From a virus: a stretch of 64,000 nt of DNA. The translations under genes and the position numbers were made by a program. Below, one piece after another: positions 1-64,000 of this stretch (position 1 is the stretch's first letter; each line of letters begins with the position of its first letter). Location: the IMG/VR virus record IMGVR_UViG_3300050821_003860, positions 1-64,000 of that record; one strand, 5' to 3'. The notes beneath the pieces are model-generated. The model was not told the DNA's origin. It ran no database searches and saw nothing but the letters and a program-made list of their open reading frames with translations.

Positions 1-106
1 TACCGGGACATTTCCACCATGTCAAGCGGCGTTGCAGAAAAATCCCGGAATTATTTTTTGCCCGATGCAAGGGAGGGTGATAGAATGCTACGGGAGGAAA
101 AGACTT

Positions 107-313
107 ATGCCACGAGCTACGCCGAACGGACTGATGCGAGTTGACCTTGAACTGGAGACGGAAATCGTCCTAGCTTTAGACGCGAAGGCCGCTGATTGGA
201 AAGTCACTCGGCCGCAAGCAGCGAGCCGGGTTTTGGCCGGCGCTCTGAGGCTGAAACTGCTTCCGCGCCGCAAGCCAGGCCGACCAAAGAAAGCGAATAA
301 CGGACACGGCTAG
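107..313 (+). CDS. small putative DNA-binding protein with AT-hook-like tail
   Basis: The 68-aa product begins at an ATG preceded by GGGAGGAAA. Upstream in-frame codons look non-coding, so this start was preferred. The middle (DLELETEIVLALDAKAADWK...AASRVLAGALRL, broken here) resembles a short strand followed by two helices, as in ribbon-helix-helix proteins. The C-terminus RRKPGRPKK matches the GRP core of an AT-hook. A DNA-binding role is inference; no specific family is recognised. A repeat cluster follows immediately. Confidence 0.6.
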   Translation: MPRATPNGLMRVDLELETEIVLALDAKAADWKVTRPQAASRVLAGALRLKLLPRRKPGRPKKANNGHG

Positions 314-318
314 GAGAA

Positions 319-389
319 AGTGCAAAATTGCACTCCTACGGACACGTCAGGGAGTAAATAAGCGCCGGTGTACCAGGGGTGTACACCGG
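319..389. repeat. composite palindrome cluster 1
   Basis: AGTGCAAAATTGCACT lies at 319-334 (7-bp arms, AA loop). CCGGTGTAC...GTACACCGG lies at 365-389 (9-bp perfect arms, 7-nt loop). They are joined by a linker containing CGGACAC that recurs at other copies. The cluster fills most of the gap before the next gene. Confidence 0.85.
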
Positions 390-427
390 AGACGTCTTGC
401 CAAACTGGCGTTGATCCGGCTGGTTAA

Positions 428-649
428 GTGGCAAGTGAATCCCTGGTGGAGGCGATGGATATGGTGAAGCGAATTCGAGAGCGGCGGCGCGAGTCCTTTG
501 AGGAATTCGTGGCCGAGTGCAAGAAAGTCGGGCGCGATCCGGGGACACAGAGAGCTTTCTACCGCGCCTGGAACACGGGTTATGTCTACGCTTACAGGCG
601 AGAACTAAGAGCGCTCCAGGCCATTTTGGAGCCGAAGCGTGGATCCTGA
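428..649 (+). CDS. small charged hypothetical protein
   Basis: The product has up to 73 aa and is mostly helical and charged, with an Arg-rich stretch KRIRERRRESFEEF. The GTG at 428 has no clear ribosome site. The ATG at 461 lies 8 nt after GGAGG and may be the true start. No family is recognised. The downstream sequence to 722 holds a half-copy of the GGTTCACACC palindrome arm and no gene. Confidence 0.55.
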   Translation: MASESLVEAMDMVKRIRERRRESFEEFVAECKKVGRDPGTQRAFYRAWNTGYVYAYRRELRALQAILEPKRGS

Positions 650-722
650 AGGCTGCCCCGGTTCACACCCGGTCTCCCGGAATTCTCTTCCCCTCTCTTG
701 CCGCTGACGCTACCCTATCGGA

Positions 723-1001
723 ATGGACGAATCGCAAGGCTGCCCCGGCTGCAATCCCGACCGCATCCCCGCACTGCTGGACGCAGAGGGGCTTGTGGCG
801 CTCGAGGTCACGGCCGATTGCACTGAGGAAGACGCCATCGACTGCGAGTGCGGGCGGAAATGGGTAATCGTGCCGCTTGCGGAGTTGGTTCAGCCGCTGA
901 CTGTCGGGTTCTCCGGGTGCTGGGATGCAAACGCGAATCCTCTCGACGGTGTGCCGATCCGAGACGGGGACTGCCCTGACGAGAGGGTGAGCCGTGGATA
1001 G
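723..1001 (+). CDS. hypothetical protein with two Cys pairs and a tail-tube-like segment
   Basis: This 92-aa protein has CPGC near the N-terminus and CECG in the middle, suggesting a metal-binding fold. Its segment FSGCWDANANP is nearly identical, also at DNA level (907-940), to FSGYWDANANP in the tail-tube-like gene at 20682. It overlaps the next gene by 8 nt, so translation is probably coupled. Function unknown. Confidence 0.6.
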   Translation: MDESQGCPGCNPDRIPALLDAEGLVALEVTADCTEEDAIDCECGRKWVIVPLAELVQPLTVGFSGCWDANANPLDGVPIRDGDCPDERVSRG

Positions 1002-1413
1002 CTGGTGGGGCAGGGTGAAGCAGGCTTTCTTCGGCACGCGCGAAGTAGCCAAGTCCGATTACCCCGGCCGCATCGGTGTGGCGGGAGGACTGAGTAGCGT
1101 CTCGCCCTCAGCATTCGTTGCCGGTCGGCAGGGGATCGGCACTGCGACCGCCAAGCGTTACGGACACCCTGATGCTCTTCTGCCGGTGACGGAGATCGAG
1201 AGACTCTTCGCGGGGCAATGGGTGCCGGTGACATCCTCCTGGATCGCTGCCCTCCATTGGGATGCCCGGACGCATTCTCTGACGGCGCGGCTCCTAAAGG
1301 GTAATAAGGAATACGGCGGACGGACGTTTGTGTCGCCGGCCGAGCTTGCTGCCGGGGCCGGAGCGCCGAGCAAGGGTCAGTGGCTCAACCGGGTGTGGAA
1401 GCGGCAAAGGTAG
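994..1413 (+). CDS. KTSC-domain protein
   Basis: The 139-aa product starts at GTG. Its C-terminal half (SSWIAALHWD...LLKGNKEYGG...APSKGQWLNRVWK) matches the KTSC fold pattern: a beta-rich segment ending in A-P-S-K-G-x-x-x-N-R. KTSC domains occur alone or fused to nucleic-acid enzymes in phages and are proposed to bind RNA or protein. The N-terminal 80 residues are unassigned. It overlaps the following methyltransferase by 34 nt. Confidence 0.65.
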   Translation: MDSWWGRVKQAFFGTREVAKSDYPGRIGVAGGLSSVSPSAFVAGRQGIGTATAKRYGHPDALLPVTEIERLFAGQWVPVTSSWIAALHWDARTHSLTARLLKGNKEYGGRTFVSPAELAAGAGAPSKGQWLNRVWKRQR

Positions 1414-2666
1414 CCCGTCAACTCATGCAAATCCGCGACCGCATCAAAGAACTCCGCCGTGTGCCTGCCTCTCAACTCCGACCCTCCCCCCGGAATTGGC
1501 GAACTCATCCCAAATCTCAACAGGACGCTCTCAGGGGCGTTCTGGCCGAGATAGGCTATGCAGATGCCTTATTAGCCCGTGAACTGCCTGACGCAGCCCT
1601 GGAGCTAATTGACGGGCATCTCCGCGCCGAGACCACTCCGGACAGCATCGTTCCCGTGCTCATCCTCGATGTGACGCAAGAGGAAGCCGACAAGATACTT
1701 GCGACCTTGGACCCGCTCGCAGCGCTGGCCGAGGCGGACAAGGGGAAACTTGAGGATTTGCTCAAGTCTGTACATACGGACTCGCCGGCGCTTCTCGATA
1801 TGCTCAAAGGACTTGCGGTAGGAAACGGTATCGGACCAGCCCTACCCACTCCCGGCGGCGGGGGCGACGACTTCGATGCCACGCCTGACGAGGCTGGGCC
1901 GTGCCGGGTGCAGAAGGGTGACTTGTGGGTGATTGGCGGGAAGCATCGGTTGCTGTGCGGGGATAGTACGAAGGCAGAGGATGTGGGGAGGTTGATGGCA
2001 GGGGAGAAGGCCGCGCTAATTTGGAGCGATCCGCCTTACGGCGTCAATCACTCTGGCGGCACTAAAGACCCGCGACAGGAAGACTATCGCAGCGGCGACA
2101 AGCTTCAGAATGACAACCTATCGCCCGAGGCACTGCGAGAGATGCTCGTGGCTGCCTATTCGCTGCCTGCCGTGGTTCCTGGCGCTACAGCTTACGCAGC
2201 GGCCCCGGCGGGGCCGCTCCTTGCTGTGTTCATGGTATCGCTCGCCGAGGCTGGCTATCCATATCGCGGCCACGTCGTGTGGGTGAAGAATGCGATGGTA
2301 TTCGGTCGGTCTCTTTACCACTATCGACACGAGCCTATTCTGTACGGCTGGCGCGAAGATGGCCCGCACTACGAAGATGGCGACCGAACGCTAACCAGTG
2401 TATTCGAGGTAGATAGGCAGGGGGTGAATTCAGAGCATCCGACGATGAAGCCGCTGGCATTGGTGCAACCTATGGTGGCTCATAGTAGCAAGTCGGGCGA
2501 CATCGTCTACGACCCCTTCCTAGGCTCCGGCACCACCCTCATCGCCGCCCACCGCCTCAACCGCCGCTGCTACGGCCTAGAGATCGAGCCGAAGTATTGC
2601 GAGGTAATCCTGAAGCGTGCGGAGGCCGAAGGACTGACGGCGGAGAAATCCCCATCTCTGGTCTAA
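1380..2666 (+). CDS. ParB-like domain fused to beta-class DNA methyltransferase
   Basis: The 428-aa protein transfers a methyl group from SAM to an exocyclic amino group of adenine or cytosine in DNA. Residues 25-110 form a ParB/sulfiredoxin-like domain (LRPSPRNWR..., IDGHLRA). The catalytic motif DPPY is at 217-220 and the SAM motif DPFLGSGTT near 376. This order (IV before I) defines the beta class, as in many phage ParB-MTase fusions. GTG start, overlapping the KTSC gene. It may protect phage DNA or mark packaging substrates. Target sequence cannot be read from the protein. Confidence 0.93.
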   Translation: MAQPGVEAAKVARQLMQIRDRIKELRRVPASQLRPSPRNWRTHPKSQQDALRGVLAEIGYADALLARELPDAALELIDGHLRAETTPDSIVPVLILDVTQEEADKILATLDPLAALAEADKGKLEDLLKSVHTDSPALLDMLKGLAVGNGIGPALPTPGGGGDDFDATPDEAGPCRVQKGDLWVIGGKHRLLCGDSTKAEDVGRLMAGEKAALIWSDPPYGVNHSGGTKDPRQEDYRSGDKLQNDNLSPEALREMLVAAYSLPAVVPGATAYAAAPAGPLLAVFMVSLAEAGYPYRGHVVWVKNAMVFGRSLYHYRHEPILYGWREDGPHYEDGDRTLTSVFEVDRQGVNSEHPTMKPLALVQPMVAHSSKSGDIVYDPFLGSGTTLIAAHRLNRRCYGLEIEPKYCEVILKRAEAEGLTAEKSPSLV

Positions 2667-2690
2667 CAAAGTGCATACGTCGAGTTGCAT

Positions 2691-3284
2691 ATGCCGAGAT
2701 CGAGCGCTGAAGCCCTCCGGATGGCGAGTCGTCGCAGCAAGGTAGCCGCCCTTGTTTTGCAGGGGGTCACGAACCAATTCGAGATTGCCAACAAGATCGG
2801 ACTCGGGGATGAAGGGCAGTCGACGGTCAGCCGCGACCTGAAGGCGATCAAGGCTGAGTGGCGCCAGTCGACCCTCGTCGACTGGAACGAGGCGAAGGGG
2901 AAGGAACTGGCTCGGCTGGACAGGGTGGAGGCGGAGTATTGGGCAGCGTGGGAGCGGAGTAAGATCGAGAAGGAGAGCACCCGAACGAAGCGCCGGACTG
3001 GCGGGGAGTCTCCTTCGGACGAGGCGGAGGTAAAAAAGGAGAAGCGGGACGGCGACCCACGGTTTCTGGAGGGTATACTGGGCTGCATTGCCCAGCGCTG
3101 TCGGCTGCTGTACCTCGAGCGCGATCAAGATGCCATCGAAAAGCTTCTCGCCGCCCTCCCTGGAGAACTTGCTGGACAGTTGCGCTCCGCACTGGCTCGA
3201 CAGCTTGCCCGGAGCCAGGGAATTAGCTCAACTGGAAGCGGCGAGAATGGCGCTGGGGGTGTACCAGGACCTTCCGCTAATTGA
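2691..3284 (+). CDS. probable small terminase subunit
   Basis: The 197-aa protein lies directly before the large terminase and overlaps it. Residues 10-60 resemble a helix-turn-helix (ALVLQGVTNQFEIANKIGLG...STVSRDLKAIKAEW). A charged helical middle follows, then a low-complexity Gly/Ser tail. Position and HTH support recognition of phage DNA for packaging. A TTG at 2685 is an alternative start. The C-terminus GGVPG comes from a degenerate GGTGTACC arm. Confidence 0.75.
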   Translation: MPRSSAEALRMASRRSKVAALVLQGVTNQFEIANKIGLGDEGQSTVSRDLKAIKAEWRQSTLVDWNEAKGKELARLDRVEAEYWAAWERSKIEKESTRTKRRTGGESPSDEAEVKKEKRDGDPRFLEGILGCIAQRCRLLYLERDQDAIEKLLAALPGELAGQLRSALARQLARSQGISSTGSGENGAGGVPGPSAN

Positions 3285-4728
3285 GTATGTCCAGAAGACG
3301 CTCAACTCTACCCTCACACCCGATCAAGAGAAAGTCTGCCGCCTCCTCCGTACCCCGCCGTACAAGGTGCTTGTTCGCTCGGCCAATACCGTAGGCAAGT
3401 CCTGGATCGCCGCCGCCGTGGTGAACTGGTGGCATGACACCTTTGACCCAGGCGTAGTGCTGACCACAGCTCCGAAGATGGAACAGGTGACGGACATTCT
3501 CTGGAAAGAAGTCCGCCGACAACGCATGGGCCGGCCGTGTAAGCCGACGACACTACTCCCGAAGTCCGCCCGGATGGAGACTTCGCCGACGCACTTCGCC
3601 CACGGTCTGACGGCGCGGGACGCAAATAGCTTTCAGGGGCAACACGAGGCGAGTAACCTGATTGTCTTCGACGAGGCGGAAGGCGTACCCGGTGAGTTTT
3701 GGGAGGCCGCTGAGCCCATGCTGGGGGGTGAGAACTACGGGTTCCTGGCGATCTACAACCCAACGTCGCAGAGCGGTCCTACGGTGGAAGCGGAGCGGCT
3801 AGTCGCCTCAGGGAAGTTCCACCTTGTCACCATGTCAGCTTTGGACCATCCGAACATCATCCACGAGCTACGCAAAGAGCCGGCGCCCTATCCGCGAGCT
3901 GTCAGGCTGGACCGGGTGAAGGACATGCTCGCTCAATGGGCCCGCCGGTCCGCACCGAACGAGGACGGAGCGTTTGAGCTGGATGGCGACTGGTGGGTTC
4001 CAGGTCCGATTGCAGAGGCCCGCATCCTTGGCCGTAGACCCTCTGCGGGCTTCCGCTCCGTGTGGCCGACGTGGGTATTCGAGAAAGCCCTGACGACGTT
4101 CCAGCATTCCCCCGCCTCAGCCTTCCTCCAGATTGGCTTCGACGTGGGCGAGATGGGCGACGACCCCTCTGCGTTCTGCGTCCGGCATGGGGGAAACATC
4201 ATCCACCTGGAGGAGTTCCACGGCCCGAAGGATTTCTCTGCCGGGAAGAAGGCCGCTGGCCGGGCGCGAGACTTGGCTTTCCACTGCGCCACGGGACTCG
4301 GCAAGGATCCCAAGCGCGTGCCGATCGTGGTGGACTGCGGGGGCGGATACGGAAATGAGCCCGTGAACCATCTCCGGGCCGAGGGGTACATGGCGATACC
4401 CATTATGGGCAGCTGGACGCCGGGGGACGAGGAGCAGTTCCCGAACCTGCGCTCAGAAATGTGGGTACTCTCTTCCCGCGCCGCTGCGGACGGGCAATTG
4501 AGTTTCGCCCAGCTACCCATCCGAGAGCAGGAGATGCTCCGGGTGGAGTTGACCGCGACCGAGTACGACATCAACCTCAAGGGGCAGATGCAAGTAGAAC
4601 GGAAGGCCGAGACGAAGAAGCGCATCGGGCGGTCGACGGACTGCGCGGATAGCCTGCTTTACTCGCTGGTCAATGTGGGCATGATCGAGGAGAAGGTGGC
4701 CGGGAGGCTGGAGACGCCGGGCGGCTAG
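3130..4728 (+). CDS. large terminase subunit (ATPase-nuclease)
   Basis: The packaging motor has a Walker A (SANTVGKSW, about 84-92) and Walker B with catalytic glutamate (LIVFDEAE, about 177-184). An RNase H-like nuclease domain follows, with acidic residues in GFDVGEMGDD and VVDCGGGYGN and the late motif STDCADSLLYSL. Length (532 aa) is normal. Starts at 3088 (TTG) or 3247 (ATG after GGAAG) are possible; conserved-looking sequence upstream of 3247 favours the longer form. The stop codon TAG runs directly into a GGTGTGA palindrome. Confidence 0.95.
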   Translation: MPSKSFSPPSLENLLDSCAPHWLDSLPGARELAQLEAARMALGVYQDLPLIEYVQKTLNSTLTPDQEKVCRLLRTPPYKVLVRSANTVGKSWIAAAVVNWWHDTFDPGVVLTTAPKMEQVTDILWKEVRRQRMGRPCKPTTLLPKSARMETSPTHFAHGLTARDANSFQGQHEASNLIVFDEAEGVPGEFWEAAEPMLGGENYGFLAIYNPTSQSGPTVEAERLVASGKFHLVTMSALDHPNIIHELRKEPAPYPRAVRLDRVKDMLAQWARRSAPNEDGAFELDGDWWVPGPIAEARILGRRPSAGFRSVWPTWVFEKALTTFQHSPASAFLQIGFDVGEMGDDPSAFCVRHGGNIIHLEEFHGPKDFSAGKKAAGRARDLAFHCATGLGKDPKRVPIVVDCGGGYGNEPVNHLRAEGYMAIPIMGSWTPGDEEQFPNLRSEMWVLSSRAAADGQLSFAQLPIREQEMLRVELTATEYDINLKGQMQVERKAETKKRIGRSTDCADSLLYSLVNVGMIEEKVAGRLETPGG

Positions 4729-4816
4729 GTGTGACCCCGGTTCACACCCGAGTGCAAAATTGCACTCCTGTCTACCTAGCGGGTAGACTATTAGCAGGTG
4801 TATTGGGCAGTACACC
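4728..4816. repeat. composite palindrome cluster 2 with all three hairpin types
   Basis: GGTGTGA...TCACACC at 4728-4748 starts inside the terminase stop codon. AGTGCAAAATTGCACT lies at 4751-4766. A local GTCTACC/GGTAGAC hairpin lies at 4770-4788. GGTGTA...TACACC at 4797-4816 overlaps the putative 5' end of the HNH gene. Confidence 0.85.
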
Positions 4817-5320
4817 GGGATTCCGGGAGAGGAGGCGAAGAAACGATACTTCCTCTACTGCCAGACGTGCGATAAGTTCAGTCTGGTCAAAGCGTTCTCG
4901 AATCGGTGGAACCCCGCGAAGATTCCGAAGTGCGAGTGCGGCAGTACACGGCGAGAGTGCAACTGGAAAGAGGCTGAGAAAGCCCGGCTGCTGTTCCCTT
5001 GGAAGCCAAAGAAGGGTCGGCTCGACTGGTACGGCAAGTACCTGGCCGGTCCCCTTTGGAGGGTGATTCGGGAGCGAGTGCTTGTTAGGGATAACCATGA
5101 GTGCCAAGCTTGCCATCGCCTCGCTACCGAAGTTCACCACAAGTCCTACGACGAGGAAGTCATGGCGGGCCAGCGGGATGACTTGCTGGTGTCGATTTGC
5201 CACGACTGCCATCGGTTTATCGAGTTCAATGAGACAGGCCAGAAACGGGGATTGCGGAAGGCGAACGCTGCTTTGCGGCGGCTGATCGAAGGCCAACCCC
5301 CGGTGTCTAGACACGGGTAG
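4802..5320 (+). CDS. HNH endonuclease without a canonical start codon
   Basis: The open frame runs from 4787 (after TAG) to 5320. Its N-terminal part carries a zinc ribbon (YCQTC...CECG). The HNH domain holds CQACH, EVHHKSY and CHDCH. Phage HNH proteins beside terminase genes often assist packaging. No ATG, GTG or TTG exists in frame before the GTG at 5063, which lies after the zinc ribbon. ATT at 4802 or 4820 is the best guess. The GGTGTA palindrome covers this 5' end, so repeat insertion may have removed the native start. Confidence 0.7.
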   Translation: MGQYTGIPGEEAKKRYFLYCQTCDKFSLVKAFSNRWNPAKIPKCECGSTRRECNWKEAEKARLLFPWKPKKGRLDWYGKYLAGPLWRVIRERVLVRDNHECQACHRLATEVHHKSYDEEVMAGQRDDLLVSICHDCHRFIEFNETGQKRGLRKANAALRRLIEGQPPVSRHG

Positions 5321-5381
5321 AATTCCATCATGCGGGCGAGTTGCTGTGCCCGGAAAGACTCCTCTAAGGAGAGTGTGAGGT

Positions 5382-5570
5382 ATGAGCGAGCGGGTAGAAA
5401 TCCTGATCGACGACAAGTGGTGGCCTGCTATCTCCGGTCAGCTTGTGGCCGAGAAATACGAGTGGGAAGTGGAACTTATGGCCGGTCGGAATTGGGTTAA
5501 CGGGCGGCCCACCGAAGGGAATGCCTACGTTCGCGGTCGCGGGGCGTGTCTGTGGCGATTGGTAGCGTGA
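5382..5570 (+). CDS. small hypothetical protein
   Basis: The 62-aa, Trp-rich protein (DDKWWPAISGQL, WEVELMAGRNWVNG) starts at ATG after GGAGAGTGAGG. It is probably beta-rich. Not recognised. Its end overlaps a convergent minus-strand ORF by 46 nt. Confidence 0.55.
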   Translation: MSERVEILIDDKWWPAISGQLVAEKYEWEVELMAGRNWVNGRPTEGNAYVRGRGACLWRLVA

Positions 5571-5710
5571 ACTTCCACAACTCTCCAATCCGTCCACCGT
5601 CCATCCTCTGCATAGAGGCGCACCGACCGGCCCGGCTTGGCCTCGGGAGAGGGTAGCCAGACCTGCCGGCGATCGGCGTGGCGTTCCAGGGTTACAGAGC
5701 GGTAGTCCAT
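5525..5710 (-). CDS. possible small basic protein
   Basis: The 61-aa ORF has a plausible core (SVRLYAEDGRWTDWRVVEVHA) but no ribosome site before its ATG, and it overlaps the convergent gene end. It could be the last gene of the minus operon at 5791-6409. Uncertain. Confidence 0.35.
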   Translation of the reverse strand: MDYRSVTLERHADRRQVWLPSPEAKPGRSVRLYAEDGRWTDWRVVEVHATNRHRHAPRPRT

Positions 5711-5790
5711 GCGAGACGGACGCAGGAGAGCGGGCGACGGTTCACTTCTATTCTAGGCGGGGCGGACGTGGGCTATCAGGGAGGAGAGGG

Positions 5791-6045
5791 TCATGGCATT
5801 TTCTCCACGAAGCGGCCCCCATCCTCTCGGTAGAGTTTGAGAATCATTTCCATCATCCCGGCAGCTGCATCCATGTCCCGAACGGCGGCACTTTTGCCAA
5901 ACCAGAATTCGGCTTGCTTATTCGGATTGTTGATGCGCCATTCAGCAGCCCATCCGATGACGACTCCTAGGAAGGTGGTTCTGGACAGCAGTTCAACGAT
6001 TAGAGTTTTCGTGGGCACGAATGATAGATCAGGCTGTTCTGTCAC
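5791..6045 (-). CDS. hypothetical protein, third gene of minus operon
   Basis: The 84-aa product starts at GTG after GGAGGCGAA and overlaps the upstream gene's stop by 4 nt (GTGA). A helical segment (LIVELLSRTTFLGVVIGWAAEW) could be membrane-associated. The rest is charged with Met-rich helix MDAAAGMMEMILKLY. Function unknown. Confidence 0.6.
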   Translation of the reverse strand: MTEQPDLSFVPTKTLIVELLSRTTFLGVVIGWAAEWRINNPNKQAEFWFGKSAAVRDMDAAAGMMEMILKLYREDGGRFVEKMP

Positions 6046-6215
6046 GGCTTCGCCTCCATAGTGGGTAGGGAACGCTCGATCTTTTCCAGACGCTCCTGTA
6101 TTTTGTGCGACACTGCGACGAATATGAACCATCCCGCCATGACGAACAGGGCCAAGCAACCGACCTCGCTCCGCGCCTCGTCTTTGGCAACCCTGCGGAT
6201 TTCATCGTCGGTCAC
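6042..6215 (-). CDS. single-span small membrane protein
   Basis: This 57-aa gene starts at GTG after GGGAGGGAA. A hydrophobic span (CLALFVMAGWFIFVAV) is flanked by a charged N-terminus (DDEIRRVAKDEARSE) and a charged C-terminal helix. Both ends overlap neighbours by GTGA, indicating translational coupling within a three-gene operon. Confidence 0.65.
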   Translation of the reverse strand: MTDDEIRRVAKDEARSEVGCLALFVMAGWFIFVAVSHKIQERLEKIERSLPTMEAKP

Positions 6216-6409
6216 TTGCTGTTCCCTCCCCTAGTCCGTCCGCGTTTGTCCTGAGCCAGGGTGAGCAAGCTTTCCTGCCAAGCGTCGTTGACAAGTTTGC
6301 GGAGAGCAGCGGGCGGATGCAGACAGACCGTTTCGAGGAATTCCAGCTGAGCAGCCGATAGGTAGATCGTGACGGCCTTGCCTCTTTTCTCCGCTCGCGG
6401 TCTTCCCAT
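6212..6409 (-). CDS. ribbon-helix-helix-type regulator candidate
   Basis: The 65-aa protein has a basic N-terminus, a short strand (KAVTIYLS), then two helices (AAQLEFLETVC, AALRKLVNDAWQESLL), the pattern of ribbon-helix-helix repressors. It heads the minus operon and lies divergent to the promoter at 6421-6448, which it may control. The regulatory target is inference. Confidence 0.55.
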   Translation of the reverse strand: MGRPRAEKRGKAVTIYLSAAQLEFLETVCLHPPAALRKLVNDAWQESLLTLAQDKRGRTRGGNSK

Positions 6410-6420
6410 CGGATACCCCC

Positions 6421-6448
6421 TTGAATGTCGGACACGCTATGTTATACT
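6421..6448 (+). promoter_or_regulatory. sigma70-like promoter
   Basis: TTGAAT (6421-6426), a 16-bp spacer and TATACT (6443-6448) form a good housekeeping-type promoter in the divergent gap. It reads towards the gene at 6489. Confidence 0.55.
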
Positions 6449-6488
6449 AAAACACGAAAGGTATCAACTGTCTTTTAGGAGTATGATA

Positions 6489-6698
6489 ATGCGAAAACGT
6501 GGCTTCGTTGTGCAATACCTCAAAGACGGAGTGCCATATATTCTTGGCCCCGTCGTATTCGCTGACGATTACAATGCGGAGCAAGCGGCCAAGGAAAGGT
6601 TCGGCGACAATGTCCCAGGAAAGCAAACTTGGTGGACTACCGGAGTTGCTCTGGATTTTTCAGACGTTAAGTTGATCCATCCCGATTATGTTTCCTAG
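6489..6698 (+). CDS. small hypothetical protein
   Basis: The 69-aa product starts at the ATG 8 nt after AGGAG; the ATG at 6483 is too close to that site. Its content (GFVVQYLKDGVPYILGPVVF...) suggests a small beta-alpha protein. Not recognised. It is the first gene after the promoter. Confidence 0.6.
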   Translation: MRKRGFVVQYLKDGVPYILGPVVFADDYNAEQAAKERFGDNVPGKQTWWTTGVALDFSDVKLIHPDYVS

Positions 6699-6722
6699 CG
6701 GAGTCCTGTTTAGGAGTCAGCG

Positions 6723-7061
6723 ATGTCCGCCTCCGACCATGACGCAGCCGTGGCGTACCTGAAGGTTGCCAGCCCCGTCCCGCACGACTCAAGAGGCTAT
6801 GTTTGCGACGCATTCCTAGCCGGGTGTAAGCACGGGAGGAGTGCAGGTGTGTCGGACGGCGCAGTGGAATCGCCAGAGTTACCGGAGGTCTACTTCCCTG
6901 TCTTCCACGACACGAAGGGGTGGGGAGTGTGGGAGGGAAACCAGAGGCTGAAGGGCGGACTGACGGAAGCCGCTGCGTATGACCTCGCTCACGCCCTGAA
7001 CACAGCCCGCCGGGACCGGCAAAAGCTGTCCAAGCGCGACGTGATGGAGGCCAAGACATGA
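6723..7061 (+). CDS. hypothetical protein
   Basis: This 112-aa protein has a C-terminal segment (VWEGNQRLKGGLTEAAAYDLAHALN) resembling short phage domains with a beta hairpin and helix. It overlaps the next gene by 4 nt (ATGA). Function unknown. Confidence 0.65.
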   Translation: MSASDHDAAVAYLKVASPVPHDSRGYVCDAFLAGCKHGRSAGVSDGAVESPELPEVYFPVFHDTKGWGVWEGNQRLKGGLTEAAAYDLAHALNTARRDRQKLSKRDVMEAKT

Positions 7062-7453
7062 ACGAGCGATGCGAGACGTGCAAGTTCTTTCGTCGCCATC
7101 AGAATGGGAGAGACCACTACGCATGGGGTAGCTGCCATCGTTATCCACCCGTTCTTGTGGGAGAACCAATGGGTGGCGTTCGCATCGAATTCCCGCAAAT
7201 TAGCGATCAAGAGTGGTGCGGGGAGTATAAGTCAAGTAGCGAACCGAGCATACCCCTGAATGGTCGGGAGCGAAACCCGCTCTCTGCTTGGAAGCTTCGC
7301 ATCGTCACATTCTTGAAGGAAAAGCAACTGGCAACGAGGCAGCAGATTGTAGCAGGAACCGGTGTACCCGTTGGCTCTCTTTCGTCACTATTACGAGACA
7401 AGACTTTCAAGAGCATATCGCACGGAATGTGGGGATTGAGGGCTGATCTATGA
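7058..7453 (+). CDS. zinc-binding N-terminus with winged-helix-like C-terminus
   Basis: The 131-aa protein starts with CETCKFFRR...GSCHRYPP...WCGEY, a four-Cys layout typical of small zinc ribbons in phages. Residues 80-130 (LRIVTFLKEKQLATRQQIVAGTG...SLLRD) look like a winged helix. DNA binding is inferred. Translation is coupled to the upstream gene. Confidence 0.65.
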   Translation: MNERCETCKFFRRHQNGRDHYAWGSCHRYPPVLVGEPMGGVRIEFPQISDQEWCGEYKSSSEPSIPLNGRERNPLSAWKLRIVTFLKEKQLATRQQIVAGTGVPVGSLSSLLRDKTFKSISHGMWGLRADL

Positions 7454-7467
7454 GGGGGAACGCTTCC

Positions 7468-7537
7468 GGTGTACCGGGGGTGTACACCTACGGACAATCA
7501 GGGATAGTGTAAGTCGCCTGAAGTGCAAAATTGCACT
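7468..7537. repeat. composite palindrome cluster 3
   Basis: GGTGTAC...GTACACC at 7468-7488 is followed by a CGGACA linker and AGTGCAAAATTGCACT at 7522-7537. Module order is reversed relative to cluster 1. Confidence 0.85.
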
Positions 7538-7579
7538 CGTCTCGGGCCCGTGGTACGATTCTCCGCAAGAGGGACACCC

Positions 7580-7741
7580 ATGCCAATCGACCTAGCCGAA
7601 CGGGAAGCTTACCGGCGCCGCATGCTCCGGCAGTTGTGGGAGCACGAGCTACACCATAAGAATGACCCTCCCGACGAGCCGGACCCGAAGCACTGGCGGA
7701 ATGTGGGGAAGATCGAGATTGCTCCAGCGAAGGGGAAGTGA
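7580..7741 (+). CDS. small hypothetical protein
   Basis: The 53-aa protein is charged and His-rich (LWEHELHHKNDPPDEPD). The ATG at 7580 follows AAGAGGGA. An upstream in-frame start lies inside the palindrome and was rejected. No family seen. Confidence 0.55.
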   Translation: MPIDLAEREAYRRRMLRQLWEHELHHKNDPPDEPDPKHWRNVGKIEIAPAKGK

Positions 7742-7966
7742 GTGCTGCGGCGACTTCTTACCATCCTGTTCGCTTGCCACCATTTCGAACGGCGCGGATG
7801 GTTCCGCGTGCTCGGCTTCGGCCTGCACTGGAAGGACGTTCGGAGGCACGCCCCGCTGTTCAGTGAACGCAACGGGCTGACATGGCATCTGAGGATTGGC
7901 TGGCTCAGTCTCGGGCTGCTGTGGCCCGATGGGACGTGGCGATACTTTACCCTGAGGCGACCATGA
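7742..7966 (+). CDS. small hypothetical protein
   Basis: The 74-aa product starts at GTG directly after the previous stop and overlaps the next gene by 4 nt. It contains a Cys-His pair (ACHHFERRGW) and repeated Trp/Leu segments that may touch membrane. Not recognised. Confidence 0.55.
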   Translation: MLRRLLTILFACHHFERRGWFRVLGFGLHWKDVRRHAPLFSERNGLTWHLRIGWLSLGLLWPDGTWRYFTLRRP

Positions 7967-8352
7967 TCCGACGCAACTTCATCACCGGCTCTCTAGCGAG
8001 CCTCGCGGCGTTCTTCGGGCTGGGTAAGGCGGTAACGGCCGAGTCCGGAATCAGTAGCAATGTGCGGGAGTGGAAGCGGTACACGCCGGGCAGTGTTGCC
8101 GACTTTCAGGACTGGCCGAAACTGGGGACCGTCATCGACGTTCCGCTCGGCGTGACCTACGAACCGCCGCCGTGGGGCGACTTCAAGTATTTCTGCGACC
8201 TGTCGTACAAGGTCGATGGCGAGGAGGTCAAGAAAGTCGGCGGGTTCCAAACGCTGGAAGAGATGATCGCGTTTATGAAGGCGACGGGACCGACAGGCGA
8301 TCGTTTCGTGGAATCCATGCTCAAAGGTCAGGAGAAGCTACATGGCCAGTGA
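7963..8352 (+). CDS. exported protein with twin-arginine-like signal
   Basis: The 129-aa product starts with MIRRNFITGSLASLAAFF and ends a putative signal at TAESG. The RRNFI motif and moderate hydrophobicity resemble a Tat signal. The mature part (about 100 aa) is unrecognised. Export is inferred from the N-terminus only. The end overlaps the next gene by 11 nt. Confidence 0.6.
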   Translation: MIRRNFITGSLASLAAFFGLGKAVTAESGISSNVREWKRYTPGSVADFQDWPKLGTVIDVPLGVTYEPPPWGDFKYFCDLSYKVDGEEVKKVGGFQTLEEMIAFMKATGPTGDRFVESMLKGQEKLHGQ

Positions 8353-8551
8353 AGGCGAGACGGTCAAGATCGAGGGTGCCGGCAGCTACATCGTCGCGGT
8401 GAAGAACTGCGCCCGCTGTCACCAGGACCACGACGCGGTACAATTCCTGCGCCTCCGTCATCCATTAGAGGTATCCGGCATGACGCATTGGGCAAAGTGC
8501 CCGGTGACAGGCGAGCCGATCATGGGTAAGCAAATAGACCCGGAGGTATGA
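8342..8551 (+). CDS. small Cys/His protein
   Basis: This 69-aa protein has CARCHQDH and a later AKCPVTG. CARCH fits the c-haem motif CxxCH, but no signal peptide is present, so zinc binding is likelier. Function unknown. Confidence 0.6.
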   Translation: MASEGETVKIEGAGSYIVAVKNCARCHQDHDAVQFLRLRHPLEVSGMTHWAKCPVTGEPIMGKQIDPEV

Positions 8552-8552
8552 C

Positions 8553-9578
8553 ATGGCCGCTCCTGTTCTCGGTCTGGACCAGTTCGGCGTGAATCTCTGC
8601 AAGGCCCTCGGGTTGAATCCGGACGTGACGCGCCACATTTGCATGGACTGTCCGTGCGATGGGATAGTCACTGTTTACGTGGAGCAACACATCACGGAGG
8701 AAATGAGCCAGGAGGTCGTAGCCGCTGTCAAGGCAGCGAATCAAGAGAACTGGCGGAAGTACCTGCCGAAAGAAGGGCCTGACTCGGCAGCCAAGCTAAC
8801 CCGCATCCTGGATGGCCGGATCGCCGAATTCTCCGACCACACCTACGCGGACATCCCGGCCGGCTTCGTGGCACAGCGGCGGGTGGGCGTGCTTTCCGAG
8901 TATCATCCTCCCCGGTGGCGTATCTGTCGAGAGGAGCACGTCTATAAGGAAGGGTACGGAATTCTGATCCCGCAAGGAACCTGTCGAGATTACTTCGACA
9001 TCGCCATGCGGTACATCACGCTAGCGAAGGACCTGCCGGAAGAGAAGATGGTGCAGGTCGGCGAGCGATTGTACTCGAAAAGGGTACTAGCTGAAGCTGC
9101 CGGACTGCCACCGGTTGAGATTGAACACCCTCGTTGGTGTGAGGACATCGAAGAGTGGACGCTCACTCCGGACAAATGGCTGAAGGGCGAGTTGCATTTC
9201 GAGGAGAAACCACCTCTCGGTGCCTTGTTGGGCATTAAATCGGTGGGAGCGATGTTATCGCCGGACGTAGTGACGGCCACGATAAAGGAAGCTGATGGTC
9301 GGGCTATCTGTTGGGCGAGTGGCACTCTCGCAATGCCGGGTGGGTGTTACCCGATTGCCGAACCGATTGAGTTGACCAATCCCCCGCAGAGAGTTTCTCT
9401 CAAAGGCCGTGCCGGCAGGGTGATTGTTCTAGCCAAGCACGAAGGCCAGTGGTGGACTGCTTATCTGGAGAAGAGGGCACTAGAAGAGGCGGAAGCGACC
9501 TTGGGTGTACCGCCCGAAACACCTGCGCCAAGCGAGGGCGACGCGGCAATGGAGTTCTTCCGGAAGACGAACCACTGA
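8553..9578 (+). CDS. hypothetical protein, possibly composite
   Basis: The 341-aa product has an N-terminal module (GVNLCKALGLNPD...CMDCPCDGIVTVYVE...) like stand-alone small phage proteins. An unrelated-looking region of about 260 aa follows. The C-terminus holds a degenerate palindrome in frame at 9504-9523 (GVPPETPAP). No catalytic motif seen. It overlaps the next gene as TGATG. Confidence 0.65.
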   Translation: MAAPVLGLDQFGVNLCKALGLNPDVTRHICMDCPCDGIVTVYVEQHITEEMSQEVVAAVKAANQENWRKYLPKEGPDSAAKLTRILDGRIAEFSDHTYADIPAGFVAQRRVGVLSEYHPPRWRICREEHVYKEGYGILIPQGTCRDYFDIAMRYITLAKDLPEEKMVQVGERLYSKRVLAEAAGLPPVEIEHPRWCEDIEEWTLTPDKWLKGELHFEEKPPLGALLGIKSVGAMLSPDVVTATIKEADGRAICWASGTLAMPGGCYPIAEPIELTNPPQRVSLKGRAGRVIVLAKHEGQWWTAYLEKRALEEAEATLGVPPETPAPSEGDAAMEFFRKTNH

Positions 9579-9802
9579 TGCCCGACTACGACGAAAAGGC
9601 CGTGATTGCCACCAGTCAGTTCGTCACGCCGGCCGATCACGCCCAGCGGGTGATAGACTACTATCTAGCCGAGCGTCCCTGCCATGCGATGCACCCTCAC
9701 CTGGCGGTGAGCAAGGCGACAATCGTGGGCGCGGCACCGGTCGACAACTACGGGCCGGGCTTCGTGCGGATCGAACTGACCTACGAACCGAAGGAGAAGT
9801 GA
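9578..9802 (+). CDS. hypothetical protein
   Basis: A 74-aa protein, coupled to its upstream neighbour by TGATG and overlapping the next start by one base. Mixed alpha-beta composition (VDNYGPGFVRIELTYEP). Not recognised. Confidence 0.6.
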   Translation: MPDYDEKAVIATSQFVTPADHAQRVIDYYLAERPCHAMHPHLAVSKATIVGAAPVDNYGPGFVRIELTYEPKEK

Positions 9803-10131
9803 TGGCAGCGAGAGACGTGGCACCGATCGGCGTACAGGGCAACGCTTGGCCCGGCGGCAACGCGATTACAGGCGGGGTTGTTTCGGCGATTGTGGACACC
9901 TTTAGCTGCCCCTTCGTGACCGGCTTCGGTCATGCGGACGGGGCCACGACGATTACCCTGCTGGGAAGCATGGACGGGGTCAACTTCTACGCCGTCGCTA
10001 CGCAGGTCTTGGCGGGAGCGGCGGACTTCGCAATCAATGTAACGTGTGCGGCACGGTATTTTGTCCTGAAGTCTTCGGCGAGCCTGACGGGCGGGACAAT
10101 TGGAACTATCGCGGCATGCGGGAGCGGGTGA
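9802..10131 (+). CDS. probable virion-surface or structural protein
   Basis: The 109-aa product is rich in Gly, Ala, Thr and Val with beta-type pattern (TTITLLGSMDGVNFYAVATQ...ARYFVLKSSASLTGG). This matches small discoidin-like or decoration modules of phages. Position just before the portal supports a virion role; inference only. Confidence 0.55.
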   Translation: MAARDVAPIGVQGNAWPGGNAITGGVVSAIVDTFSCPFVTGFGHADGATTITLLGSMDGVNFYAVATQVLAGAADFAINVTCAARYFVLKSSASLTGGTIGTIAACGSG

Positions 10132-10132
10132 G

Positions 10133-10408
10133 ATGCGGACCGAGTACCGATTGCCGATGGAGGATATCGTCATAGGTCCGGATGGGCTGCCCGGCGGCGA
10201 ATTCGGGCCGCGCTCTTCGGTGACGCATCCAGGTGTTGTGTGTTCCCATTTGACGGAGTGCAGGCACGCTGCTTTTATGCGAGAGGTTTGCAAGGGCAAC
10301 GAAAAAGAATTTCTTCACAGCGAGGCTATTCGCTGGCAAGTCCACATCCGGGCTATTGTCAGATTGTACCCTCATCCGGCCGAGTTGATAGCCAAGGGTG
10401 TAGGCTAG
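10133..10408 (+). CDS. hypothetical protein
   Basis: A 91-aa protein starting one base after the upstream stop. It has three Cys and mixed composition. No family recognised. The 51-nt gap to the portal carries no obvious promoter or ribosome site. Confidence 0.55.
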   Translation: MRTEYRLPMEDIVIGPDGLPGGEFGPRSSVTHPGVVCSHLTECRHAAFMREVCKGNEKEFLHSEAIRWQVHIRAIVRLYPHPAELIAKGVG

Positions 10409-10459
10409 CGTAAAGCTTAATCACTTCCCCCTCTGTTCATCGTCGGTTATTCTGCCGAC

Positions 10460-13297
10460 ATGGACACCAACGGTCACAGCATACCAATTGCCCATCCCGT
10501 CTCCGATACCCTGCGCGACCTACAGGAGCAGGTGGACCGGGAACGCCTGAACGCCGAACTCGCCTCGATCAAGCAAACCCGTCAAGTGATGGAGCAGGCG
10601 GGCGGGGAATTCGGCAACTGGATCAACCCGGCCACGCCGTTTTTTGACTCCCCCGATTTCTTCTTCCCCTACGTCGGCGAGAACCTCCCGTTCAATATGG
10701 ACAACCGCCTCAAGGGCGAGTTGCTCCCTGTCTACATCACGGAATATGGTCTGAAACTGCTGCGGGACTACTCCCGGTGGCTCGCGGCGTTCAACCCCTA
10801 CGCAATCTCGGCGCTCGAGAATCGGGTGTCCTACGTCATCGGCAAGGGGTTTGGTTACACGGCCGTTCCTTCCTCGCGGAAGCCCGTCTTCACGAGCGGA
10901 GACCGGGAACTCTGTCGCATGGCTCAGGCGGTGTGGGATGAGTTCACGGATCGTGTGGACTGGGGCCAGTGGGAGCAGCTCATCGCGCACAAGGTCGACG
11001 TCGATGGGGAGGCGTTTATCCGGTTCTTTCACACCGGGGGAGGGCGGGTGACGATTCGCCCCGTCGAGCCGGAGCACGTCCGCTCACCGGGGGACCAATC
11101 GGCGCACCTGAGTTACGGGATCGAGACGCCCGAATACGACATCATGGACGTCATGGCCTACTGGGTGATCTTGAACCCGGCCCTGTCGGTGTCCCCAACG
11201 CGGATCCCGGCAGAAGAGATGATGCACTTCAAGCAGGATGTCGGGCCGTCTGCTAAGCGAGGTTATCCGCTGCTCATTCCGATCCGGCAGAACCTCGCAA
11301 GAGCGGTATCCCTGCTCCAGTACATGACCGCCCTCGCGCGGGCGCAGTCCTCGATCGCCATGACGCGGAAATGGAAGCAGTACAGCGCTCAGTCAATCAA
11401 CGCCTGGCAGCAGAACAACGCGGACGTGCAGAGCGCAAACTGGTTTTCCGGACAACAAAGGTACGGCAAGCAGTACCTTCCGGGGACGGTGCTAGACATC
11501 CCGGAGAACGTGGAGTACGAGTTCCCCGCCACGAAGATCGGCGCGGCCGCACTGACGGAGGTATTGCAGGCGGAACTACGCGCGATCGGCGCTCGGTTGG
11601 TGATGCCGGAATACATGATTTCGGGGGACGCGAGCAACAATAACTACGCGAGTTCGCTTGTGTCCGAAGCCCCCTCGGTGAAGAATTTCGAGCGCATCCA
11701 GTCCACCTACTCCCGTTGGTTCGGAGACGGGCGGAAAGGCTCACCCCGTCATTGCGGGGTCTGGTGGCGCGTCATGCGTGCTGCCGTGGAATGGGGACTC
11801 CTACCGCGAGAGGTTCTCTCCCGAGTCAAGGCACACGTCGAGCCGCCGATGGTAGCAGCTCGTGACCAACAGAAGGATACGGAACGCTTCAAGTCCCTGA
11901 ACGAATCAGGAGTCATGTCCAAGGAGACGTGGAGCAAGAAAGAGGGCCTTGAGCGCGACCGGGAAAAGACACAGATTGAGAAGGAACAGGCCGAGCAACC
12001 GCAGGGTGTACCGGGTCAGCCGGGCCAAGTACCCGGACAAGTGCCAGGGCAGCCCTCTCAACCACCGAAGCCCGGGGAGCAGCCTCCCGAGCAGTCTGAG
12101 GGTAGCCCCGAACGTCCGGATGGTGGCAACAGCGGGAGTGGCGGGATCGACGAAAAGCACCTGCCCGCGATGGCTAAAGACGCGCAAGAGTGGATCGAGG
12201 AAGTATTCCGTCTCACCGGGAAAAAAGCACGTTTGGACCCTCAGCAGGTGATGGATGCCTTGCGAGGGCAGATGCCGGGTGAGCAACGTGGGATGGTGGA
12301 AGCTACGGACTCGACAGGACACGAGCACGACGATGCGGGGTTATTCACTGGCCCTGGACAACCAAGCAAGGCCGACAAGGTTTATGCACACACACAACGA
12401 CAGAAAATTTACAAGCAGTATGGGCATGTCGGTTATCAGGAGATTTCGTTAAGCGAACTAGCCGACGATGATTTGCCGGATGCAAAGGCGGCAGAAACTG
12501 CCGTGAAAATAGCACGACAAAACGAATCTGCCAATCAAGACGTTGCCGTTACCACAAATAAACACGGCACGTTTACGGTTTGGGTTGGTACAGAGAGTCC
12601 GACGCATGCCCTGGACATCACCTACAAAGATGGCGATGTAATTTTTGAATCTTCGGATGGTAGGAAGCGAATTCAGGCCGAAGATGTAGCCGAGCAAAAA
12701 CGGTGGATAACCCGCATGCTCGGGTATCGCAAGCGGAAAGAAGAAGCCTGCGAGCCCAACAAGATCGGCCACGGCTACCACGATTCCGAGTCCGGCTTTC
12801 CCTGTTCTCCTAACGGTAAATCGACAGGTCAGCGCCAGAACGGCGCAGGTGTGACCCCCCCTCACACCCAAGGTAATAAATCACCCGAGTTGTCCTCTAT
12901 CGCACAGAAAACGGCTAAAATCCTGAGCCATGCGAAGGGAGCAGTAAAGCGTCAGGCGATCCGGATGGTGGGCAAGGCGCGGGCTTTCGCGGAGAAGAAG
13001 TTTGCGGCCCTGGAGGCGAAGTACGGCCGGGCCGGGGCAATCGCGGTAATGTCGGCGGTGATCGCCATGACGCCGGTCCCGGTGCCGGGGAGCAGTCTGG
13101 CGCCGATACTGTTGGCAGAGGGGGTGCGGTATGTCGCTCAGAAGATGGCGGGGCCACAAGTAGCGATGGAATCCGTCTCCCATCCCCGCCGCTGCGCCCT
13201 CTGCGGCGGTCCAGCAATCCCAATGGCAGCCGGCGGCTATCGGTGTGGGAATCCCCCGTGTGAGTGGGTGACATGCACGACAACAGCTACCTCTTGA
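10460..13297 (+). CDS. portal protein with long C-terminal extension
   Basis: The 945-aa product has a portal core in its first 500 residues (YAISALENRVSYVIGKG, DVDGEAFIRFF, MPEYMISGDASNNNYAS, the last a hallmark region). It forms the ring through which DNA enters the head. A Pro/Gln/Gly linker (about 515-560) leads to an extension of about 385 aa. This includes GHEHDDAGLFTGPG, an AT-richer segment, an in-frame palindrome encoding GVTPPHT, a hydrophobic Ala/Val helix and a terminal zinc ribbon (CALCGG...CGNPPC). Usual portals are 450-600 aa. Such extensions may be minor head proteins or protease-cleaved modules. Confidence 0.85.
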   Translation: MDTNGHSIPIAHPVSDTLRDLQEQVDRERLNAELASIKQTRQVMEQAGGEFGNWINPATPFFDSPDFFFPYVGENLPFNMDNRLKGELLPVYITEYGLKLLRDYSRWLAAFNPYAISALENRVSYVIGKGFGYTAVPSSRKPVFTSGDRELCRMAQAVWDEFTDRVDWGQWEQLIAHKVDVDGEAFIRFFHTGGGRVTIRPVEPEHVRSPGDQSAHLSYGIETPEYDIMDVMAYWVILNPALSVSPTRIPAEEMMHFKQDVGPSAKRGYPLLIPIRQNLARAVSLLQYMTALARAQSSIAMTRKWKQYSAQSINAWQQNNADVQSANWFSGQQRYGKQYLPGTVLDIPENVEYEFPATKIGAAALTEVLQAELRAIGARLVMPEYMISGDASNNNYASSLVSEAPSVKNFERIQSTYSRWFGDGRKGSPRHCGVWWRVMRAAVEWGLLPREVLSRVKAHVEPPMVAARDQQKDTERFKSLNESGVMSKETWSKKEGLERDREKTQIEKEQAEQPQGVPGQPGQVPGQVPGQPSQPPKPGEQPPEQSEGSPERPDGGNSGSGGIDEKHLPAMAKDAQEWIEEVFRLTGKKARLDPQQVMDALRGQMPGEQRGMVEATDSTGHEHDDAGLFTGPGQPSKADKVYAHTQRQKIYKQYGHVGYQEISLSELADDDLPDAKAAETAVKIARQNESANQDVAVTTNKHGTFTVWVGTESPTHALDITYKDGDVIFESSDGRKRIQAEDVAEQKRWITRMLGYRKRKEEACEPNKIGHGYHDSESGFPCSPNGKSTGQRQNGAGVTPPHTQGNKSPELSSIAQKTAKILSHAKGAVKRQAIRMVGKARAFAEKKFAALEAKYGRAGAIAVMSAVIAMTPVPVPGSSLAPILLAEGVRYVAQKMAGPQVAMESVSHPRRCALCGGPAIPMAAGGYRCGNPPCEWVTCTTTATS
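12848..12868. repeat. GGTGTGA palindrome inside portal gene
   Basis: GGTGTGA and TCACACC flank a C-run. The usual GCGCA precedes it. It is read through in frame by the portal. Confidence 0.8.
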
Positions 13298-13770
13298 TGA
13301 CCGAACTCCGCACCGTCATCCCGCCCGGCTCCCGCGTAGCCGATTGGGGCGCCAAGGACGCCTTCGGCGATGGCGTGGTCTACCGTCGCCTGTTCGCGGA
13401 CTGCGTTTATCAGGGAGTGGATATCGAGCCGGGTCCGAACGTGGATATCGTGGTTCCGGCAGACGGTCCGTCATCCATCCCGGCCGAGTCCTTCGACGCG
13501 GTGATCAGCGGGCAGTGTCTAGAGCACGCGGAACGGCCGTGGCTCGTGGTGAAGGAGATGGCTCGCGTCCTGAAGCCGGGCGGGGTATGTATCCTCATCG
13601 CGCCGTGGCAGTGGTGTATCCACCGCTTCCCGGTCGACTGCTGGCGTATCTTGCCGGACGGTATGCGGATCTTGTGTCAGGACGCCGGGCTGACGGTTGA
13701 GAAGTGCGACGTATCGGAGAATGATTGCTATGCCGTGGCGCGGAAGCCTACATCTTCAGCAGCCTCTTGA
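13273..13770 (+). CDS. class I SAM-dependent methyltransferase
   Basis: The 165-aa protein has a SAM-binding segment (SRVADWGAKD) and the acidic loop VDIEPG. The post-motif region SGQCLEHAERPWLVVKEMARVLKPGG (broken: SGQCLEHAERPW / VVKEMARVLKPGG) is typical of Methyltransf_11. Substrate unknown; sugar or protein modification is possible given the nearby glycosyltransferases. It overlaps the portal end by 25 nt. A GTG at 13264 is an alternative start. Confidence 0.75.
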   Translation: MHDNSYLLMTELRTVIPPGSRVADWGAKDAFGDGVVYRRLFADCVYQGVDIEPGPNVDIVVPADGPSSIPAESFDAVISGQCLEHAERPWLVVKEMARVLKPGGVCILIAPWQWCIHRFPVDCWRILPDGMRILCQDAGLTVEKCDVSENDCYAVARKPTSSAAS

Positions 13771-14221
13771 GCGAATCGGCTGCGTCCATCAGTGCCGTGA
13801 ACACTTTGGGGTCTCCACCCCGATCGGGGTGATTCTCAAACGCCACTTGCCGCGCCCATGAACGAACGATGGAAGCGTAGTCGACGGCCGGAGGAGATGG
13901 GGGAACTTGACGGGGTGGCTCTTTCGTGGCCGTGTGCGTGCTAAAACCGTTGCCGAAGAGGTTGGCAAAGACTGTGGGGTCTATATAGTCCCAACCGACT
14001 TCATTCACTTTCGCATAGTTCCACTGCCGGGCCTTGGACTGTTCTCTACGCCTCTCCTCTTCCGCCTTGCGGATGGTATCGCCGCTGACGACATCCAGGA
14101 TCATCTGCCGTTCTTTGCCAGTGAAACGAAACCAGTCCGGGCCGCCGACGAGTTGTCGGAGGTACTGTGGCGGAACTCCCTTGATATCTTCCCCTTCGTG
14201 GGGACCAAATGGCATCTTCAT
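13748..14221 (-). CDS. DUF3820-like / J-domain protein
   Basis: The 157-aa protein starts at ATG after GAGGAGCAACCC. The N-terminus (MPFGPHEGEDIKGVPPQYL) matches the DUF3820 pattern (MPFGKxxG...P.YL). The C-terminus has a J-domain-like helix pair around HPDRGGDPKVF, including the HPD tripeptide that stimulates Hsp70. It could recruit host DnaK. It overlaps the convergent methyltransferase by 23 nt. Confidence 0.65.
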   Translation of the reverse strand: MKMPFGPHEGEDIKGVPPQYLRQLVGGPDWFRFTGKERQMILDVVSGDTIRKAEEERRREQSKARQWNYAKVNEVGWDYIDPTVFANLFGNGFSTHTATKEPPRQVPPSPPAVDYASIVRSWARQVAFENHPDRGGDPKVFTALMDAADSLKRLLKM

Positions 14222-14231
14222 GGGTTGCTCC

Positions 14232-14438
14232 TCAGACAAACTCCTGCACGGACACATTGAGCGCCTTCGCCAGCGATACCGCACTCCTCCACGTTGGGGC
14301 ATGTAGGCCCCTCTCCAGTCCCCGCAAACCAGAGCTATTCAGATTGGCCCGCTTGGCGAGCGCGTAAGTGGAGAGTCCGGACTTCTTCTTCAGACGGCGA
14401 AGGCTGGCGGAAAAGCGGGTGACAACAGAGTCCGGCAT
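14232..14438 (-). CDS. XRE-family transcriptional regulator
   Basis: The 68-aa product is almost entirely one Cro/CI-type helix-turn-helix: SLRRLKKKSGLSTYALAKRA, NLNSSGLRGLERG and a final ALNVSVQEFV. It lies on the minus strand among late genes with two other minus genes and may repress them or a lysogeny promoter. Confidence 0.85.
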   Translation of the reverse strand: MPDSVVTRFSASLRRLKKKSGLSTYALAKRANLNSSGLRGLERGLHAPTWRSAVSLAKALNVSVQEFV

Positions 14439-14472
14439 TACTCAACCCTTTGGGATAGCACTTATCCGCCCG

Positions 14473-14488
14473 AGTGCAAAATTGCACT
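14473..14488. repeat. AGTGCAAAATTGCACT palindrome
   Basis: A single perfect copy stands between two minus-strand genes, upstream of the XRE regulator and downstream of the gene at 14495-14713. Confidence 0.8.
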
Positions 14489-14494
14489 TCAACC

Positions 14495-14713
14495 CTAGCA
14501 GGTGGCAAATCCGATTGGGAGCCGTTTCGATTGAGCGATTCCCTTCACTTCACGAACGGGAAGCCAGACTTCCGTGTAAGTGTTGTCTGATTTCCAGTAG
14601 CCGACGTTGTATTCGACGTGGCCATTTCCCTTGATGTTGACCGAGACGATAGTCGCTGACAGCTTGTCGTCGCCAACCTCAACCTTGGTTCCCGGAGCGA
14701 ACACTTCCAGCAT
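14495..14713 (-). CDS. small beta-rich protein
   Basis: The 72-aa product starts at ATG after AAGGAGT. Pattern (FAPGTKVEVGDDKLSATIV...VEYNVGYWKS...WLPVREV) suggests an SH3-like small barrel. Not recognised. First gene of the minus island. Confidence 0.6.
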   Translation of the reverse strand: MLEVFAPGTKVEVGDDKLSATIVSVNIKGNGHVEYNVGYWKSDNTYTEVWLPVREVKGIAQSKRLPIGFATC

Positions 14714-14744
14714 TTTTACTCCTTTCGGCCACTGATCAACCTCC

Positions 14745-14765
14745 GGTGTACCGGGGGTGTACACC
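14745..14765. repeat. GGTGTACC palindrome
   Basis: GGTGTAC and GTACACC around CGGGGGT lie in the divergent gap between the minus island and the protease gene. Confidence 0.8.
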
Positions 14766-14856
14766 CAGTGGCTTCGGCCCTCAATTTGTAACGCATTACT
14801 CTAGCGTAACCGATTCTACGTTGACGAAAGGGGAGGAAGCAATTGCAATCTACCGT

Positions 14857-16365
14857 ATGGTTCAGTCCCGGCATGGAAAGAATGGACGCAGCGCAAACCG
14901 GTTGACGCGCCGGTTTCTCAAGGAAGAATTCGCCCCCGAACCGAATGAGGGGCTTGAGGTAGACGAGAAAAACTGCCTCATCCGCAACATCTGTATCCTC
15001 GGGCCGAACTCCCGCAACCGCAACCGCTACACGCGTCAGGCGATGGAGCAAGCCGTCGCGGACGGGATTTACGACAACGCGAAATCTTTCATCAACCACC
15101 CGGAAGACCCACGCGGGCGCAGGAAATTCGAGGCGCGACTCGGCAAGACGGTCAACCCCCGCTTTGAGAACGGCCGGGTCTACGCGGATTACCTTTACAA
15201 CCCGAAGCACGATCAAGCCGATTCGCTAGTGTGGGCTGCCAAGAATGACCCGGACTTCGGGGGGTTCTCTCCCAATCACGAAACGGTTGGACACGAGGAA
15301 GCAGACGGGACATGGGTGGTCCACAAGATCACTCAGGCCCGCAGCGTCGACCTCGTGGCCGAGCCCGCCACTAACCGCAACTTGCAAGAGGGCGCAATGG
15401 ACCCGGAACTCGATGACATCGAAGACGGTGGCGGGAATTACGAAGAGCATCTCGGCAAATTGGTTACCGCCGTGATGCGCGATACCTCCCTCGACGTAGC
15501 GGCCAAGCGAAAGAAGATTCTCGGCGCCCTGAAACTCCTCGACGATGAGCCGGAAGAGGAGGTTGAAGACGGCGGCGATATGGTCGGGGACGAAGAGGAA
15601 GGCCGCGACGATCACGAGGACATGCCCGAATCCCCGGAAAATGAACCGGAGTGGATGGGCAAGGACGAAGAGGAAGACGAGGAGCAGGGCCTCGACGTCG
15701 AGCCAATGGCCGAATGCCCCGACTGCGGGGGGGAGATGGTCAACGGCGAATGCCCGGCCTGTTCCGGAGAACGGAGCAAGGTGGCGAAAGAGTCGACGGG
15801 TTCCAAGCAGGGGAAGAAACGCATGAAAGAATCCATCGACTACGCCCGCCAGCTTGCCAAGAGCAAAGACCCTCGCGTCCGTCACATCGCGGAATCGCTC
15901 CTGCACAACCTGGACCCTCAACCGCCCCGGCGACCAGCAGGTCGCGGTAAGCAACGGCATGTACAAGAGAGTGTCCGCCGTCATCGTCAGGTCCAGGAAG
16001 ACCTCTCCCATCACCCAGACCCGCGCGTCCGCCGGCTGGCCCGCGAGCATCAAGACCTCGCGGAACGGCATGACGTGATGGAGTCGCGCCTCGACGAAAT
16101 GGAGGTGGCGCAACAGCTTACCTCCAAACGCACCACGGCCCTACGGCTGTGCGAAAAGGCCCATCTACCCCGCGAGGCGGTGACAAAGACCTTCCTTGGA
16201 CAGCTGCTCGACGCGCCGTCCCGTCAGGTCATGGAGGACTTGGTAGAGGACCGCCGGCATGCGTTCGGGATTCAGATTCCCGTTTACGCACAAGCGGGGG
16301 GTCCAAACGGCATGACGGACAAGCAAGCCAAGAACATCATCCTGAATGGTCACGCGGAGAAGTAA
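14857..16365 (+). CDS. prohead protease with scaffold-like C-terminus
   Basis: The 502-aa protein begins with a protease-like domain. It holds SFINHPEDPRGR, GKTVNPRFENGRVYADY, FGGFSPNHE and ARSVDLVAEPAT; the SVDLVxxPAT signature is characteristic of phage prohead proteases. A long acidic region, a zinc ribbon (CPDCGG...CPAC) and coiled coil follow, as expected for a fused scaffold. It sits before the capsid gene. Start is uncertain: the strong GGGAGGA site is 19 nt upstream of this ATG, and ATT at 14842 or TTG at 14821 are possible. Confidence 0.8.
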   Translation: MVQSRHGKNGRSANRLTRRFLKEEFAPEPNEGLEVDEKNCLIRNICILGPNSRNRNRYTRQAMEQAVADGIYDNAKSFINHPEDPRGRRKFEARLGKTVNPRFENGRVYADYLYNPKHDQADSLVWAAKNDPDFGGFSPNHETVGHEEADGTWVVHKITQARSVDLVAEPATNRNLQEGAMDPELDDIEDGGGNYEEHLGKLVTAVMRDTSLDVAAKRKKILGALKLLDDEPEEEVEDGGDMVGDEEEGRDDHEDMPESPENEPEWMGKDEEEDEEQGLDVEPMAECPDCGGEMVNGECPACSGERSKVAKESTGSKQGKKRMKESIDYARQLAKSKDPRVRHIAESLLHNLDPQPPRRPAGRGKQRHVQESVRRHRQVQEDLSHHPDPRVRRLAREHQDLAERHDVMESRLDEMEVAQQLTSKRTTALRLCEKAHLPREAVTKTFLGQLLDAPSRQVMEDLVEDRRHAFGIQIPVYAQAGGPNGMTDKQAKNIILNGHAEK

Positions 16366-16400
16366 GGTTGTTCCGGTCAACGATTTAACGAGGGCTTTCG

Positions 16401-17042
16401 ATGAGCTTCAACCAGAACAACCTGTACTACCAGTACGGGGACACCCTCCCGGCCTCGGTGCCGTTCGACCAAACGGTCGGGAGCGCGGCCACTACCCCGG
16501 TCGGCTTTCCCATCTCGGAAGGCGACTTGTGCTACTGGGATCCGCAAGATGACTCGATCCAGGCTCCTACGCTGGGGCCGGGCTGCGTCAAGGCGGCGGA
16601 CCAGTTCCCCTGGACCACGAACCTCTCGACAACGCAGGTCAATTTCGGGATTCAATTCTTCGGCATCTCGGCGCAATACTGGGGCGCCCAGTACCCGCTG
16701 AACAATGTTCAAGCGAACTACGGCCTGAAAGCCGGCCTTATCACGATCAATCAAAGCGGGACGTACCTCTTCCCGTGTGCTGCGGGATCAAAGTTCACAG
16801 TTGGCGATCTACTCGGCCCGGACAAGAATCCCGCTTCCAATAACATCCTCGCTCAGCAGGTGGTCAAGGTCGCAGCCACGGCGAACGCCATCGCCTACTG
16901 CGTAACGCCGTGCATCAACGCCTCGAACGTGCTGATGAAGATTCGCACCTCTTCGGGGGTGGGTGGCCAGGTCCAGCCCACGACTACCACTACCACCACG
17001 ACTACGACTACCACGACAACCACCACAACCACAACGCCTTGA
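16401..17042 (+). CDS. probable head decoration protein with poly-Thr tail
   Basis: The 213-aa product precedes the major capsid gene, where decoration or stabilisation proteins are usual. The body is beta-rich. The last 20 residues are 19 threonines and a proline, encoded by mixed ACG, ACT, ACC and ACA codons, so the run is kept at protein level. A poly-Thr tail could be O-glycosylated or simply extended. Confidence 0.7.
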   Translation: MSFNQNNLYYQYGDTLPASVPFDQTVGSAATTPVGFPISEGDLCYWDPQDDSIQAPTLGPGCVKAADQFPWTTNLSTTQVNFGIQFFGISAQYWGAQYPLNNVQANYGLKAGLITINQSGTYLFPCAAGSKFTVGDLLGPDKNPASNNILAQQVVKVAATANAIAYCVTPCINASNVLMKIRTSSGVGGQVQPTTTTTTTTTTTTTTTTTTTP

Positions 17043-17075
17043 ACGGGGCTTTCAGTCACCTAAGAGGATTCGCAG

Positions 17076-18512
17076 ATGGCACTTCGGACTCGAAAGCGGC
17101 CCGTCTATCAAAATGGCGCCGAGCGGCGGACGCGGGAGTTGGTGGAAGACTACCGCCCGCGCCTCATGCCCTACGCGCCTCCGGGATACTACGAAACGCC
17201 CCCGGACGCTGTGGACCCCAACCGGTATCAGGAGCAGACCTCCGTTACCCGCAACCGGGGCATCAACAAGCTCGGCCAGAATATGCGGGCATTGTGCGAG
17301 TCCGTGGGACCGCAGGAAGCGGCGAACATTCTCGGTCGTCTGCTTCAGTCCGGGGAGATCAAGCACACCAATTTCTCGATCAAGGAACTCGCGGAAGCGT
17401 TCTGCGGTCGGGATTGGGTGGAACGTCTCAACCCTCAGAGGGGCGGGCAGTATCAGCGGTCTGTGATGGAAGGCGGGGCCGGGCAGGGTGTTGATGTCTC
17501 GGCGTTTTCGGACATCATCGGGCAAATCTTCTTCACTCGAATCTTGGAGGGATGGCGCAACGCGACCCTGGTAGCGGAGAAGATTTTCGACCGCCAGCCC
17601 ACTGAGTTCAGCGGTGAAAAGCTGCCGTGGCTCTCCCATGTGATTCAGGAAGGCCAGCCGATCCAGTCGAACATGCCGTACCCGGAAGCGAACTTCGGGG
17701 AACGGTGGGTGCAGACCCCCTATACGCAGAAGTGGGGTATGATCGTCTCCGTCACGCGGGAGATGATCTTCTTCGACCGCACCGGCCAGGTCACTCGCGC
17801 GGCTTACGAAGTTGGGAAGAAGCTCGGCTACAACAAGGAAAAACGCTGTCTCGTCTGCTTCATGGGCATGACGAATACTTACTCGTTGAACGGGACGACG
17901 TACAACACCTACAACGTCGGTCCTCAATCCCCGCCGAGTTACGCGAACGCGCAGGCATCGACCCCGTTCGTGGATTACTCCTCGCTCCAGACGCCCCTAA
18001 CGCTGTTCAGTCAGATTCTGGACCCGGACACGCTGAACCCTCTGGATACCCCGGACTGCAAGGACTTGTTCGTCCTGCCCGCGCGGCTGTTGCACGCTCG
18101 GGCCGTGGTGAAGGCGTCGGAATATTGGGGCACGAACCCGGCGTTCAACTCTTCGCCAGCTGCCGGGGAGCCCTACGGCAACCTCCAGATGCACTCCCCG
18201 AATCCCTGGATGGACGGGGCGCTGAACATCATCACCAGCCCGATCGCTTACCAATTGCTGACGGCGGGTTCACAGGTCTACGCTCCGGCGTGGGTGAACC
18301 TGACCGCCAATCAGGCGAACGAATACTGGTGGGTGGGTGATTTCAAGCGGGCCTTCAACTACATGGAAAACTGGCCGATTACCGTCGTGCAGGCGCCGCC
18401 TCAGTCGATCCGCGAATTCGAGCAAGATTTGGTGCTCCGTTACAAGGTGAGCGAGATGGGCACGCCGGCCGTGATCGAGCCTCGGTATCTGTGCCGCCTC
18501 AATAACAGCTAA
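17076..18512 (+). CDS. major capsid protein
   Basis: The 478-aa protein follows protease and decoration genes. An N-terminal arm of about 150 residues precedes a shell-like domain (DIIGQIFFTRILEGW, VTREMIFFDRTGQV, LFVLPARLLHARAVVKASE). Order and length fit an HK97-fold major capsid protein. No direct sequence signature proves the fold. Confidence 0.85.
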   Translation: MALRTRKRPVYQNGAERRTRELVEDYRPRLMPYAPPGYYETPPDAVDPNRYQEQTSVTRNRGINKLGQNMRALCESVGPQEAANILGRLLQSGEIKHTNFSIKELAEAFCGRDWVERLNPQRGGQYQRSVMEGGAGQGVDVSAFSDIIGQIFFTRILEGWRNATLVAEKIFDRQPTEFSGEKLPWLSHVIQEGQPIQSNMPYPEANFGERWVQTPYTQKWGMIVSVTREMIFFDRTGQVTRAAYEVGKKLGYNKEKRCLVCFMGMTNTYSLNGTTYNTYNVGPQSPPSYANAQASTPFVDYSSLQTPLTLFSQILDPDTLNPLDTPDCKDLFVLPARLLHARAVVKASEYWGTNPAFNSSPAAGEPYGNLQMHSPNPWMDGALNIITSPIAYQLLTAGSQVYAPAWVNLTANQANEYWWVGDFKRAFNYMENWPITVVQAPPQSIREFEQDLVLRYKVSEMGTPAVIEPRYLCRLNNS

Positions 18513-18522
18513 AGAGGGACCG

Positions 18523-19242
18523 ATGGCAGAAGATAAACAAGCCGCTGACGCCAGCATTCAGGCCGCGAACGACAAGGCCATCGAAGCCGCACGCGCCCTT
18601 GCACGGGAGAAAGCCAAGAATGCCGTCAAGGACGTTCAGAAAGGGCCGCAAGCTACGCTTCAGAATGCAGCGCTGGCCGCTCTGGCGTCGGGTGCTCAGA
18701 CTTCAGTGCAATCGGGTTTCCAGAAGACACTGGAGCAGCAGGCCGCCGCGTTCATTCAACCCCCGGCGCAAGCAGCTCCTGAAGTGCCTCCCCCCGAGCC
18801 GCTCACCGAAGCGGAGCAGGCCGAGTACAAGTCCGCGCTGGAACGGATTCAGGAACTCCAGAAGAAGGCATATGGCGATGCCATGCCTCCGGAGGGTGTG
18901 CCGGCCCTACGACCCGTCAAGAAATGGCGGGTGCGCCTGGACGGGGTGACGATCGGCACCACGGCGGGGGCGAAGCAGTTGGTCGCCTACCAGCGCAACA
19001 CGAAGATGGTTCCGCACCCTCTCCCCGGTTACAGGCCGCTCCTCTGTCCCGATGGTCTGGACGTGGTGGAAGCCACGAGCGAAGGGGAAGCGTTCGAGAA
19101 ACTCAAGGCGCGGTTCTCGATCATTCAGACTGAAAAGACTCCTGTGATTGTGGAGTACAACAGCGCCAAGGACCGGGAACTGTTGCAGGCCGAGTTCCTC
19201 GCGGGAGTCGCCAGCGGCGATGACATGCGGATCCCGGCGTAG
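18523..19242 (+). CDS. Ala-rich coiled-coil structural protein
   Basis: The 239-aa product has an Ala/Gln-rich helical N-terminus, a Pro-rich hinge (FIQPPAQAAPEVPPPEP) and a beta-rich C-terminal part with KWRVRLDGVTIG. It follows capsid, so a head or connector role is likely. Its TAG stop runs into a GGTGTACC palindrome. Confidence 0.6.
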   Translation: MAEDKQAADASIQAANDKAIEAARALAREKAKNAVKDVQKGPQATLQNAALAALASGAQTSVQSGFQKTLEQQAAAFIQPPAQAAPEVPPPEPLTEAEQAEYKSALERIQELQKKAYGDAMPPEGVPALRPVKKWRVRLDGVTIGTTAGAKQLVAYQRNTKMVPHPLPGYRPLLCPDGLDVVEATSEGEAFEKLKARFSIIQTEKTPVIVEYNSAKDRELLQAEFLAGVASGDDMRIPA

Positions 19243-19287
19243 GTGTACCTCCCCGGTACACCGCTGGGTGTCAAGGGGGTTCACACC
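19242..19287. repeat. two-palindrome cluster
   Basis: GGTGTACC...GGTACACC at 19242-19262 is followed by GGTGT...TTCACACC at 19267-19287. The first begins in the preceding stop codon (TAGGTGTACC). Confidence 0.85.
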
Positions 19288-19317
19288 TGAGTCTAAAACG
19301 GACATCGTTGGTGTGAC

Positions 19318-19536
19318 ATGCCGCTTTTGCCGGGTTCCAGTGACGCGGTTGTTTCGCACAACATAGCGGAAATGATCAAGGCGGGTCATCCGAATGACCA
19401 GGCAGTTGCGGCGGCGTTCCGGAAGGCCGGCCGGTCGAAGTCCAAGAAAGAGAATGTCAAAGAGGACGACGAAGCGAGCGGCCAGTTTCAGGCGAAGGTC
19501 CGGAGATTGCTCGAGCGCTGTCGAAAGGGGAAGTGA
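19318..19536 (+). CDS. small phage protein of the MPLLPGSS type
   Basis: The 72-aa protein opens with [20 protein letters not shown] followed by [19 protein letters not shown], a sequence style seen in many phage proteins of unknown role. The C-terminus is charged. It overlaps the next gene by one base. Confidence 0.65.
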
Positions 19537-19820
19537 TGTCTCCCAGCGTTCCGAACACCGTCTTGCTCGCCAACCTTCAGGCCGCACAGCAGAACATCTC
19601 GGCGCTGATCGCGGACATCACCGCGAACCCCAAACCCACGTACAACGTCGATGGGCAAAATGTCGACTGGACGACGTACCTGTCGACCCTGATCGAGAAG
19701 TCAAAAAACCTCAACGAACTGATTCAAGTCGCCGGGGGGAACTTTGAACTACAAACGACCATGCTTCCGGGCGGGGGCGGGAATAGCGGCGTAGGCGGTG
19801 GAATACCGGGGATCTGGTAA
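19536..19820 (+). CDS. hypothetical connector-region protein
   Basis: The 94-aa product is helical (VLLANLQAAQQNISALIADI), with a Gly-rich end. The ATG at 19536 follows AAAGGGGAAGTG; a GTG at 19533 is possible. The next gene starts at once. Function unknown. Confidence 0.6.
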   Translation: MSPSVPNTVLLANLQAAQQNISALIADITANPKPTYNVDGQNVDWTTYLSTLIEKSKNLNELIQVAGGNFELQTTMLPGGGGNSGVGGGIPGIW

Positions 19821-20171
19821 ATGTCCACCATCCCAAACCTGATGAACGTCTTCGATGACTTCCAAGTTGTCGACCAGCTAGAGCAAGTAACTCTCTTCCG
19901 CAAGCAGCCGGACGGGACGTTTGACACCGGGACCATCTGCTACAACGCTCTCCGGCGCGAGGAGTTGATAACCGAGATCAAGGACGGGGTTTACTTCGCA
20001 ACGCAGGTAGTGACCTGGCACATTTGGGTCGCGGACTTGAACAGTCAACCCCCTCCGAAGATCCGAGACGTCGTGCAGGATGGGAACGGGGTACGCTGGA
20101 CGGTCAACGAGGAAGTGAAATACTCGACGTGGCGGACTCGTTACCCCTTGCGGACGATTCAAGAGCATTGA
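19821..20171 (+). CDS. probable head-tail connector protein
   Basis: A 116-aa protein between capsid and tail tube with a compact beta pattern (FDTGTICYNALRREELITEI, WHIWVADL, NGVRWTVNEEVKY). Size and place fit a stopper or head-closure protein. Inference from synteny. Confidence 0.55.
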   Translation: MSTIPNLMNVFDDFQVVDQLEQVTLFRKQPDGTFDTGTICYNALRREELITEIKDGVYFATQVVTWHIWVADLNSQPPPKIRDVVQDGNGVRWTVNEEVKYSTWRTRYPLRTIQEH

Positions 20172-20180
20172 GAGTGAAGC

Positions 20181-20672
20181 TTGTCCGTCCAGTTGACCAT
20201 CCTGAACGGCATGGTGGCCTACCTCAAGACGCTCACCTGGACGGGTTCCGGAGCGATTGGAACGATTCAGCCCGCGAACATCATGGTCCGGGCGCTACCG
20301 GTTGCCGAGCAAGGGTTGGAAGTCCTGCCGGCTATCTGTGTGTGTCCGGGAGAGACGGGACAGGGGGAGAAGGTCGATCAACTCCGGATGGGATCGCACG
20401 GGGAGGTCAAAGTCACCTACCGGATTCAGTTGGGCATCGTCATCAACGACAACAGCGGCTGGGATCAAAACCTTCCGCTGTACCTAACCTGGAGAGAGCA
20501 GCTACGGAAAGCCTTCCAGGACTGGCAGAACGTGATCAACGGTGTCCCCCCGGTGTGGCAGACATGGGTGCTTCCCCGGGAAGTGATCGACCGGGCCAAG
20601 CTGAATCAGAACTACGGGTACATCGTGGTTGCCGTGGACGTGATAACGAACGAGCCGCGCGGCACTCATTAG
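20181..20672 (+). CDS. probable tail terminator/completion protein
   Basis: The 163-aa product starts at TTG. An N-terminal helix (LTILNGMVAYLKTL) is followed by alternating strands (EVKVTYRIQLGIVI, YIVVAVDV). This resembles tail terminator proteins that precede tail tube genes. Assignment rests on order and size. Confidence 0.55.
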   Translation: MSVQLTILNGMVAYLKTLTWTGSGAIGTIQPANIMVRALPVAEQGLEVLPAICVCPGETGQGEKVDQLRMGSHGEVKVTYRIQLGIVINDNSGWDQNLPLYLTWREQLRKAFQDWQNVINGVPPVWQTWVLPREVIDRAKLNQNYGYIVVAVDVITNEPRGTH

Positions 20673-20681
20673 AGGAATGAC

Positions 20682-21137
20682 ATGGCTACCACCGGTCTAC
20701 CGCTGTCCGGAACAGACGGGGAAGTCTCCGTCAACGGCGTTGAATTGACGATGGACAAGTGGCAGATCAGTTCCAAGACGCCCTCCATCGGCGCCTCGTC
20801 CTTTCGGGGCCAAGGGTTCTACGAACAGACCCGTGGTCTCCGGAAAGCCTCGGTCCGGTTCTCCGGGTACTGGGATGCGAATGCGAATCCGGGAGCCAAT
20901 CCGCCGAACCTGAACGATTCGCAGTTTCTCCAGAACGTGAAGCTGTACATCTCACGGTCGATGGGCATTGCCTACCTCTTCGCGCAGTTCTACGTGGAGG
21001 AGATCATTCCGAAGGACGATCTTGAGGGACGCGCGGATTTCGAGGTCGTGGGTTACGGAGACGGGGTTTACACGACGGCCCTGACGTATACGACCACGAC
21101 AACCACCACGACCACGACGACTACCACGACGCCATGA
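20682..21137 (+). CDS. probable major tail tube protein with poly-Thr tail
   Basis: The 151-aa protein has the tube-like content GEVSVNGVELTMDKWQIS...ASVRFSGYWDANANP...VEEIIP. It lies before the chaperone and tape-measure genes. It ends in 14 threonines plus proline encoded by mixed codons. Each tail ring would display many such tails. Confidence 0.75.
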   Translation: MATTGLPLSGTDGEVSVNGVELTMDKWQISSKTPSIGASSFRGQGFYEQTRGLRKASVRFSGYWDANANPGANPPNLNDSQFLQNVKLYISRSMGIAYLFAQFYVEEIIPKDDLEGRADFEVVGYGDGVYTTALTYTTTTTTTTTTTTTTP

Positions 21138-21144
21138 GGGACAA

Positions 21145-21609
21145 GTGAGCGAGCTCGGCCAAGCACTGGGGATTGGACCGCCCATCGACTTCGAGGGGAA
21201 GACGTACATCGTCACGCCCTTTGACATCGGCCAGGCTGCGGAGTTTGAATACTGGATGGAGGCCGAGCTCTGGCGGTCGGTAGAACGACAACGTAACGCT
21301 TCCACGCCTCAGGCTCACCAGGAGCGCGTCGCTGCTACTTTGGAGGTGATTGGCGGGGGCGGGTTGAAGTACGGTACGCAACTCCACGCCAATATGGCGA
21401 AGTCCATTGAGGGGCGGACCTACCTCCTGTACCTCATGCTCAAAGTGCGGCAGCCGGACGTTAGTTTGGACGTGGCTCGCCGCATGCTGGACTCGGAAAT
21501 GAAGGCGTTCTTTGAGGCGTTGCAGAGGAAGATTTTCGACCCAAACTCCTCGACCCCGGAGAAGAAGACTCCGGGGGAAGAAACGGGCGAAAACGAAAAA
21601 GCAGCATGA
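21145..21609 (+). CDS. tail assembly chaperone-like protein
   Basis: The 154-aa protein (GTG start) lies between tail tube and tape measure, the usual chaperone place. A helical body ends in a charged tail. The next ORF is in the -1 frame and overlaps by 4 nt, as in G/GT pairs, but no clean slippery heptamer was found near GAAAAAG (21595). Confidence 0.6.
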   Translation: MSELGQALGIGPPIDFEGKTYIVTPFDIGQAAEFEYWMEAELWRSVERQRNASTPQAHQERVAATLEVIGGGGLKYGTQLHANMAKSIEGRTYLLYLMLKVRQPDVSLDVARRMLDSEMKAFFEALQRKIFDPNSSTPEKKTPGEETGENEKAA

Positions 21610-21914
21610 CGGCAACGCAGATGGTCGGGTTTCTGGTCGAGCGCTTCCCGAACAAGTCCATCGAAGAAATCAAGCGGATCACTTTCTACCAGCTCCACCG
21701 CGTCTACCTCTGCGAACGCGACGACAAAGGCGTTCCCTTGCTTCCAGGGAGGAAAAAGGGATTGTCGGCCCCTACCTACCGCGAGACGTTCTGGAACACC
21801 TGGAAGGATCGCGGGGAGACGGAGAAACAGATTGAGAAACGCTGGGAAGATTACGTCCTCACCAATTACGTGAAGCGAGACACCGATGCCCGATCCCGTA
21901 ACGGACATCGCTAA
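21606..21914 (+). CDS. second tail chaperone-like protein
   Basis: The 102-aa product begins at ATGA overlapping its neighbour. Helical sequence (MVGFLVERFPNKSIEEIKRI, ETFWNTWKDRGETEKQIEKR). It may be translated alone by coupling or as a -1 fusion. It overlaps the tape measure by 29 nt. Confidence 0.6.
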   Translation: MTATQMVGFLVERFPNKSIEEIKRITFYQLHRVYLCERDDKGVPLLPGRKKGLSAPTYRETFWNTWKDRGETEKQIEKRWEDYVLTNYVKRDTDARSRNGHR

Positions 21915-23499
21915 TGCGTTCGACCTGGCAACCGTCGCTCTCAAAGCGGCGACGGACATGATTGCGCTGGCAACGCAACAGTCTCAATTACTGACTTCCG
22001 CTCAGAATTCGCAAGTTGCGTCGTTGATGGCTCAGACGACCGCGATGGACTCGGCCACAGGCAGCGTAATCTCTGCGCTCTACACGACTAGCGGTGCCCT
22101 GGCTACAGCCACTGCACAATCGCAGGCTCTCGCAGCAGCGCAGGCGGCAATTATCACGCAACTTAGCGGTGCCAACGCGGGAGCGGGCATCTACGGACCG
22201 GCCACGTTCGGATTGCAATTGTTTACCCGGGCTGTGAACGATGCGGCGGTTGCGGCGTGGAATTTCACGCAGGCTGCAAACAATCCGCAGAACCCGCCCG
22301 GACCTCCGCGCCCGCCAAGTGGAGGCGGACCCAAAGGCCCGGGCGATGCGTTTCTTGTTGCGGCTCAAAAAGCTGCTGCACAGTTCGACGTGGTGAACAA
22401 CGCGATCTTGGGAGCGGTCCACAATGCCTCTCCCGTTGCCTGGGACACGCTAGGAAAGAGTTTCGCCATCTTGGGCGCCCAAATCGGCAAGTCGTTCATC
22501 CCCTACGTTATCGAGGCTGCCGGGTGGCTCCAAAAGGGAGCAGACTACGTTGCCACGATGGACACGGCGCAAAAGTCCAGCATCGCGCGGTGGATCGAGT
22601 ATGGAGTGGTTGTTCTAGCAGCTGGGAAGGGGATCAGTATCGTCCTATCCCTTCTAACGCCCCTGGCAACGGGCCTGAGGCTCGTGGGAGCCTCTCTGGC
22701 ATTCTTGATAGCCAATCCGGCCGTAGCTGCTGTGGCACTGTTCGCGGCAGGGCTCGGTTACGTGGCGTATCAAGCCGATCAGGCAGTGGATGCTCTGAGT
22801 AGACTCGTACACGCTCAAGACAATTTGGCGGACAGCATCAGCAAAACGGACCTCATGGCCTCAAAGGAATTCCAGAACGCGGCGGCTCAGAAAAATCCAG
22901 ATGAGCGCAAGAAGGAATTGCAGCAGCAGATGCAGGCTGTCATTACCGAAACCGCGAAGAAACTGGAAGAACTTAAACGTATCGAGTCCGGCGGCATTCT
23001 CCAGGACATCCCTCTCCTCAATAAACTCCCGTCCGGGGAAATAGGGCAGGGAATCGGAATAAGTTTGCATGCAAAAGAAATCAAAACGCTATCGGATGAA
23101 ATTCTCGGCCTCCAGAAGCGCCTTGAACTCCTGAAGGCGACTTACAACCAATTGGTTTTGGGCAAACCTTTCGTACCCGGCCCGGCTGGAGCTGCTGCGG
23201 ATGCCGAGTTAGAGAAGAAAAAGGCAGCGGCCAGTGGAAAAACGCCGAGCGGTGGCAAGGGTCCGTCGCTTGATGTATCTCACGAGATGCAGCCGCAATA
23301 CTTCTCCGACTTCGCACAGGCCCGCAAGGCGATTGAGCTCGCGTCCGTGGGCAAGAGTGACTTGGACCGGCAGTTACTCCAGGCCCAGCGCGACGGCAAC
23401 CAAATCGCCAAGCAAGCGGCCGATGACATCAAGCAGCTCAACGCCAAGACTCCTCCGTTGCCCGGACCGCAACCGAAACCCACGACCATCGGGCCCTGA
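21886..23499 (+). CDS. tape measure protein
   Basis: The 537-aa product is Ala-rich and helical with a hydrophobic region around 240-300 (ISIVLSLLTPLATGLRLVGA, ANPAVAAVALFAAGLG), a Gly/Pro hinge near 140 and a coiled coil near 330-430. Tape measures set tail length at about 0.15 nm per residue, so a short tail of roughly 80 nm is expected. Confidence 0.8.
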   Translation: MPDPVTDIANAFDLATVALKAATDMIALATQQSQLLTSAQNSQVASLMAQTTAMDSATGSVISALYTTSGALATATAQSQALAAAQAAIITQLSGANAGAGIYGPATFGLQLFTRAVNDAAVAAWNFTQAANNPQNPPGPPRPPSGGGPKGPGDAFLVAAQKAAAQFDVVNNAILGAVHNASPVAWDTLGKSFAILGAQIGKSFIPYVIEAAGWLQKGADYVATMDTAQKSSIARWIEYGVVVLAAGKGISIVLSLLTPLATGLRLVGASLAFLIANPAVAAVALFAAGLGYVAYQADQAVDALSRLVHAQDNLADSISKTDLMASKEFQNAAAQKNPDERKKELQQQMQAVITETAKKLEELKRIESGGILQDIPLLNKLPSGEIGQGIGISLHAKEIKTLSDEILGLQKRLELLKATYNQLVLGKPFVPGPAGAAADAELEKKKAAASGKTPSGGKGPSLDVSHEMQPQYFSDFAQARKAIELASVGKSDLDRQLLQAQRDGNQIAKQAADDIKQLNAKTPPLPGPQPKPTTIGP

Positions 23500-23502
23500 G
23501 AA

Positions 23503-24630
23503 ATGGGTAGCCCGCTCAATACACCCCCGGAAACCTTCACCAACACCTTTTCAGGGGCTACGTTCGACTATTGGCGTTCGGTCGAGGGGCTTGAGTACCC
23601 CGCTGAGGCGATGGAGAATGATAACGAGACCATCGACTGGCTTGTGTACGTTGGCTATTCTGAGCGCATTTCCGCTACACAGAATTGGATTGGCTACCCG
23701 GTTATTAAAACGGATTACTCGCAGAGTCCTCCCGTCCAGTACATTTCCCGGATCATCCCGTTCGGCAACCCGGAATGGTTGAACGTGGATACCGGCAACC
23801 CCTTTATGTGGTGTACCAGGGTTGAGACCAAACCCCACTCGTTTCTGACGGACGACGCCGGGACGAACCCCCTCCCGACAGACGGGACGCCCCCCTTTGA
23901 CTACGCGAGTCAATTACTGCACTTTGAATCGCCGATGTACGACGTGCGGGACGACAACGATCCTCTCGTGATCGGTCCCTACATCCAAGGGGGAAGTCCC
24001 TACGCGGGCTTGCCGGATGAGAGTCTGTTGACCCGCTATGTGACGATCTTGAACAAGCCGAGCGGAGAATACCTCTCTCTTCCGGCTGGGTCGTTCAAGT
24101 ATGTCATTCAGTCCCCGACAGCGGTCCCCGGACAGCCCGGCATCATTCAGCCCTCCAGCCGGTATGAAATAGCATGGGAGCAAGTCCCCCGTGCGGCGAT
24201 CGGGATGAAGGCGATCAACAAGACCGCCCCTCCCACGGGGTACTCGATTGACTACGCCATCGGGAAATTGAACCTCACGACGTTCATGGGCTGCCAGCCG
24301 GGCACGTTGCTCTGCGAGCCGCCCGCGGTCACGCCGATTCGGTCGATCCAGGGCTTGAAACTATTTCGAGTGGTATTCGGCCTGAAGTATTTTGAGGGAG
24401 GCTTTCTTCAGGCGCCGAATCCCAACGCTGGAAAGCTATCCGGGTTCAACAGCGTCTACTACCCGCCCTCAGGGGGAAATCCGGGGTTCTACGCCGAAGT
24501 GACGACAGACGGGATGTCTCACTCTCCGGGCGATGACACCCCAACGACGCAGTATCATATCTACCGGTACGCCGAGTTCGCTAATATGTTCCGCGTCCCG
24601 GCAGCCGGAATGACACCGAACCCTACCTGA
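23503..24630 (+). CDS. minor tail protein, unassigned
   Basis: The 375-aa beta-rich protein follows the tape measure, the usual place of distal tail or baseplate proteins. It is rich in Tyr, Pro and Gly with no clear motif. Start ATG lies 1 nt after the preceding stop. Role by position only. Confidence 0.6.
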   Translation: MGSPLNTPPETFTNTFSGATFDYWRSVEGLEYPAEAMENDNETIDWLVYVGYSERISATQNWIGYPVIKTDYSQSPPVQYISRIIPFGNPEWLNVDTGNPFMWCTRVETKPHSFLTDDAGTNPLPTDGTPPFDYASQLLHFESPMYDVRDDNDPLVIGPYIQGGSPYAGLPDESLLTRYVTILNKPSGEYLSLPAGSFKYVIQSPTAVPGQPGIIQPSSRYEIAWEQVPRAAIGMKAINKTAPPTGYSIDYAIGKLNLTTFMGCQPGTLLCEPPAVTPIRSIQGLKLFRVVFGLKYFEGGFLQAPNPNAGKLSGFNSVYYPPSGGNPGFYAEVTTDGMSHSPGDDTPTTQYHIYRYAEFANMFRVPAAGMTPNPT

Positions 24631-24638
24631 GAGTCTCT

Positions 24639-26606
24639 ATGCGATTTGTCCAACTGCCACGGTTGACGCAGGGGCAACAGAACTCCCCGGACTTCATTGA
24701 CTTCCTCAACCGCATGGCCGACGCGATTGAGTTGGTCTCCAACATCACCGGCACGCCACCCATCGACGTCTTGGTTCATTCAGGGGGGATGTGCGTTCGT
24801 TACACGGGCCCCCCACAAGTGGCGAAGGTGTCTGTTTCGTCGACGGTCACAGTCGACGGCCTCTATCCCTGTACCATCGAGTCCTATAACGATGGCACGT
24901 TTTACGCCTTCATCACTGCGGTTACATCGGGCACGAACAATCCCACGATTACGACGGCTGCGGACCACAATTTGACGGTCGGGCAGCTGATATTCATTAC
25001 CGGGGTCGTCGGCGCGATTCAGGTCAACGGTCCGGCCATTGTGCTTTCGACGCCGACCTCAAAGACGTTAACTATTCAGACGGATTTGTTCACGACCAAC
25101 TACACCAGCGGCGGAACGATTCTTTCGGTGCCGTCGTGGATGCCAGAGGACGCCACAGGCTGGGTATTCCCCCCTCAGGGAGAGGTTTTGCTGGAGGAGA
25201 ACTATCCGGCCCTACTGCTCGGCACCCATTCGGACCTGAAGCCAGTATTTACGGTCACGGCGCCGGCGGTGAAGGTGCGGATTCTCGGCGCCGACACAAT
25301 GCTATTCAGCAACGTAGCGGTTGCGGACACCGGTATCACGGTCTCTTCGCTGCTGCCGTTTATGAACCCGAGTCGGTATATACTCGTCGGCGCCGAGATG
25401 ATGAACTACACCGGCGCCACCTTCCCCATCGCCTCGGTAGGCAGCAACCCGCTAGGGCAACTCAATTCGCTGACACGCGGGGCACTGGGCACGACCGCGA
25501 CGACGCACACCATCGGCGATTGGGTGCGAAGCGCGATTTACTTGACGGCCGGCATCGGTACCACGGACACGACGATATCGGTTTACAACCCAACCGCGAG
25601 CGCTCCGGAGCAGTTCCTTCCGAGTCAGTACCCTTACTATCTATATCTCGGGAATCAGAACGCCCAAACCGGGGAAGTGATTCAGGTCCAGGCGTTCATT
25701 TCCGCGACTAGTGCAATCAACTTGCAGGTCGTTCGGGGCGCTGACGGGAACCCCGCGCAGTCATGGGGAACGAATACCCCAGTGACACTCTGGACGCCTT
25801 ACAGCCCAACTCCAGGCGACGGGAAGTTTGGCCCGTGGGGACTTCGCCAGGGCGCCGTCACGGTATATATACCGATCATCAACACCGGTCAGTGGATTGA
25901 CATCGCTACTGTCTTCGTGACCCCGGTCAACACGTTCTCAAACCCCGGCGCCCAGACGCCGGCCTACTTCGCCCCCCTCTATGCCGGGAAGCGATACACG
26001 GCGATCCTGGACCCGAGCGGGGTTCCGCATCTTACGAATCCACCGCCGCTTTACGATGTGCAGGCCGAGTGGGAGCCGCCTACGTACATCAGCGGGGGAG
26101 GGACGTTCAGCTTCAATTTCGCAGGCTTTTCCCCGACGACGGGGAACGGCATTCGATTCCCCTTGAATGCCGGCACTCCGTCGAGTGGCACCCGAACCGA
26201 TCAGTGGACCGTCCAACTCCCTCAGAGTCCGGCTACGAATTGGATGGTCCGGGTTGACTGTTACATAGCGGGCGCTGGACCTCTCACCCCGCCTGCCGGA
26301 TCCTTCGGGGCTATCACTCTCTGGAACATCACCACGAGCACGAACGCGACGACGTTCACCGGGACTGCTCTGGCGACGGAGACGAGCGGCATCCCGAATA
26401 CGACGCAGAGCGGACTGTTGCCGGCGATCAACTTCTTTGCGATCGGTTTTCTTTCCAGCGGCTCATCCTTCTCCGTGGGCATGCAGAGTAATTACAACTT
26501 CGCTAACGCCGTAGACTTACCGACCGGACCTCTCGGAATCGTGACCCTGATTCCGATGGCCACCTTCCCGATTTACAACCCCGCCCAACTCTTCAACCCC
26601 GGCTAG
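24639..26606 (+). CDS. large tail/baseplate or fibre protein
   Basis: The 655-aa product is Thr/Gly-rich and beta-rich with repeated Ig-like stretches. A conserved-looking N-terminus (RLTQGQQNSPDFIDFLNRMADAI, broken: RLTQGQQNSPDF / IDFLNRMADAIEL) may attach to the tail. A receptor-binding or fibre role is plausible but unproven. Confidence 0.6.
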   Translation: MRFVQLPRLTQGQQNSPDFIDFLNRMADAIELVSNITGTPPIDVLVHSGGMCVRYTGPPQVAKVSVSSTVTVDGLYPCTIESYNDGTFYAFITAVTSGTNNPTITTAADHNLTVGQLIFITGVVGAIQVNGPAIVLSTPTSKTLTIQTDLFTTNYTSGGTILSVPSWMPEDATGWVFPPQGEVLLEENYPALLLGTHSDLKPVFTVTAPAVKVRILGADTMLFSNVAVADTGITVSSLLPFMNPSRYILVGAEMMNYTGATFPIASVGSNPLGQLNSLTRGALGTTATTHTIGDWVRSAIYLTAGIGTTDTTISVYNPTASAPEQFLPSQYPYYLYLGNQNAQTGEVIQVQAFISATSAINLQVVRGADGNPAQSWGTNTPVTLWTPYSPTPGDGKFGPWGLRQGAVTVYIPIINTGQWIDIATVFVTPVNTFSNPGAQTPAYFAPLYAGKRYTAILDPSGVPHLTNPPPLYDVQAEWEPPTYISGGGTFSFNFAGFSPTTGNGIRFPLNAGTPSSGTRTDQWTVQLPQSPATNWMVRVDCYIAGAGPLTPPAGSFGAITLWNITTSTNATTFTGTALATETSGIPNTTQSGLLPAINFFAIGFLSSGSSFSVGMQSNYNFANAVDLPTGPLGIVTLIPMATFPIYNPAQLFNPG

Positions 26607-26647
26607 TGGGCTATAATTGGTTTGCCCTCTCTCCCGGAGTATCGACC

Positions 26648-27844
26648 ATGCGAAGGATTCTATGGCTCTCCCTTCTGCTGACCGGCTGTAACACCGGACA
26701 CGGCGAGTCCGTTGTAGTGCAAAATTGCACTCCTGCGGACACCGAAGGTAGCAAATCCGCGCAGGTGTACCGGGGAGGTACACCGGAAGTAGCCCGCAGG
26801 TGTGACCCCCCTGCACACCTGAAACCTCCGACTCCGGAAGAGGAGGTCGATCGCTGGCAAACCCTGCAATCTTCGCGGATTTCACCGGCTAGGGATTGGG
26901 GCTTTTGGAAGTTCACTACCGGGGACTACCGAGAACAACTGAAGGCGAAGGTAACGAGCCTTCCTCCGATCCATTTCGACGACGCCGGACGGAAGGTGCC
27001 GCATCCGATCCGGTTCTACCCGCTTTCGGCGCCCGGATTTCCACTGGTCGAGATCAACGCGGCCGAGCAGTTGCGGCACGTCTACGATCCGTCCAGCCTC
27101 GATCAGTTCAGGAAGGACAAGCCCGTTGTCCGTGCCTCACGATGGCTACGCGGCAAGGGAATTGACCTGATTCTGGTCCCAGTGCCGAAGATGACCGAGG
27201 TCTACATCGAGCACTTCATCGACGGCGCTCCGGCAATCATCGCGCCGCACGTCCGACAGACGATAGACGAGATGATCGCAGACGACGTGGAGGTAGTGGA
27301 CCTCTTCCCGTTGTTCCGCCAGCATCGAAAGGAGTGGCTCTACAACACGGTTGATCGGCACTGGTCTCCGGCAGGGCAGAATCTCGCGGCGAAAGAAGTA
27401 GCCCAGCGTCTGAAGCGGTACGGTTTTGCCCGGAGAGATTTCGCACTGGAGAGGCAACCCTACACGGTCCTGCCGTCCTTCCAGGCGACAACCGCACCCG
27501 GAGCCATGCCGGAGCAAGAGGGCTGGGCATTCCTGACACCCGCTCAGAGGATTCTGGCCGAGAAAGTGCAAACTAGATATTGCGAAGTCCCCATTCCAAA
27601 CGAAGATGATCCAGCTTCACCGGTTCTCCTGATCGGCAACAGCTACGTCCCGAACTTCCGCGAGCAACTCATCCGGCAGGCGGGTACACTGATACGGACG
27701 CACTGGCGCCCGGCCGAGACGACGGAAAGCTTCGCAGACTTCGTGCGAGAGCCGGAGATGCTAGAGGGTGTGCGGGTAGTGGTGTGGGTAACTACCAATT
27801 GGCACCTGACCCATTTCAAGCCGTTGCCGGAGGAAGTGCGATGA
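26648..27844 (+). CDS. AlgJ/AlgX-like SGNH lipoprotein
   Basis: The 398-aa protein starts at ATG after GGAG. MRRILWLSLLLTGC forms a lipoprotein signal with Cys14. The catalytic domain has DxH at 236-238 (VDRHWSPAGQN) and a serine in LLIGNSY (Ser332), the order found in AlgJ/AlgX acetyltransferases. It may acetylate or deacetylate envelope or capsule sugars. Residues 22-58 are encoded by a repeat cluster holding three palindromes in frame. A phage lipoprotein of this type may act in superinfection exclusion. Confidence 0.7.
   Translation: MRRILWLSLLLTGCNTGHGESVVVQNCTPADTEGSKSAQVYRGGTPEVARRCDPPAHLKPPTPEEEVDRWQTLQSSRISPARDWGFWKFTTGDYREQLKAKVTSLPPIHFDDAGRKVPHPIRFYPLSAPGFPLVEINAAEQLRHVYDPSSLDQFRKDKPVVRASRWLRGKGIDLILVPVPKMTEVYIEHFIDGAPAIIAPHVRQTIDEMIADDVEVVDLFPLFRQHRKEWLYNTVDRHWSPAGQNLAAKEVAQRLKRYGFARRDFALERQPYTVLPSFQATTAPGAMPEQEGWAFLTPAQRILAEKVQTRYCEVPIPNEDDPASPVLLIGNSYVPNFREQLIRQAGTLIRTHWRPAETTESFADFVREPEMLEGVRVVVWVTTNWHLTHFKPLPEEVR
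26716..26819. repeat. three-palindrome cluster inside lipoprotein gene
   Basis: AGTGCAAAATTGCACT (26716-26731), GGTGTACC...GGTACACC (26764-26784) and GGTGTG...CACACC (26799-26819) follow each other with CGGACAC and GCGCA linkers. The reading frame passes through all three without a stop. Confidence 0.9.
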
Positions 27845-28071
27845 AGACCACGATGAAAACCGGAGTGGTGATAATCACTGGTCCGATGCGCAAGTCAGTT
27901 TGGCCAGCCGTCGTTCAGACTTTTGATCCAATCACCTGCACTTGGAAAGACGGCAAAAAGTGCTGGGCAAAGCATTTGAACGGCGGAATTCTCATGCCTA
28001 GCCAGAGATACGCCGGGCTTCGTTCTCGTAAGCGTTCTCCTGGTCGCCGTGCAATCTACAAGTGTTCTTGA
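27841..28071 (+). CDS. small basic hypothetical protein
   Basis: The 76-aa protein overlaps the lipoprotein stop (ATGA). It has paired Cys/Trp (CTWKDGKKCW) and an Arg-rich tail (RSRKRSPGRRAIYK). Function unknown. Confidence 0.55.
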   Translation: MKTTMKTGVVIITGPMRKSVWPAVVQTFDPITCTWKDGKKCWAKHLNGGILMPSQRYAGLRSRKRSPGRRAIYKCS

Positions 28072-28084
28072 GGAAGTCAGATAG

Positions 28085-28984
28085 ATGGGTTGCCCGAAAC
28101 TGACTCCGTTCCCGCGCCTCCGGGCAGACTCTCCGGAGGCGTTTCGTCGCGCCCGCTTACCACGTCTGTACGACCCCGGTCCGGTGCGTCCCTACCGAGC
28201 GGCGGACTTGGAGTACGTGCGGAAGCCGAACTTCGCCGTACAGACGATTGGAGCCACATCCACGAACGGATCAACGGGACTATCGGGTTCCGGCGGGAAT
28301 ACTAATTTCACAGCAAGCGGCACATCGCCAACGTGGGGTGGAACCACGGTAGCAGGGAGTTACCTTGCGCTGGTCATTGGCTGGTCTTCTACTCCCGGCA
28401 CGGTGACAGTATCCGGCTCATGGGCGATCCACGGGACTATCCACAACGCCGGCAACACGTACCTCTCCATTTACGAGATCGTCAACGCCGCCTCGCAGAC
28501 ATCCGGGACCGGACCTACGATCACTTGGGGAACATCGGTCAATGCTTGTGCCGTGTGCATGATCGAGGTGAAGGGCACGGCGACCAGCAGCCCGCAGGAC
28601 GGTTCGGATCAGACGGCCAGCGGTGCCACAACAACTCCTGCCGGCGGGGCAATCACGACCGCCAGCGCCAACGATTGCATCCTTTGCGGGCTGAATCAGT
28701 CGATCAATAGTGCGGCCACGATTGATACGTGGTCCTCGCCCCTGCCTGCCGGGACTACTCTGATCTCCTCAACGGCATCGGCTGCGGGGGGTACGGGATT
28801 CAAGGGAGCCTGTCGGGTAGGGTTCAACTATCAAATTGTGACAAGCACGCAAACCGGTTATACTCCGTCCGTGACATCTAACGGTACGCAGCAGTGGTTC
28901 GGACTGACCTACGCCGTGAAGGCAGCCGCAACATTCGTGGGCGACGAAGAGGGCATGACCATTTCCTTCCGACAGAACTGGTAG
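28085..28984 (+). CDS. Gly/Thr/Ser-rich structural protein
   Basis: The 299-aa protein has a basic N-terminus, then about 230 residues of Thr/Ser/Gly-rich strands (GTVTVSGSWAIHG, TATSSPQDGSDQTASG) resembling phage fibre or decoration domains. Low codon bias for charged residues supports a virion-surface role. No family named. Confidence 0.55.
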   Translation: MGCPKLTPFPRLRADSPEAFRRARLPRLYDPGPVRPYRAADLEYVRKPNFAVQTIGATSTNGSTGLSGSGGNTNFTASGTSPTWGGTTVAGSYLALVIGWSSTPGTVTVSGSWAIHGTIHNAGNTYLSIYEIVNAASQTSGTGPTITWGTSVNACAVCMIEVKGTATSSPQDGSDQTASGATTTPAGGAITTASANDCILCGLNQSINSAATIDTWSSPLPAGTTLISSTASAAGGTGFKGACRVGFNYQIVTSTQTGYTPSVTSNGTQQWFGLTYAVKAAATFVGDEEGMTISFRQNW

Positions 28985-28987
28985 GCC

Positions 28988-29413
28988 ATGACTACACCGC
29001 ACGTCCTTGACGATTGCCGCACGAAGATAGCGAATACCTTCGTGGGAGACTGGGAGCTCCCCAGCGGCCGAGTCGTCCGCATTCTACTGGAGTACACTTA
29101 TTGCTGCTCGTGCGGCAAACTCTATGGCGTCTGTCCTTCCGAGAACATGGTGGACGTGCTCTGCTTCTGCCGGAAGTGCTGGGAGAAGTACGGCGAGGAA
29201 ATGATCTCCGGATACTACGTCTCCAGTACCGAGCAGTTCTGCCAGGATGTGGGCAATGAACTAATGGAGCGATTCGGCTATACTCCCACGGACGTCGAGA
29301 TTTTCGAGTTTGCCAAGGATCATCGACTCGGCCCGGCGCTCGAGGCACTCATGCGAGACAGCCCTTTCCCGGTCCCGGACGACAACGGTTTCGGCAATCG
29401 CCCGAAACGCTAG
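28988..29413 (+). CDS. Cys-rich hypothetical protein
   Basis: The 141-aa product has YCCSCGKLYGVC and CFCRKCWEKYG, giving two likely metal sites. A zinc-binding fold is probable. The C-terminal half is helical and acidic. Function unknown. Confidence 0.6.
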   Translation: MTTPHVLDDCRTKIANTFVGDWELPSGRVVRILLEYTYCCSCGKLYGVCPSENMVDVLCFCRKCWEKYGEEMISGYYVSSTEQFCQDVGNELMERFGYTPTDVEIFEFAKDHRLGPALEALMRDSPFPVPDDNGFGNRPKR

Positions 29414-29428
29414 GCCCAAATCAGCGTA

Positions 29429-29449
29429 GGTGTACACCCCTGATACACC
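29429..29449. repeat. GGTGTACACC palindrome copy
   Basis: GGTGTA...TACACC separates the Cys-rich gene from the glycosyltransferase. The trailing AATAAGGGACA resembles the flank at 34512. Confidence 0.8.
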
Positions 29450-29471
29450 CAGCCAATAAGGGACAGTAACG

Positions 29472-30347
29472 ATGGACAATCGGCCCCAAATCAAGTCGGG
29501 AATGGCCCGGATTCTGAAGAAGATCGAGGATGATCCGGCCCCGAATATCCGCGTCCACGTCGCGCAGTGTACGCTCCTGCGACCAACCGGGATGGTGTCC
29601 GGATTCTGGTCGCGGTGTGTTCAATCCATGTTTCGGGAGAACTGCTCCGGGTGGAGCATTCACTACCTACAGGACGCCAAAGGGGGAGAGATCGCGGAAG
29701 GCCGCAACGCCATCGTGGCGAGCGTTCTGGCAGAGGACCGACAGTCCCCGGTGTCGCGTACGCTCTGGATCGACGACGACGTGCTTGTGCAGCCCGGGCT
29801 GTCGATGGAGCTTTTGCTTCAGGACAAGGACATCATCTCTGGCGTCTACTTCACGAAGCGCGAGGGAGACTTGTCTCGGCCGCTGATCTACCGGGAGTTG
29901 GGGAGCGGGTCCGACACGTTCCGGCCGAATGCTGTCTATCCGGTGTTCGGGCATGGCATGGGTCTGTGCATGATCCGCACGGAAGTCTACAAACGCATGT
30001 GGGCGGAACTGGACCTTGGAACGGACAAATACGGCAACCCGCAGTGGTATCGGGAGACGTTCAAGGAGCCGCCGGTCCTCTTGGAAAACGGGGTCATGGA
30101 CACGGGCGATACGGAGGATATGTACTTCTTGAAGAACGCCCACAAGCTGGGCTATCAGCCGTGGATCGACTGCCGCAAGCACGCCTTCGGGTTTCACCAT
30201 CAGCCGGCGAAGGTGGAGACGGACAAGTTCGGCCGGCGCAAGGTGGTACAAGAGGAGACCGGCTATCCTCAGGCTCAATATGCCGCATGGGTGGCGGGCG
30301 AGAAAATTAGTTGGGAAACGCCCGAAGGCATGATAACTTGGGATTGA
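29472..30347 (+). CDS. GT-A fold glycosyltransferase
   Basis: The 291-aa protein matches phage family-2-like glycosyltransferases. It has EGRNAIVASVL for nucleotide-sugar contact, LWIDDDV as the metal-binding D-D site, a GHGMGLCMIRTEVY acceptor region and DTEDMYFLKNA. It would attach a sugar to phage DNA, virion protein or host surface. It lies between structural genes, which favours a virion substrate. A hairpin follows. Confidence 0.8.
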   Translation: MDNRPQIKSGMARILKKIEDDPAPNIRVHVAQCTLLRPTGMVSGFWSRCVQSMFRENCSGWSIHYLQDAKGGEIAEGRNAIVASVLAEDRQSPVSRTLWIDDDVLVQPGLSMELLLQDKDIISGVYFTKREGDLSRPLIYRELGSGSDTFRPNAVYPVFGHGMGLCMIRTEVYKRMWAELDLGTDKYGNPQWYRETFKEPPVLLENGVMDTGDTEDMYFLKNAHKLGYQPWIDCRKHAFGFHHQPAKVETDKFGRRKVVQEETGYPQAQYAAWVAGEKISWETPEGMITWD

Positions 30348-30355
30348 ACAAAAAC

Positions 30356-30390
30356 GGGACGCTCTGAGCTTCGCAGGCTCTCGGCGTCCC
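30356..30390 (+). terminator. stem-loop after glycosyltransferase
   Basis: GGGACGC (30356-30362) pairs with GCGTCCC (30384-30390); inner GAGC pairs with GCTC. There is no T-run, so it may attenuate or protect transcripts rather than stop them. Confidence 0.4.
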
Positions 30391-30422
30391 TGGCACCCAA
30401 CCTGTAACGGAGGCTGGAATGC

Positions 30423-31019
30423 TTGGAGCGATTTTACAAGATTCCGGCGAGCTTAGGGGCTAGCTTCCGGAAGCAAGGTAGGCCCCGGTGGAGACCTACC
30501 TTGGCATTCATCTACCAGATGTGCTGCAAGCAGACGCTCGAAAACATGGCCACTAGCGGGTCCGCCAATACCGAGGTGGATTTCGTGTTCGTGAAGCCCG
30601 GCGCGTCGAGAACCGTCTCCGCGCAAAAGGTTAGCGTCCAGGGGAAGGGCGCTCAGCTCACTGCTCTCTCTGGCATTTCTGTCCGCCTGAAACAGTGGAC
30701 CTCAACAGCCTCGACCACTGTTGCGGGCACTGGCACAACGCCACAACCAAAGAACAATCTCGTACCCGCTTGCGTGGCGACGTCCGGACAAGCGACCTCT
30801 GCGGCGTCCAACATCACCAGCGGGACAGGTGGCCCGCAGCAAGTCGGTTATCAGGGTATGGGCGGCTCCGGTCCTGGCGGTAACGCTCCGATCAACCCGG
30901 ACGATTCGCCGCTCTTGGACGGCAATGCAACGAAGTCTATGGACCTTTTCTCGTCCTGTCCGACCGCCTCGCTCTCGTTTGAGTGGGCGCTGGACATCTC
31001 CGAAGCCGGCTCGGCGTGA
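30423..31019 (+). CDS. probable structural protein
   Basis: The up to 198-aa product starts at TTG 8 nt after GGAGG. ATG at 30519 or 30546 is possible. The body is Thr/Ser/Gly-rich with a Gly-rich patch (YQGMGGSGPGGNAP). A tail-region virion role is suggested by position. Confidence 0.5.
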   Translation: MERFYKIPASLGASFRKQGRPRWRPTLAFIYQMCCKQTLENMATSGSANTEVDFVFVKPGASRTVSAQKVSVQGKGAQLTALSGISVRLKQWTSTASTTVAGTGTTPQPKNNLVPACVATSGQATSAASNITSGTGGPQQVGYQGMGGSGPGGNAPINPDDSPLLDGNATKSMDLFSSCPTASLSFEWALDISEAGSA

Positions 31020-31035
31020 TCTAAAGGGGATCAAA

Positions 31036-31314
31036 ATGGCCTTGACCAAAGAAAGTATTCGCGGCGGGTTTGCGTTGTTCGATGGTCCTTTCAAGGTAGC
31101 CATCGTCAACACCCTTCAAGACTCGCCGGAACGGGAGTACGACCAGATAACCGATCACACCGGGCAACCGAAGATGCTCCAGAAGATGCCCAAAGAAGTC
31201 GGTCTTCAACGGCCTCACTGGCGCATTCATTTCTGTTCGCCGCAGCAGTCCATCGAACAGCTTCAGGCCGTGCTCGATGCGATTCCCAAGGAAGAAGCAG
31301 CCGAGCAAAAGTAA
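31036..31314 (+). CDS. hypothetical protein
   Basis: The 92-aa protein starts at ATG after GGGGATCAAA. Mixed alpha-beta sequence with an acidic C-terminus (IPKEEAAEQK). Not recognised. Confidence 0.55.
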   Translation: MALTKESIRGGFALFDGPFKVAIVNTLQDSPEREYDQITDHTGQPKMLQKMPKEVGLQRPHWRIHFCSPQQSIEQLQAVLDAIPKEEAAEQK

Positions 31315-31353
31315 CCGCGTCACCCTTTCCCCTAAATGGGCTGGTGATGCGCG

Positions 31354-32823
31354 ATGGAACTGATCTTCAACGTCGACCGGCGTCCGCCTCCTTGGATTGC
31401 TATGGAGCAAGAGGAGGAGTTGCTCGGGTTCGCTTTCGCACTGGAGCAAGAGGAGCCTTACGCCCTTCTGAGCTTCCCTCCCGTCATGCAGGTGACGTGG
31501 ACGCCCAATGTCGTTATGGACGACGAGATCATGGGCGCCCATCTCGCAGCTTTTGCACTGGAACAGGAAGAACCTTCGATACCACTGTCCACGAAAGTAC
31601 CGTGGTCCCCAAACGTCGTCGCGCAGGAGGAAGAGACGCCGATCGCGTTCGACCAGGAAGAACCCCCGCCTCCCTTGTCGATGGCGATCCCTTTCACGCC
31701 AAATGTCTCCCTTGAGCAAGAGGAGGCGATTGCGATTCTCGGTATCGAACAGGAGGAACCCTCGATACCGCTATCGATGGCGATTCCCTTTACGCCTCAC
31801 GTCTTCGCCAACCGGGAAGAAGAGATAGCTATTCTCGGGCTGGAGCAGGAAGAGCCGTCGATTCCCCTGTTCACCTCGATCATCTGGACGCCGAACGTCT
31901 ATGCGAACCGGGAGGAAGAGGTACACACGTTCGGCATCGATCAAGAGGAGCCTCCTCCCCCGCTGTCGATGTCCGTCCCCTTCACGCCGCGCAACTTCTT
32001 GGACGATGAAATCACCGGGGCTAACTTGGCACACTTCGGCATCGATCAAGAGGAATTCTGGCAACGGCTCACTTCCTCACTCATTTGGACGCCGAATGTC
32101 GCTATCGACGACGAAGCCAACGCGCACTTGATTACTGCCGCTATTGAGCAAGAGGACGCGGCGCCGGTCCGGCAAATGTCCGTCGTGTGGACGCCGTTTG
32201 TCGCAATGGATGAAGACCCCACTTCGCCGCAAGCAAATTTCGCTCTGGATCAAGAGGAATTTTGGCAACCGCTCACAACCTCAGTGGCTTGGACCCCCTC
32301 TGTCGTCTTGGATGAGGATCCCGCCCCTCCCCCATTGTCCGGGTTCGGGATGGATCAAGAGGAGTTCCTCGCGTTTCAGGCGATGAGCGTAGTCTGGACG
32401 CCCTTTGTCGTCACAGACGAACATGCGGGCGCCGCACTGGCCTTTGCCTCTCTGGATCAAGAGGACGCGGCGGTCATTCAAACGATGTCCGTGGTGTGGA
32501 CTCCCACCGTCACCACGGACGATGAGATCACGGGTCACTCGCTGGCAGGATTCGGGCTGGACGAAGAGTACAACTACACTCCGCTTGTGCAGTCGGTGCC
32601 GTGGAACGGACTGGCGGTTGTCTCCTTTGCGATTGCCGACGACATTCAGCCCTTCCCGGCGGTTTCCCCACTCGGGCCGCAGTTTTTGATCATTGCCCCG
32701 CCGCTTCTTTACAGCGGTATCGGGGTTGGGTTAACATTCACCACCACGACGCAGCCTCTCAACCTAGCTGCCATCGATCCGGGGCTGGTGTTCATCGTGC
32801 GGGTGCAGGGGAATAACCAGTGA
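31354..32823 (+). CDS. acidic tandem-repeat protein (QEE repeats)
   Basis: The 489-aa protein has about 13 imperfect repeats of 25-40 residues. Each holds [DE]QE[ED] followed by a short loop and a strand motif W/F-T-P-N/F-V. Examples are FALEQEEPSIPL and SVVWTPFV. A non-repeat C-terminus of about 80 residues ends it. No known family is recognised. Repeats are diverged in DNA, so they are under protein-level selection. Position among tail genes suggests a virion fibre, elongated stalk or calcium-binding adhesin; all are inference. Confidence 0.7.
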   Translation: MELIFNVDRRPPPWIAMEQEEELLGFAFALEQEEPYALLSFPPVMQVTWTPNVVMDDEIMGAHLAAFALEQEEPSIPLSTKVPWSPNVVAQEEETPIAFDQEEPPPPLSMAIPFTPNVSLEQEEAIAILGIEQEEPSIPLSMAIPFTPHVFANREEEIAILGLEQEEPSIPLFTSIIWTPNVYANREEEVHTFGIDQEEPPPPLSMSVPFTPRNFLDDEITGANLAHFGIDQEEFWQRLTSSLIWTPNVAIDDEANAHLITAAIEQEDAAPVRQMSVVWTPFVAMDEDPTSPQANFALDQEEFWQPLTTSVAWTPSVVLDEDPAPPPLSGFGMDQEEFLAFQAMSVVWTPFVVTDEHAGAALAFASLDQEDAAVIQTMSVVWTPTVTTDDEITGHSLAGFGLDEEYNYTPLVQSVPWNGLAVVSFAIADDIQPFPAVSPLGPQFLIIAPPLLYSGIGVGLTFTTTTQPLNLAAIDPGLVFIVRVQGNNQ

Positions 32824-33515
32824 GCGTCAGCATTCCCCCGGTCCAGATTTATGGCCTTGTGGACTTCAACGGCAACGGCGTTTTCACCCGCACCTACACC
32901 GTCTCCTATGCCCCCTTCGTGGAAATCCAGGGCGGCGCCACCATCATCAGTGCCAATGCCGTGGGAGGCTCGGGAATCAGCGCCGTACTAGGTTCTCCCG
33001 GCACTACGTCGGTCCCTATCACAATCAGCGGGGGAAGTCTGACGGGCGGGGAGGACACACAAGGCAATCCGGGCGGCCCGAACTACACCGGCAGCATTCA
33101 GGTCGTGCTGTCGAACAATGCCAAAGTCGAACAGCCCTACCTCTATACCCTGGTGACGGCGGGGAACGGGCCGGCGCAATCGAACTTTCTGAACTTCATC
33201 ACCCTCCCAAAGACGCCGTACTACGACCGCTTTTATCAGTTCCCGTTCGGCAAATACTTCCCCGATTGGTCGACGGGGAATCCCATCACCGGCACGCCTA
33301 CGGTGGTCGCGGACAGCACGGCCGGGGGATTGGTGCTCGGGATACCCACTGTGTTTACCGGGGGCCTGGTGGTGTGCGAGATACGCGGGGGAAGTTTGAC
33401 GGGTGGTTTGAATAGTGACGGGGTGTACAATCTGATTGCCCGATGCGATTTGCAGGACGGGACGCAACTGGCAATGGCCGGGCAGCTTCAGTTGCTTACG
33501 AACATGCCGCTGTGA
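32820..33515 (+). CDS. beta-rich tail-region protein
   Basis: The 231-aa product starts at GTG overlapping the previous stop (GTGA). Gly/Thr-rich strands (TITISGGSLTGG-type segments appear twice: GGSLTGGEDTQG and GGSLTGGLNSDG). Coupling suggests it partners with the QEE-repeat protein. No family named. Confidence 0.6.
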   Translation: MSVSIPPVQIYGLVDFNGNGVFTRTYTVSYAPFVEIQGGATIISANAVGGSGISAVLGSPGTTSVPITISGGSLTGGEDTQGNPGGPNYTGSIQVVLSNNAKVEQPYLYTLVTAGNGPAQSNFLNFITLPKTPYYDRFYQFPFGKYFPDWSTGNPITGTPTVVADSTAGGLVLGIPTVFTGGLVVCEIRGGSLTGGLNSDGVYNLIARCDLQDGTQLAMAGQLQLLTNMPL

Positions 33516-33524
33516 GGAATACCA

Positions 33525-33818
33525 ATGACACGCGATGAGTTACTCGAAAAGATTTCCAAAGCATGGCCCGCGATTGCGGCTACGTTCCGAGTGCCGTTGC
33601 CTCCGAAGTTTGAGACCGTGAAGACGGAGTACATGCACGACTTTGAGAAGTACGGGTGCATCATCGAAGCCACGGACGAATGCTTGCAGTTCGACCTCAG
33701 CGATAAGGTCATCAATGAGCTTCATACGGCCGCTCGCAATCTTGGCCGGAAGATTCGCGGCTTGTGGTATGAAGCGATGTCTCTAGACAGTCGAGAGGTT
33801 TATCTCGGCCCTCACTGA
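33525..33818 (+). CDS. hypothetical helical protein
   Basis: The 97-aa protein is predominantly helical (TRDELLEKISKAWPAIAATF, KVINELHTAARNLGRKIRG). Not recognised. Confidence 0.55.
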   Translation: MTRDELLEKISKAWPAIAATFRVPLPPKFETVKTEYMHDFEKYGCIIEATDECLQFDLSDKVINELHTAARNLGRKIRGLWYEAMSLDSREVYLGPH

Positions 33819-33822
33819 AGGC

Positions 33823-34173
33823 ATGGATCGGGAAGGCAAGTTGAAGCTAGGCGAGGATTGTTTCCGAGAATCGACCATCGACCTCTGTTGGCTGGAGAAC
33901 TGGCCGCTAACGTGTGTCCAGGGGCCGCCTGAAATCGACTTCGATACAGGTTTGCCCGTTCCCGGAGCCTCACCCGTCCGCTTCAAGATATCCATTCGCG
34001 GCGGGTGGCGATGGATCACTCATTACGAGAAAACGATCCTCGAAATGGGCGGGGTGATCGCTCGACTCATGCTGCCCGAACCGCGACTGTTGCCGATGGA
34101 CTCGGTGAAGTGGGATCCGATCCGGGAAGGCGAAGTATACCCTCTCATTCGGAAAGTAGGGAAGGACGATTAG
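33823..34173 (+). CDS. hypothetical protein
   Basis: The 116-aa protein follows within 4 nt of its neighbour. Trp-rich N-terminus (STIDLCWLENWPLTC) and central strand pair (VRFKISIRGGWRWITHY). No family known. Confidence 0.55.
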   Translation: MDREGKLKLGEDCFRESTIDLCWLENWPLTCVQGPPEIDFDTGLPVPGASPVRFKISIRGGWRWITHYEKTILEMGGVIARLMLPEPRLLPMDSVKWDPIREGEVYPLIRKVGKDD

Positions 34174-34193
34174 AGATGTCCTTTGTCCGTTCG

Positions 34194-34209
34194 AGTGCAA
34201 TTTTGCACA
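34194..34209. repeat. AGTGCAATTTTGCAC palindrome
   Basis: This copy is in the opposite orientation (TTTT rather than AAAA loop side) and lies before a GGGAGGAC ribosome site. Confidence 0.75.
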
Positions 34210-34224
34210 GGGGAGGACAAGCCC

Positions 34225-34512
34225 ATGTCCGTCGTGGAAAGCTACTTTGATCAGGCCAGAGCGAGGATGTGCTACGCCTTCCCGGACGGCGATGTCTCGG
34301 AAGTCCTTTGGGAGAAGTACCCGCAAGATGCCGGCGTCCGGTACACGTTCACGGTCGACCTCGGCTACCCGGAGCCGGTTGTCGTCCACATGATCGTAAC
34401 GCGGGAGGACGCCCGCCGGACCAAATCACCCGATCAACTAGCGATGCTGTACCGCAACCGGATCGAGAGAGCACTGGCGGAATTGGGGCGCCAGACCAAT
34501 CGGAAGGTTTAG
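34225..34512 (+). CDS. hypothetical protein
   Basis: The 95-aa protein starts at ATG after GGGAGGAC; the upstream start at 34183 crosses the palindrome. Sequence (YTFTVDLGYPEPVVVHMIVT...YRNRIERALAELG) suggests a small beta-alpha fold. Its TAG stop enters the next palindrome. Confidence 0.6.
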   Translation: MSVVESYFDQARARMCYAFPDGDVSEVLWEKYPQDAGVRYTFTVDLGYPEPVVVHMIVTREDARRTKSPDQLAMLYRNRIERALAELGRQTNRKV

Positions 34513-34532
34513 GTGTACACCCCCGGTACACC
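34512..34532. repeat. GGTGTACACC palindrome copy
   Basis: GGTGTAC...GGTACACC abuts the upstream TAG and precedes the large glycosyltransferase. Confidence 0.85.
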
Positions 34533-34559
34533 CAGCCTAAAAAGGGACAAGCTTTGTCT

Positions 34560-37292
34560 ATGAACAAGCAATTAACCGTCGCAATGGCCGCATACGGACC
34601 CAGCGAAAGCAATAACGTCTGGTTTACGTGCGAGGCGCTTCGCACCTACCACGGATACGACTTTGACCTCGTGGTAGTGAACTCCGGGCCGGAAGACTGC
34701 CGGCATATGCGGGCGGTGACGGAGGCGTGTCGGGGCAAATATGTCTGGCGCCCGGACCTTACGGGGACCAGTGCTCCGCGCGATCACGTCTTTGAGTTGG
34801 CGCAGACAGAATGGGTGATGTGCATTGACTCGCACATCTTCCTGGTGCCGGACGCGGTTCGTCACTTCCACGGATTTATCGCCCAGTCTCCCAACTGCAC
34901 CGATATCGTTTCCGGACCGCTCTTCCAAGACAACGGCGAGATTCAGGGCTACAAATGGGGCGGCGATGAGACGTGCGGCCTGTGGGGAATATGGGTCCAT
35001 CCAGAATGGGAGGAAAAAAAGCGGGCTGCGATGCCCTTTGAAATCCCCATGATGGGCCTTGGTCTCTTTGCCATGCGCAAGGAAGCGTGGCCGGGCTTCA
35101 ACCCACTCTTTCGGGGTTTCGGAGGGGAAGAAGGGTACATCCATGAAAAGGTACGTCAGCAAGGCGGTAAGGCTATTTGTCTCCCCTGGCTTGGATGGAG
35201 ACATAAGTTCCGGGACACGAAAGAGGCGGGCAAGGGAGACCCGACGCCGTACCCGTGCTTGATTCAGGATCACACGTTTAACCTATTGGTCGGGCATCGG
35301 GAGTTGGGCATCGATGCGGTGGCGAAGATTCACCGTCACTTCGGGGACCGCATGCACCCGCTCATGTGGGCGGAACTGGTCAAGGAATCGGAACGGGTCC
35401 AGCCCTTCGGAGAGTGGGCCAGGACACAGACGCCTCTCGACAAGCATTACCGCAAGGAACTGAAGCGGGCGAGCACGATCAACCAGCACATGCCGACGCT
35501 CAAGAAGCTGGCCTGTGAGGCGAGCGAGGTAGTCGAGTTCGGCGTACAGACGGCGCAGAGCACGGCAGCCCTACTCGCCGGTCGACCGGAGCGGATGCGG
35601 TCCTTCGACATCCAGTACAGTCAGGCGGGGGTGGAAGTGCTCAAGATGGCAGCGCCGGAGACGCTATCCGCCTCGTTCACTCAAACGGACACGCTGTCGC
35701 TTGCCCCACAAGCGAGCGACTTGCTTTTCATTGATACGTTGCACACCTGCGAACAGCTCTATCAAGAGCTTTACTTCCACAGCACGCACTGCCGGCGTCG
35801 GATCGTCATGCACGATACCGCCATCTTCGGGGATGTCGGGGAGGACAAGGGCCCCGGACTCCGTGAGGCGATCCGGAGATTCCTGAAAGAAGCGGGGAAC
35901 TACGGCTGGCACGTCATGTCGGACACGGAAGTCTCCTGCGGCCTGACGGTGCTCTCCAGCGATCCGAAAGACCCCTGGCAATATCCGGACTGGTTAGGCG
36001 ACCTCATTCCGAAGCTGAACATTCTCGGCATCTGGTACACGAACAACAAAGCGCCCGCGAGTTTGATGAAGAGGTCGCTCCAGTCCATCGAAAAGGCGGG
36101 CAAGTCGTCGCGGCACAACGTCAATCTCACCGTCTCCTGCTGGGACACGGTAGAAGGACTGCCTCCTGGAACACCCTACGCTTTCGCAGAGGACCGCAAC
36201 GGGAATCACGTCACCATCACCCGGCAGATGAAGCAGTGTCTAGACCTCGCGGAAGGCTGGCCGTGGGAGATAGTTTGTTTCTTGGAACACGATACCCTCT
36301 ATCCCCCCGATTACTTTGACCGGGTGGGGAGAGCGTTCCTTGAAAACCCCTCTGCGCCCGTGGTCAGCAACATGGACTACGAAGGGCTCAACGCAACCGG
36401 GTGGTTAGCCGTGCGCGAACGCCATGAGCCGATGCACCAGCTTTCTTTGCGGAGAGACGTGGCGATCGAGAACCTTGCTCGGTGCGAGCGAGACTTCCTC
36501 GCGGCCGTGCCGGGGACTCTACTGGAGCCCCAGAGCGGACCGGACGGGGACCGATCGAACTGGGCACGGATTCCGTACACCGGGGCCATGCCGTCCATCC
36601 ATGTGAATTTCCACGGACGCTTCACCTCGCATGGGGAGGTGGTGTACGAGCAAGATTCACACGGAAAGGTGATGCACCGCTTTTGGGGGTATGCCGGGGA
36701 CTACTGGCCGGGAGACTTGGACGGCAAGGTTCCCCCGCTGGTCGGGCCGAAAAACGGCTGGGGAGTGCCGGCCCTCTTGGACCTCTATGGAAGGGTCTTT
36801 GCCGAGCACGCGGACAACGGCTGGCAAGATGCGATGATGCGGCTCCGCAGGATTTCAGCGGGACAAAATCACGTCACGTTGATTTCCGGGGGACCGACTC
36901 CGGCGTTCATTGCCCTGGCAACGGGACGGCCGAAACAGCTTTTGCACGTCTGCCCCGGGGGAGACCCGAGCTGGAATGCGTTCCTGTCCAAACACGTGTC
37001 AATGGGTCAGAACACGACCCTAAAGACCAATCCGAGCCTGGACCCGTTCTGGCTGGAAGACACGGACGTCACGCCTACCGATGTGATGGTGTTCTCGGAT
37101 ACCCCGGAGGCGGATCGGTTGCAGGCCCTTCTGGTGCGTCATGCGGCGAAGTCCCGACAGAAGGTAGTGATTTGCCTCACCCCGGAGATGAAGGAACAGG
37201 AAGGGGCGGAAGCGTGGTTACAGTCGATGCCGGAGTGGGGACGGAAGGACGCCCCGCACGGGATCCTAGTCTTTCAGAGGGTAGGAAACTGA
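34560..37292 (+). CDS. multidomain glycosyltransferase-methyltransferase
   Basis: The 910-aa protein starts at ATG; the frame upstream is non-coding. Domain 1 (1-300) is GT-A-like: VAMAAYGPSE, CIDSHIFL, FGGEEGYIHEKV. Domain 2 (about 310-480) resembles class-24 SAM methyltransferases: VVEFGVQTAQSTAALL, LLFIDTLHTCEQ, RRIVMHDT. Domain 3 (about 490-720) is again GT-like: ICFLEHDTLYPPDYF-type metal site (VCFLEHDTLYPP). Domain 4 has a degenerate Rossmann-like pattern (HVTLISGGPTPAFIAL). It probably builds and caps an O-linked glycan. Most phage glycosyltransferases are single-domain. Confidence 0.75.
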   Translation: MNKQLTVAMAAYGPSESNNVWFTCEALRTYHGYDFDLVVVNSGPEDCRHMRAVTEACRGKYVWRPDLTGTSAPRDHVFELAQTEWVMCIDSHIFLVPDAVRHFHGFIAQSPNCTDIVSGPLFQDNGEIQGYKWGGDETCGLWGIWVHPEWEEKKRAAMPFEIPMMGLGLFAMRKEAWPGFNPLFRGFGGEEGYIHEKVRQQGGKAICLPWLGWRHKFRDTKEAGKGDPTPYPCLIQDHTFNLLVGHRELGIDAVAKIHRHFGDRMHPLMWAELVKESERVQPFGEWARTQTPLDKHYRKELKRASTINQHMPTLKKLACEASEVVEFGVQTAQSTAALLAGRPERMRSFDIQYSQAGVEVLKMAAPETLSASFTQTDTLSLAPQASDLLFIDTLHTCEQLYQELYFHSTHCRRRIVMHDTAIFGDVGEDKGPGLREAIRRFLKEAGNYGWHVMSDTEVSCGLTVLSSDPKDPWQYPDWLGDLIPKLNILGIWYTNNKAPASLMKRSLQSIEKAGKSSRHNVNLTVSCWDTVEGLPPGTPYAFAEDRNGNHVTITRQMKQCLDLAEGWPWEIVCFLEHDTLYPPDYFDRVGRAFLENPSAPVVSNMDYEGLNATGWLAVRERHEPMHQLSLRRDVAIENLARCERDFLAAVPGTLLEPQSGPDGDRSNWARIPYTGAMPSIHVNFHGRFTSHGEVVYEQDSHGKVMHRFWGYAGDYWPGDLDGKVPPLVGPKNGWGVPALLDLYGRVFAEHADNGWQDAMMRLRRISAGQNHVTLISGGPTPAFIALATGRPKQLLHVCPGGDPSWNAFLSKHVSMGQNTTLKTNPSLDPFWLEDTDVTPTDVMVFSDTPEADRLQALLVRHAAKSRQKVVICLTPEMKEQEGAEAWLQSMPEWGRKDAPHGILVFQRVGN

Positions 37293-37547
37293 ATGGATAT
37301 TCCCCGAGTCGATTTTGACTGGGAGAACTACAGTGGCGAAATGGTTTTCCATTTGCTCGTCACACCCAAAGACCTCTTGCAATTGAAGCGAGAACTGCAA
37401 GAGCGCGGCTCGCCCGACATTTTCATTCCCAACTACAAAAGTGGAGGCGTGCTTGCCTTGCAGTTCAAGGCATTGCGGGTGATCGGTGCGGAAGAAGGAT
37501 TTTTCAGAGTTGATTCGGTTTACGAGGATAAGGCATGCGCGTCTTAG
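37293..37547 (+). CDS. small hypothetical protein
   Basis: The 84-aa product starts directly after the glycosyltransferase stop and overlaps the oxygenase by 13 nt, so it belongs to the same unit. Alpha-beta sequence (WENYSGEMVFHLLVTPKDLLQ). Function unknown. Confidence 0.6.
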   Translation: MDIPRVDFDWENYSGEMVFHLLVTPKDLLQLKRELQERGSPDIFIPNYKSGGVLALQFKALRVIGAEEGFFRVDSVYEDKACAS

Positions 37548-38275
37548 AGAGCGGTGAAACTCCCTTCCGCTGGTGGCGACTGGCGGATGTCGTTGGTGGC
37601 GACGATATCATACGTGCCGCTGTTGCAAATGTTCCTCCCGAGACGTGGCCTTGCTGGGTGAGATATTCCAATGACATCGAACGGGGGAAACGCACGACCC
37701 GTGAACTCGGAAGTCAGCACTATGTCCTCAGAAACGTGGCTGATAGGGTTAATTCTTCGTGGCAAGCTTTTGAGTTCGGCCGATTGATAGGCGATCCGAC
37801 AGCGATTGTTCCTGATCCAGACTATCACGGCGCCGGGTTACACATCACCGATCCCGGCGGCTGGCTTCAGGCGCATGTGGACTACGAACTTCATCCCCGG
37901 CTCAATGGCTGGGAGCGGCGTCTAAACCTCATTCTCTGGCTCAATGAGACGTGGAAACCGGAATGGGGTGGGGCACTAATCCTCTGCGATGGTATGGGGG
38001 AGCGGAAGCAGACTTTCTACCCGATTCCCGGCGAGGCTATCTTGTTTGAGGGTGGCCCTGACTCCTACCACGGGGCCATGCAAACGTCACAGGATGCCCC
38101 GCCACGGGTCACGCTGGCCGCGTACTACCTTGCCCCGGCTAGACCGTCCGCGACCCGCCGCAGGGCGTGTTTTTTCCCAAACAGGGATGCTCCAAATTGC
38201 CCCCGTGAGGTGCGGATACCTGTAGGTGTACCGGGGGTGTACACCGGGGCCGTTTCAACTCAGGCGGCGCTTTAG
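37535..38275 (+). CDS. 2-oxoglutarate/Fe(II) dioxygenase
   Basis: The 246-aa protein has the iron site HVD at 114-116, distal His179 (YHGAM) and a 2-oxoglutarate-binding Arg191 (RVTLAAYYL) within a double-stranded beta-helix (GGALILCD). This is the prolyl-hydroxylase-like type. It would hydroxylate a protein, sugar or DNA base. Coupling to the glycosyltransferase suggests hydroxylation followed by glycosylation. The C-terminus GVPGVYTG is encoded by a palindrome. Confidence 0.85.
   Translation: MRVLESGETPFRWWRLADVVGGDDIIRAAVANVPPETWPCWVRYSNDIERGKRTTRELGSQHYVLRNVADRVNSSWQAFEFGRLIGDPTAIVPDPDYHGAGLHITDPGGWLQAHVDYELHPRLNGWERRLNLILWLNETWKPEWGGALILCDGMGERKQTFYPIPGEAILFEGGPDSYHGAMQTSQDAPPRVTLAAYYLAPARPSATRRRACFFPNRDAPNCPREVRIPVGVPGVYTGAVSTQAAL
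38225..38247. repeat. GGTGTACC palindrome at oxygenase C-terminus
   Basis: GGTGTACC...GTACACC lies in frame near the 3' end of the dioxygenase. The gap 38276-38406 then contains an AGTAGAGG/CCTCTACT hairpin (38371-38394) directly before a ribosome site and no gene. Confidence 0.85.
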
Positions 38276-38406
38276 TTCTAGCGTTTTGGTGTCCTTTAAT
38301 AGTAGGATGATTGCACAACTGGATGGTTAAGCGTGCAAGCCGTCCTACAGTGGCACGGGGTATGCGTGATAGTAGAGGGCGCCCTTCCTCTACTCCGGAG
38401 ACGACG

Positions 38407-38772
38407 ATGGGGCTTCAAGAGTGGATCCACTACGCAACGATCTTTGGGCTTATCGCGCCATTCTTTGCTGCGCTATACTACTTGCGCTGGCGCCAGTCGT
38501 GGCGGCGTTCGTCCACGTCACCTGCCCCAACGAGGTCAACACCGTCTCCAATCTCGCCACCGGAGCCCTCCTTGCCCTTATCACGCCCCGCGCGGGAAAC
38601 GGAAAAGGCTCAGGAAACGGTAACGGCAACGGATCAGGTAATGGACCACTTCCTGCGCCGGCAACCAGAACATGACTGCCCGTACATGGACGCGAACCAA
38701 CATTGCACCTGGCCGGACCACAAGCGGCGGGTTGAGGCACGGCGGGAGCGGATGAGTCTGCCGACTGTCTGA
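38407..38772 (+). CDS. single-span membrane protein, possible lysis protein
   Basis: The 121-aa product starts at ATG after GGAGACG. One N-terminal span (IHYATIFGLIAPFFAALYYL) is followed by a Ser/Pro-rich stretch and a charged Cys/His-containing end (HDCPYMDANQHC). It opens a run of small membrane proteins. An i-spanin or holin-like role is inference. Confidence 0.6.
   Translation: MGLQEWIHYATIFGLIAPFFAALYYLRWRQSWRRSSTSPAPTRSTPSPISPPEPSLPLSRPARETEKAQETVTATDQVMDHFLRRQPEHDCPYMDANQHCTWPDHKRRVEARRERMSLPTV
38421..38675 (+). CDS. nested +2-frame ORF, possible overlapping lysis gene
   Basis: This 84-aa ORF (GTG start) lies within the preceding gene in another frame. It has a signal-like N-terminus (ILCCAILLALAPVVAAF), a second hydrophobic segment (VSNLATGALLALI) and a Gly/Asn tail. 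Two-frame overlap of this kind is known for Rz/Rz1 spanins. No good ribosome site was found. Confidence 0.3.
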   Translation: MDPLRNDLWAYRAILCCAILLALAPVVAAFVHVTCPNEVNTVSNLATGALLALITPRAGNGKGSGNGNGNGSGNGPLPAPATRT

Positions 38773-38775
38773 GAA

Positions 38776-39015
38776 ATGGCAAAGCCAGTGAAAGTAAGCG
38801 GGAGAATCGCCGTGACGGATTCGGAGGCGCATACCATCGTCCAGGGGGCGGCTCGCATACTGATCGAGGCTGTGCTTCGAGTGATTGAAGACGACCCGCA
38901 TCAGTGGAGCAACCGGCTGTGCGCCTCGTGTCGCGCCGTGAGTTCCGTGGTGGGCAGGCCCTTCGGGTGCGAGGCGAAGCATCAGGCGGGCAGGGGAAGG
39001 AAGAACGGCCACTAG
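38776..39015 (+). CDS. small Cys-containing protein
   Basis: The 79-aa protein (WSNRLCASCRAVSSVVGRPFG, broken: LCASCRAV) may bind metal through CASC and a later CEAKH. Helical N-terminus. Not recognised. Confidence 0.55.
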   Translation: MAKPVKVSGRIAVTDSEAHTIVQGAARILIEAVLRVIEDDPHQWSNRLCASCRAVSSVVGRPFGCEAKHQAGRGRKNGH

Positions 39016-39029
39016 CGGGAGGCGAATTA

Positions 39030-39272
39030 GTGGAATGGCTCCCGGTCATACAGACTGTCGGTATACCCTGTGCCATTCTGGCCGTACTGATTTACGGCGT
39101 CTGGCAGGGATCAAAAGCTATCATGCGCGACGTTATCAAGGTTCTGGTCGCGGAATATGTCTTGACCCTGAAGGAACTCCGGGAAGCCTACAAGTCGCTG
39201 GCAAAGGATTCCTCTGAGATTGCCAAGGCATATATCGACATCTCCAAGCGCATTGGAGGGCCCAGTGCCTGA
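39030..39272 (+). CDS. membrane protein with coiled-coil tail
   Basis: The 80-aa protein starts at GTG 7 nt after GGGAGG. A span (TVGIPCAILAVLIYGVW) leads to a helical coiled coil (LTLKELREAYKSLAKDSSEI). This layout fits an i-spanin or holin-like protein. The start lies in a different frame from the neighbouring genes. Confidence 0.6.
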   Translation: MEWLPVIQTVGIPCAILAVLIYGVWQGSKAIMRDVIKVLVAEYVLTLKELREAYKSLAKDSSEIAKAYIDISKRIGGPSA

Positions 39273-39819
39273 AATCGGGTCGATTCTGCAAGCGACGACG
39301 CTTCTGATACTTGCGATCATCGGGATCGTCGCGTGGCGTTTATCGGTTGCTTGGCGTCAGGCCGTAAAGCCGATTGCTCGTGGCGTACCCCGTGATGTAG
39401 CTGATTCCGATGAAGCCCGCGTGATGATCAATCCGGACGGTGTTATCCTAGATGTCTCTCCTCCTGTCCTGCCAATGTTCGGCTACACACGGGAGGAATT
39501 GATCGGCCAGAATGTCAAGGTACTCATGCCGTCACCCTACCGAGACGAGCACGATGGCTACCTTGCTCATTACCGGGACACTGGGGAGCGGAAGATCATC
39601 GGCATCGGGCGAGACGTTCAGGGCCGACACCGTTCCGGGCAGCAATTTCCGGCACGGCTGACGGTGAGCGAGGTCAAGCGGGCCGATGGGTCGGTGAGTC
39701 ACTTCCTGGGTGCTCTAGAGGAAACGACGCGCCGGGAATGGGCAAAGGAGAAGGCGCGGGCCGATGCTGCCTATGGTGGCATTGCGGAATCTCATCCTAA
39801 GACTGGCGGTGTACCGTGA
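39265..39819 (+). CDS. membrane-anchored PAS-domain protein
   Basis: The 184-aa protein starts at GTG after GGAGGG. One span (ATTLLILAIIGIVAWRL) precedes a PAS domain of the FixL type: MINPDGVILDVSP, MFGYTREELIGQNVKVLMP, GYLAHYRDTGERKIIGIGR and HFLGALEETTRR. In FixL the haem-ligating His precedes IIGIGR; here a Lys is present, so haem binding is doubtful. No kinase or cyclase domain follows. A phage-borne truncated sensor is unusual. Confidence 0.8.
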   Translation: MPEIGSILQATTLLILAIIGIVAWRLSVAWRQAVKPIARGVPRDVADSDEARVMINPDGVILDVSPPVLPMFGYTREELIGQNVKVLMPSPYRDEHDGYLAHYRDTGERKIIGIGRDVQGRHRSGQQFPARLTVSEVKRADGSVSHFLGALEETTRREWAKEKARADAAYGGIAESHPKTGGVP

Positions 39820-39947
39820 CGCTAACGGACTTCTTCTGGCTCAATGTCGGTGCCACTCTAATGTGGCTTGCGATGTCCCTACCACACTTAATCCGAGAAC
39901 ACTCCATCCCGCTGTGGGTGCGAAAGGCGGTGCGAAGATGGGAATAG
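39816..39947 (+). CDS. 43-aa membrane peptide
   Basis: A GTG start overlaps the PAS gene stop (GTGA). One span (FFWLNVGATLMWLAMSL) precedes a basic end (IPLWVRKAVRRWE). It overlaps the next gene by 10 nt. Size and layout fit a small holin or pinholin partner. Confidence 0.55.
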   Translation: MTLTDFFWLNVGATLMWLAMSLPHLIREHSIPLWVRKAVRRWE

Positions 39948-40114
39948 TCATTTTGGTCTGTTTTGTGATGGTCATGTTTCTGTGGCTGCTCTCGCTGTTG
40001 GGAGCCGTGCCCAACGCGCCGAACTACTCACCGTGGCTGGCTTGGTTTGCCTGTCTCTTTCTTGGTCTCATCGTCTTCATCGGAGTGGGTGGCTGGTCCC
40101 ACTTTGCGCCATGA
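39938..40114 (+). CDS. two-span membrane protein, holin candidate
   Basis: The 58-aa product has two hydrophobic spans (IVILVCFVMVMFLWLLSLLG and WLAWFACLFLGLIVFIGVG) with a short Pro/Asn turn. This is the class II holin layout. It overlaps neighbours at both ends. Confidence 0.6.
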   Translation: MGIVILVCFVMVMFLWLLSLLGAVPNAPNYSPWLAWFACLFLGLIVFIGVGGWSHFAP

Positions 40115-40320
40115 GCCAACGACTCCACGAGCACGAGTGGGAAGGCGGCAAGTGCTCTCTTTGCGGCATGCCCGATCCGCGTTGGACCGCCGGGCCACGA
40201 ATTTTCAGATACGAAGTCGATCGCTTCGACAATGCGATGACCCTGATTTTTCTAGCGATAGGACCGATAGCTTTCGTGGCTGCAATCGTGCTACTCATCA
40301 TCAAGGCCATCTCGCCATGA
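40111..40320 (+). CDS. small zinc-type protein with C-terminal membrane span
   Basis: The 69-aa product overlaps upstream by ATGA. CSLCG with nearby His suggests metal binding. A C-terminal span (LIFLAIGPIAFVAAIVLLII) anchors it. Confidence 0.6.
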   Translation: MSQRLHEHEWEGGKCSLCGMPDPRWTAGPRIFRYEVDRFDNAMTLIFLAIGPIAFVAAIVLLIIKAISP

Positions 40321-40520
40321 CTCCCGAACGCGACCTCTTAGACATCCTGCGCGACAAGGCCGAAGTGACAGGCCGGATGTACCGTCGTGCCGCATCGGAG
40401 CCACAAGGCGTTGAGTCTCAAGACACCATTGATAAGCTACGTCTCTCGTGGCTGGAATGCGAGGAAGCCGTGGCGCGGGAGATACTGAGGAAGTCCCCTT
40501 CACCCGGCGGTGCGTCCTAG
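40317..40520 (+). CDS. small soluble hypothetical protein
   Basis: The 67-aa helical, charged protein overlaps the upstream stop (ATGA). Not recognised. It ends the coupled membrane-protein unit. Confidence 0.55.
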   Translation: MTPERDLLDILRDKAEVTGRMYRRAASEPQGVESQDTIDKLRLSWLECEEAVAREILRKSPSPGGAS

Positions 40521-40587
40521 GCTCATCCTCGTGGGAAGGGTCTTTTCGACACGGACGACCGCCGGGCTTTAATCAATCGGAGAGTAT

Positions 40588-41067
40588 ATGTCCGCTCAGA
40601 ATGGCCAGTCTCTTGAAGTGCGTGCGACCAACTACGAGACCATGCGGCACATCGAACAGGTTCGCCGCTTTCTAACCCTGTTCGTGACCGAATTGCTTGA
40701 CCGCGCCATGCTGCACGATCAGTCGAAGATGGCGACTCCAGAAGCCGAGATGTTCGCGGAGTTCACATCAAAGCTGGCCGCGTCCACCTACGGCAGCCCG
40801 GAGTACGAAGGCTTTCGGGCTGCGATGGGTCCGGCCCTGGCTCACCACTATGCCAAGAACCGACATCACCCGGAGCATTTTGCGAACGGCGTGGACGACA
40901 TGAACTTACTTGACCTCGTGGAGATGTTCTGCGACTGGAAGGCAGCGACGTTACGGCACAACGACGGAAATATCCGGAAGTCCATCGAGACGAATGCCAA
41001 GCGGTTCGGCCTGTCGCCGCAATTGGTGCGGATTCTGGAGAATACGGCCGATTTCGTTGACGGTTAG
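40588..41067 (+). CDS. DUF5662 family protein
   Basis: The 159-aa protein matches DUF5662 closely: YETMRHIEQVRRFLTLFV, LLDRAMLHDQSKM, AHHYAKNRHHPEHF, NGVDDMNLLDLVEMFCDWKA. The conserved His/Asp set resembles a metal-dependent helical bundle. Common in phages; biochemical role unknown. Confidence 0.85.
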   Translation: MSAQNGQSLEVRATNYETMRHIEQVRRFLTLFVTELLDRAMLHDQSKMATPEAEMFAEFTSKLAASTYGSPEYEGFRAAMGPALAHHYAKNRHHPEHFANGVDDMNLLDLVEMFCDWKAATLRHNDGNIRKSIETNAKRFGLSPQLVRILENTADFVDG

Positions 41068-41107
41068 CGTTCACTGTTGACCCCTCACCACCTGATAGGA
41101 GAAAAGC

Positions 41108-41287
41108 ATGTTGACCGCGAAACATCTGTCCGCCAATGGCCTTGACCCAAGTGCGGCGGCGGCCGTGGCCAGTGCTACATCCGGGTTTACTTGGATTCAG
41201 TGGGTTCAATTGGGACTGGCCATTCTCCAGCAGATCGGCGGCGTCATCGGGAAGCTTCCCACGGGTACGACTCCCACCGGACCGTGA
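41108..41287 (+). CDS. 59-aa hydrophobic peptide
   Basis: ATG follows AGGAGAAAAGC. The middle (FTWIQWVQLGLAILQQIGGV) is an amphipathic or membrane helix. Role unknown; lysis or membrane association is possible. Confidence 0.55.
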   Translation: MLTAKHLSANGLDPSAAAAVASATSGFTWIQWVQLGLAILQQIGGVIGKLPTGTTPTGP

Positions 41288-41377
41288 AATCCCTTGCTTC
41301 CCCTCCCGGCGAGAGTTAGACTTTGTGCGTCCTGCAATGCTTAGGGAGCGTGTGCAGGATGGTACTGTCGAGTCCGG

Positions 41378-41416
41378 GGGCGGTGTCAGTTCCTGGAGGA
41401 TTGGCGCCGCCCTTTT
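41378..41416 (+). terminator. intrinsic terminator
   Basis: GGGCGGTGTCAG pairs with TTGGCGCCGCCC over 12 positions (three G-U pairs), with an 11-nt loop, followed by TTTT. It ends the lysis-region transcript. Confidence 0.7.
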
Positions 41417-41614
41417 ACACTGATAACCCACACCCTAACGATAGGATGTAGTGCCGGCTCGGCTTGCGGGGAGTTTGGGTTAAGCGTCTGCAGCGCTCCC
41501 GATAACGAACCAAGAGCGGATGACCCGGAAACGTCCAAAAGTCTAGCGGCCGGCTCCCTCAATCGCGGGGGAGCCGGCTTAGCGGACTGAAACCTTTCAC
41601 CTCTGAGGTAATCC
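41417..41614 (+). other. non-coding leader with 10-bp hairpin
   Basis: No gene is seen on either strand. GCCGGCTCCC (41549-41558) and GGGAGCCGGC (41569-41578) form a perfect hairpin 36 nt before the sedolisin start. It could be a leader element or structured RNA. A promoter is likely but not resolved. Confidence 0.45.
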
Positions 41615-42994
41615 ATGAAAGATAAGCGTTGGCTCGGTCCATCGGTTCTGTTCGCCGCAACCATGATCGGCCTTGGCTTCGTCTACGGCTTTCAGCCTGC
41701 CGCCCCTCCCATTCGCGCCGACAAGCCCGCAAGCAAGATCCACACGCACTACCGCCGACCGGGCATCCGCGCCCATGTCACGGGCACCTCGTACACGCCT
41801 CCGGGGGTGGCGGCGAAGTACAACTTTCCGAATGGCGTTACGGGACACGGTGCTCTGGTCGGCATCATCGAATTAGGGGGAGCGTACAACCCTAGCGACA
41901 TCACAACGTACATGGCTGGGCTTGGAATTAGTCCGACTGGCGTCTTGCAAGTCATTACTGTTCAGGGCGCAAGACCACCGACTAGCGACGGGCCGACCGG
42001 TGCCGATGGCGAAGTGATGTTGGATGCAGAAGTGATCTACTCGATCGCTCCTGGCGCCAACATCAACATGTACTTCGCAGACAATACCGCTGCCAGCTTC
42101 CTCGCGGGATGTCAGCAGGCACGGCAAGACGGTTGCAAGATAATCTCGATTTCCTGGGGAGGTCCGGAGGCAGGCTACTCTGCGGCGGAACTACAGGCGT
42201 TCAATACCGAGTTTGAGACAGGAGCGAACAGTGGTGTCAATTACTTCGTTGCGGCTGGGGATAACGGCTCCAACGATGGTACGACAGGTCTCGCAGTCGA
42301 TTTTCCTGGTAGCTCGCCGTGGGTCATCTGCTGCGGTGGAACATCCCTCCCGGCGAGTGGGGCCGAAACGGTCTGGAACAACGGACCAAGCAACGGAGCT
42401 ACGGGTGGCGGTATCTCAGCCCACTTCCCTAAGCCCGCCTGGCAGACCGTCCAGCCCTTCGGAGTAACGAGCACTGTCGCCAACCGCATGTCGCCGGATA
42501 TTGCTGGCAACGCGGACCCGGACACCGGGTATCAAACGCTGGTGGATGGCACGTCGGGGACCATCGGCGGGACATCCGCTGTCGCACCGCTGTACGCTGC
42601 GATGACGGCCCTCTATTGGGAGAAGCTCGGCAAGGCACCGGGTTTTCTCGGACCGCAACTCTACGGTGTGGTGAGTCCGTACCAGAAGGCTTTCATCGAC
42701 ATCGTTCAGGGGAACAACGGCAACTACAAGGCAGGGACAGGCTTCGACTGCGCGACCGGTATCGGGCGACCGGACGGCGCGAACTTGCTCACGGCTCTTG
42801 GCGGTCCTAGCGGTGGAGGAGGGGGCGGCGGGCCCACGGCAACACCAGCGTTTACCCTGAACTTCCCGACCGCAGTACCGGCCGGCGCGACGTTCCGGAT
42901 TCGCACGTCAAAGGCAATCGCCAAAGGTTTTTACAACGCCTTCCCGGTGACGGCACCAGCGGTGGAAGTTGAAGTGGAAGCCGTGGCGAAGTAA
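41615..42994 (+). CDS. sedolisin (S53) family secreted protease
   Basis: The 459-aa protein has an N-terminal signal or anchor (SVLFAATMIGLGFVYGF). The S53 catalytic residues are visible: Glu133 and Asp137 in GEVMLDAE, oxyanion Asp216 in AAGDNGS and Ser321 in IGGTSAVAP. The C-terminal calcium site (DIVQGNNGNY...GTGFDCATGIGRPDG) is intact. The usual large pro-domain is missing. It would cleave proteins at acid or neutral pH outside the cytoplasm. S53 enzymes are rare in phages. It may digest host envelope protein during lysis or entry. Confidence 0.9.
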   Translation: MKDKRWLGPSVLFAATMIGLGFVYGFQPAAPPIRADKPASKIHTHYRRPGIRAHVTGTSYTPPGVAAKYNFPNGVTGHGALVGIIELGGAYNPSDITTYMAGLGISPTGVLQVITVQGARPPTSDGPTGADGEVMLDAEVIYSIAPGANINMYFADNTAASFLAGCQQARQDGCKIISISWGGPEAGYSAAELQAFNTEFETGANSGVNYFVAAGDNGSNDGTTGLAVDFPGSSPWVICCGGTSLPASGAETVWNNGPSNGATGGGISAHFPKPAWQTVQPFGVTSTVANRMSPDIAGNADPDTGYQTLVDGTSGTIGGTSAVAPLYAAMTALYWEKLGKAPGFLGPQLYGVVSPYQKAFIDIVQGNNGNYKAGTGFDCATGIGRPDGANLLTALGGPSGGGGGGGPTATPAFTLNFPTAVPAGATFRIRTSKAIAKGFYNAFPVTAPAVEVEVEAVAK

Positions 42995-43018
42995 TAACGG
43001 ACCTCGCTTGTCGCCTGG

Positions 43019-43111
43019 AGTGCAATTTTGCACTTGAACGGACACGGTAGGTAGCTTATTCGCGCAGGTGTGAGGGGGTTCACACCCGCAGGTGTACCGG
43101 GGCGGTACACC
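43019..43111. repeat. three-palindrome cluster
   Basis: AGTGCAATTTTGCACT (43019-43034), GGTGTGA...TCACACC (43067-43086) and GGTGTACC...GGTACACC (43091-43111) are joined by CGGACACGGTAG and CGCGCA linkers similar to those at 26716-26819. Confidence 0.9.
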
Positions 43112-43132
43112 GGAGACTCCTGAGGGCACCGA

Positions 43133-44878
43133 ATGCGTTGGCTCCGGTTGGCTCTGCTCTGTTTCGCCTTGTTCGCCGTCGTTTTCGCTCAATCTCCCGT
43201 CCAGCCCTCCATTCCCACGAAGGGCAAACCGCCCGATCCTCCCGCAGAAGACGGGCCTATCAAGCCACACGCTACAACCGATTCAGGAGTGCGGGAGGCT
43301 CTACGTGATATCGGGATCGAGGCTGTCTTCGGTGCGGGTCCAGTCACGCGGTATATCTTCATCGACGACACCGATGAGGAGTTGTTCAAGGCCACGGTCC
43401 TAGCGCTGCACTACGTTCTGCGGGCGAGTCATCCGATCCACTACACGGCGATACCGGGACCGCTCTCGGTCATCATCCGGGTGGACTTGAGCGAGTCTTA
43501 CCCTGGAGAAAAGAACCTGGCGGACGTGTTGAAGGTGTGGGAAGGATTCCGGTTCGACCCGCAATTCAATCTCCTGCTGACGCCCGATGTCGTCGAACTC
43601 TCGGCGTTCTCGGTCAAGATTCCCGATGAGGCGAAAACGGGGGAAACGCTACGCTTCAACGCTCCCGACCTCGATCAGCAGCAGTACGAGATACTCAAAG
43701 CGGTAACTGGTAGTCAGGCGCCGATCGTTGACTACCGCTATTTGATCTTCCGCGCCCTCTCCACGATCAAAGATGACGGGCCGTACCGTGATATCTTCGG
43801 AGGGCTGTACTATGACCTGCGAGGAATCAAGAAAGCCGATGCCGAGCAGAAGAAAAAGGGGGCGACCGACCAAGACGTTTTCTTTGAAACTCTCGGTGTC
43901 GGGAATATTGCTGCTGGGGAACCTTACGAAAAGCTGCTTGACCGAGTCCGAGGGGATCTTCGTCCGTCTCTGTTTATATCGGACGTTACGGGCCATCCTC
44001 GCTCCGTTGTTGCCTTCCACACACCCGGAGAGCGAGAGGGAGGATCCTGGGGCGCCGTCACCTGGGATTTGAAGCGAAAGAGCATCGACGTTCGACAACA
44101 CCCGGTACTCTCGCAGATCAAACCCAAGATCGACGCGCAGGAAGCGATCTTCGGCACGGCGGTTCTCCCGATCTTCGCCCTGTTCGACGGCAAGGGGAAC
44201 TTGCTGGAGAAAGCCGACGCGGACGTAGTAGCAGATCGCACCGCACAGGCACCGCACGATACGGAGTTGCAATCAGCGATATCGTGTATCAGGTGTCATT
44301 CGGAGGAAACTTGGAAGCCGCTCCGGGATGACATTGCCGGATTGCTGGAAGCCGATAGGGTGCGAATCTTCGCGGATGTGCAATTCTCAAACGACTTGGC
44401 CGACAGTCAGGACAGAGTTTTGGCCCTCCATTCGGTGATACCGGGCCGTCCACCGGGTCCGAGAACGCGACAGCAGCGCATCCTCGACAAACTTTTACAG
44501 AGGGAAAGAGACGACTTTGGGCAAATGGTCGCAGAAATAACCGGCCCGTGGAAGCGACTGACCGGACATCAAGAGGATGTCGGGAAAGTGGCGACAGCCA
44601 AGATCGCATCCATCTACGCCGACTTTTGGTACTCGCCAGTGTCAGCGCACGAGGCGTTACTCGACATTGGTCTATCCGTCCCCCCCGCGCGATCGGCGGA
44701 CGTTCTGACGAAACTGCTGGCCGAAGAATCGGGCAAGGTTCTCGGCGTGCAGTTTGAGGACATCCGTCTGACCCAACTCGCGGCGGGCGGAAAGATAGGC
44801 CGAGCGGACTGGAGTCTCATTAGATCATTCGCTGCCGGGCGAGTGAATGCAGGGGTGGCGAAGCTACTCAAGCCCTAG
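43133..44878 (+). CDS. secreted c-type haem protein
   Basis: The 581-aa protein has a signal peptide (LRLALLCFALFAVVFAQS) and one haem-attachment motif CIRCH at 385-389. About 350 residues before it and 190 after it are unassigned. A covalently bound haem and a periplasmic place are expected if the host has a cytochrome c maturation system. No methionine ligand was assigned. The layout resembles planctomycete multidomain haem proteins. It overlaps a convergent HNH gene by 11 nt. Confidence 0.75.
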   Translation: MRWLRLALLCFALFAVVFAQSPVQPSIPTKGKPPDPPAEDGPIKPHATTDSGVREALRDIGIEAVFGAGPVTRYIFIDDTDEELFKATVLALHYVLRASHPIHYTAIPGPLSVIIRVDLSESYPGEKNLADVLKVWEGFRFDPQFNLLLTPDVVELSAFSVKIPDEAKTGETLRFNAPDLDQQQYEILKAVTGSQAPIVDYRYLIFRALSTIKDDGPYRDIFGGLYYDLRGIKKADAEQKKKGATDQDVFFETLGVGNIAAGEPYEKLLDRVRGDLRPSLFISDVTGHPRSVVAFHTPGEREGGSWGAVTWDLKRKSIDVRQHPVLSQIKPKIDAQEAIFGTAVLPIFALFDGKGNLLEKADADVVADRTAQAPHDTELQSAISCIRCHSEETWKPLRDDIAGLLEADRVRIFADVQFSNDLADSQDRVLALHSVIPGRPPGPRTRQQRILDKLLQRERDDFGQMVAEITGPWKRLTGHQEDVGKVATAKIASIYADFWYSPVSAHEALLDIGLSVPPARSADVLTKLLAEESGKVLGVQFEDIRLTQLAAGGKIGRADWSLIRSFAAGRVNAGVAKLLKP

Positions 44879-45494
44879 GCAGATGGGTCCAGTTCAGGTG
44901 TCGGATGATCCTACGGATTGTTTTCTCTGTGACGCCGAATTCAGCGATGAGTTCCTGAAGGTTGCCTTTGGTCGGAGGAATATAGCGACGGCGAATCTCC
45001 ATTACTTGCTCAGAGGTCAGCTTGGCCGTGTTGATCCGCTCGCCCTTGCAGTTCCTTTTCTTGGCCATCTTGTCAGCGATGTTGTCCAGTTCCGTTCCGA
45101 TGAACAGGTGGGACAACCGGACGCATGAGGGATTGTCGCAGTGATGAAGTATCTGAAGGTTTTTGCCAATAGGACCATGAGCCTGTTTCCAGACCCAGCG
45201 ATGGGTAAGGACGCCTTTGCCGCTGTCTCGGAATTGCCCATAGCCATCCGTCGTTTTTCCTCGTGTCCATACCCAACAATGACCGAGTTCTGGCCTATGG
45301 GGCGGGATCGGACCTTTCTTGTCCACGTAAGACCAGAATCGTTCCCGAATTCGTTCGGGCCGAACTTCCCATGCTTCCTTGCATTTACGAGAACAGAACT
45401 TACCAATGCCGGTTTTGATTTGATAAGCGGTCGCCAGAACGGTACCGCCGCATTGAAGACAGGGGATGTCGGTCTTGATACGATGATGGGACAT
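44868..45494 (-). CDS. free-standing HNH homing-type endonuclease
   Basis: The 208-aa protein starts at ATG after AAAGGAGA. A zinc ribbon (CLQCGG...CSRKC) precedes an HNH_3 domain with THRWVWKQAHGPI, LHHCDNPSCVRLSHLFIGT and DNIADKMAKK. The C-terminus has a HTH (LQELIAEFGVTEKTIRRI). It probably nicks DNA and spreads by homing. It stands opposite to its neighbours, supporting insertion. Confidence 0.9.
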   Translation of the reverse strand: MSHHRIKTDIPCLQCGGTVLATAYQIKTGIGKFCSRKCKEAWEVRPERIRERFWSYVDKKGPIPPHRPELGHCWVWTRGKTTDGYGQFRDSGKGVLTHRWVWKQAHGPIGKNLQILHHCDNPSCVRLSHLFIGTELDNIADKMAKKRNCKGERINTAKLTSEQVMEIRRRYIPPTKGNLQELIAEFGVTEKTIRRIIRHLNWTHLPRA

Positions 45495-45586
45495 CGGGAA
45501 GTCTCCTTTCCTGGTGTCAGGGAGCGGCGTGCTGACACACGGCCGCTCCATCATTTTAGTGGAAATCTCCAGAGAGAGTAGCCATA

Positions 45587-45652
45587 ATGCGTGCGGGCCG
45601 GATCAACCATAACATCGCTAGACTACTGGCTGAGCAGAAGGGGAAGCCGTGA
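45587..45652 (+). CDS. possible 21-aa leader peptide
   Basis: ATG follows GAGAGAGTAG and the stop overlaps the next ATG (TGATG). The basic peptide RAGRINHNIARLLAEQKGKP could couple translation of the membrane gene. Short, so uncertain. Confidence 0.35.
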   Translation: MRAGRINHNIARLLAEQKGKP

Positions 45653-45894
45653 TGGACGTACAAGCCGGTTTGGCAGCAATGAAGGGCGCCGAATGGGTTC
45701 TTTTCGGGGTTTTGATACTCTGCACGGTTGTTTTCCCGCTAACCTTGCTTTTCAGTTACTTGTCTGAGAAATATGAGGCTAAACGTAGACTTCGCAAAGC
45801 TGCTCTAGAGATAATCAACGGCTTGAGGGATGGCACAATAGTTCCAGACGAGCCATTATCTCAACGGTCTAATTTCACGAAAGGAAACCCATGA
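45652..45894 (+). CDS. single-span membrane protein
   Basis: The 80-aa product has a span (VLFGVLILCTVVFPLTLLFS) and a basic helix (EKYEAKRRLRKAALEII). It overlaps the cytochrome-like gene by 4 nt, so the two may act together at the envelope. Confidence 0.6.
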   Translation: MDVQAGLAAMKGAEWVLFGVLILCTVVFPLTLLFSYLSEKYEAKRRLRKAALEIINGLRDGTIVPDEPLSQRSNFTKGNP

Positions 45895-46967
45895 AACTCC
45901 TCTCAGGCACCGTCGCCTGCCTACTGCTGTTACTCATCGTCGCGCCATCTCCGGCAAACGACCCCTACCCGGAAGAAATGGACGGTCGCACAACGGATCG
46001 TGGCTACCGATACCACGACGGGTACTGGTGGAAGAATGGCATCTCGTTCACTCGGCACGGCGTCTACGAAACCGCCTACCGGTCCTACGGCTGCTGCGGA
46101 CAGACGCAAGCGTACCAGCGGCTAGTTCGGGTGGACTATGAGCCCTACGTAGTTGCCGCGCCTCCCTATGTCGCGCCGTTGCCTACGGTGAAGTACACGC
46201 CCAACTGGCAGACCGAAGCCCTGAAGACGATGGCCAAGCGGGATGACCTGAACGCCTTCAGCAACACGGTCCAGACCCTTAACGCGACCGCGATCCAGGG
46301 CACCTATCCCAGCGTCACGGCTCACGGCACCTACGCCGGTGGCTACGGCGTCTCCGGAACGACCCTGTACGCACGCGGCGGCTACAACGCTCTGACGAGT
46401 CAGCTTTACTCGACGTTCGACCTCAACGGGGCCAACATCCAGTACGCCCAGGCCACGAATAACCTCATCCGGGCAGCCAAAGACGCCCACGGTGACTTTG
46501 GGCAGATTACTTCCCAATTCAACGAAGGGGCGCGGCAGGTGGCGGTTATCCAAGCCCTCGCTTCCGGAAGTCAGCAACCGCCCGTCTCGGCGTCTACCTC
46601 GTTCCAAGCCGCCCCTACCGCTCCCGTTGCACCAGTGGCCCCACAGGCTCCGCAGACGCCTCAAACCGGCCCTACGATGCCCCGGGCGCCGGAAGACGTT
46701 GGCGCGGCCTTAACGGCGGTCTGGCAGAACCGGTGTGCAAGTTGTCATACCGGAGCGCAGGCACAGAAGGGATTCACGTTCCAGACCTATCAAGGGTTGA
46801 GCCGGCAGGCCAAGATCGACAAGGTTTGGATGCGGCTAGTTTCGGAGGATTCGGCGCGATTGATGCCTAGAACAAAGGATGGCGTTGGGCAGAGGCTTCC
46901 GGATAGTGAGTTGGCCATCTGGCACAGCGACATCCTTAACATGCCAAGTCCGACTCAGAAGCAGTGA
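45891..46967 (+). CDS. secreted c-type cytochrome-like protein
   Basis: The 358-aa protein starts with a signal peptide (LLSGTVACLLLLLIVAPSPA). The haem motif CASCH is at 282-286 and Met325 in SARLMPR is a fitting axial ligand, giving a complete cytochrome c domain of about 80 aa. Before it are a Tyr/Gly-rich region and an Ala/Pro linker. Electron transfer in the periplasm is expected. An exported cytochrome in a phage is unusual. Confidence 0.85.
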   Translation: MKLLSGTVACLLLLLIVAPSPANDPYPEEMDGRTTDRGYRYHDGYWWKNGISFTRHGVYETAYRSYGCCGQTQAYQRLVRVDYEPYVVAAPPYVAPLPTVKYTPNWQTEALKTMAKRDDLNAFSNTVQTLNATAIQGTYPSVTAHGTYAGGYGVSGTTLYARGGYNALTSQLYSTFDLNGANIQYAQATNNLIRAAKDAHGDFGQITSQFNEGARQVAVIQALASGSQQPPVSASTSFQAAPTAPVAPVAPQAPQTPQTGPTMPRAPEDVGAALTAVWQNRCASCHTGAQAQKGFTFQTYQGLSRQAKIDKVWMRLVSEDSARLMPRTKDGVGQRLPDSELAIWHSDILNMPSPTQKQ

Positions 46968-46969
46968 GG

Positions 46970-47017
46970 TGTATAGTAACTGTATAGCCAGAAAGAAAAC
47001 TATACAGTTGCTATACA
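46970..47017. repeat. 18-bp inverted repeat after cytochrome gene
   Basis: TGTATAGTAACTGTATAG (46970-46987) and CTATACAGTTGCTATACA (47000-47017) pair with one mismatch across a 12-nt A-rich loop. AT-rich composition contrasts with surroundings. It could terminate transcription or be an operator for the gene at 47059. Confidence 0.6.
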
Positions 47018-47058
47018 GGTCCAGCGGCACCGAAGTAGCGTACCTTTCAGGAGATATC

Positions 47059-47223
47059 ATGGCAATTGGCGTGAAGAAACGAACCGGAGCCCGAATGATG
47101 CGTCAACTGGCTCGGCAATCGAAGTGCCAAACAGGACGCCGACCGAACCGGTACAACCCGAACAAGCCGGACTACAAGGCTGTCCACGGCATACTCGGGT
47201 CGCTGGCGTTTCTGAACCGGTAG
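47059..47223 (+). CDS. 54-aa basic peptide
   Basis: ATG follows CAGGAGATATC. The product is Lys/Arg/Asn-rich (VKKRTGARMMRQLARQSKC, GRRPNRYNPNKPDYK). It may bind nucleic acid or membrane. Not recognised. Confidence 0.55.
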   Translation: MAIGVKKRTGARMMRQLARQSKCQTGRRPNRYNPNKPDYKAVHGILGSLAFLNR

Positions 47224-47257
47224 AATTGAGTCACTTTCCCACAAAGGAGAATCAACC

Positions 47258-47707
47258 ATGCGTAAACTCGTTCTGACCCTTCTGGTCCTGTTCGCCGTCT
47301 CCCACTCGGCCGAGGCTGCCAAAGGCGTTGCCAAGGCATCTTTCCGGGGCCGGGGCTTTAGAGGCGGCTTTGCCGGTGCCGGGCTCGGTTTCAACCGGTT
47401 CGGCTTCGGTGGATTCGGCGGGGACTTTGGCGCCTCGTTCATTCCGGGGTTTGGCTTCGGTAACGGAATCGGCATCAACACGTTCGGCAGCGGTTTCGGA
47501 GTCAACGCCTTCGCCCTCCAGCAGCCCGTGATCGTGCAGCAGGTTCCCGTGACGGCCAGCTTCAGCGCCTTCTCGGCGGGTAGCTGCGGCGGGGTCGGAG
47601 CAGCCATTGAACCGGGCTTTGGCTCGGCTTTCGGTGCGAACAGCTTCGGTAACGGATTCGGAGGTGGCTTCAGCAACTTCCGCTTCCGTGGTCGTGGTCG
47701 TTTCTAA
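47258..47707 (+). CDS. secreted Gly/Phe-rich protein
   Basis: The 149-aa protein has a signal peptide (LVLTLLVLFAVSHSAEA) and ATG after AAAGGAG. The mature part is built from GF, GFG and GNGF motifs with Arg at both ends (FRGRGFRGG, FRFRGRGRF). Such low-complexity FG sequences can phase-separate or form extracellular matrix. Composition recalls secreted proteins of planctomycetes; function unknown. Confidence 0.65.
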   Translation: MRKLVLTLLVLFAVSHSAEAAKGVAKASFRGRGFRGGFAGAGLGFNRFGFGGFGGDFGASFIPGFGFGNGIGINTFGSGFGVNAFALQQPVIVQQVPVTASFSAFSAGSCGGVGAAIEPGFGSAFGANSFGNGFGGGFSNFRFRGRGRF

Positions 47708-47714
47708 CGGGTCC

Positions 47715-47790
47715 ACTCCCGGAGCCGGGCGCTTGAACTCACCCGCAGTGGCTTGTTGCCACTACTTTGAAAGCCGGTTCCGGGAGTTTT
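47715..47790 (+). terminator. long stem-loop terminator
   Basis: ACTCCCGGAGCCGG (47715-47728) pairs with CCGGTTCCGGGAGT (47774-47787; one G-U) and is followed by TTT. A second hairpin, AGTGGC/GCCACT, lies inside. The gap 47708-47916 otherwise contains TTGTACAA (47855-47862) and no gene. Confidence 0.65.
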
Positions 47791-47916
47791 GAAACAGGAG
47801 CGGCCGTGGAAGAGAAACCCTGTTGCTCGCTCCGCATCGACTTGTACGTGCATTTTGTACAACCACCGCCGCGTGGAATCTCCAATTTCACCGGCCATCA
47901 AGTGAAAGGAAAGAAC

Positions 47917-48258
47917 ATGGCCGCAGACGCAGTATTCCAAGGCACCGAAGACGTTGACCCGAACGCCGTCAAAGGCGTGACGAGTTTCTTGCTGAACGGG
48001 ACTCTCAGTCCCAGCACCTTCACCCGTACCATCGTGCCCGGGCAAACGTCGCCCGCGATCAGCTACATGGGGTCCACCCCCACTCCTCCCGCACTCGTGG
48101 CCGGAGACAAGGTCCAGGCCAGTGACGTGACCAGCGACAACCAGAATCCGCCGCTGTCGTCTCCGGCGATCCTCAGCAACGTGGTGACGATTCAGGCGGC
48201 GCAACCGGCGCCGACGGGAATAACCGGCTTCGTCGGGAAGCAGGTCGGGGCACCTTGA
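47917..48258 (+). CDS. hypothetical Thr/Ser/Pro-rich protein
   Basis: The 113-aa product starts at ATG after AAAGGAAAGAAC. Sequence is Thr/Pro/Val-rich (GSTPTPPALVAGDKVQASDV) with likely strands and no signal peptide. It may be a virion surface protein. Not recognised. Confidence 0.55.
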   Translation: MAADAVFQGTEDVDPNAVKGVTSFLLNGTLSPSTFTRTIVPGQTSPAISYMGSTPTPPALVAGDKVQASDVTSDNQNPPLSSPAILSNVVTIQAAQPAPTGITGFVGKQVGAP

Positions 48259-48328
48259 ACCACTCCGGCGCCCGACCTCCAACTCGGCGGGAAAACCGAT
48301 GCCTTGCAGTTTTCGAGGGCGCCAATGG

Positions 48329-48353
48329 GCCGGGGTCACTCCCGGCTCTTCTT
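48329..48353 (+). terminator. short hairpin with T-rich tail
   Basis: GCCGGG and CCCGGC flank GTCACT and are followed by TCTTCTT. Likely terminator of the preceding gene. Confidence 0.5.
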
Positions 48354-48370
48354 ACTTAGAGGGATAACGC

Positions 48371-48535
48371 ATGATTGATTCTGAAATCGAAAGGGAAGAT
48401 AACCAAACCGAATTGATCTTCATGTCCGATCCACTCGTGCGCGAGGTACTAGAAAGGCGCATTTCGGCTATTCTTGCGGACACATCAAAGGAATCGAATT
48501 GGGAAGACCTATTTGCAGAAGATGCTATATCCTAA
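48371..48535 (+). CDS. 54-aa acidic protein
   Basis: ATG follows AGAGGGATAACGC. Acidic, helical product (EREDNQTELIFMSDPLVREV, SKESNWEDLFAEDA) with lower GC than its neighbours. Function unknown. Confidence 0.55.
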   Translation: MIDSEIEREDNQTELIFMSDPLVREVLERRISAILADTSKESNWEDLFAEDAIS

Positions 48536-48546
48536 ATCGGCAAGTC

Positions 48547-48565
48547 GGCGGGCATTGTGCCCGCC
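48547..48565 (+). terminator. GC-rich hairpin
   Basis: GGCGGGCA and TGCCCGCC form an 8-bp perfect stem with a 3-nt loop 12 nt after the small acidic gene. No T-run. Confidence 0.45.
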
Positions 48566-48636
48566 CATTCCCTATCCGTCAGCGGTGGCGAAGTTTGACG
48601 GCCTAGACACCGCCGAACGGAGCACGAGAATTCGTC

Positions 48637-48648
48637 CATTGTACAATG
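48637..48648. promoter_or_regulatory. CATTGTACAATG palindrome
   Basis: A perfect 12-bp palindrome lies 18 nt before the tailspike-like start. TTGTACAA also occurs at 47855-47862. It may be an operator. Confidence 0.35.
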
Positions 48649-48665
48649 AATAGGATAGCCTCACA

Positions 48666-49742
48666 ATGCCCTACCCCTACTTCACCGCCCCGCCCCCGTC
48701 CGGAGACACAACCGGCGCCACGGACACGGCCCAACTTCAGGGCGCGATCAACTCCACACCGGATACCGCGTGCCTGCTCTTTCCCTGCCCGGCACCGTAC
48801 TACATCAACGCCCGCCTCAATGTCTTCTCCCGCGCTGGTCTGCGTCTCCTGTCAATGGGGTCTCCGGACACGCTCGGCATCGGCAAGCGGGGCACTGAGC
48901 TAATCTGGAAGGGTCCGGTCGGCATCGACTCGGCCCTGTCGCTGAACTACGCTCACCGCTGCTCAGTGGAAGGGATAGCCCTATCCTTCGATGGGAGCAC
49001 TACGCCGCCTCTCGCTGGCCTGCGCCTCGACCAGTGGCCGGATCCCACGATGCCGAAGCCTACGATCACGACCACGACCGCCTGCGAGGTCACGCGCTGC
49101 CTGGTGACGGCTCCGGTGTCACCCCCCGGTACACCTGCGACCTTCCAGTGTGTCAGCCTCGCGCAAGTCTCTCAGCAGAACGTCGATTTGATGACCTTTG
49201 ACCGCCTGGTGTGCCAGGGGGGCGCAGTGGGTGTCTGGCAGGGCAGCAACAGCAACGGCAAGGGACAACTCGGGCGCCGGTGCCAGTTCAACAAGTGCGG
49301 CACTGCGGTTCACTTCCTCTCCGGATCCGGAGCCTGGGAGGATTGCACGGCTCAGAGTTGCGGCGTGGACGTGCAGAACGATGGCGTATCGGACTTTTGG
49401 GTAGTGGAGCGCTGGAACTCCGAAGGCGCTGGCATGGCCATATCCGTGCAGGGATCGTCTGCCATTGCCGCTGTCCGCAATAGCCGGTGGGGAAATATGA
49501 CGGGACCGGCCGCAGTGTGGCACCGCAATCTGCCGGGGTTATTCTTGGAAGGGAACTATTTTCAAGGCGCCTGGAATGGAGGCGTCCCATTTACGGCGCC
49601 ATTCCAGCTTCCGCCGGCCGGTCAGGCACCGATCACGGCGACGAAATTGCATTGCTCCGGGAATCGGTGGTATCAGATGCTCCCGAAGTTAACGCAGCAG
49701 TTCGGGATATGCAGCATTGGTATGCCCGATAGTGAGACTTAA
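48666..49742 (+). CDS. right-handed beta-helix, tailspike-like protein
   Basis: The 358-aa product has the start typical of pectate-lyase-fold tailspikes (ATDTAQLQGAINSTPD, LFPCPAPYYINARLNV). Repeated short strands follow (VEGIALSFDGS, CEVTRCLVTA, NSRWGN). These bind or cleave surface polysaccharide. No catalytic acid pair was assigned. A palindrome lies in frame at 49115-49135 (VSPPGTPAT). It is the last plus-strand gene. Confidence 0.75.
   Translation: MPYPYFTAPPPSGDTTGATDTAQLQGAINSTPDTACLLFPCPAPYYINARLNVFSRAGLRLLSMGSPDTLGIGKRGTELIWKGPVGIDSALSLNYAHRCSVEGIALSFDGSTTPPLAGLRLDQWPDPTMPKPTITTTTACEVTRCLVTAPVSPPGTPATFQCVSLAQVSQQNVDLMTFDRLVCQGGAVGVWQGSNSNGKGQLGRRCQFNKCGTAVHFLSGSGAWEDCTAQSCGVDVQNDGVSDFWVVERWNSEGAGMAISVQGSSAIAAVRNSRWGNMTGPAAVWHRNLPGLFLEGNYFQGAWNGGVPFTAPFQLPPAGQAPITATKLHCSGNRWYQMLPKLTQQFGICSIGMPDSET
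49115..49135. repeat. hybrid palindrome in tailspike-like gene
   Basis: GGTGTCACC pairs imperfectly with GGTACACC, mixing the two long arm types. It is read in frame. Confidence 0.65.
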
Positions 49743-49747
49743 ACAGA

Positions 49748-49781
49748 ACGGCCCCCGGCAGACTCGATTGCCGGGGGCCGT
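49748..49781. terminator. bidirectional hairpin at convergence point
   Basis: ACGGCCCCCGGCA (49748-49760) and TGCCGGGGGCCGT (49769-49781) form a 13-bp perfect stem with an 8-nt loop. It separates plus late genes from the minus early operon. Confidence 0.75.
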
Positions 49782-49783
49782 CG

Positions 49784-49849
49784 CTACACTAGATTGCCTT
49801 TGTAGTCGTAATGCATTCCTTGAAAATTGACATGATCGGGCACTTCCAC
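49784..49849 (-). CDS. 21-aa terminal peptide of the minus operon
   Basis: GTG follows a perfect GGAGGTGAT ribosome site and overlaps the upstream region (TGATGTG). The peptide EVPDHVNFQGMHYDYKGNLV looks coding and ends just before the terminator hairpin. Very short. Confidence 0.4.
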   Translation of the reverse strand: MEVPDHVNFQGMHYDYKGNLV

Positions 49850-49850
49850 A

Positions 49851-50129
49851 TCACCTCCTTTTCTTTCGCTTGCGGATCATTTCCAGAGCCATCTGGTAGC
49901 CACACAGGCGAGCGTAGAACACTGGGCTAGGATCGTACAGTGGCCAGCGGGCGCCGCGCCCACAACCGCAAGCACACTTCGGGCGAAGCTTGCGAGGAGT
50001 TTTATCGCCACGTTCTTTGCGTTCTAGATACTGGCGCCGGCGTTCCGCGCGTTCCTCATTCTCATTCGTGCGCTCTTGCTGCTCAATCTCTTCGGAGGTT
50101 CGGATTCGCAGCAGTGTCAGTTCGCTCAT
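49851..50129 (-). CDS. coiled-coil protein with Cys cluster
   Basis: The 92-aa product starts at ATG after GGAGATGAAGCC. A charged coiled coil (EEIEQQERTNENEERAERRR) is followed by CACGCG and a basic tail (IRKRKKRR). Possible nucleic acid binding. Not recognised. Confidence 0.6.
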   Translation of the reverse strand: MSELTLLRIRTSEEIEQQERTNENEERAERRRQYLERKERGDKTPRKLRPKCACGCGRGARWPLYDPSPVFYARLCGYQMALEMIRKRKKRR

Positions 50130-50133
50130 GGCT

Positions 50134-50244
50134 TCATCTCCGGGAACAACTCTTTCTGTCGTGCCACTGAGACACACCCTTTGACTGGCATTTCTCGCGC
50201 GGGCAGCGGATCGTAATCCCGTCCTGCTCATAGTAGGTTTTCAT
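50134..50244 (-). CDS. 36-aa Cys-containing peptide
   Basis: ATG follows GGGAGAGAAG. The sequence YEQDGITIRCPREKCQSKG with a later CSRR suggests a mini zinc finger. The next gene starts 5 nt downstream. Confidence 0.5.
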   Translation of the reverse strand: MKTYYEQDGITIRCPREKCQSKGVSQWHDRKSCSRR

Positions 50245-50278
50245 CTTCTCTCCCTCAGTCAGACAGGAACCCCGCGCA

Positions 50279-50299
50279 GGTGTGAACCGGGTATACACC
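50279..50299. repeat. hybrid palindrome
   Basis: GGTGTGAACC...TATACACC mixes the two long arm types and is preceded by GCGCA. It lies between two minus-strand genes. Confidence 0.75.
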
Positions 50300-50305
50300 C
50301 AGCGG

Positions 50306-50761
50306 TCACTGCCTCGCCGCGAACCACGCCCGCGCCTGCGTGCGAAGTACGTGCAGAGCTACGCTTAGCCGTTCATCGCCATCATCGAAGTCTGCCAGCT
50401 TTCGCAGGATCGCCTCGGCGCCGTCGAGACGGCTGGCCTTATTACAGAGTTCAACGAGACTTTCTCCGACGCAGTACCGATTAGTAGTGAAAGGATATGG
50501 GGAATCGTGAGCAGTTACGGCCGCCAAATCCCTGCCGTTGGCGTCAAAGATGTGCAAGCCTTCGTGCCGCAATGGAAGGCGAATGTGCGTGTTCTTGTCG
50601 CTCGCCGGCTCTTTGTGCTCTACGTTCGCCGGCTTTACAGCCTGAGTGTAGACCCATCTCTTACAAGGACATCCTCCAGTGGTACACGCTCCGGTGGGAC
50701 CGTGACAGTCGAGAGGATGCCAGCAAGCGCTACACAGTGGCTTGTGCTCTACGTTCGCCAT
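50306..50761 (-). CDS. zinc-finger N-terminal hypothetical protein
   Basis: The 151-aa product starts with CSACWHPLDCHG...CTTGGCPCKRW, several Cys/His typical of a zinc site. The C-terminal half is helical (EAILRKLADFDDGDERLSVAL). Early-gene accessory protein of unknown role. Confidence 0.6.
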   Translation of the reverse strand: MANVEHKPLCSACWHPLDCHGPTGACTTGGCPCKRWVYTQAVKPANVEHKEPASDKNTHIRLPLRHEGLHIFDANGRDLAAVTAHDSPYPFTTNRYCVGESLVELCNKASRLDGAEAILRKLADFDDGDERLSVALHVLRTQARAWFAARQ

Positions 50762-50779
50762 TGCTCATGTACCTCGGGG

Positions 50780-51280
50780 TTAGGCGTGGGGTGGGGCGTC
50801 GGGGAGAGGAAGATTGCCCATTGGCTTCCAGTGCGTAGGTTGTGGCCTGAGAGTACGGCCCTCATCGTCCACGAAGCGATCAAGTCGCCCTTGGCACTCG
50901 CCGAGTTCGATGTATTGGCCATCGGATAAGAGCACTCTTTCGCCGAATCCGGGGTGGTTGTCCTCGATCAGTTGCCACTCCTGCCGCTCCGCTTCCAGTT
51001 CGGCGACTCGCTGAGCCAGAGAAATAGCCTTGTCAATCTGTCCCTCAGAAGCAGCCACCCGCGCCGCAAGCCGACAACCGATGGCATGCCCCTGGTCGTG
51101 GTATTGGTAGCAGCACGGGCACTGCGAGTCACGTAACGCCACACCATCGGTGTTCCATTCGATGTCGTGGAAGAGAAGCGAGTCCGTGTCGCGCTGGGCT
51201 TCCAGATCGGCGACGCGGGCCTTGAGCCGCGTCACTTCTTTCGACAGGGAGACTATTTCTGCGCCCATTTCATCCGGCAT
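50780..51280 (-). CDS. coiled-coil protein with DUF551-like C-terminus
   Basis: The 166-aa product starts at ATG after GGAGGG, overlapping the upstream gene by 11 nt. Coiled coil (SLSKEVTRLKARVADLEAQR) and a CPCC motif are followed by an end (PTHWKPMGNLPLPDAPP) like DUF551 proteins. A start at 51337 would add a short membrane segment. Confidence 0.65.
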   Translation of the reverse strand: MPDEMGAEIVSLSKEVTRLKARVADLEAQRDTDSLLFHDIEWNTDGVALRDSQCPCCYQYHDQGHAIGCRLAARVAASEGQIDKAISLAQRVAELEAERQEWQLIEDNHPGFGERVLLSDGQYIELGECQGRLDRFVDDEGRTLRPQPTHWKPMGNLPLPDAPPHA

Positions 51281-51755
51281 TCGACTTACCCTCCAAAAGC
51301 TGAACCCTAGAATCGAGAGCACGAGCAATCCGAACATTCTCTAGAATCTTAGAAAGGTTACTTAATCGCTCTCTGACTGACTCGTCCCACTCGCTCCAAT
51401 CTGTTCCGTCTTGGTGCCAACCATCGAGCAGTTGGGCGATATCCGGCATCAAACGATCGGCAAATTCTACTGCTGCTACCAACGGCTGTAGTGCGGCTTC
51501 GAGGTCCGCGATGCGTTCTTCCGCTTGCTCAACCCTGACGACCTCTTCGGCGTGAGAGTCCCAAGCTTGCTTCGCTTCTCGCTCGGCCGCATTCGCGCGG
51601 GCCCGCTCGGCGTCCAAAGCCGTCTCAGTAAACAATCGCGTCCCATGTGGGTACTGCTGTACGTCTCTGAAACGCACGATCCTGGCGTACCCGTCGTCTC
51701 GGTGTTCTATGAAAGCAACCGCATCGTCCGTCGCCGGTCTCACCTCATCAGCCAT
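51270..51755 (-). CDS. coiled-coil hypothetical protein
   Basis: The 161-aa protein starts at ATG overlapping the upstream stop (TGATG). N-terminal beta part (DDAVAFIEHRDDGYARIVRF) and long coiled coil (ERARANAAEREAKQAWDSHA). Common design in phage early genes; role unknown. Confidence 0.6.
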   Translation of the reverse strand: MADEVRPATDDAVAFIEHRDDGYARIVRFRDVQQYPHGTRLFTETALDAERARANAAEREAKQAWDSHAEEVVRVEQAEERIADLEAALQPLVAAVEFADRLMPDIAQLLDGWHQDGTDWSEWDESVRERLSNLSKILENVRIARALDSRVQLLEGKSNAG

Positions 51756-51940
51756 CACGCACCGCCTTTCTGAGCGATACAGTCGACGATGGCTCGGCGT
51801 GCTTTTTCCAGATTAGCTCTGGCCTTCTCCTGAGCCTCAGCACTGCCGCCGAATACTCTCAATTGGTACTCCAACCTGACGTAGTCGCGGAATTTGTTGA
51901 TCCGCCTTTCAAGCTTTCTCTGCTGCAAGCTCTTGACCAT
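51755..51940 (-). CDS. small helical basic protein
   Basis: The 61-aa product is a basic helix (SLQQRKLERRINKFRDYVRL) followed by a second helix (AQEKARANLEKARRAIVDC). Possible nucleic acid or protein binding. Coupled downstream. Confidence 0.6.
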   Translation of the reverse strand: MVKSLQQRKLERRINKFRDYVRLEYQLRVFGGSAEAQEKARANLEKARRAIVDCIAQKGGA

Positions 51941-51952
51941 TGGCTCCCTCCC

Positions 51953-52096
51953 CTATTTGTGATCAAAGATTCTGTTCTTCCCACCCGCTTTTCGCGTCCA
52001 TCTCTCGATCACAGCGGCGACCGTAACCACCACTAGGAGTACAAGCCACACCCGGCCAGCCCAGAGGCAGACGAAGTCGAATCCGGTCAGGTCCAT
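51953..52096 (-). CDS. 47-aa membrane protein
   Basis: ATG follows GGGGGAG; longer upstream starts are unlikely. One span (VWLVLLVVVTVAAVI) precedes a basic tail (ERWTRKAGGKNRI). Function unknown. Confidence 0.55.
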   Translation of the reverse strand: MDLTGFDFVCLWAGRVWLVLLVVVTVAAVIERWTRKAGGKNRIFDHK

Positions 52097-52101
52097 GCCC
52101 C

Positions 52102-52419
52102 CTACTCCCCCTTTTCGTGCCCCGATTCGCCTCGTGCCGGGACCGGCTCCAAGCCCTCTCTGCGCTGCCGGAGAATGTCCAAACAGTAGAGAACACCCAC
52201 GCATTCGAGACAACTTCCGCAGGCTCGCAGGTGATCGCAGTAGTGGTCAGCTATCGCTTTAGCTGCCGACATATTCTCCTCTACCGCACCCTGCCGTCGG
52301 GCCGCGTCTTCGGCCTCGCGGATGATGACGGCAACGCATTCCTGGCAAGGCGAGCTTTCAAAAGTGTGCGTACACTTATCGAATGCTTTCGCTATTCTCT
52401 CTTCCGGAGTCGGTATCAC
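52102..52419 (-). CDS. Cys-rich hypothetical protein
   Basis: The 105-aa protein has paired Cys (CTHTFESSPCQEC, CGSCLECVGVLYC) that could bind one or two metals. Helical elsewhere. Not recognised. Confidence 0.6.
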   Translation of the reverse strand: MIPTPEERIAKAFDKCTHTFESSPCQECVAVIIREAEDAARRQGAVEENMSAAKAIADHYCDHLRACGSCLECVGVLYCLDILRQRREGLEPVPARGESGHEKGE

Positions 52420-52461
52420 ATCTCAGCCCTCCCTTGGTTCCCCTTGCTCACCCCCGGACAG

Positions 52462-52674
52462 TCAGCCCGAAAAAGGCCACAAACCGTGCCGATGCAACCA
52501 CGTCCCAAACCGGCTGCCGGGGTTCCTTGACCCGAACTCGAAACCCAAGACGTAAAATCCCCAGCGACCAGAAATGACCCCCGGCTTATTACGGAAAAGG
52601 CCGCAGTAGTCGCCGGACTTACACCTGGTTCGCCACCACGGAAAGCTGCTAATTAAAAAAGGTCCAAGCTTCAT
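52462..52674 (-). CDS. small aromatic hypothetical protein
   Basis: The 70-aa product starts at ATG after GGAGGGGATCGACAG. Rich in Trp, Phe and Gly (RWGFYVLGFEFGSR). Probably a beta fold. Not recognised. Confidence 0.6.
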   Translation of the reverse strand: MKLGPFLISSFPWWRTRCKSGDYCGLFRNKPGVISGRWGFYVLGFEFGSRNPGSRFGTWLHRHGLWPFSG

Positions 52675-52715
52675 CTGTCGATCCCCTCCACAGAGTTAGC
52701 TCCCAGGTAGGGCTG

Positions 52716-52910
52716 TCACCCTGGCACGGGCTTTTCTTCCCGATGGTTGTAAATCACGCTCTTGTAAACATCGACATGTACGTAGTGCTTGTGCTTCCGA
52801 GCGTGTATTGCTGCGGCCCCGAGAGCGTTTCGACTGGACAGCTTCCAGCCGCACGTATCGCAAAAGGCTACGTAATCAGGCTTGGTCGACCACTCACGTC
52901 GATTGCTCAT
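52716..52910 (-). CDS. small zinc-finger-like protein
   Basis: The 64-aa protein has CDTCGWKLSSRNALGAAAIH followed by ARKHKH, a CxxC...HxxxH layout of a classical zinc finger. ATG follows AGAGGTAAAC. DNA or RNA binding is possible. Confidence 0.65.
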   Translation of the reverse strand: MSNRREWSTKPDYVAFCDTCGWKLSSRNALGAAAIHARKHKHYVHVDVYKSVIYNHREEKPVPG

Positions 52911-52990
52911 GTTTACCTCTCAGCTACTCTCTGCGGGCTTGGTCGGGGTGGCTGGCAGCTTCCAGAAGGGCCGGCAGAACAGGCCGCAGC

Positions 52991-53158
52991 CTACAAATCA
53001 TTCGCCAGTCGTCTTTTGCTCATCTCGACCGAGAGATACTTGAGATGTTTTTCGTCCTCAAAATCGCGGTACCGCCAATTTCCCGGCGCTACCGGCGTTG
53101 ATTTGGCCAGCAGTTCTCGCAACTCAGCTATCACTTCTGGAGTTAGTTCACTGGTCAT
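52991..53158 (-). CDS. 55-aa helical protein
   Basis: ATG follows GGGAGAGAACT. Charged helices (LTPEVIAELRELLAKS, EDEKHLKYLSVEMSKRRLAN). Not recognised. Confidence 0.6.
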   Translation of the reverse strand: MTSELTPEVIAELRELLAKSTPVAPGNWRYRDFEDEKHLKYLSVEMSKRRLANDL

Positions 53159-53207
53159 AGTTCTCTCCCTTGCGTCCTTTTCTACGCGGTGTCCGAAAGG
53201 ATGCGGA

Positions 53208-53378
53208 TTAGCTGGCCTTCCGCAACAGCTTCCTCATGTAGCCGACTCTCTGCGGGTTTTGCAGCGTGACTACATCGACCCAGCTTGGCAGTCCAAGCCA
53301 GTCCGCTACCCCGTTGCCCGCTGCGTAGATCATCTCGCGCGTCCACTGCCGCCTCTTGGGGTAGTGCGACCGCACCAC
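53208..53378 (-). CDS. small protein downstream of an in-frame TGA
   Basis: The 56-aa GTG-started ORF contains a well-formed sequence (SHYPKRRQWTREMIYAAGNG, VADWLGLPSWVDVVTLQNP). It lies in the same frame as the gene at 53391-53498, separated only by one TGA and four codons. No ribosome site precedes the GTG. It may be the second half of a gene split by a nonsense change. Confidence 0.5.
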   Translation of the reverse strand: MVRSHYPKRRQWTREMIYAAGNGVADWLGLPSWVDVVTLQNPQRVGYMRKLLRKAS

Positions 53379-53390
53379 AGAGAGGATGAT

Positions 53391-53498
53391 TCAAGGGCTG
53401 CCGTCGTCTCGAATCATTCCCTGCCTACTGTCCAGGACGGCCCTTCTGGCAGCCTGTTTGTCTTCGTGGGTCAACACGATAGTTGCTCCGCGTTTCAT
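53391..53498 (-). CDS. 35-aa peptide or N-terminal half of split gene
   Basis: ATG overlaps the C5 methyltransferase stop (ATGA). The peptide ATIVLTHEDKQAARRAVLDS plus RQGMIRDDGSP ends at TGA. The frame then stays open to 53208, so one gene interrupted by TGA is possible. Confidence 0.5.
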   Translation of the reverse strand: MKRGATIVLTHEDKQAARRAVLDSRQGMIRDDGSP

Positions 53499-54334
53499 GG
53501 TCCCTCTCCGTTGGTGAGGATGCGGATTAGCTGGTGGCCGATGTACTCAGCGACCCAAGGGCTCACGGCGTTTCCGTAGGAGTCAAGAGAGTCCACTGAG
53601 CAGGAAATCCCATCATCCACCGGACCATCGTCAAAAGGTCCGCGGTCCCAAGCCCGACAGCTTCGCATACTTCGTTGAGCGGGCGTGAATTTCGAGAGAG
53701 CGTTTTCGAGGATGCTTTCCCGCTCCTGCCCTTGCGCACGGTAGGCGTCGGCAAGAATCCGGCTGTACGCATGGCTCGATAGATTTCCGTTCGATTCGCT
53801 CCAGAAGACCGAATGCCCGAACAGGCCCGTGGCGTTGGCAAGAATGAAAGTCCTGTCCCGGATATGCGGGGCACCAAAGGCGGCAGCCGGTATGCAATGC
53901 CACTCCGCATCAAACCAGAGCGAGGCCAGGTCTCCGAGAACTCTATCCATCCCCCGTCCAAGCAGAGCTGAGACGTTTTCCACGATGACGATTCGTGGTC
54001 GTAAGACGCCAACGATGCGGGCGAACTCGGACCACAGTCCAGAACGTTCGCCGTCGATGCCTTCACCTTTTCCGGCGTTGCTGATGTCCTGGCAGGGAAA
54101 TCCTCCACAGATGACGTCGCAGCGCCATTCAGATGGGTCACTCGGCGGGAACGTTTTGACGTCATCGTGTCGCCTCACTTCCGGCCAGTGCTTTGCTAAG
54201 ACTCGCCGGCAGAACTCGTCAATCTCGACCTGCCAGACGCATTTCAAACCGGCTCTTTCGAGACCAAGATCAAAGCCACCAATGCCCGCGAACAGACTGC
54301 CAAACGTCAGGTCCAGTAATCGCGGCCTCTTCAC
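53495..54334 (-). CDS. C5 cytosine DNA methyltransferase
   Basis: The 279-aa enzyme starts at GTG after GGAGGGACTGAGGCT. SAM motif I (SLFAGIGGFDLGLERAG), catalytic PCQ loop (VICGGFPCQDIS), motif VI (IVIVENVSALL) and motif VIII (AFGAPHIRDRTFIL) are present; the end has motif X-like YGNAVSPWVAEYIG. It modifies cytosine in DNA, probably to evade host restriction. The target domain is compact. Its 3' two thirds overlap another plausible reading frame on the same strand. Confidence 0.92.
   Translation of the reverse strand: MKRPRLLDLTFGSLFAGIGGFDLGLERAGLKCVWQVEIDEFCRRVLAKHWPEVRRHDDVKTFPPSDPSEWRCDVICGGFPCQDISNAGKGEGIDGERSGLWSEFARIVGVLRPRIVIVENVSALLGRGMDRVLGDLASLWFDAEWHCIPAAAFGAPHIRDRTFILANATGLFGHSVFWSESNGNLSSHAYSRILADAYRAQGQERESILENALSKFTPAQRSMRSCRAWDRGPFDDGPVDDGISCSVDSLDSYGNAVSPWVAEYIGHQLIRILTNGEGP
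53563..54165 (-). CDS. overlapping-frame ORF within C5 methyltransferase
   Basis: The 200-aa ORF starts at ATG inside the methyltransferase in another frame. It has the content of phage proteins seen beside cytosine methylases: DCGPSSPASLASYDHESSSW, EFSETWPRSGLMRSGIAYRL, LSFLPTP and WMMGFPAQWTLL. Such a good protein pattern is not expected by chance from a shadow frame. No ribosome site was seen. It may be expressed or may reflect constraint from the main gene. Confidence 0.4.
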   Translation of the reverse strand: MTSKRSRRVTHLNGAATSSVEDFPARTSATPEKVKASTANVLDCGPSSPASLASYDHESSSWKTSQLCLDGGWIEFSETWPRSGLMRSGIAYRLPPLVPRISGTGLSFLPTPRACSGIRSSGANRTEIYRAMRTAGFLPTPTVRKGRSGKASSKTLSRNSRPLNEVCEAVGLGTADLLTMVRWMMGFPAQWTLLTPTETP

Positions 54335-54414
54335 AGCCTCAGTCCCTCCATCTCCCGCATCCCATACCAGTATTCCGCCTCGCAGCGGAGAGCCATTCCG
54401 GGTTTCTCCTCGTG

Positions 54415-54435
54415 GGTGTACCGGGGGGTTACACC
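54415..54435. repeat. GGTGTACC palindrome supplying a stop codon
   Basis: GGTGTA...TTACACC lies at the 3' end of the gene at 54429-55085. The TAA stop of that gene (minus strand, AGGTGTAA) is part of the palindrome. Confidence 0.75.
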
Positions 54436-55085
54436 TGCGCTCCTTCGGGCATGTACTGCAACGCTTTCCGCGCCATCCGATCAAGTTCAGTCCCCGCCGC
54501 TGGGCCTTCCTTCATGGCCATTTCCTGCAAGATCGGTAGGCCCGTTCGCACGCTTTCGGAGACTTCCTCAGCCGTGGCCTTGCGTCCCTGACAGTACCAC
54601 AGCGGAGTCTCGGCCGGCTCTCCGATGTTGATGAGCCAACCTCCCATACCGTCATCGAACAGGTAGGCTGTCTCGCTTGTCCAGAGGCAGGTCACTCCGG
54701 GATTGCGGCGGATCATTAACCCGTCCGCGTCTTGCGTCTCTTCCGGCAAGCCGTTCTCGCGCCGATCCATCTGTGGCTTGGTCAGGAACGGACACGCCAT
54801 CGCGGAGTAGATCGCACATTCCTTGTGACATCCCGGCTCGGCGGTTGTGCGGTTGACTACGCACATGGGGCCGATGACGAAGGTTTGCCGCTTCGGGTAG
54901 CCGAGAGACTTCCCGCACACCCAGCACTCGCCTAGTATCCATGCCAACTCACGGACTTGCGGTCCAGCGACACGAAACTCCGGCTTGCCGTTCTGCCAGT
55001 AGACAAACCGGGGAACCGGGTAGCCTCGATCATCAACGGGCAGATGAGCCATGTTCGCTGGCAGAGGCGGTAAATCTGGTCGCAT
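54429..55085 (-). CDS. phage hypothetical protein with Cys-rich core
   Basis: The 218-aa product has PANMAHLPVDDRGYPVPRFV, ECWVCGKSLG, FVIGPMCVVNR, PGCHKECAIYSAMACPFL. The layout is familiar from actinobacterial and other phage proteins of unknown function. Metal binding is probable. It ends inside a palindrome. Confidence 0.7.
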   Translation of the reverse strand: MRPDLPPLPANMAHLPVDDRGYPVPRFVYWQNGKPEFRVAGPQVRELAWILGECWVCGKSLGYPKRQTFVIGPMCVVNRTTAEPGCHKECAIYSAMACPFLTKPQMDRRENGLPEETQDADGLMIRRNPGVTCLWTSETAYLFDDGMGGWLINIGEPAETPLWYCQGRKATAEEVSESVRTGLPILQEMAMKEGPAAGTELDRMARKALQYMPEGAQV

Positions 55086-55088
55086 CTC

Positions 55089-55205
55089 TCACTCTCCCTT
55101 AGAGGATGCCTTTCCGGGCGGTTTGCACTGCCCGGCGCCAGTCTTCTCATTCCCGACTAGGGTTGTCTTGTCGCCTGCTGCGCCGCGACTGGCCTGCGGC
55201 AGCAA
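55089..55205 (-). CDS. possible 38-aa peptide
   Basis: A TTG-started ORF (GDKTTLVGNEKTGAGQCKPP then GKASSKGE) ends 4 nt before the next gene's ATG. Composition suggests coding, but the start is weak. Confidence 0.3.
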   Translation of the reverse strand: MLPQASRGAAGDKTTLVGNEKTGAGQCKPPGKASSKGE

Positions 55206-55266
55206 CGAGCCCCCCTACCCCCCAAACGGGAAGGGGATACGCAGAACCTGAAGCTGATTAGGGCGG

Positions 55267-55452
55267 TCAGCCGCAGGGAGTCAGGATTGTCTCGCGGGGA
55301 GCACTCGGGGTTTCCACCCGAATACAGATGCTCCAACCGGGTCGATGCCTCTTGTTGCGAGAGTCCTGCCGGTGGTCGATCGCTGCCACCGACTTCAGCT
55401 TGCCAATGAGGGCTATGGTTCGCTGGTGGTGTTGACAGAGAAGTGCGGTCAT
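55267..55452 (-). CDS. possible 61-aa protein
   Basis: The ORF (TALLCQHHQRTIALIGKLKS, VAAIDHRQDSRNKRHRPGW) has plausible codon use but no ribosome site. A plus-strand RNA candidate overlaps its 5' end by 21 nt. The stretch 55206-55547 holds no firmer gene. Confidence 0.35.
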   Translation of the reverse strand: MTALLCQHHQRTIALIGKLKSVAAIDHRQDSRNKRHRPGWSICIRVETPSAPRETILTPCG

Positions 55453-55540
55453 CTAAGATGAAGGTACTTCGCTGAGCACACAGCGAGGGCGATTCTTCAG
55501 GCCGTTGGGAGAGTGATGACTCCCAGCGGCCTTCTTCGTC
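55432..55540 (+). ncRNA. candidate small RNA, promoter to terminator
   Basis: TTGACA (55432-55437), a 16-bp spacer and TAAGAT (55454-55459) could start an RNA near 55466. It would contain CGCTG/CAGCG (55470-55485) and end at a 12-bp hairpin GGCCGTTGGGAG/CTCCCAGCGGCC (55500-55531) followed by TTCTT. Length about 75 nt, antisense to the early operon. Confidence 0.4.
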
Positions 55541-55547
55541 AAATAGC

Positions 55548-55940
55548 CTAAACATTGGCACCTTCTTTTGCAATAGCTTTTCGCAACTTCCTGGCTTTCT
55601 GTGTCTCCCGAGCCTTTTGGGCATGGACAGCGCATCGCGTCTTAGTGCCTCCCTTTCTGTCGGCGCCACAGATGCAACACAACCCTTTGGCGATCAGTTT
55701 CCGTTGCTTTCGCATCACTCTCTTGATGTTTTCGAGCCTGTGTTTCTCGCAGTAAAATCGTGAGCCTTTGGGCCTTGGCGAACCGCATTGGATGCAAAGT
55801 CCACCGGCAATTAAACGCTTCTGCCTATCCTTGGTCGTCTTCAGATTCTTCTTTCGGCAAGACTCGCAGTAGACCAGCGAAGAGCCGTCAATCTGATTCG
55901 GGCAGCGCTGGCACTTGCCGATGTTGGAAAAGCGGCTCAT
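55548..55940 (-). CDS. triple zinc-ribbon protein
   Basis: The 130-aa protein has three Cys units: CQRCPNQ...CESCRKK, CIQCGSP...CEKH and CCICGAD...CAVH, each in a basic context (RVMRKQRK, KARKLRKAI). Nucleic acid binding is likely. A hairpin lies 16 nt beyond its stop. Confidence 0.65.
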   Translation of the reverse strand: MSRFSNIGKCQRCPNQIDGSSLVYCESCRKKNLKTTKDRQKRLIAGGLCIQCGSPRPKGSRFYCEKHRLENIKRVMRKQRKLIAKGLCCICGADRKGGTKTRCAVHAQKARETQKARKLRKAIAKEGANV

Positions 55941-56305
55941 GTGGTCTCTCCCTTCTCACTGCTCTGCTCCGGTGCAAGTGATTTCTGCCGCTCTGCTTCC
56001 AACTCAGCGATTATTTGATCCGCTTCATCCAGGTCTTGTTCAGACTGTTCGATGTATCGGCAGAAGATGCAATGCTCGCCGCCCTCATCATTGACTTCGA
56101 TGCAGCCTAGCGGGTGGCCGCAACTCGCCTTCATCTCCATTACTTGCTCGGCTCTGTCGGCGCGATCTTGCTCTGCCTCTAAGCGAGCGATGATGCCTCT
56201 CGCTTCCAGAGGGGTAAGCTTGACGTAGGTGAGACGGGCATTCTCGGTCATATCCAAGTAGCCCTTGACCTCGGCGATTTGATCATTCGTCGCTGGCTCG
56301 CTCAT
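55937..56305 (-). CDS. coiled-coil protein with Cys pair
   Basis: The 122-aa product overlaps the next gene by 4 nt. Coiled coil (RGIIARLEAEQDRADRAEQV) surrounds a metal-like CGHPLGC...CIFC region. Early accessory protein, role unknown. ATG follows GGAGAGTGACAAG. Confidence 0.6.
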   Translation of the reverse strand: MSEPATNDQIAEVKGYLDMTENARLTYVKLTPLEARGIIARLEAEQDRADRAEQVMEMKASCGHPLGCIEVNDEGGEHCIFCRYIEQSEQDLDEADQIIAELEAERQKSLAPEQSSEKGETT

Positions 56306-56309
56306 CTTG

Positions 56310-56489
56310 TCACTCTCCAGTAGGACTGGACTCGGAACGGGCTTCTTTCTGTAAGAAGTAACGCAAGTTCCAGTTGTGCCAGAACGTCAACACGGCGAAG
56401 AAAGTGGCTCGGTCCCACTGGCCCAAACAAACATCGGCCAGTGAAGCCACTCCGGTTGCCAGCATCGCAAGGCCGTATAAGGTACTCAT
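56310..56489 (-). CDS. 59-aa hydrophobic protein
   Basis: ATG follows GGGAGGAGAC. The sequence (LYGLAMLATGVASLADVCLG, FFAVLTFWHNWNLRYF) probably gives two membrane helices. Not recognised. Confidence 0.55.
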   Translation of the reverse strand: MSTLYGLAMLATGVASLADVCLGQWDRATFFAVLTFWHNWNLRYFLQKEARSESSPTGE

Positions 56490-56522
56490 GTCTCCTCCCG
56501 TGGTTCGACTACCTCAGCCCGG

Positions 56523-56741
56523 TCACTTCGCCGATCCCTTACGGCGCCGGCAGGACTCCATGACCTCTTCGTAGTCCGTCCGCTTGTAGGATCGCGAGGC
56601 GCTGCACATATAGCGCTGTAACGGCGTCGGCACGAGACCCTTTGATTTCCCCGATGTCGAGGAAGACGGCTTCGGCCGGTAGGAAGCGTGGTACTGCATC
56701 TTCTGCATTCGCTTCCGCTCTTTGTTGGTCAGACTAACCAT
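56523..56741 (-). CDS. small basic hypothetical protein
   Basis: The 72-aa product is Lys/Arg/Ser-rich (TNKERKRMQKMQYHASYRPK). It overlaps the upstream stop as TAATG. Role unknown. Confidence 0.6.
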   Translation of the reverse strand: MVSLTNKERKRMQKMQYHASYRPKPSSSTSGKSKGLVPTPLQRYMCSASRSYKRTDYEEVMESCRRRKGSAK

Positions 56742-56974
56742 TAGACTTCTCCCGTAAGGTTTTCGGGCACTACCTCAGCCCGGACAATCTGCCCGGGCCG
56801 GTCCAAGAGTATCTCGCCGAACTCAATGGCACTTGGCTCATTGCCCTCAAAGAGTAACCGCGCGTCCTCCCGCATACGGCGGTCTGACTCGGCATTGCGG
56901 CCGGTCACCACGTAGTTGCCATCGGCATCAAAAGCTATGGCAAAGCGGGCGGTGATCTTCCCTGAGTCGGTCAC
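56741..56974 (-). CDS. hypothetical protein
   Basis: The 77-aa product starts at GTG after AAAGGAGCAACC. Small alpha-beta domain (KITARFAIAFDADGNYVVTG, IEFGEILLDRPGQIV). Not recognised. Confidence 0.6.
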   Translation of the reverse strand: MTDSGKITARFAIAFDADGNYVVTGRNAESDRRMREDARLLFEGNEPSAIEFGEILLDRPGQIVRAEVVPENLTGEV

Positions 56975-56985
56975 GGTTGCTCCTT

Positions 56986-57180
56986 TCAGGTTCCATACCT
57001 TGCGTTGAAGTCGGCCACGTAGCGATCGGTTTCGGGCGACACTTCGGCCGTCACTCCCAGCGCCCAAAGCAAAGCACCGATAACCAGCAAGCTGCGGTTG
57101 CACAAGACGCAATCGCAGTTCGGTGACAACCGGCTCTCAAGGGCGCGGATGTGACTCCGGATTTCCTCTTCGCTCTTCAT
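56986..57180 (-). CDS. small protein with CxxC and hydrophobic helix
   Basis: The 64-aa product starts at ATG after GGGAG. Helical N-terminus, CDCVLC, and hydrophobic LLVIGALLWALGVTA. Possibly membrane-bound. Unknown function. Confidence 0.55.
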   Translation of the reverse strand: MKSEEEIRSHIRALESRLSPNCDCVLCNRSLLVIGALLWALGVTAEVSPETDRYVADFNARYGT

Positions 57181-57196
57181 GGCGGTTTGCTCCCTT

Positions 57197-64000: not shown

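Follow-up and report, generated by a model that had tools for sequence, protein, structure and literature searches.

The stretch of DNA analysed here, referred to as the window, comprises positions 1 to 64,000 of the IMG/VR record IMGVR_UViG_3300050821_003860 and contains two genes whose products end in a long threonine run (Table 1). These Thr19-Pro and Thr14-Pro ends, reported in an earlier sequence-only reading of this DNA, were both read in open reading frames, and the mixture of synonymous codons that it described was confirmed, all four threonine codons being counted in each run. No other threonine run of seven or more residues was found in a six-frame reading of the window. The names decoration-like and tail-tube-like given to the two proteins rest on gene order. 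The 213-residue decoration-position protein had no PHROGs or NCBIfam family match, the 151-residue tail-tube-position protein had no family match where scanned, and single-sequence AlphaFold models of the two were unusable (mean pLDDT 31 and 39, respectively). The capsid candidate has homologues in Gemmata-type prophages, with best matches of 31–33%, and the tail-tube-position protein has a 58-residue match at 36% in Gemmata prophage L396. Searches of IMG/VR and GTDB with peptide patterns gave no direct relatives of the window capsid or tail-tube proteins, and the portal yielded no phage record.

Table 1. Features of the window relevant to the threonine tails and their proposed modification.
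Position	Strand	Feature	Basis or detail
13264..13770	+	SAM methyltransferase (PF08241), candidate only for glycan tailoring	Pfam
16401..17042	+	Decoration-position protein, 213 aa, ends T19-P, just 5' of capsid gene	ORF
16980..17036	+	(ACN)19, Thr19 tail, aa 194–212, then Pro-stop	ACC7 ACG5 ACT4 ACA3
17076..18512	+	Major capsid protein candidate	Weak PHROG 1650 match, E 0.0023
20682..21137	+	Tail-tube-position protein, 151 aa, ends T14-P	ORF
21090..21131	+	(ACN)14, Thr14 tail, aa 137–150, then Pro-stop	ACG7 ACC5 ACA1 ACT1
26606..27844	+	AlgX-like SGNH/acetyltransferase domain protein	PF16822, E 1.6e-20
29472..30347	+	Possible glycosyltransferase, DDD motif by eye	PHROG 1574 of unknown function only
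34554..35423	+	DxH glycosyltransferase domain (PF00535), GALNT-like, proposed acceptor-modifying enzyme	Pfam, profiles
35424..36080	+	Methyltransf_24-like region, same ORF as glycosyltransferase	Below cut-off, E 0.016
36081..37292	+	C-terminal part, same ORF as glycosyltransferase	EHD-type motif by eye; no Pfam match
37535..38275	+	2OG-Fe(II) oxygenase (PF13640), 242 nt downstream of enzyme	Pfam

Among loci found by threonine patterns, 71 distinct ORFs, some of them doubtful, had a run of T10 or longer at the C-terminus. Ten of the tail-bearing proteins were typed and seven matched a virion family, namely lambda head decoration protein D (L052, L179), major capsid proteins of three families (L163/L171, L075 and L094) and major tail protein PHROG 807 (L006), while three had no match. 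Serine/threonine tails were present in 52 of 80 relatives of the L006-type tail tube (PHROG 807), where they contained 515 threonine and 111 serine residues among 665 and where four were serine tails. As (ACN)8 was found in none of 42 randomly drawn IMG/VR records (1,220,848 bases in total), the two long threonine runs of the window are not due to chance. The recurrence of poly-threonine C-termini on lambda-D decoration proteins, several capsid families and one tail-tube family is new, and a literature search found no paper on poly-threonine phage proteins or phage GalNAc-transferases.

The candidate modifying enzyme is encoded within ORF 34269–37292, with a probable start at TTG 34554 or ATG 34560. 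The EHD-type motif in the C-terminal part of this ORF suggests a second glycosyltransferase domain, and this part is homologous to a separate gene adjoining the enzyme in Gemmata prophages. Residues D92, H94 and H217 together with the motif F-G-x-E-E were invariant in 36 family members, and the assignment of the window glycosyltransferase to a phage family with an invariant DxH site, a GGEE motif and a third histidine is new. Full-length profiles A2 and A3 gave bacterial GT2 enzymes as best PDB matches, over the N-terminal fold, and GALNTs were separated only by the C-terminal half of the enzyme profile. Six of the seven PDB matches to that half were GALNT2, 7 and 10, with weak E-values of 0.008–1, compared with none of nine for a control family with DxD. 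The window domain alone gave GALNT7 as its best PDB match (E 0.0023), best matches of the window family's domain or C-terminal half to GALNTs were likewise weak (E 0.002–0.07), and for a second DxH subfamily, A5, the best match was GALNT10 (E 2.3e-7). Animal polypeptide GalNAc-transferases are, at weak E-values, the best solved-structure match for the C-terminal half of the window family.

The metal ligands of GALNT1 are Asp209, His211 and His344, as given in PMC4202792, and the third histidine of the phage family aligned with the GALNT histidine in the C-half profile alignment. The window enzyme and the animal GT27 GalNAc-transferases have in common a GT-A/PF00535-type domain, DxH with a third histidine and a GGE motif, and GT27 enzymes act on Ser/Thr acceptors while the acceptors proposed in the window would be the threonine tails. 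Unlike GT27, the window enzyme is fused to methyltransferase-like and further parts, its ORF had no Pfam match to the ricin-type lectin domain, and the sequence similarity is weak.

When loci were collected starting from the enzyme alone, (ACN)8 was observed in 30/80 viral loci, in 14/21 clusters, versus the absence in random records described above, and in 22 of 29 whole enzyme records, the other seven being without it. A threonine-rich gene was located directly upstream of the enzyme in 16/77 viral and 6/73 genome loci, counts which omit three viral and seven genome loci whose upstream sequence was too short. DxH was found in 12 of the 14 tailed records whose enzyme was read; the glycosyltransferase read in tailed records G007 and G009 was DxD, and tailed record G019 had no glycosyltransferase. 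The A5 subfamily was found in 8/30 tailed tail-tube records versus 0/20 untailed and 0/42 random records, with a profile built from tailed phages and with phages of one family not independent in these counts; the 30 include L201, whose serine-rich, interrupted end fails the tail rule and which had no A5 match. Phages with poly-threonine tails lacking the enzymes had been named beforehand as evidence against a glycosylation system, and large records were used to check this: PF00535 exceeded the cut-off in 11/13 tailed records of at least 50 kb versus 0/7 random ones (the L180 record, 61.8 kb with a glycosyltransferase over the cut-off, was omitted as its threonine run is not among the 71 tail ORFs). 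Untailed relatives of at least 50 kb also bear GT2 genes (3/5). Counting GT2 genes across the whole set of tailed records gave a weak result, since short fragments make up most of the contigs, and records of at least 50 kb and loci collected from the enzyme were used instead. Most short tailed contigs were without a glycosyltransferase (one was present in 17/51 records, tailed and untailed together, and in 7/50 in another set). The closest prophages, from Gemmata, keep the enzyme and the capsid; the tail tube was read in one of them, L396, and is without poly-threonine. At the level of gene neighbourhood, these counts show the DxH, GGEE glycosyltransferase family to be linked to threonine-rich genes.

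Of the other modification genes assigned to the window in the sequence-only reading, the 2-OG oxygenase was found as described. Only one of two proposed glycosyltransferases was borne out, by PF00535, the product of 29472–30347 having a DDD motif by eye and no Pfam, NCBIfam or PDB match. Similarly, one of two SAM methyltransferases was recovered with PF08241 and the other corresponds to the sub-cutoff Methyltransf_24 region inside the glycosyltransferase ORF. Participation of the methyltransferases and the oxygenase in the system is only partly supported, as homologues of the fused methyltransferase-like region were found near the enzyme in 20/160 loci and oxygenase homologues in 4/160. Homologues of the AlgX-like protein, for which sugar O-acetylation is a possible function predicted from its domain, were found in 0/160.

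Long single-residue runs can arise by replication slippage, and tail lengths ranging from 5 to more than 60 would suit neutral trinucleotide expansion at gene ends. We give this explanation next to no credence, since codons are mixed, adjacent identical codons in 73 runs were rarer than after shuffling (285 observed versus 344.7) and serine substitutes for threonine. In 15 close pairs, 77 of 85 tail codon changes were synonymous, five were Ser/Thr exchanges and three were others, all at the last residue, while the protein bodies had 976 synonymous versus 398 nonsynonymous changes. Codon-neighbour shuffling and synonymous-change counts refute slippage as sole cause, in agreement with the earlier statement that it does not by itself account for the runs. 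Since threonine tails and serine tails take each other's place and nearly all codon changes in them are synonymous, hydroxyl residues are selected; these comparisons of coding sequence show S/T tails under selection on decoration, capsid and tail-tube proteins of unrelated phages.

Selected hydroxyl groups could also be modified without sugars, through phosphorylation by a kinase of the host or the phage, both residues being kinase targets, or through acylation or hydroxylation, for which the window encodes an AlgX-like protein and an oxygenase. This is improbable, as the recurrent partner of the tails is a glycosyltransferase, homologues of the other two genes are rare near the enzyme, and no kinase was present among the scanned part of the window proteins. 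Somewhat less improbable, although still unlikely, is that the tails stay unmodified and act as flexible bristles rich in hydroxyl groups, or as adhesive strands, for spacing, solubility or host-surface contact, with the glycosyltransferases acting elsewhere, for example on host surface polysaccharide or phage DNA. The DxD enzymes of two tailed records and the lack of any in a third would fit this, and PMC12619734 names DNA and host serotype as further targets of phage glycosyltransferases. Against it, the enzyme gene directly adjoins threonine-rich genes in several unrelated phages and the DxH, GALNT-like class is over-represented in tailed phages. Long unmodified poly-threonine is also expected to aggregate.

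We consider it probable that the poly-threonine tails are acceptor sites of a phage-encoded, mucin-type-like O-glycosylation, and the presence in unrelated phages of threonine-ended coat or tail proteins with a mucin-initiator-like enzyme suggests sugar-coated particles. Before assembly, the enzyme would use a nucleotide donor to attach sugar at many threonine hydroxyls of each tail, in the manner of animal polypeptide GalNAc-transferases, and other parts of the fused ORF may extend and methylate these sugars. With many copies of both tailed proteins, dense glycan brushes would cover capsid and tail, conceivably as a shield against proteases or other binders or for weak adhesion to host surface sugars. 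More tentatively, and at slightly less than even odds, we propose that tailed phages of many hosts share this mucin-type-like O-glycosylation, with GALNT-like DxH transferases starting the glycans where virion proteins have homopolymeric Thr/Ser tails or linkers, to give a dense glycan brush on the particles, and that animal GT27 may be related to the enzymes of phages and bacteria or even derive from them.

Virion O-glycosylation as raised in the sequence-only reading is strongly supported on comparative grounds, by Ser/Thr exchange, near-synonymous drift and DxH co-occurrence, but its description as an undescribed system was too strong, since glycosylation at the C-termini of capsid and tail-tube subunits is already in print for mycobacteriophages (Che8, Corndog and Myrna; Freeman et al. 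2023, as cited in PMC12619734 and PMC12363180). Phage-encoded glycosyltransferases are common to both, the one in the window being a putative protein glycosyltransferase, and the mycobacteriophage glycans occur at capsid and tail-tube C-termini, whereas in the window hydroxyl acceptors at such C-termini are predicted from the encoded proteins. In Che8 the C-terminus is KTGS in the capsid protein and SDGS in the tail-tube protein, in place of the threonine runs of the window proteins. By eye, Che8 gp108 resembles a fused glycosyltransferase-methyltransferase like the window ORF; Che8 gp108–gp110 had no significant match to the window enzyme (blastp, phmmer), and profile A3 had no match to these proteins (L131). 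If O-glycosylation of the tails is correct, phage particle glycosylation would be widened from mycobacteriophages to Planctomycetes phages and many uncultured hosts, and a low-complexity oddity would become a readable signature of virion glycosylation, open to testing in every phage that has T or S tails. It would also provide small soluble enzymes that may place dense O-glycans on simple threonine tags, and would bear on the origin of animal mucin-type transferases.

The Ig-like C-terminal domains of PHROG 807 tail tubes occupy the same position, in the same tail-tube family, as the S/T tails. Untailed relatives L269–L272 have a long C-terminal extension, Ig-like by eye, and in tailed members a low-complexity S/T tail replaces the folded Ig-like domain.

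Poly-threonine ends with mixed codons, which the sequence-only reading had described on two proteins in structural positions of the window, were both confirmed (see table), and a search of all six frames revealed no other run of seven or more threonine residues in this sequence, which represents 64,000 of the 68,022 bases of the full IMG/VR virus record. The gene order (portal PF05136, a 539-aa protein, the T19 protein, a capsid candidate, adaptors, the T14 protein, a chaperone-like pair and tape measure PHROG 1533) places the T19 protein as decoration protein and the T14 protein as tail tube, while no family match was obtained for either where scanned. The phage late region also encodes an AlgX-like SGNH protein (26606-27844) whose N-terminus resembles that of a lipoprotein (LLLTGC). 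Several proteins encoded at 41615-47707, one of them Gly/Phe-rich (47258-47707), have signal-peptide-like N-termini and are perhaps secreted or host-envelope directed cargo.

Tailed protein and glycosyltransferase ORFs of the window
Feature	Position	Observation
ORF ending in T19-P	16401-17042	all four Thr codons mixed
ORF ending in T14-P	20682-21137	all four Thr codons mixed
ORF with PF00535 domain	34269-37292	profile match

Scanning IMG/VR returned 8 stretches with a T10-Pro-stop pattern, 71 with T10-stop (TAA/TGA) and at least 120 with (ACN)14. Among the loci found by pattern there were 71 distinct ORFs, some of them doubtful, with T10 or longer no more than six residues from the C-terminus. 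Ten tailed ORFs were typed by family search and found to include lambda head decoration protein D (PF02924, PHROG 49; L052, L179), GP7-type capsid proteins (L163, L171), capsid E (L075), a PHROG 422 major head protein (L094) and a PHROG 807 major tail protein (L006), with no family match for the remaining three (L133, L137, L166). Several records carried two or three tailed proteins (three each in L011, L168 and L171). Tiny ORFs of 49-70 aa with a core N-P-G-x-(H/N)-P-x-(M/L)-R-x-W plus a poly-Thr tail (L004, L096, L150, L155) recur in phages with tailed tail tubes.

To examine the tail residues, a tail-tube family was built on the tail-tube alignment A1 with 80 of 101 loci kept, and 52 members had an S/T tail by a set rule. 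Thr and Ser accounted for 515 and 111 of 665 tail residues; most tails were of Thr, some were mixed and four were of Ser (L205, L221, L225, L234). In 15 close pairs, which are not independent, tail codon differences were 77 synonymous, 5 Ser-Thr exchanges and 3 others, all at the final residue, as compared with 976 synonymous and 398 nonsynonymous differences in the bodies of the same proteins. Adjacent identical codons were fewer than expected in 73 runs (285 observed, 344.7 expected). Together these patterns indicate that it is the Thr or Ser residue itself that is conserved and that a DNA repeat is avoided. At least 11 members without an S/T tail (L247-L254, L256, L258, L267) have a single terminal Ser after a non-S/T stretch, possibly a one-site acceptor; their ends (VAS, GES, TGS, GDS) recall the KTGS and SDGS C-termini of Che8 proteins.

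The PF00535 enzyme of the window likely starts at 34554 (TTG) or 34560 (ATG), with AAGGGA just upstream. D92, H94, H217 and a GFGGEE-type motif were invariant in A2 and A3, two alignments of its DxH family, and the metal ligands of animal GALNT1 are described in PMC4202792 as Asp-x-His and His344. Against PDB, A2 matched GALNT10 over 31-223 (E 2.7e-5) with other GT2 enzymes ranked higher over the N-terminal half, A3 matched GALNTs at E 0.007-0.16 below other GT2 enzymes, and the single window domain matched GALNT7 at E 0.0023. The C-terminal half alone gave six GALNT sequences among seven matches (E 0.008-1), while a DxD control family (A6) gave none among nine. For a second DxH subfamily (A5, aligning with A3 at 98% probability) GALNT10 was the best match (2.3e-7), with six more GALNTs and a polypeptide N-acetylgalactosaminyltransferase below it among other GT2 enzymes.

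PF00535 was detected in 17/51 tail-tube-set records (tailed, untailed and window pooled), in 7/50 other records with Thr patterns and in 3/42 random records, all three below cut-off. The co-occurrence of tails with such enzymes, proposed earlier as a check, held against random records of at least 50 kb (over cut-off in 11/13 tailed records, window included, vs 0/7; p 0.0005), but untailed records of that size had the domain too (3/5). The DxH motif was present in 12 of the 14 tailed records read (G000, G005, G010, G017, G018, G020, G021, G025, G103, G115, G118, G123; not G007 or G009) and in one of five untailed records (G048; not G036, G037, G038 or G047), a count that leaves out G043. A5 was found in 8/30 tailed tail-tube records (7/10 of those at least 50 kb) and in none of 20 untailed or 42 random records; as A5 was built from tailed phages, this indicates restriction to tailed phages, not independence. 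By eye, the 747-aa G048 protein (L496:1175-3415) combines a GALNT-like transferase bearing a DAH motif with another transferase-like part and a region resembling a methyltransferase, a make-up similar to the fused ORF of the window. The tail tube of G048 ends GGGS. G036, G037 and G038 (L493-L495) have a DxD GT2 gene about 3-6 kb upstream of a tail-tube gene whose product ends in Ser.

When the window domain was searched by tblastn, all eight matching loci were Thr-run-derived (7/120 of the (ACN)14 loci listed, 1/65 T10-stop, 0/8 T10-Pro), with none among 76 tail-tube or 42 random loci. The enzyme gene lies 14 nt from the Thr-run gene in three loci related to each other (L039, L042, L082), 21 nt in L117 and 1.8-4.4 kb in L081, L040 and L119, and in L166 overlaps the gene of the T10-tailed protein by 5 nt. 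In the reverse direction, A2 found 553 viral relatives, of which 80 were kept. (ACN)8 occurred in 30/80 of these loci vs 0/42 random loci; when the enzyme loci were clustered at 60% identity, 14 of 21 clusters contained it (cluster-level Fisher 3e-9). Because the random loci have a shorter mean length than the enzyme loci, whole records were also compared (22/29 vs 0/42). Thr-rich ORFs (T5 or more, 14 of 20 S/T, same strand as the enzyme) were present in 34/80 viral and 17/80 bacterial-genome loci and, on either strand, in 0/42 random loci; they lay immediately upstream of the enzyme in 16/77 and 6/73, respectively. A laxer rule gave 42/80 enzyme loci vs 3/42 random loci, the latter without a Thr run. 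Neither A3 nor A5 profiles matched in 42 random records. In L351, an ORF close before the enzyme (9021-9767) has 143 consecutive S/T residues.

The best reading is that the tails are O-glycan acceptors on which the DxH enzyme initiates glycans, resembling animal mucin-type glycosylation, a chemistry that we infer from co-occurrence. In Mycobacterium phages, capsid and tail-tube subunits are reported to carry glycans at their C-termini (PMC12619734), and capsid glycosylation is stated to require gp110 in Che8 and gp38 in Corndog (PMC12363180). Relatedness between the three Che8 glycosyltransferases and the window enzyme was not detectable. On this reading, the window system would add a variant to the known virion glycosylation of phages; we do not assign its enzyme to GT27.

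The closest enzymes (48-53%) were in Gemmata-type prophages (L315-L319, and L395 and L396 of Gemmata sp. IIL30), several of which also have a capsid homologue (31-33%), and from these relatives we infer a Planctomycete as the putative host. In these prophages the enzyme gene neighbours a second gene homologous to the remainder of the window ORF, which therefore looks like a fusion. A Thr-rich protein is encoded upstream of the enzyme in L316, L317 and L396, and the L396 tail tube that was read lacks Thr at its end, suggesting that the location of the acceptor changes but the enzyme is retained. Homologues of the window 2OG oxygenase were observed close to the enzyme gene in L332, L336, L380 and L393.
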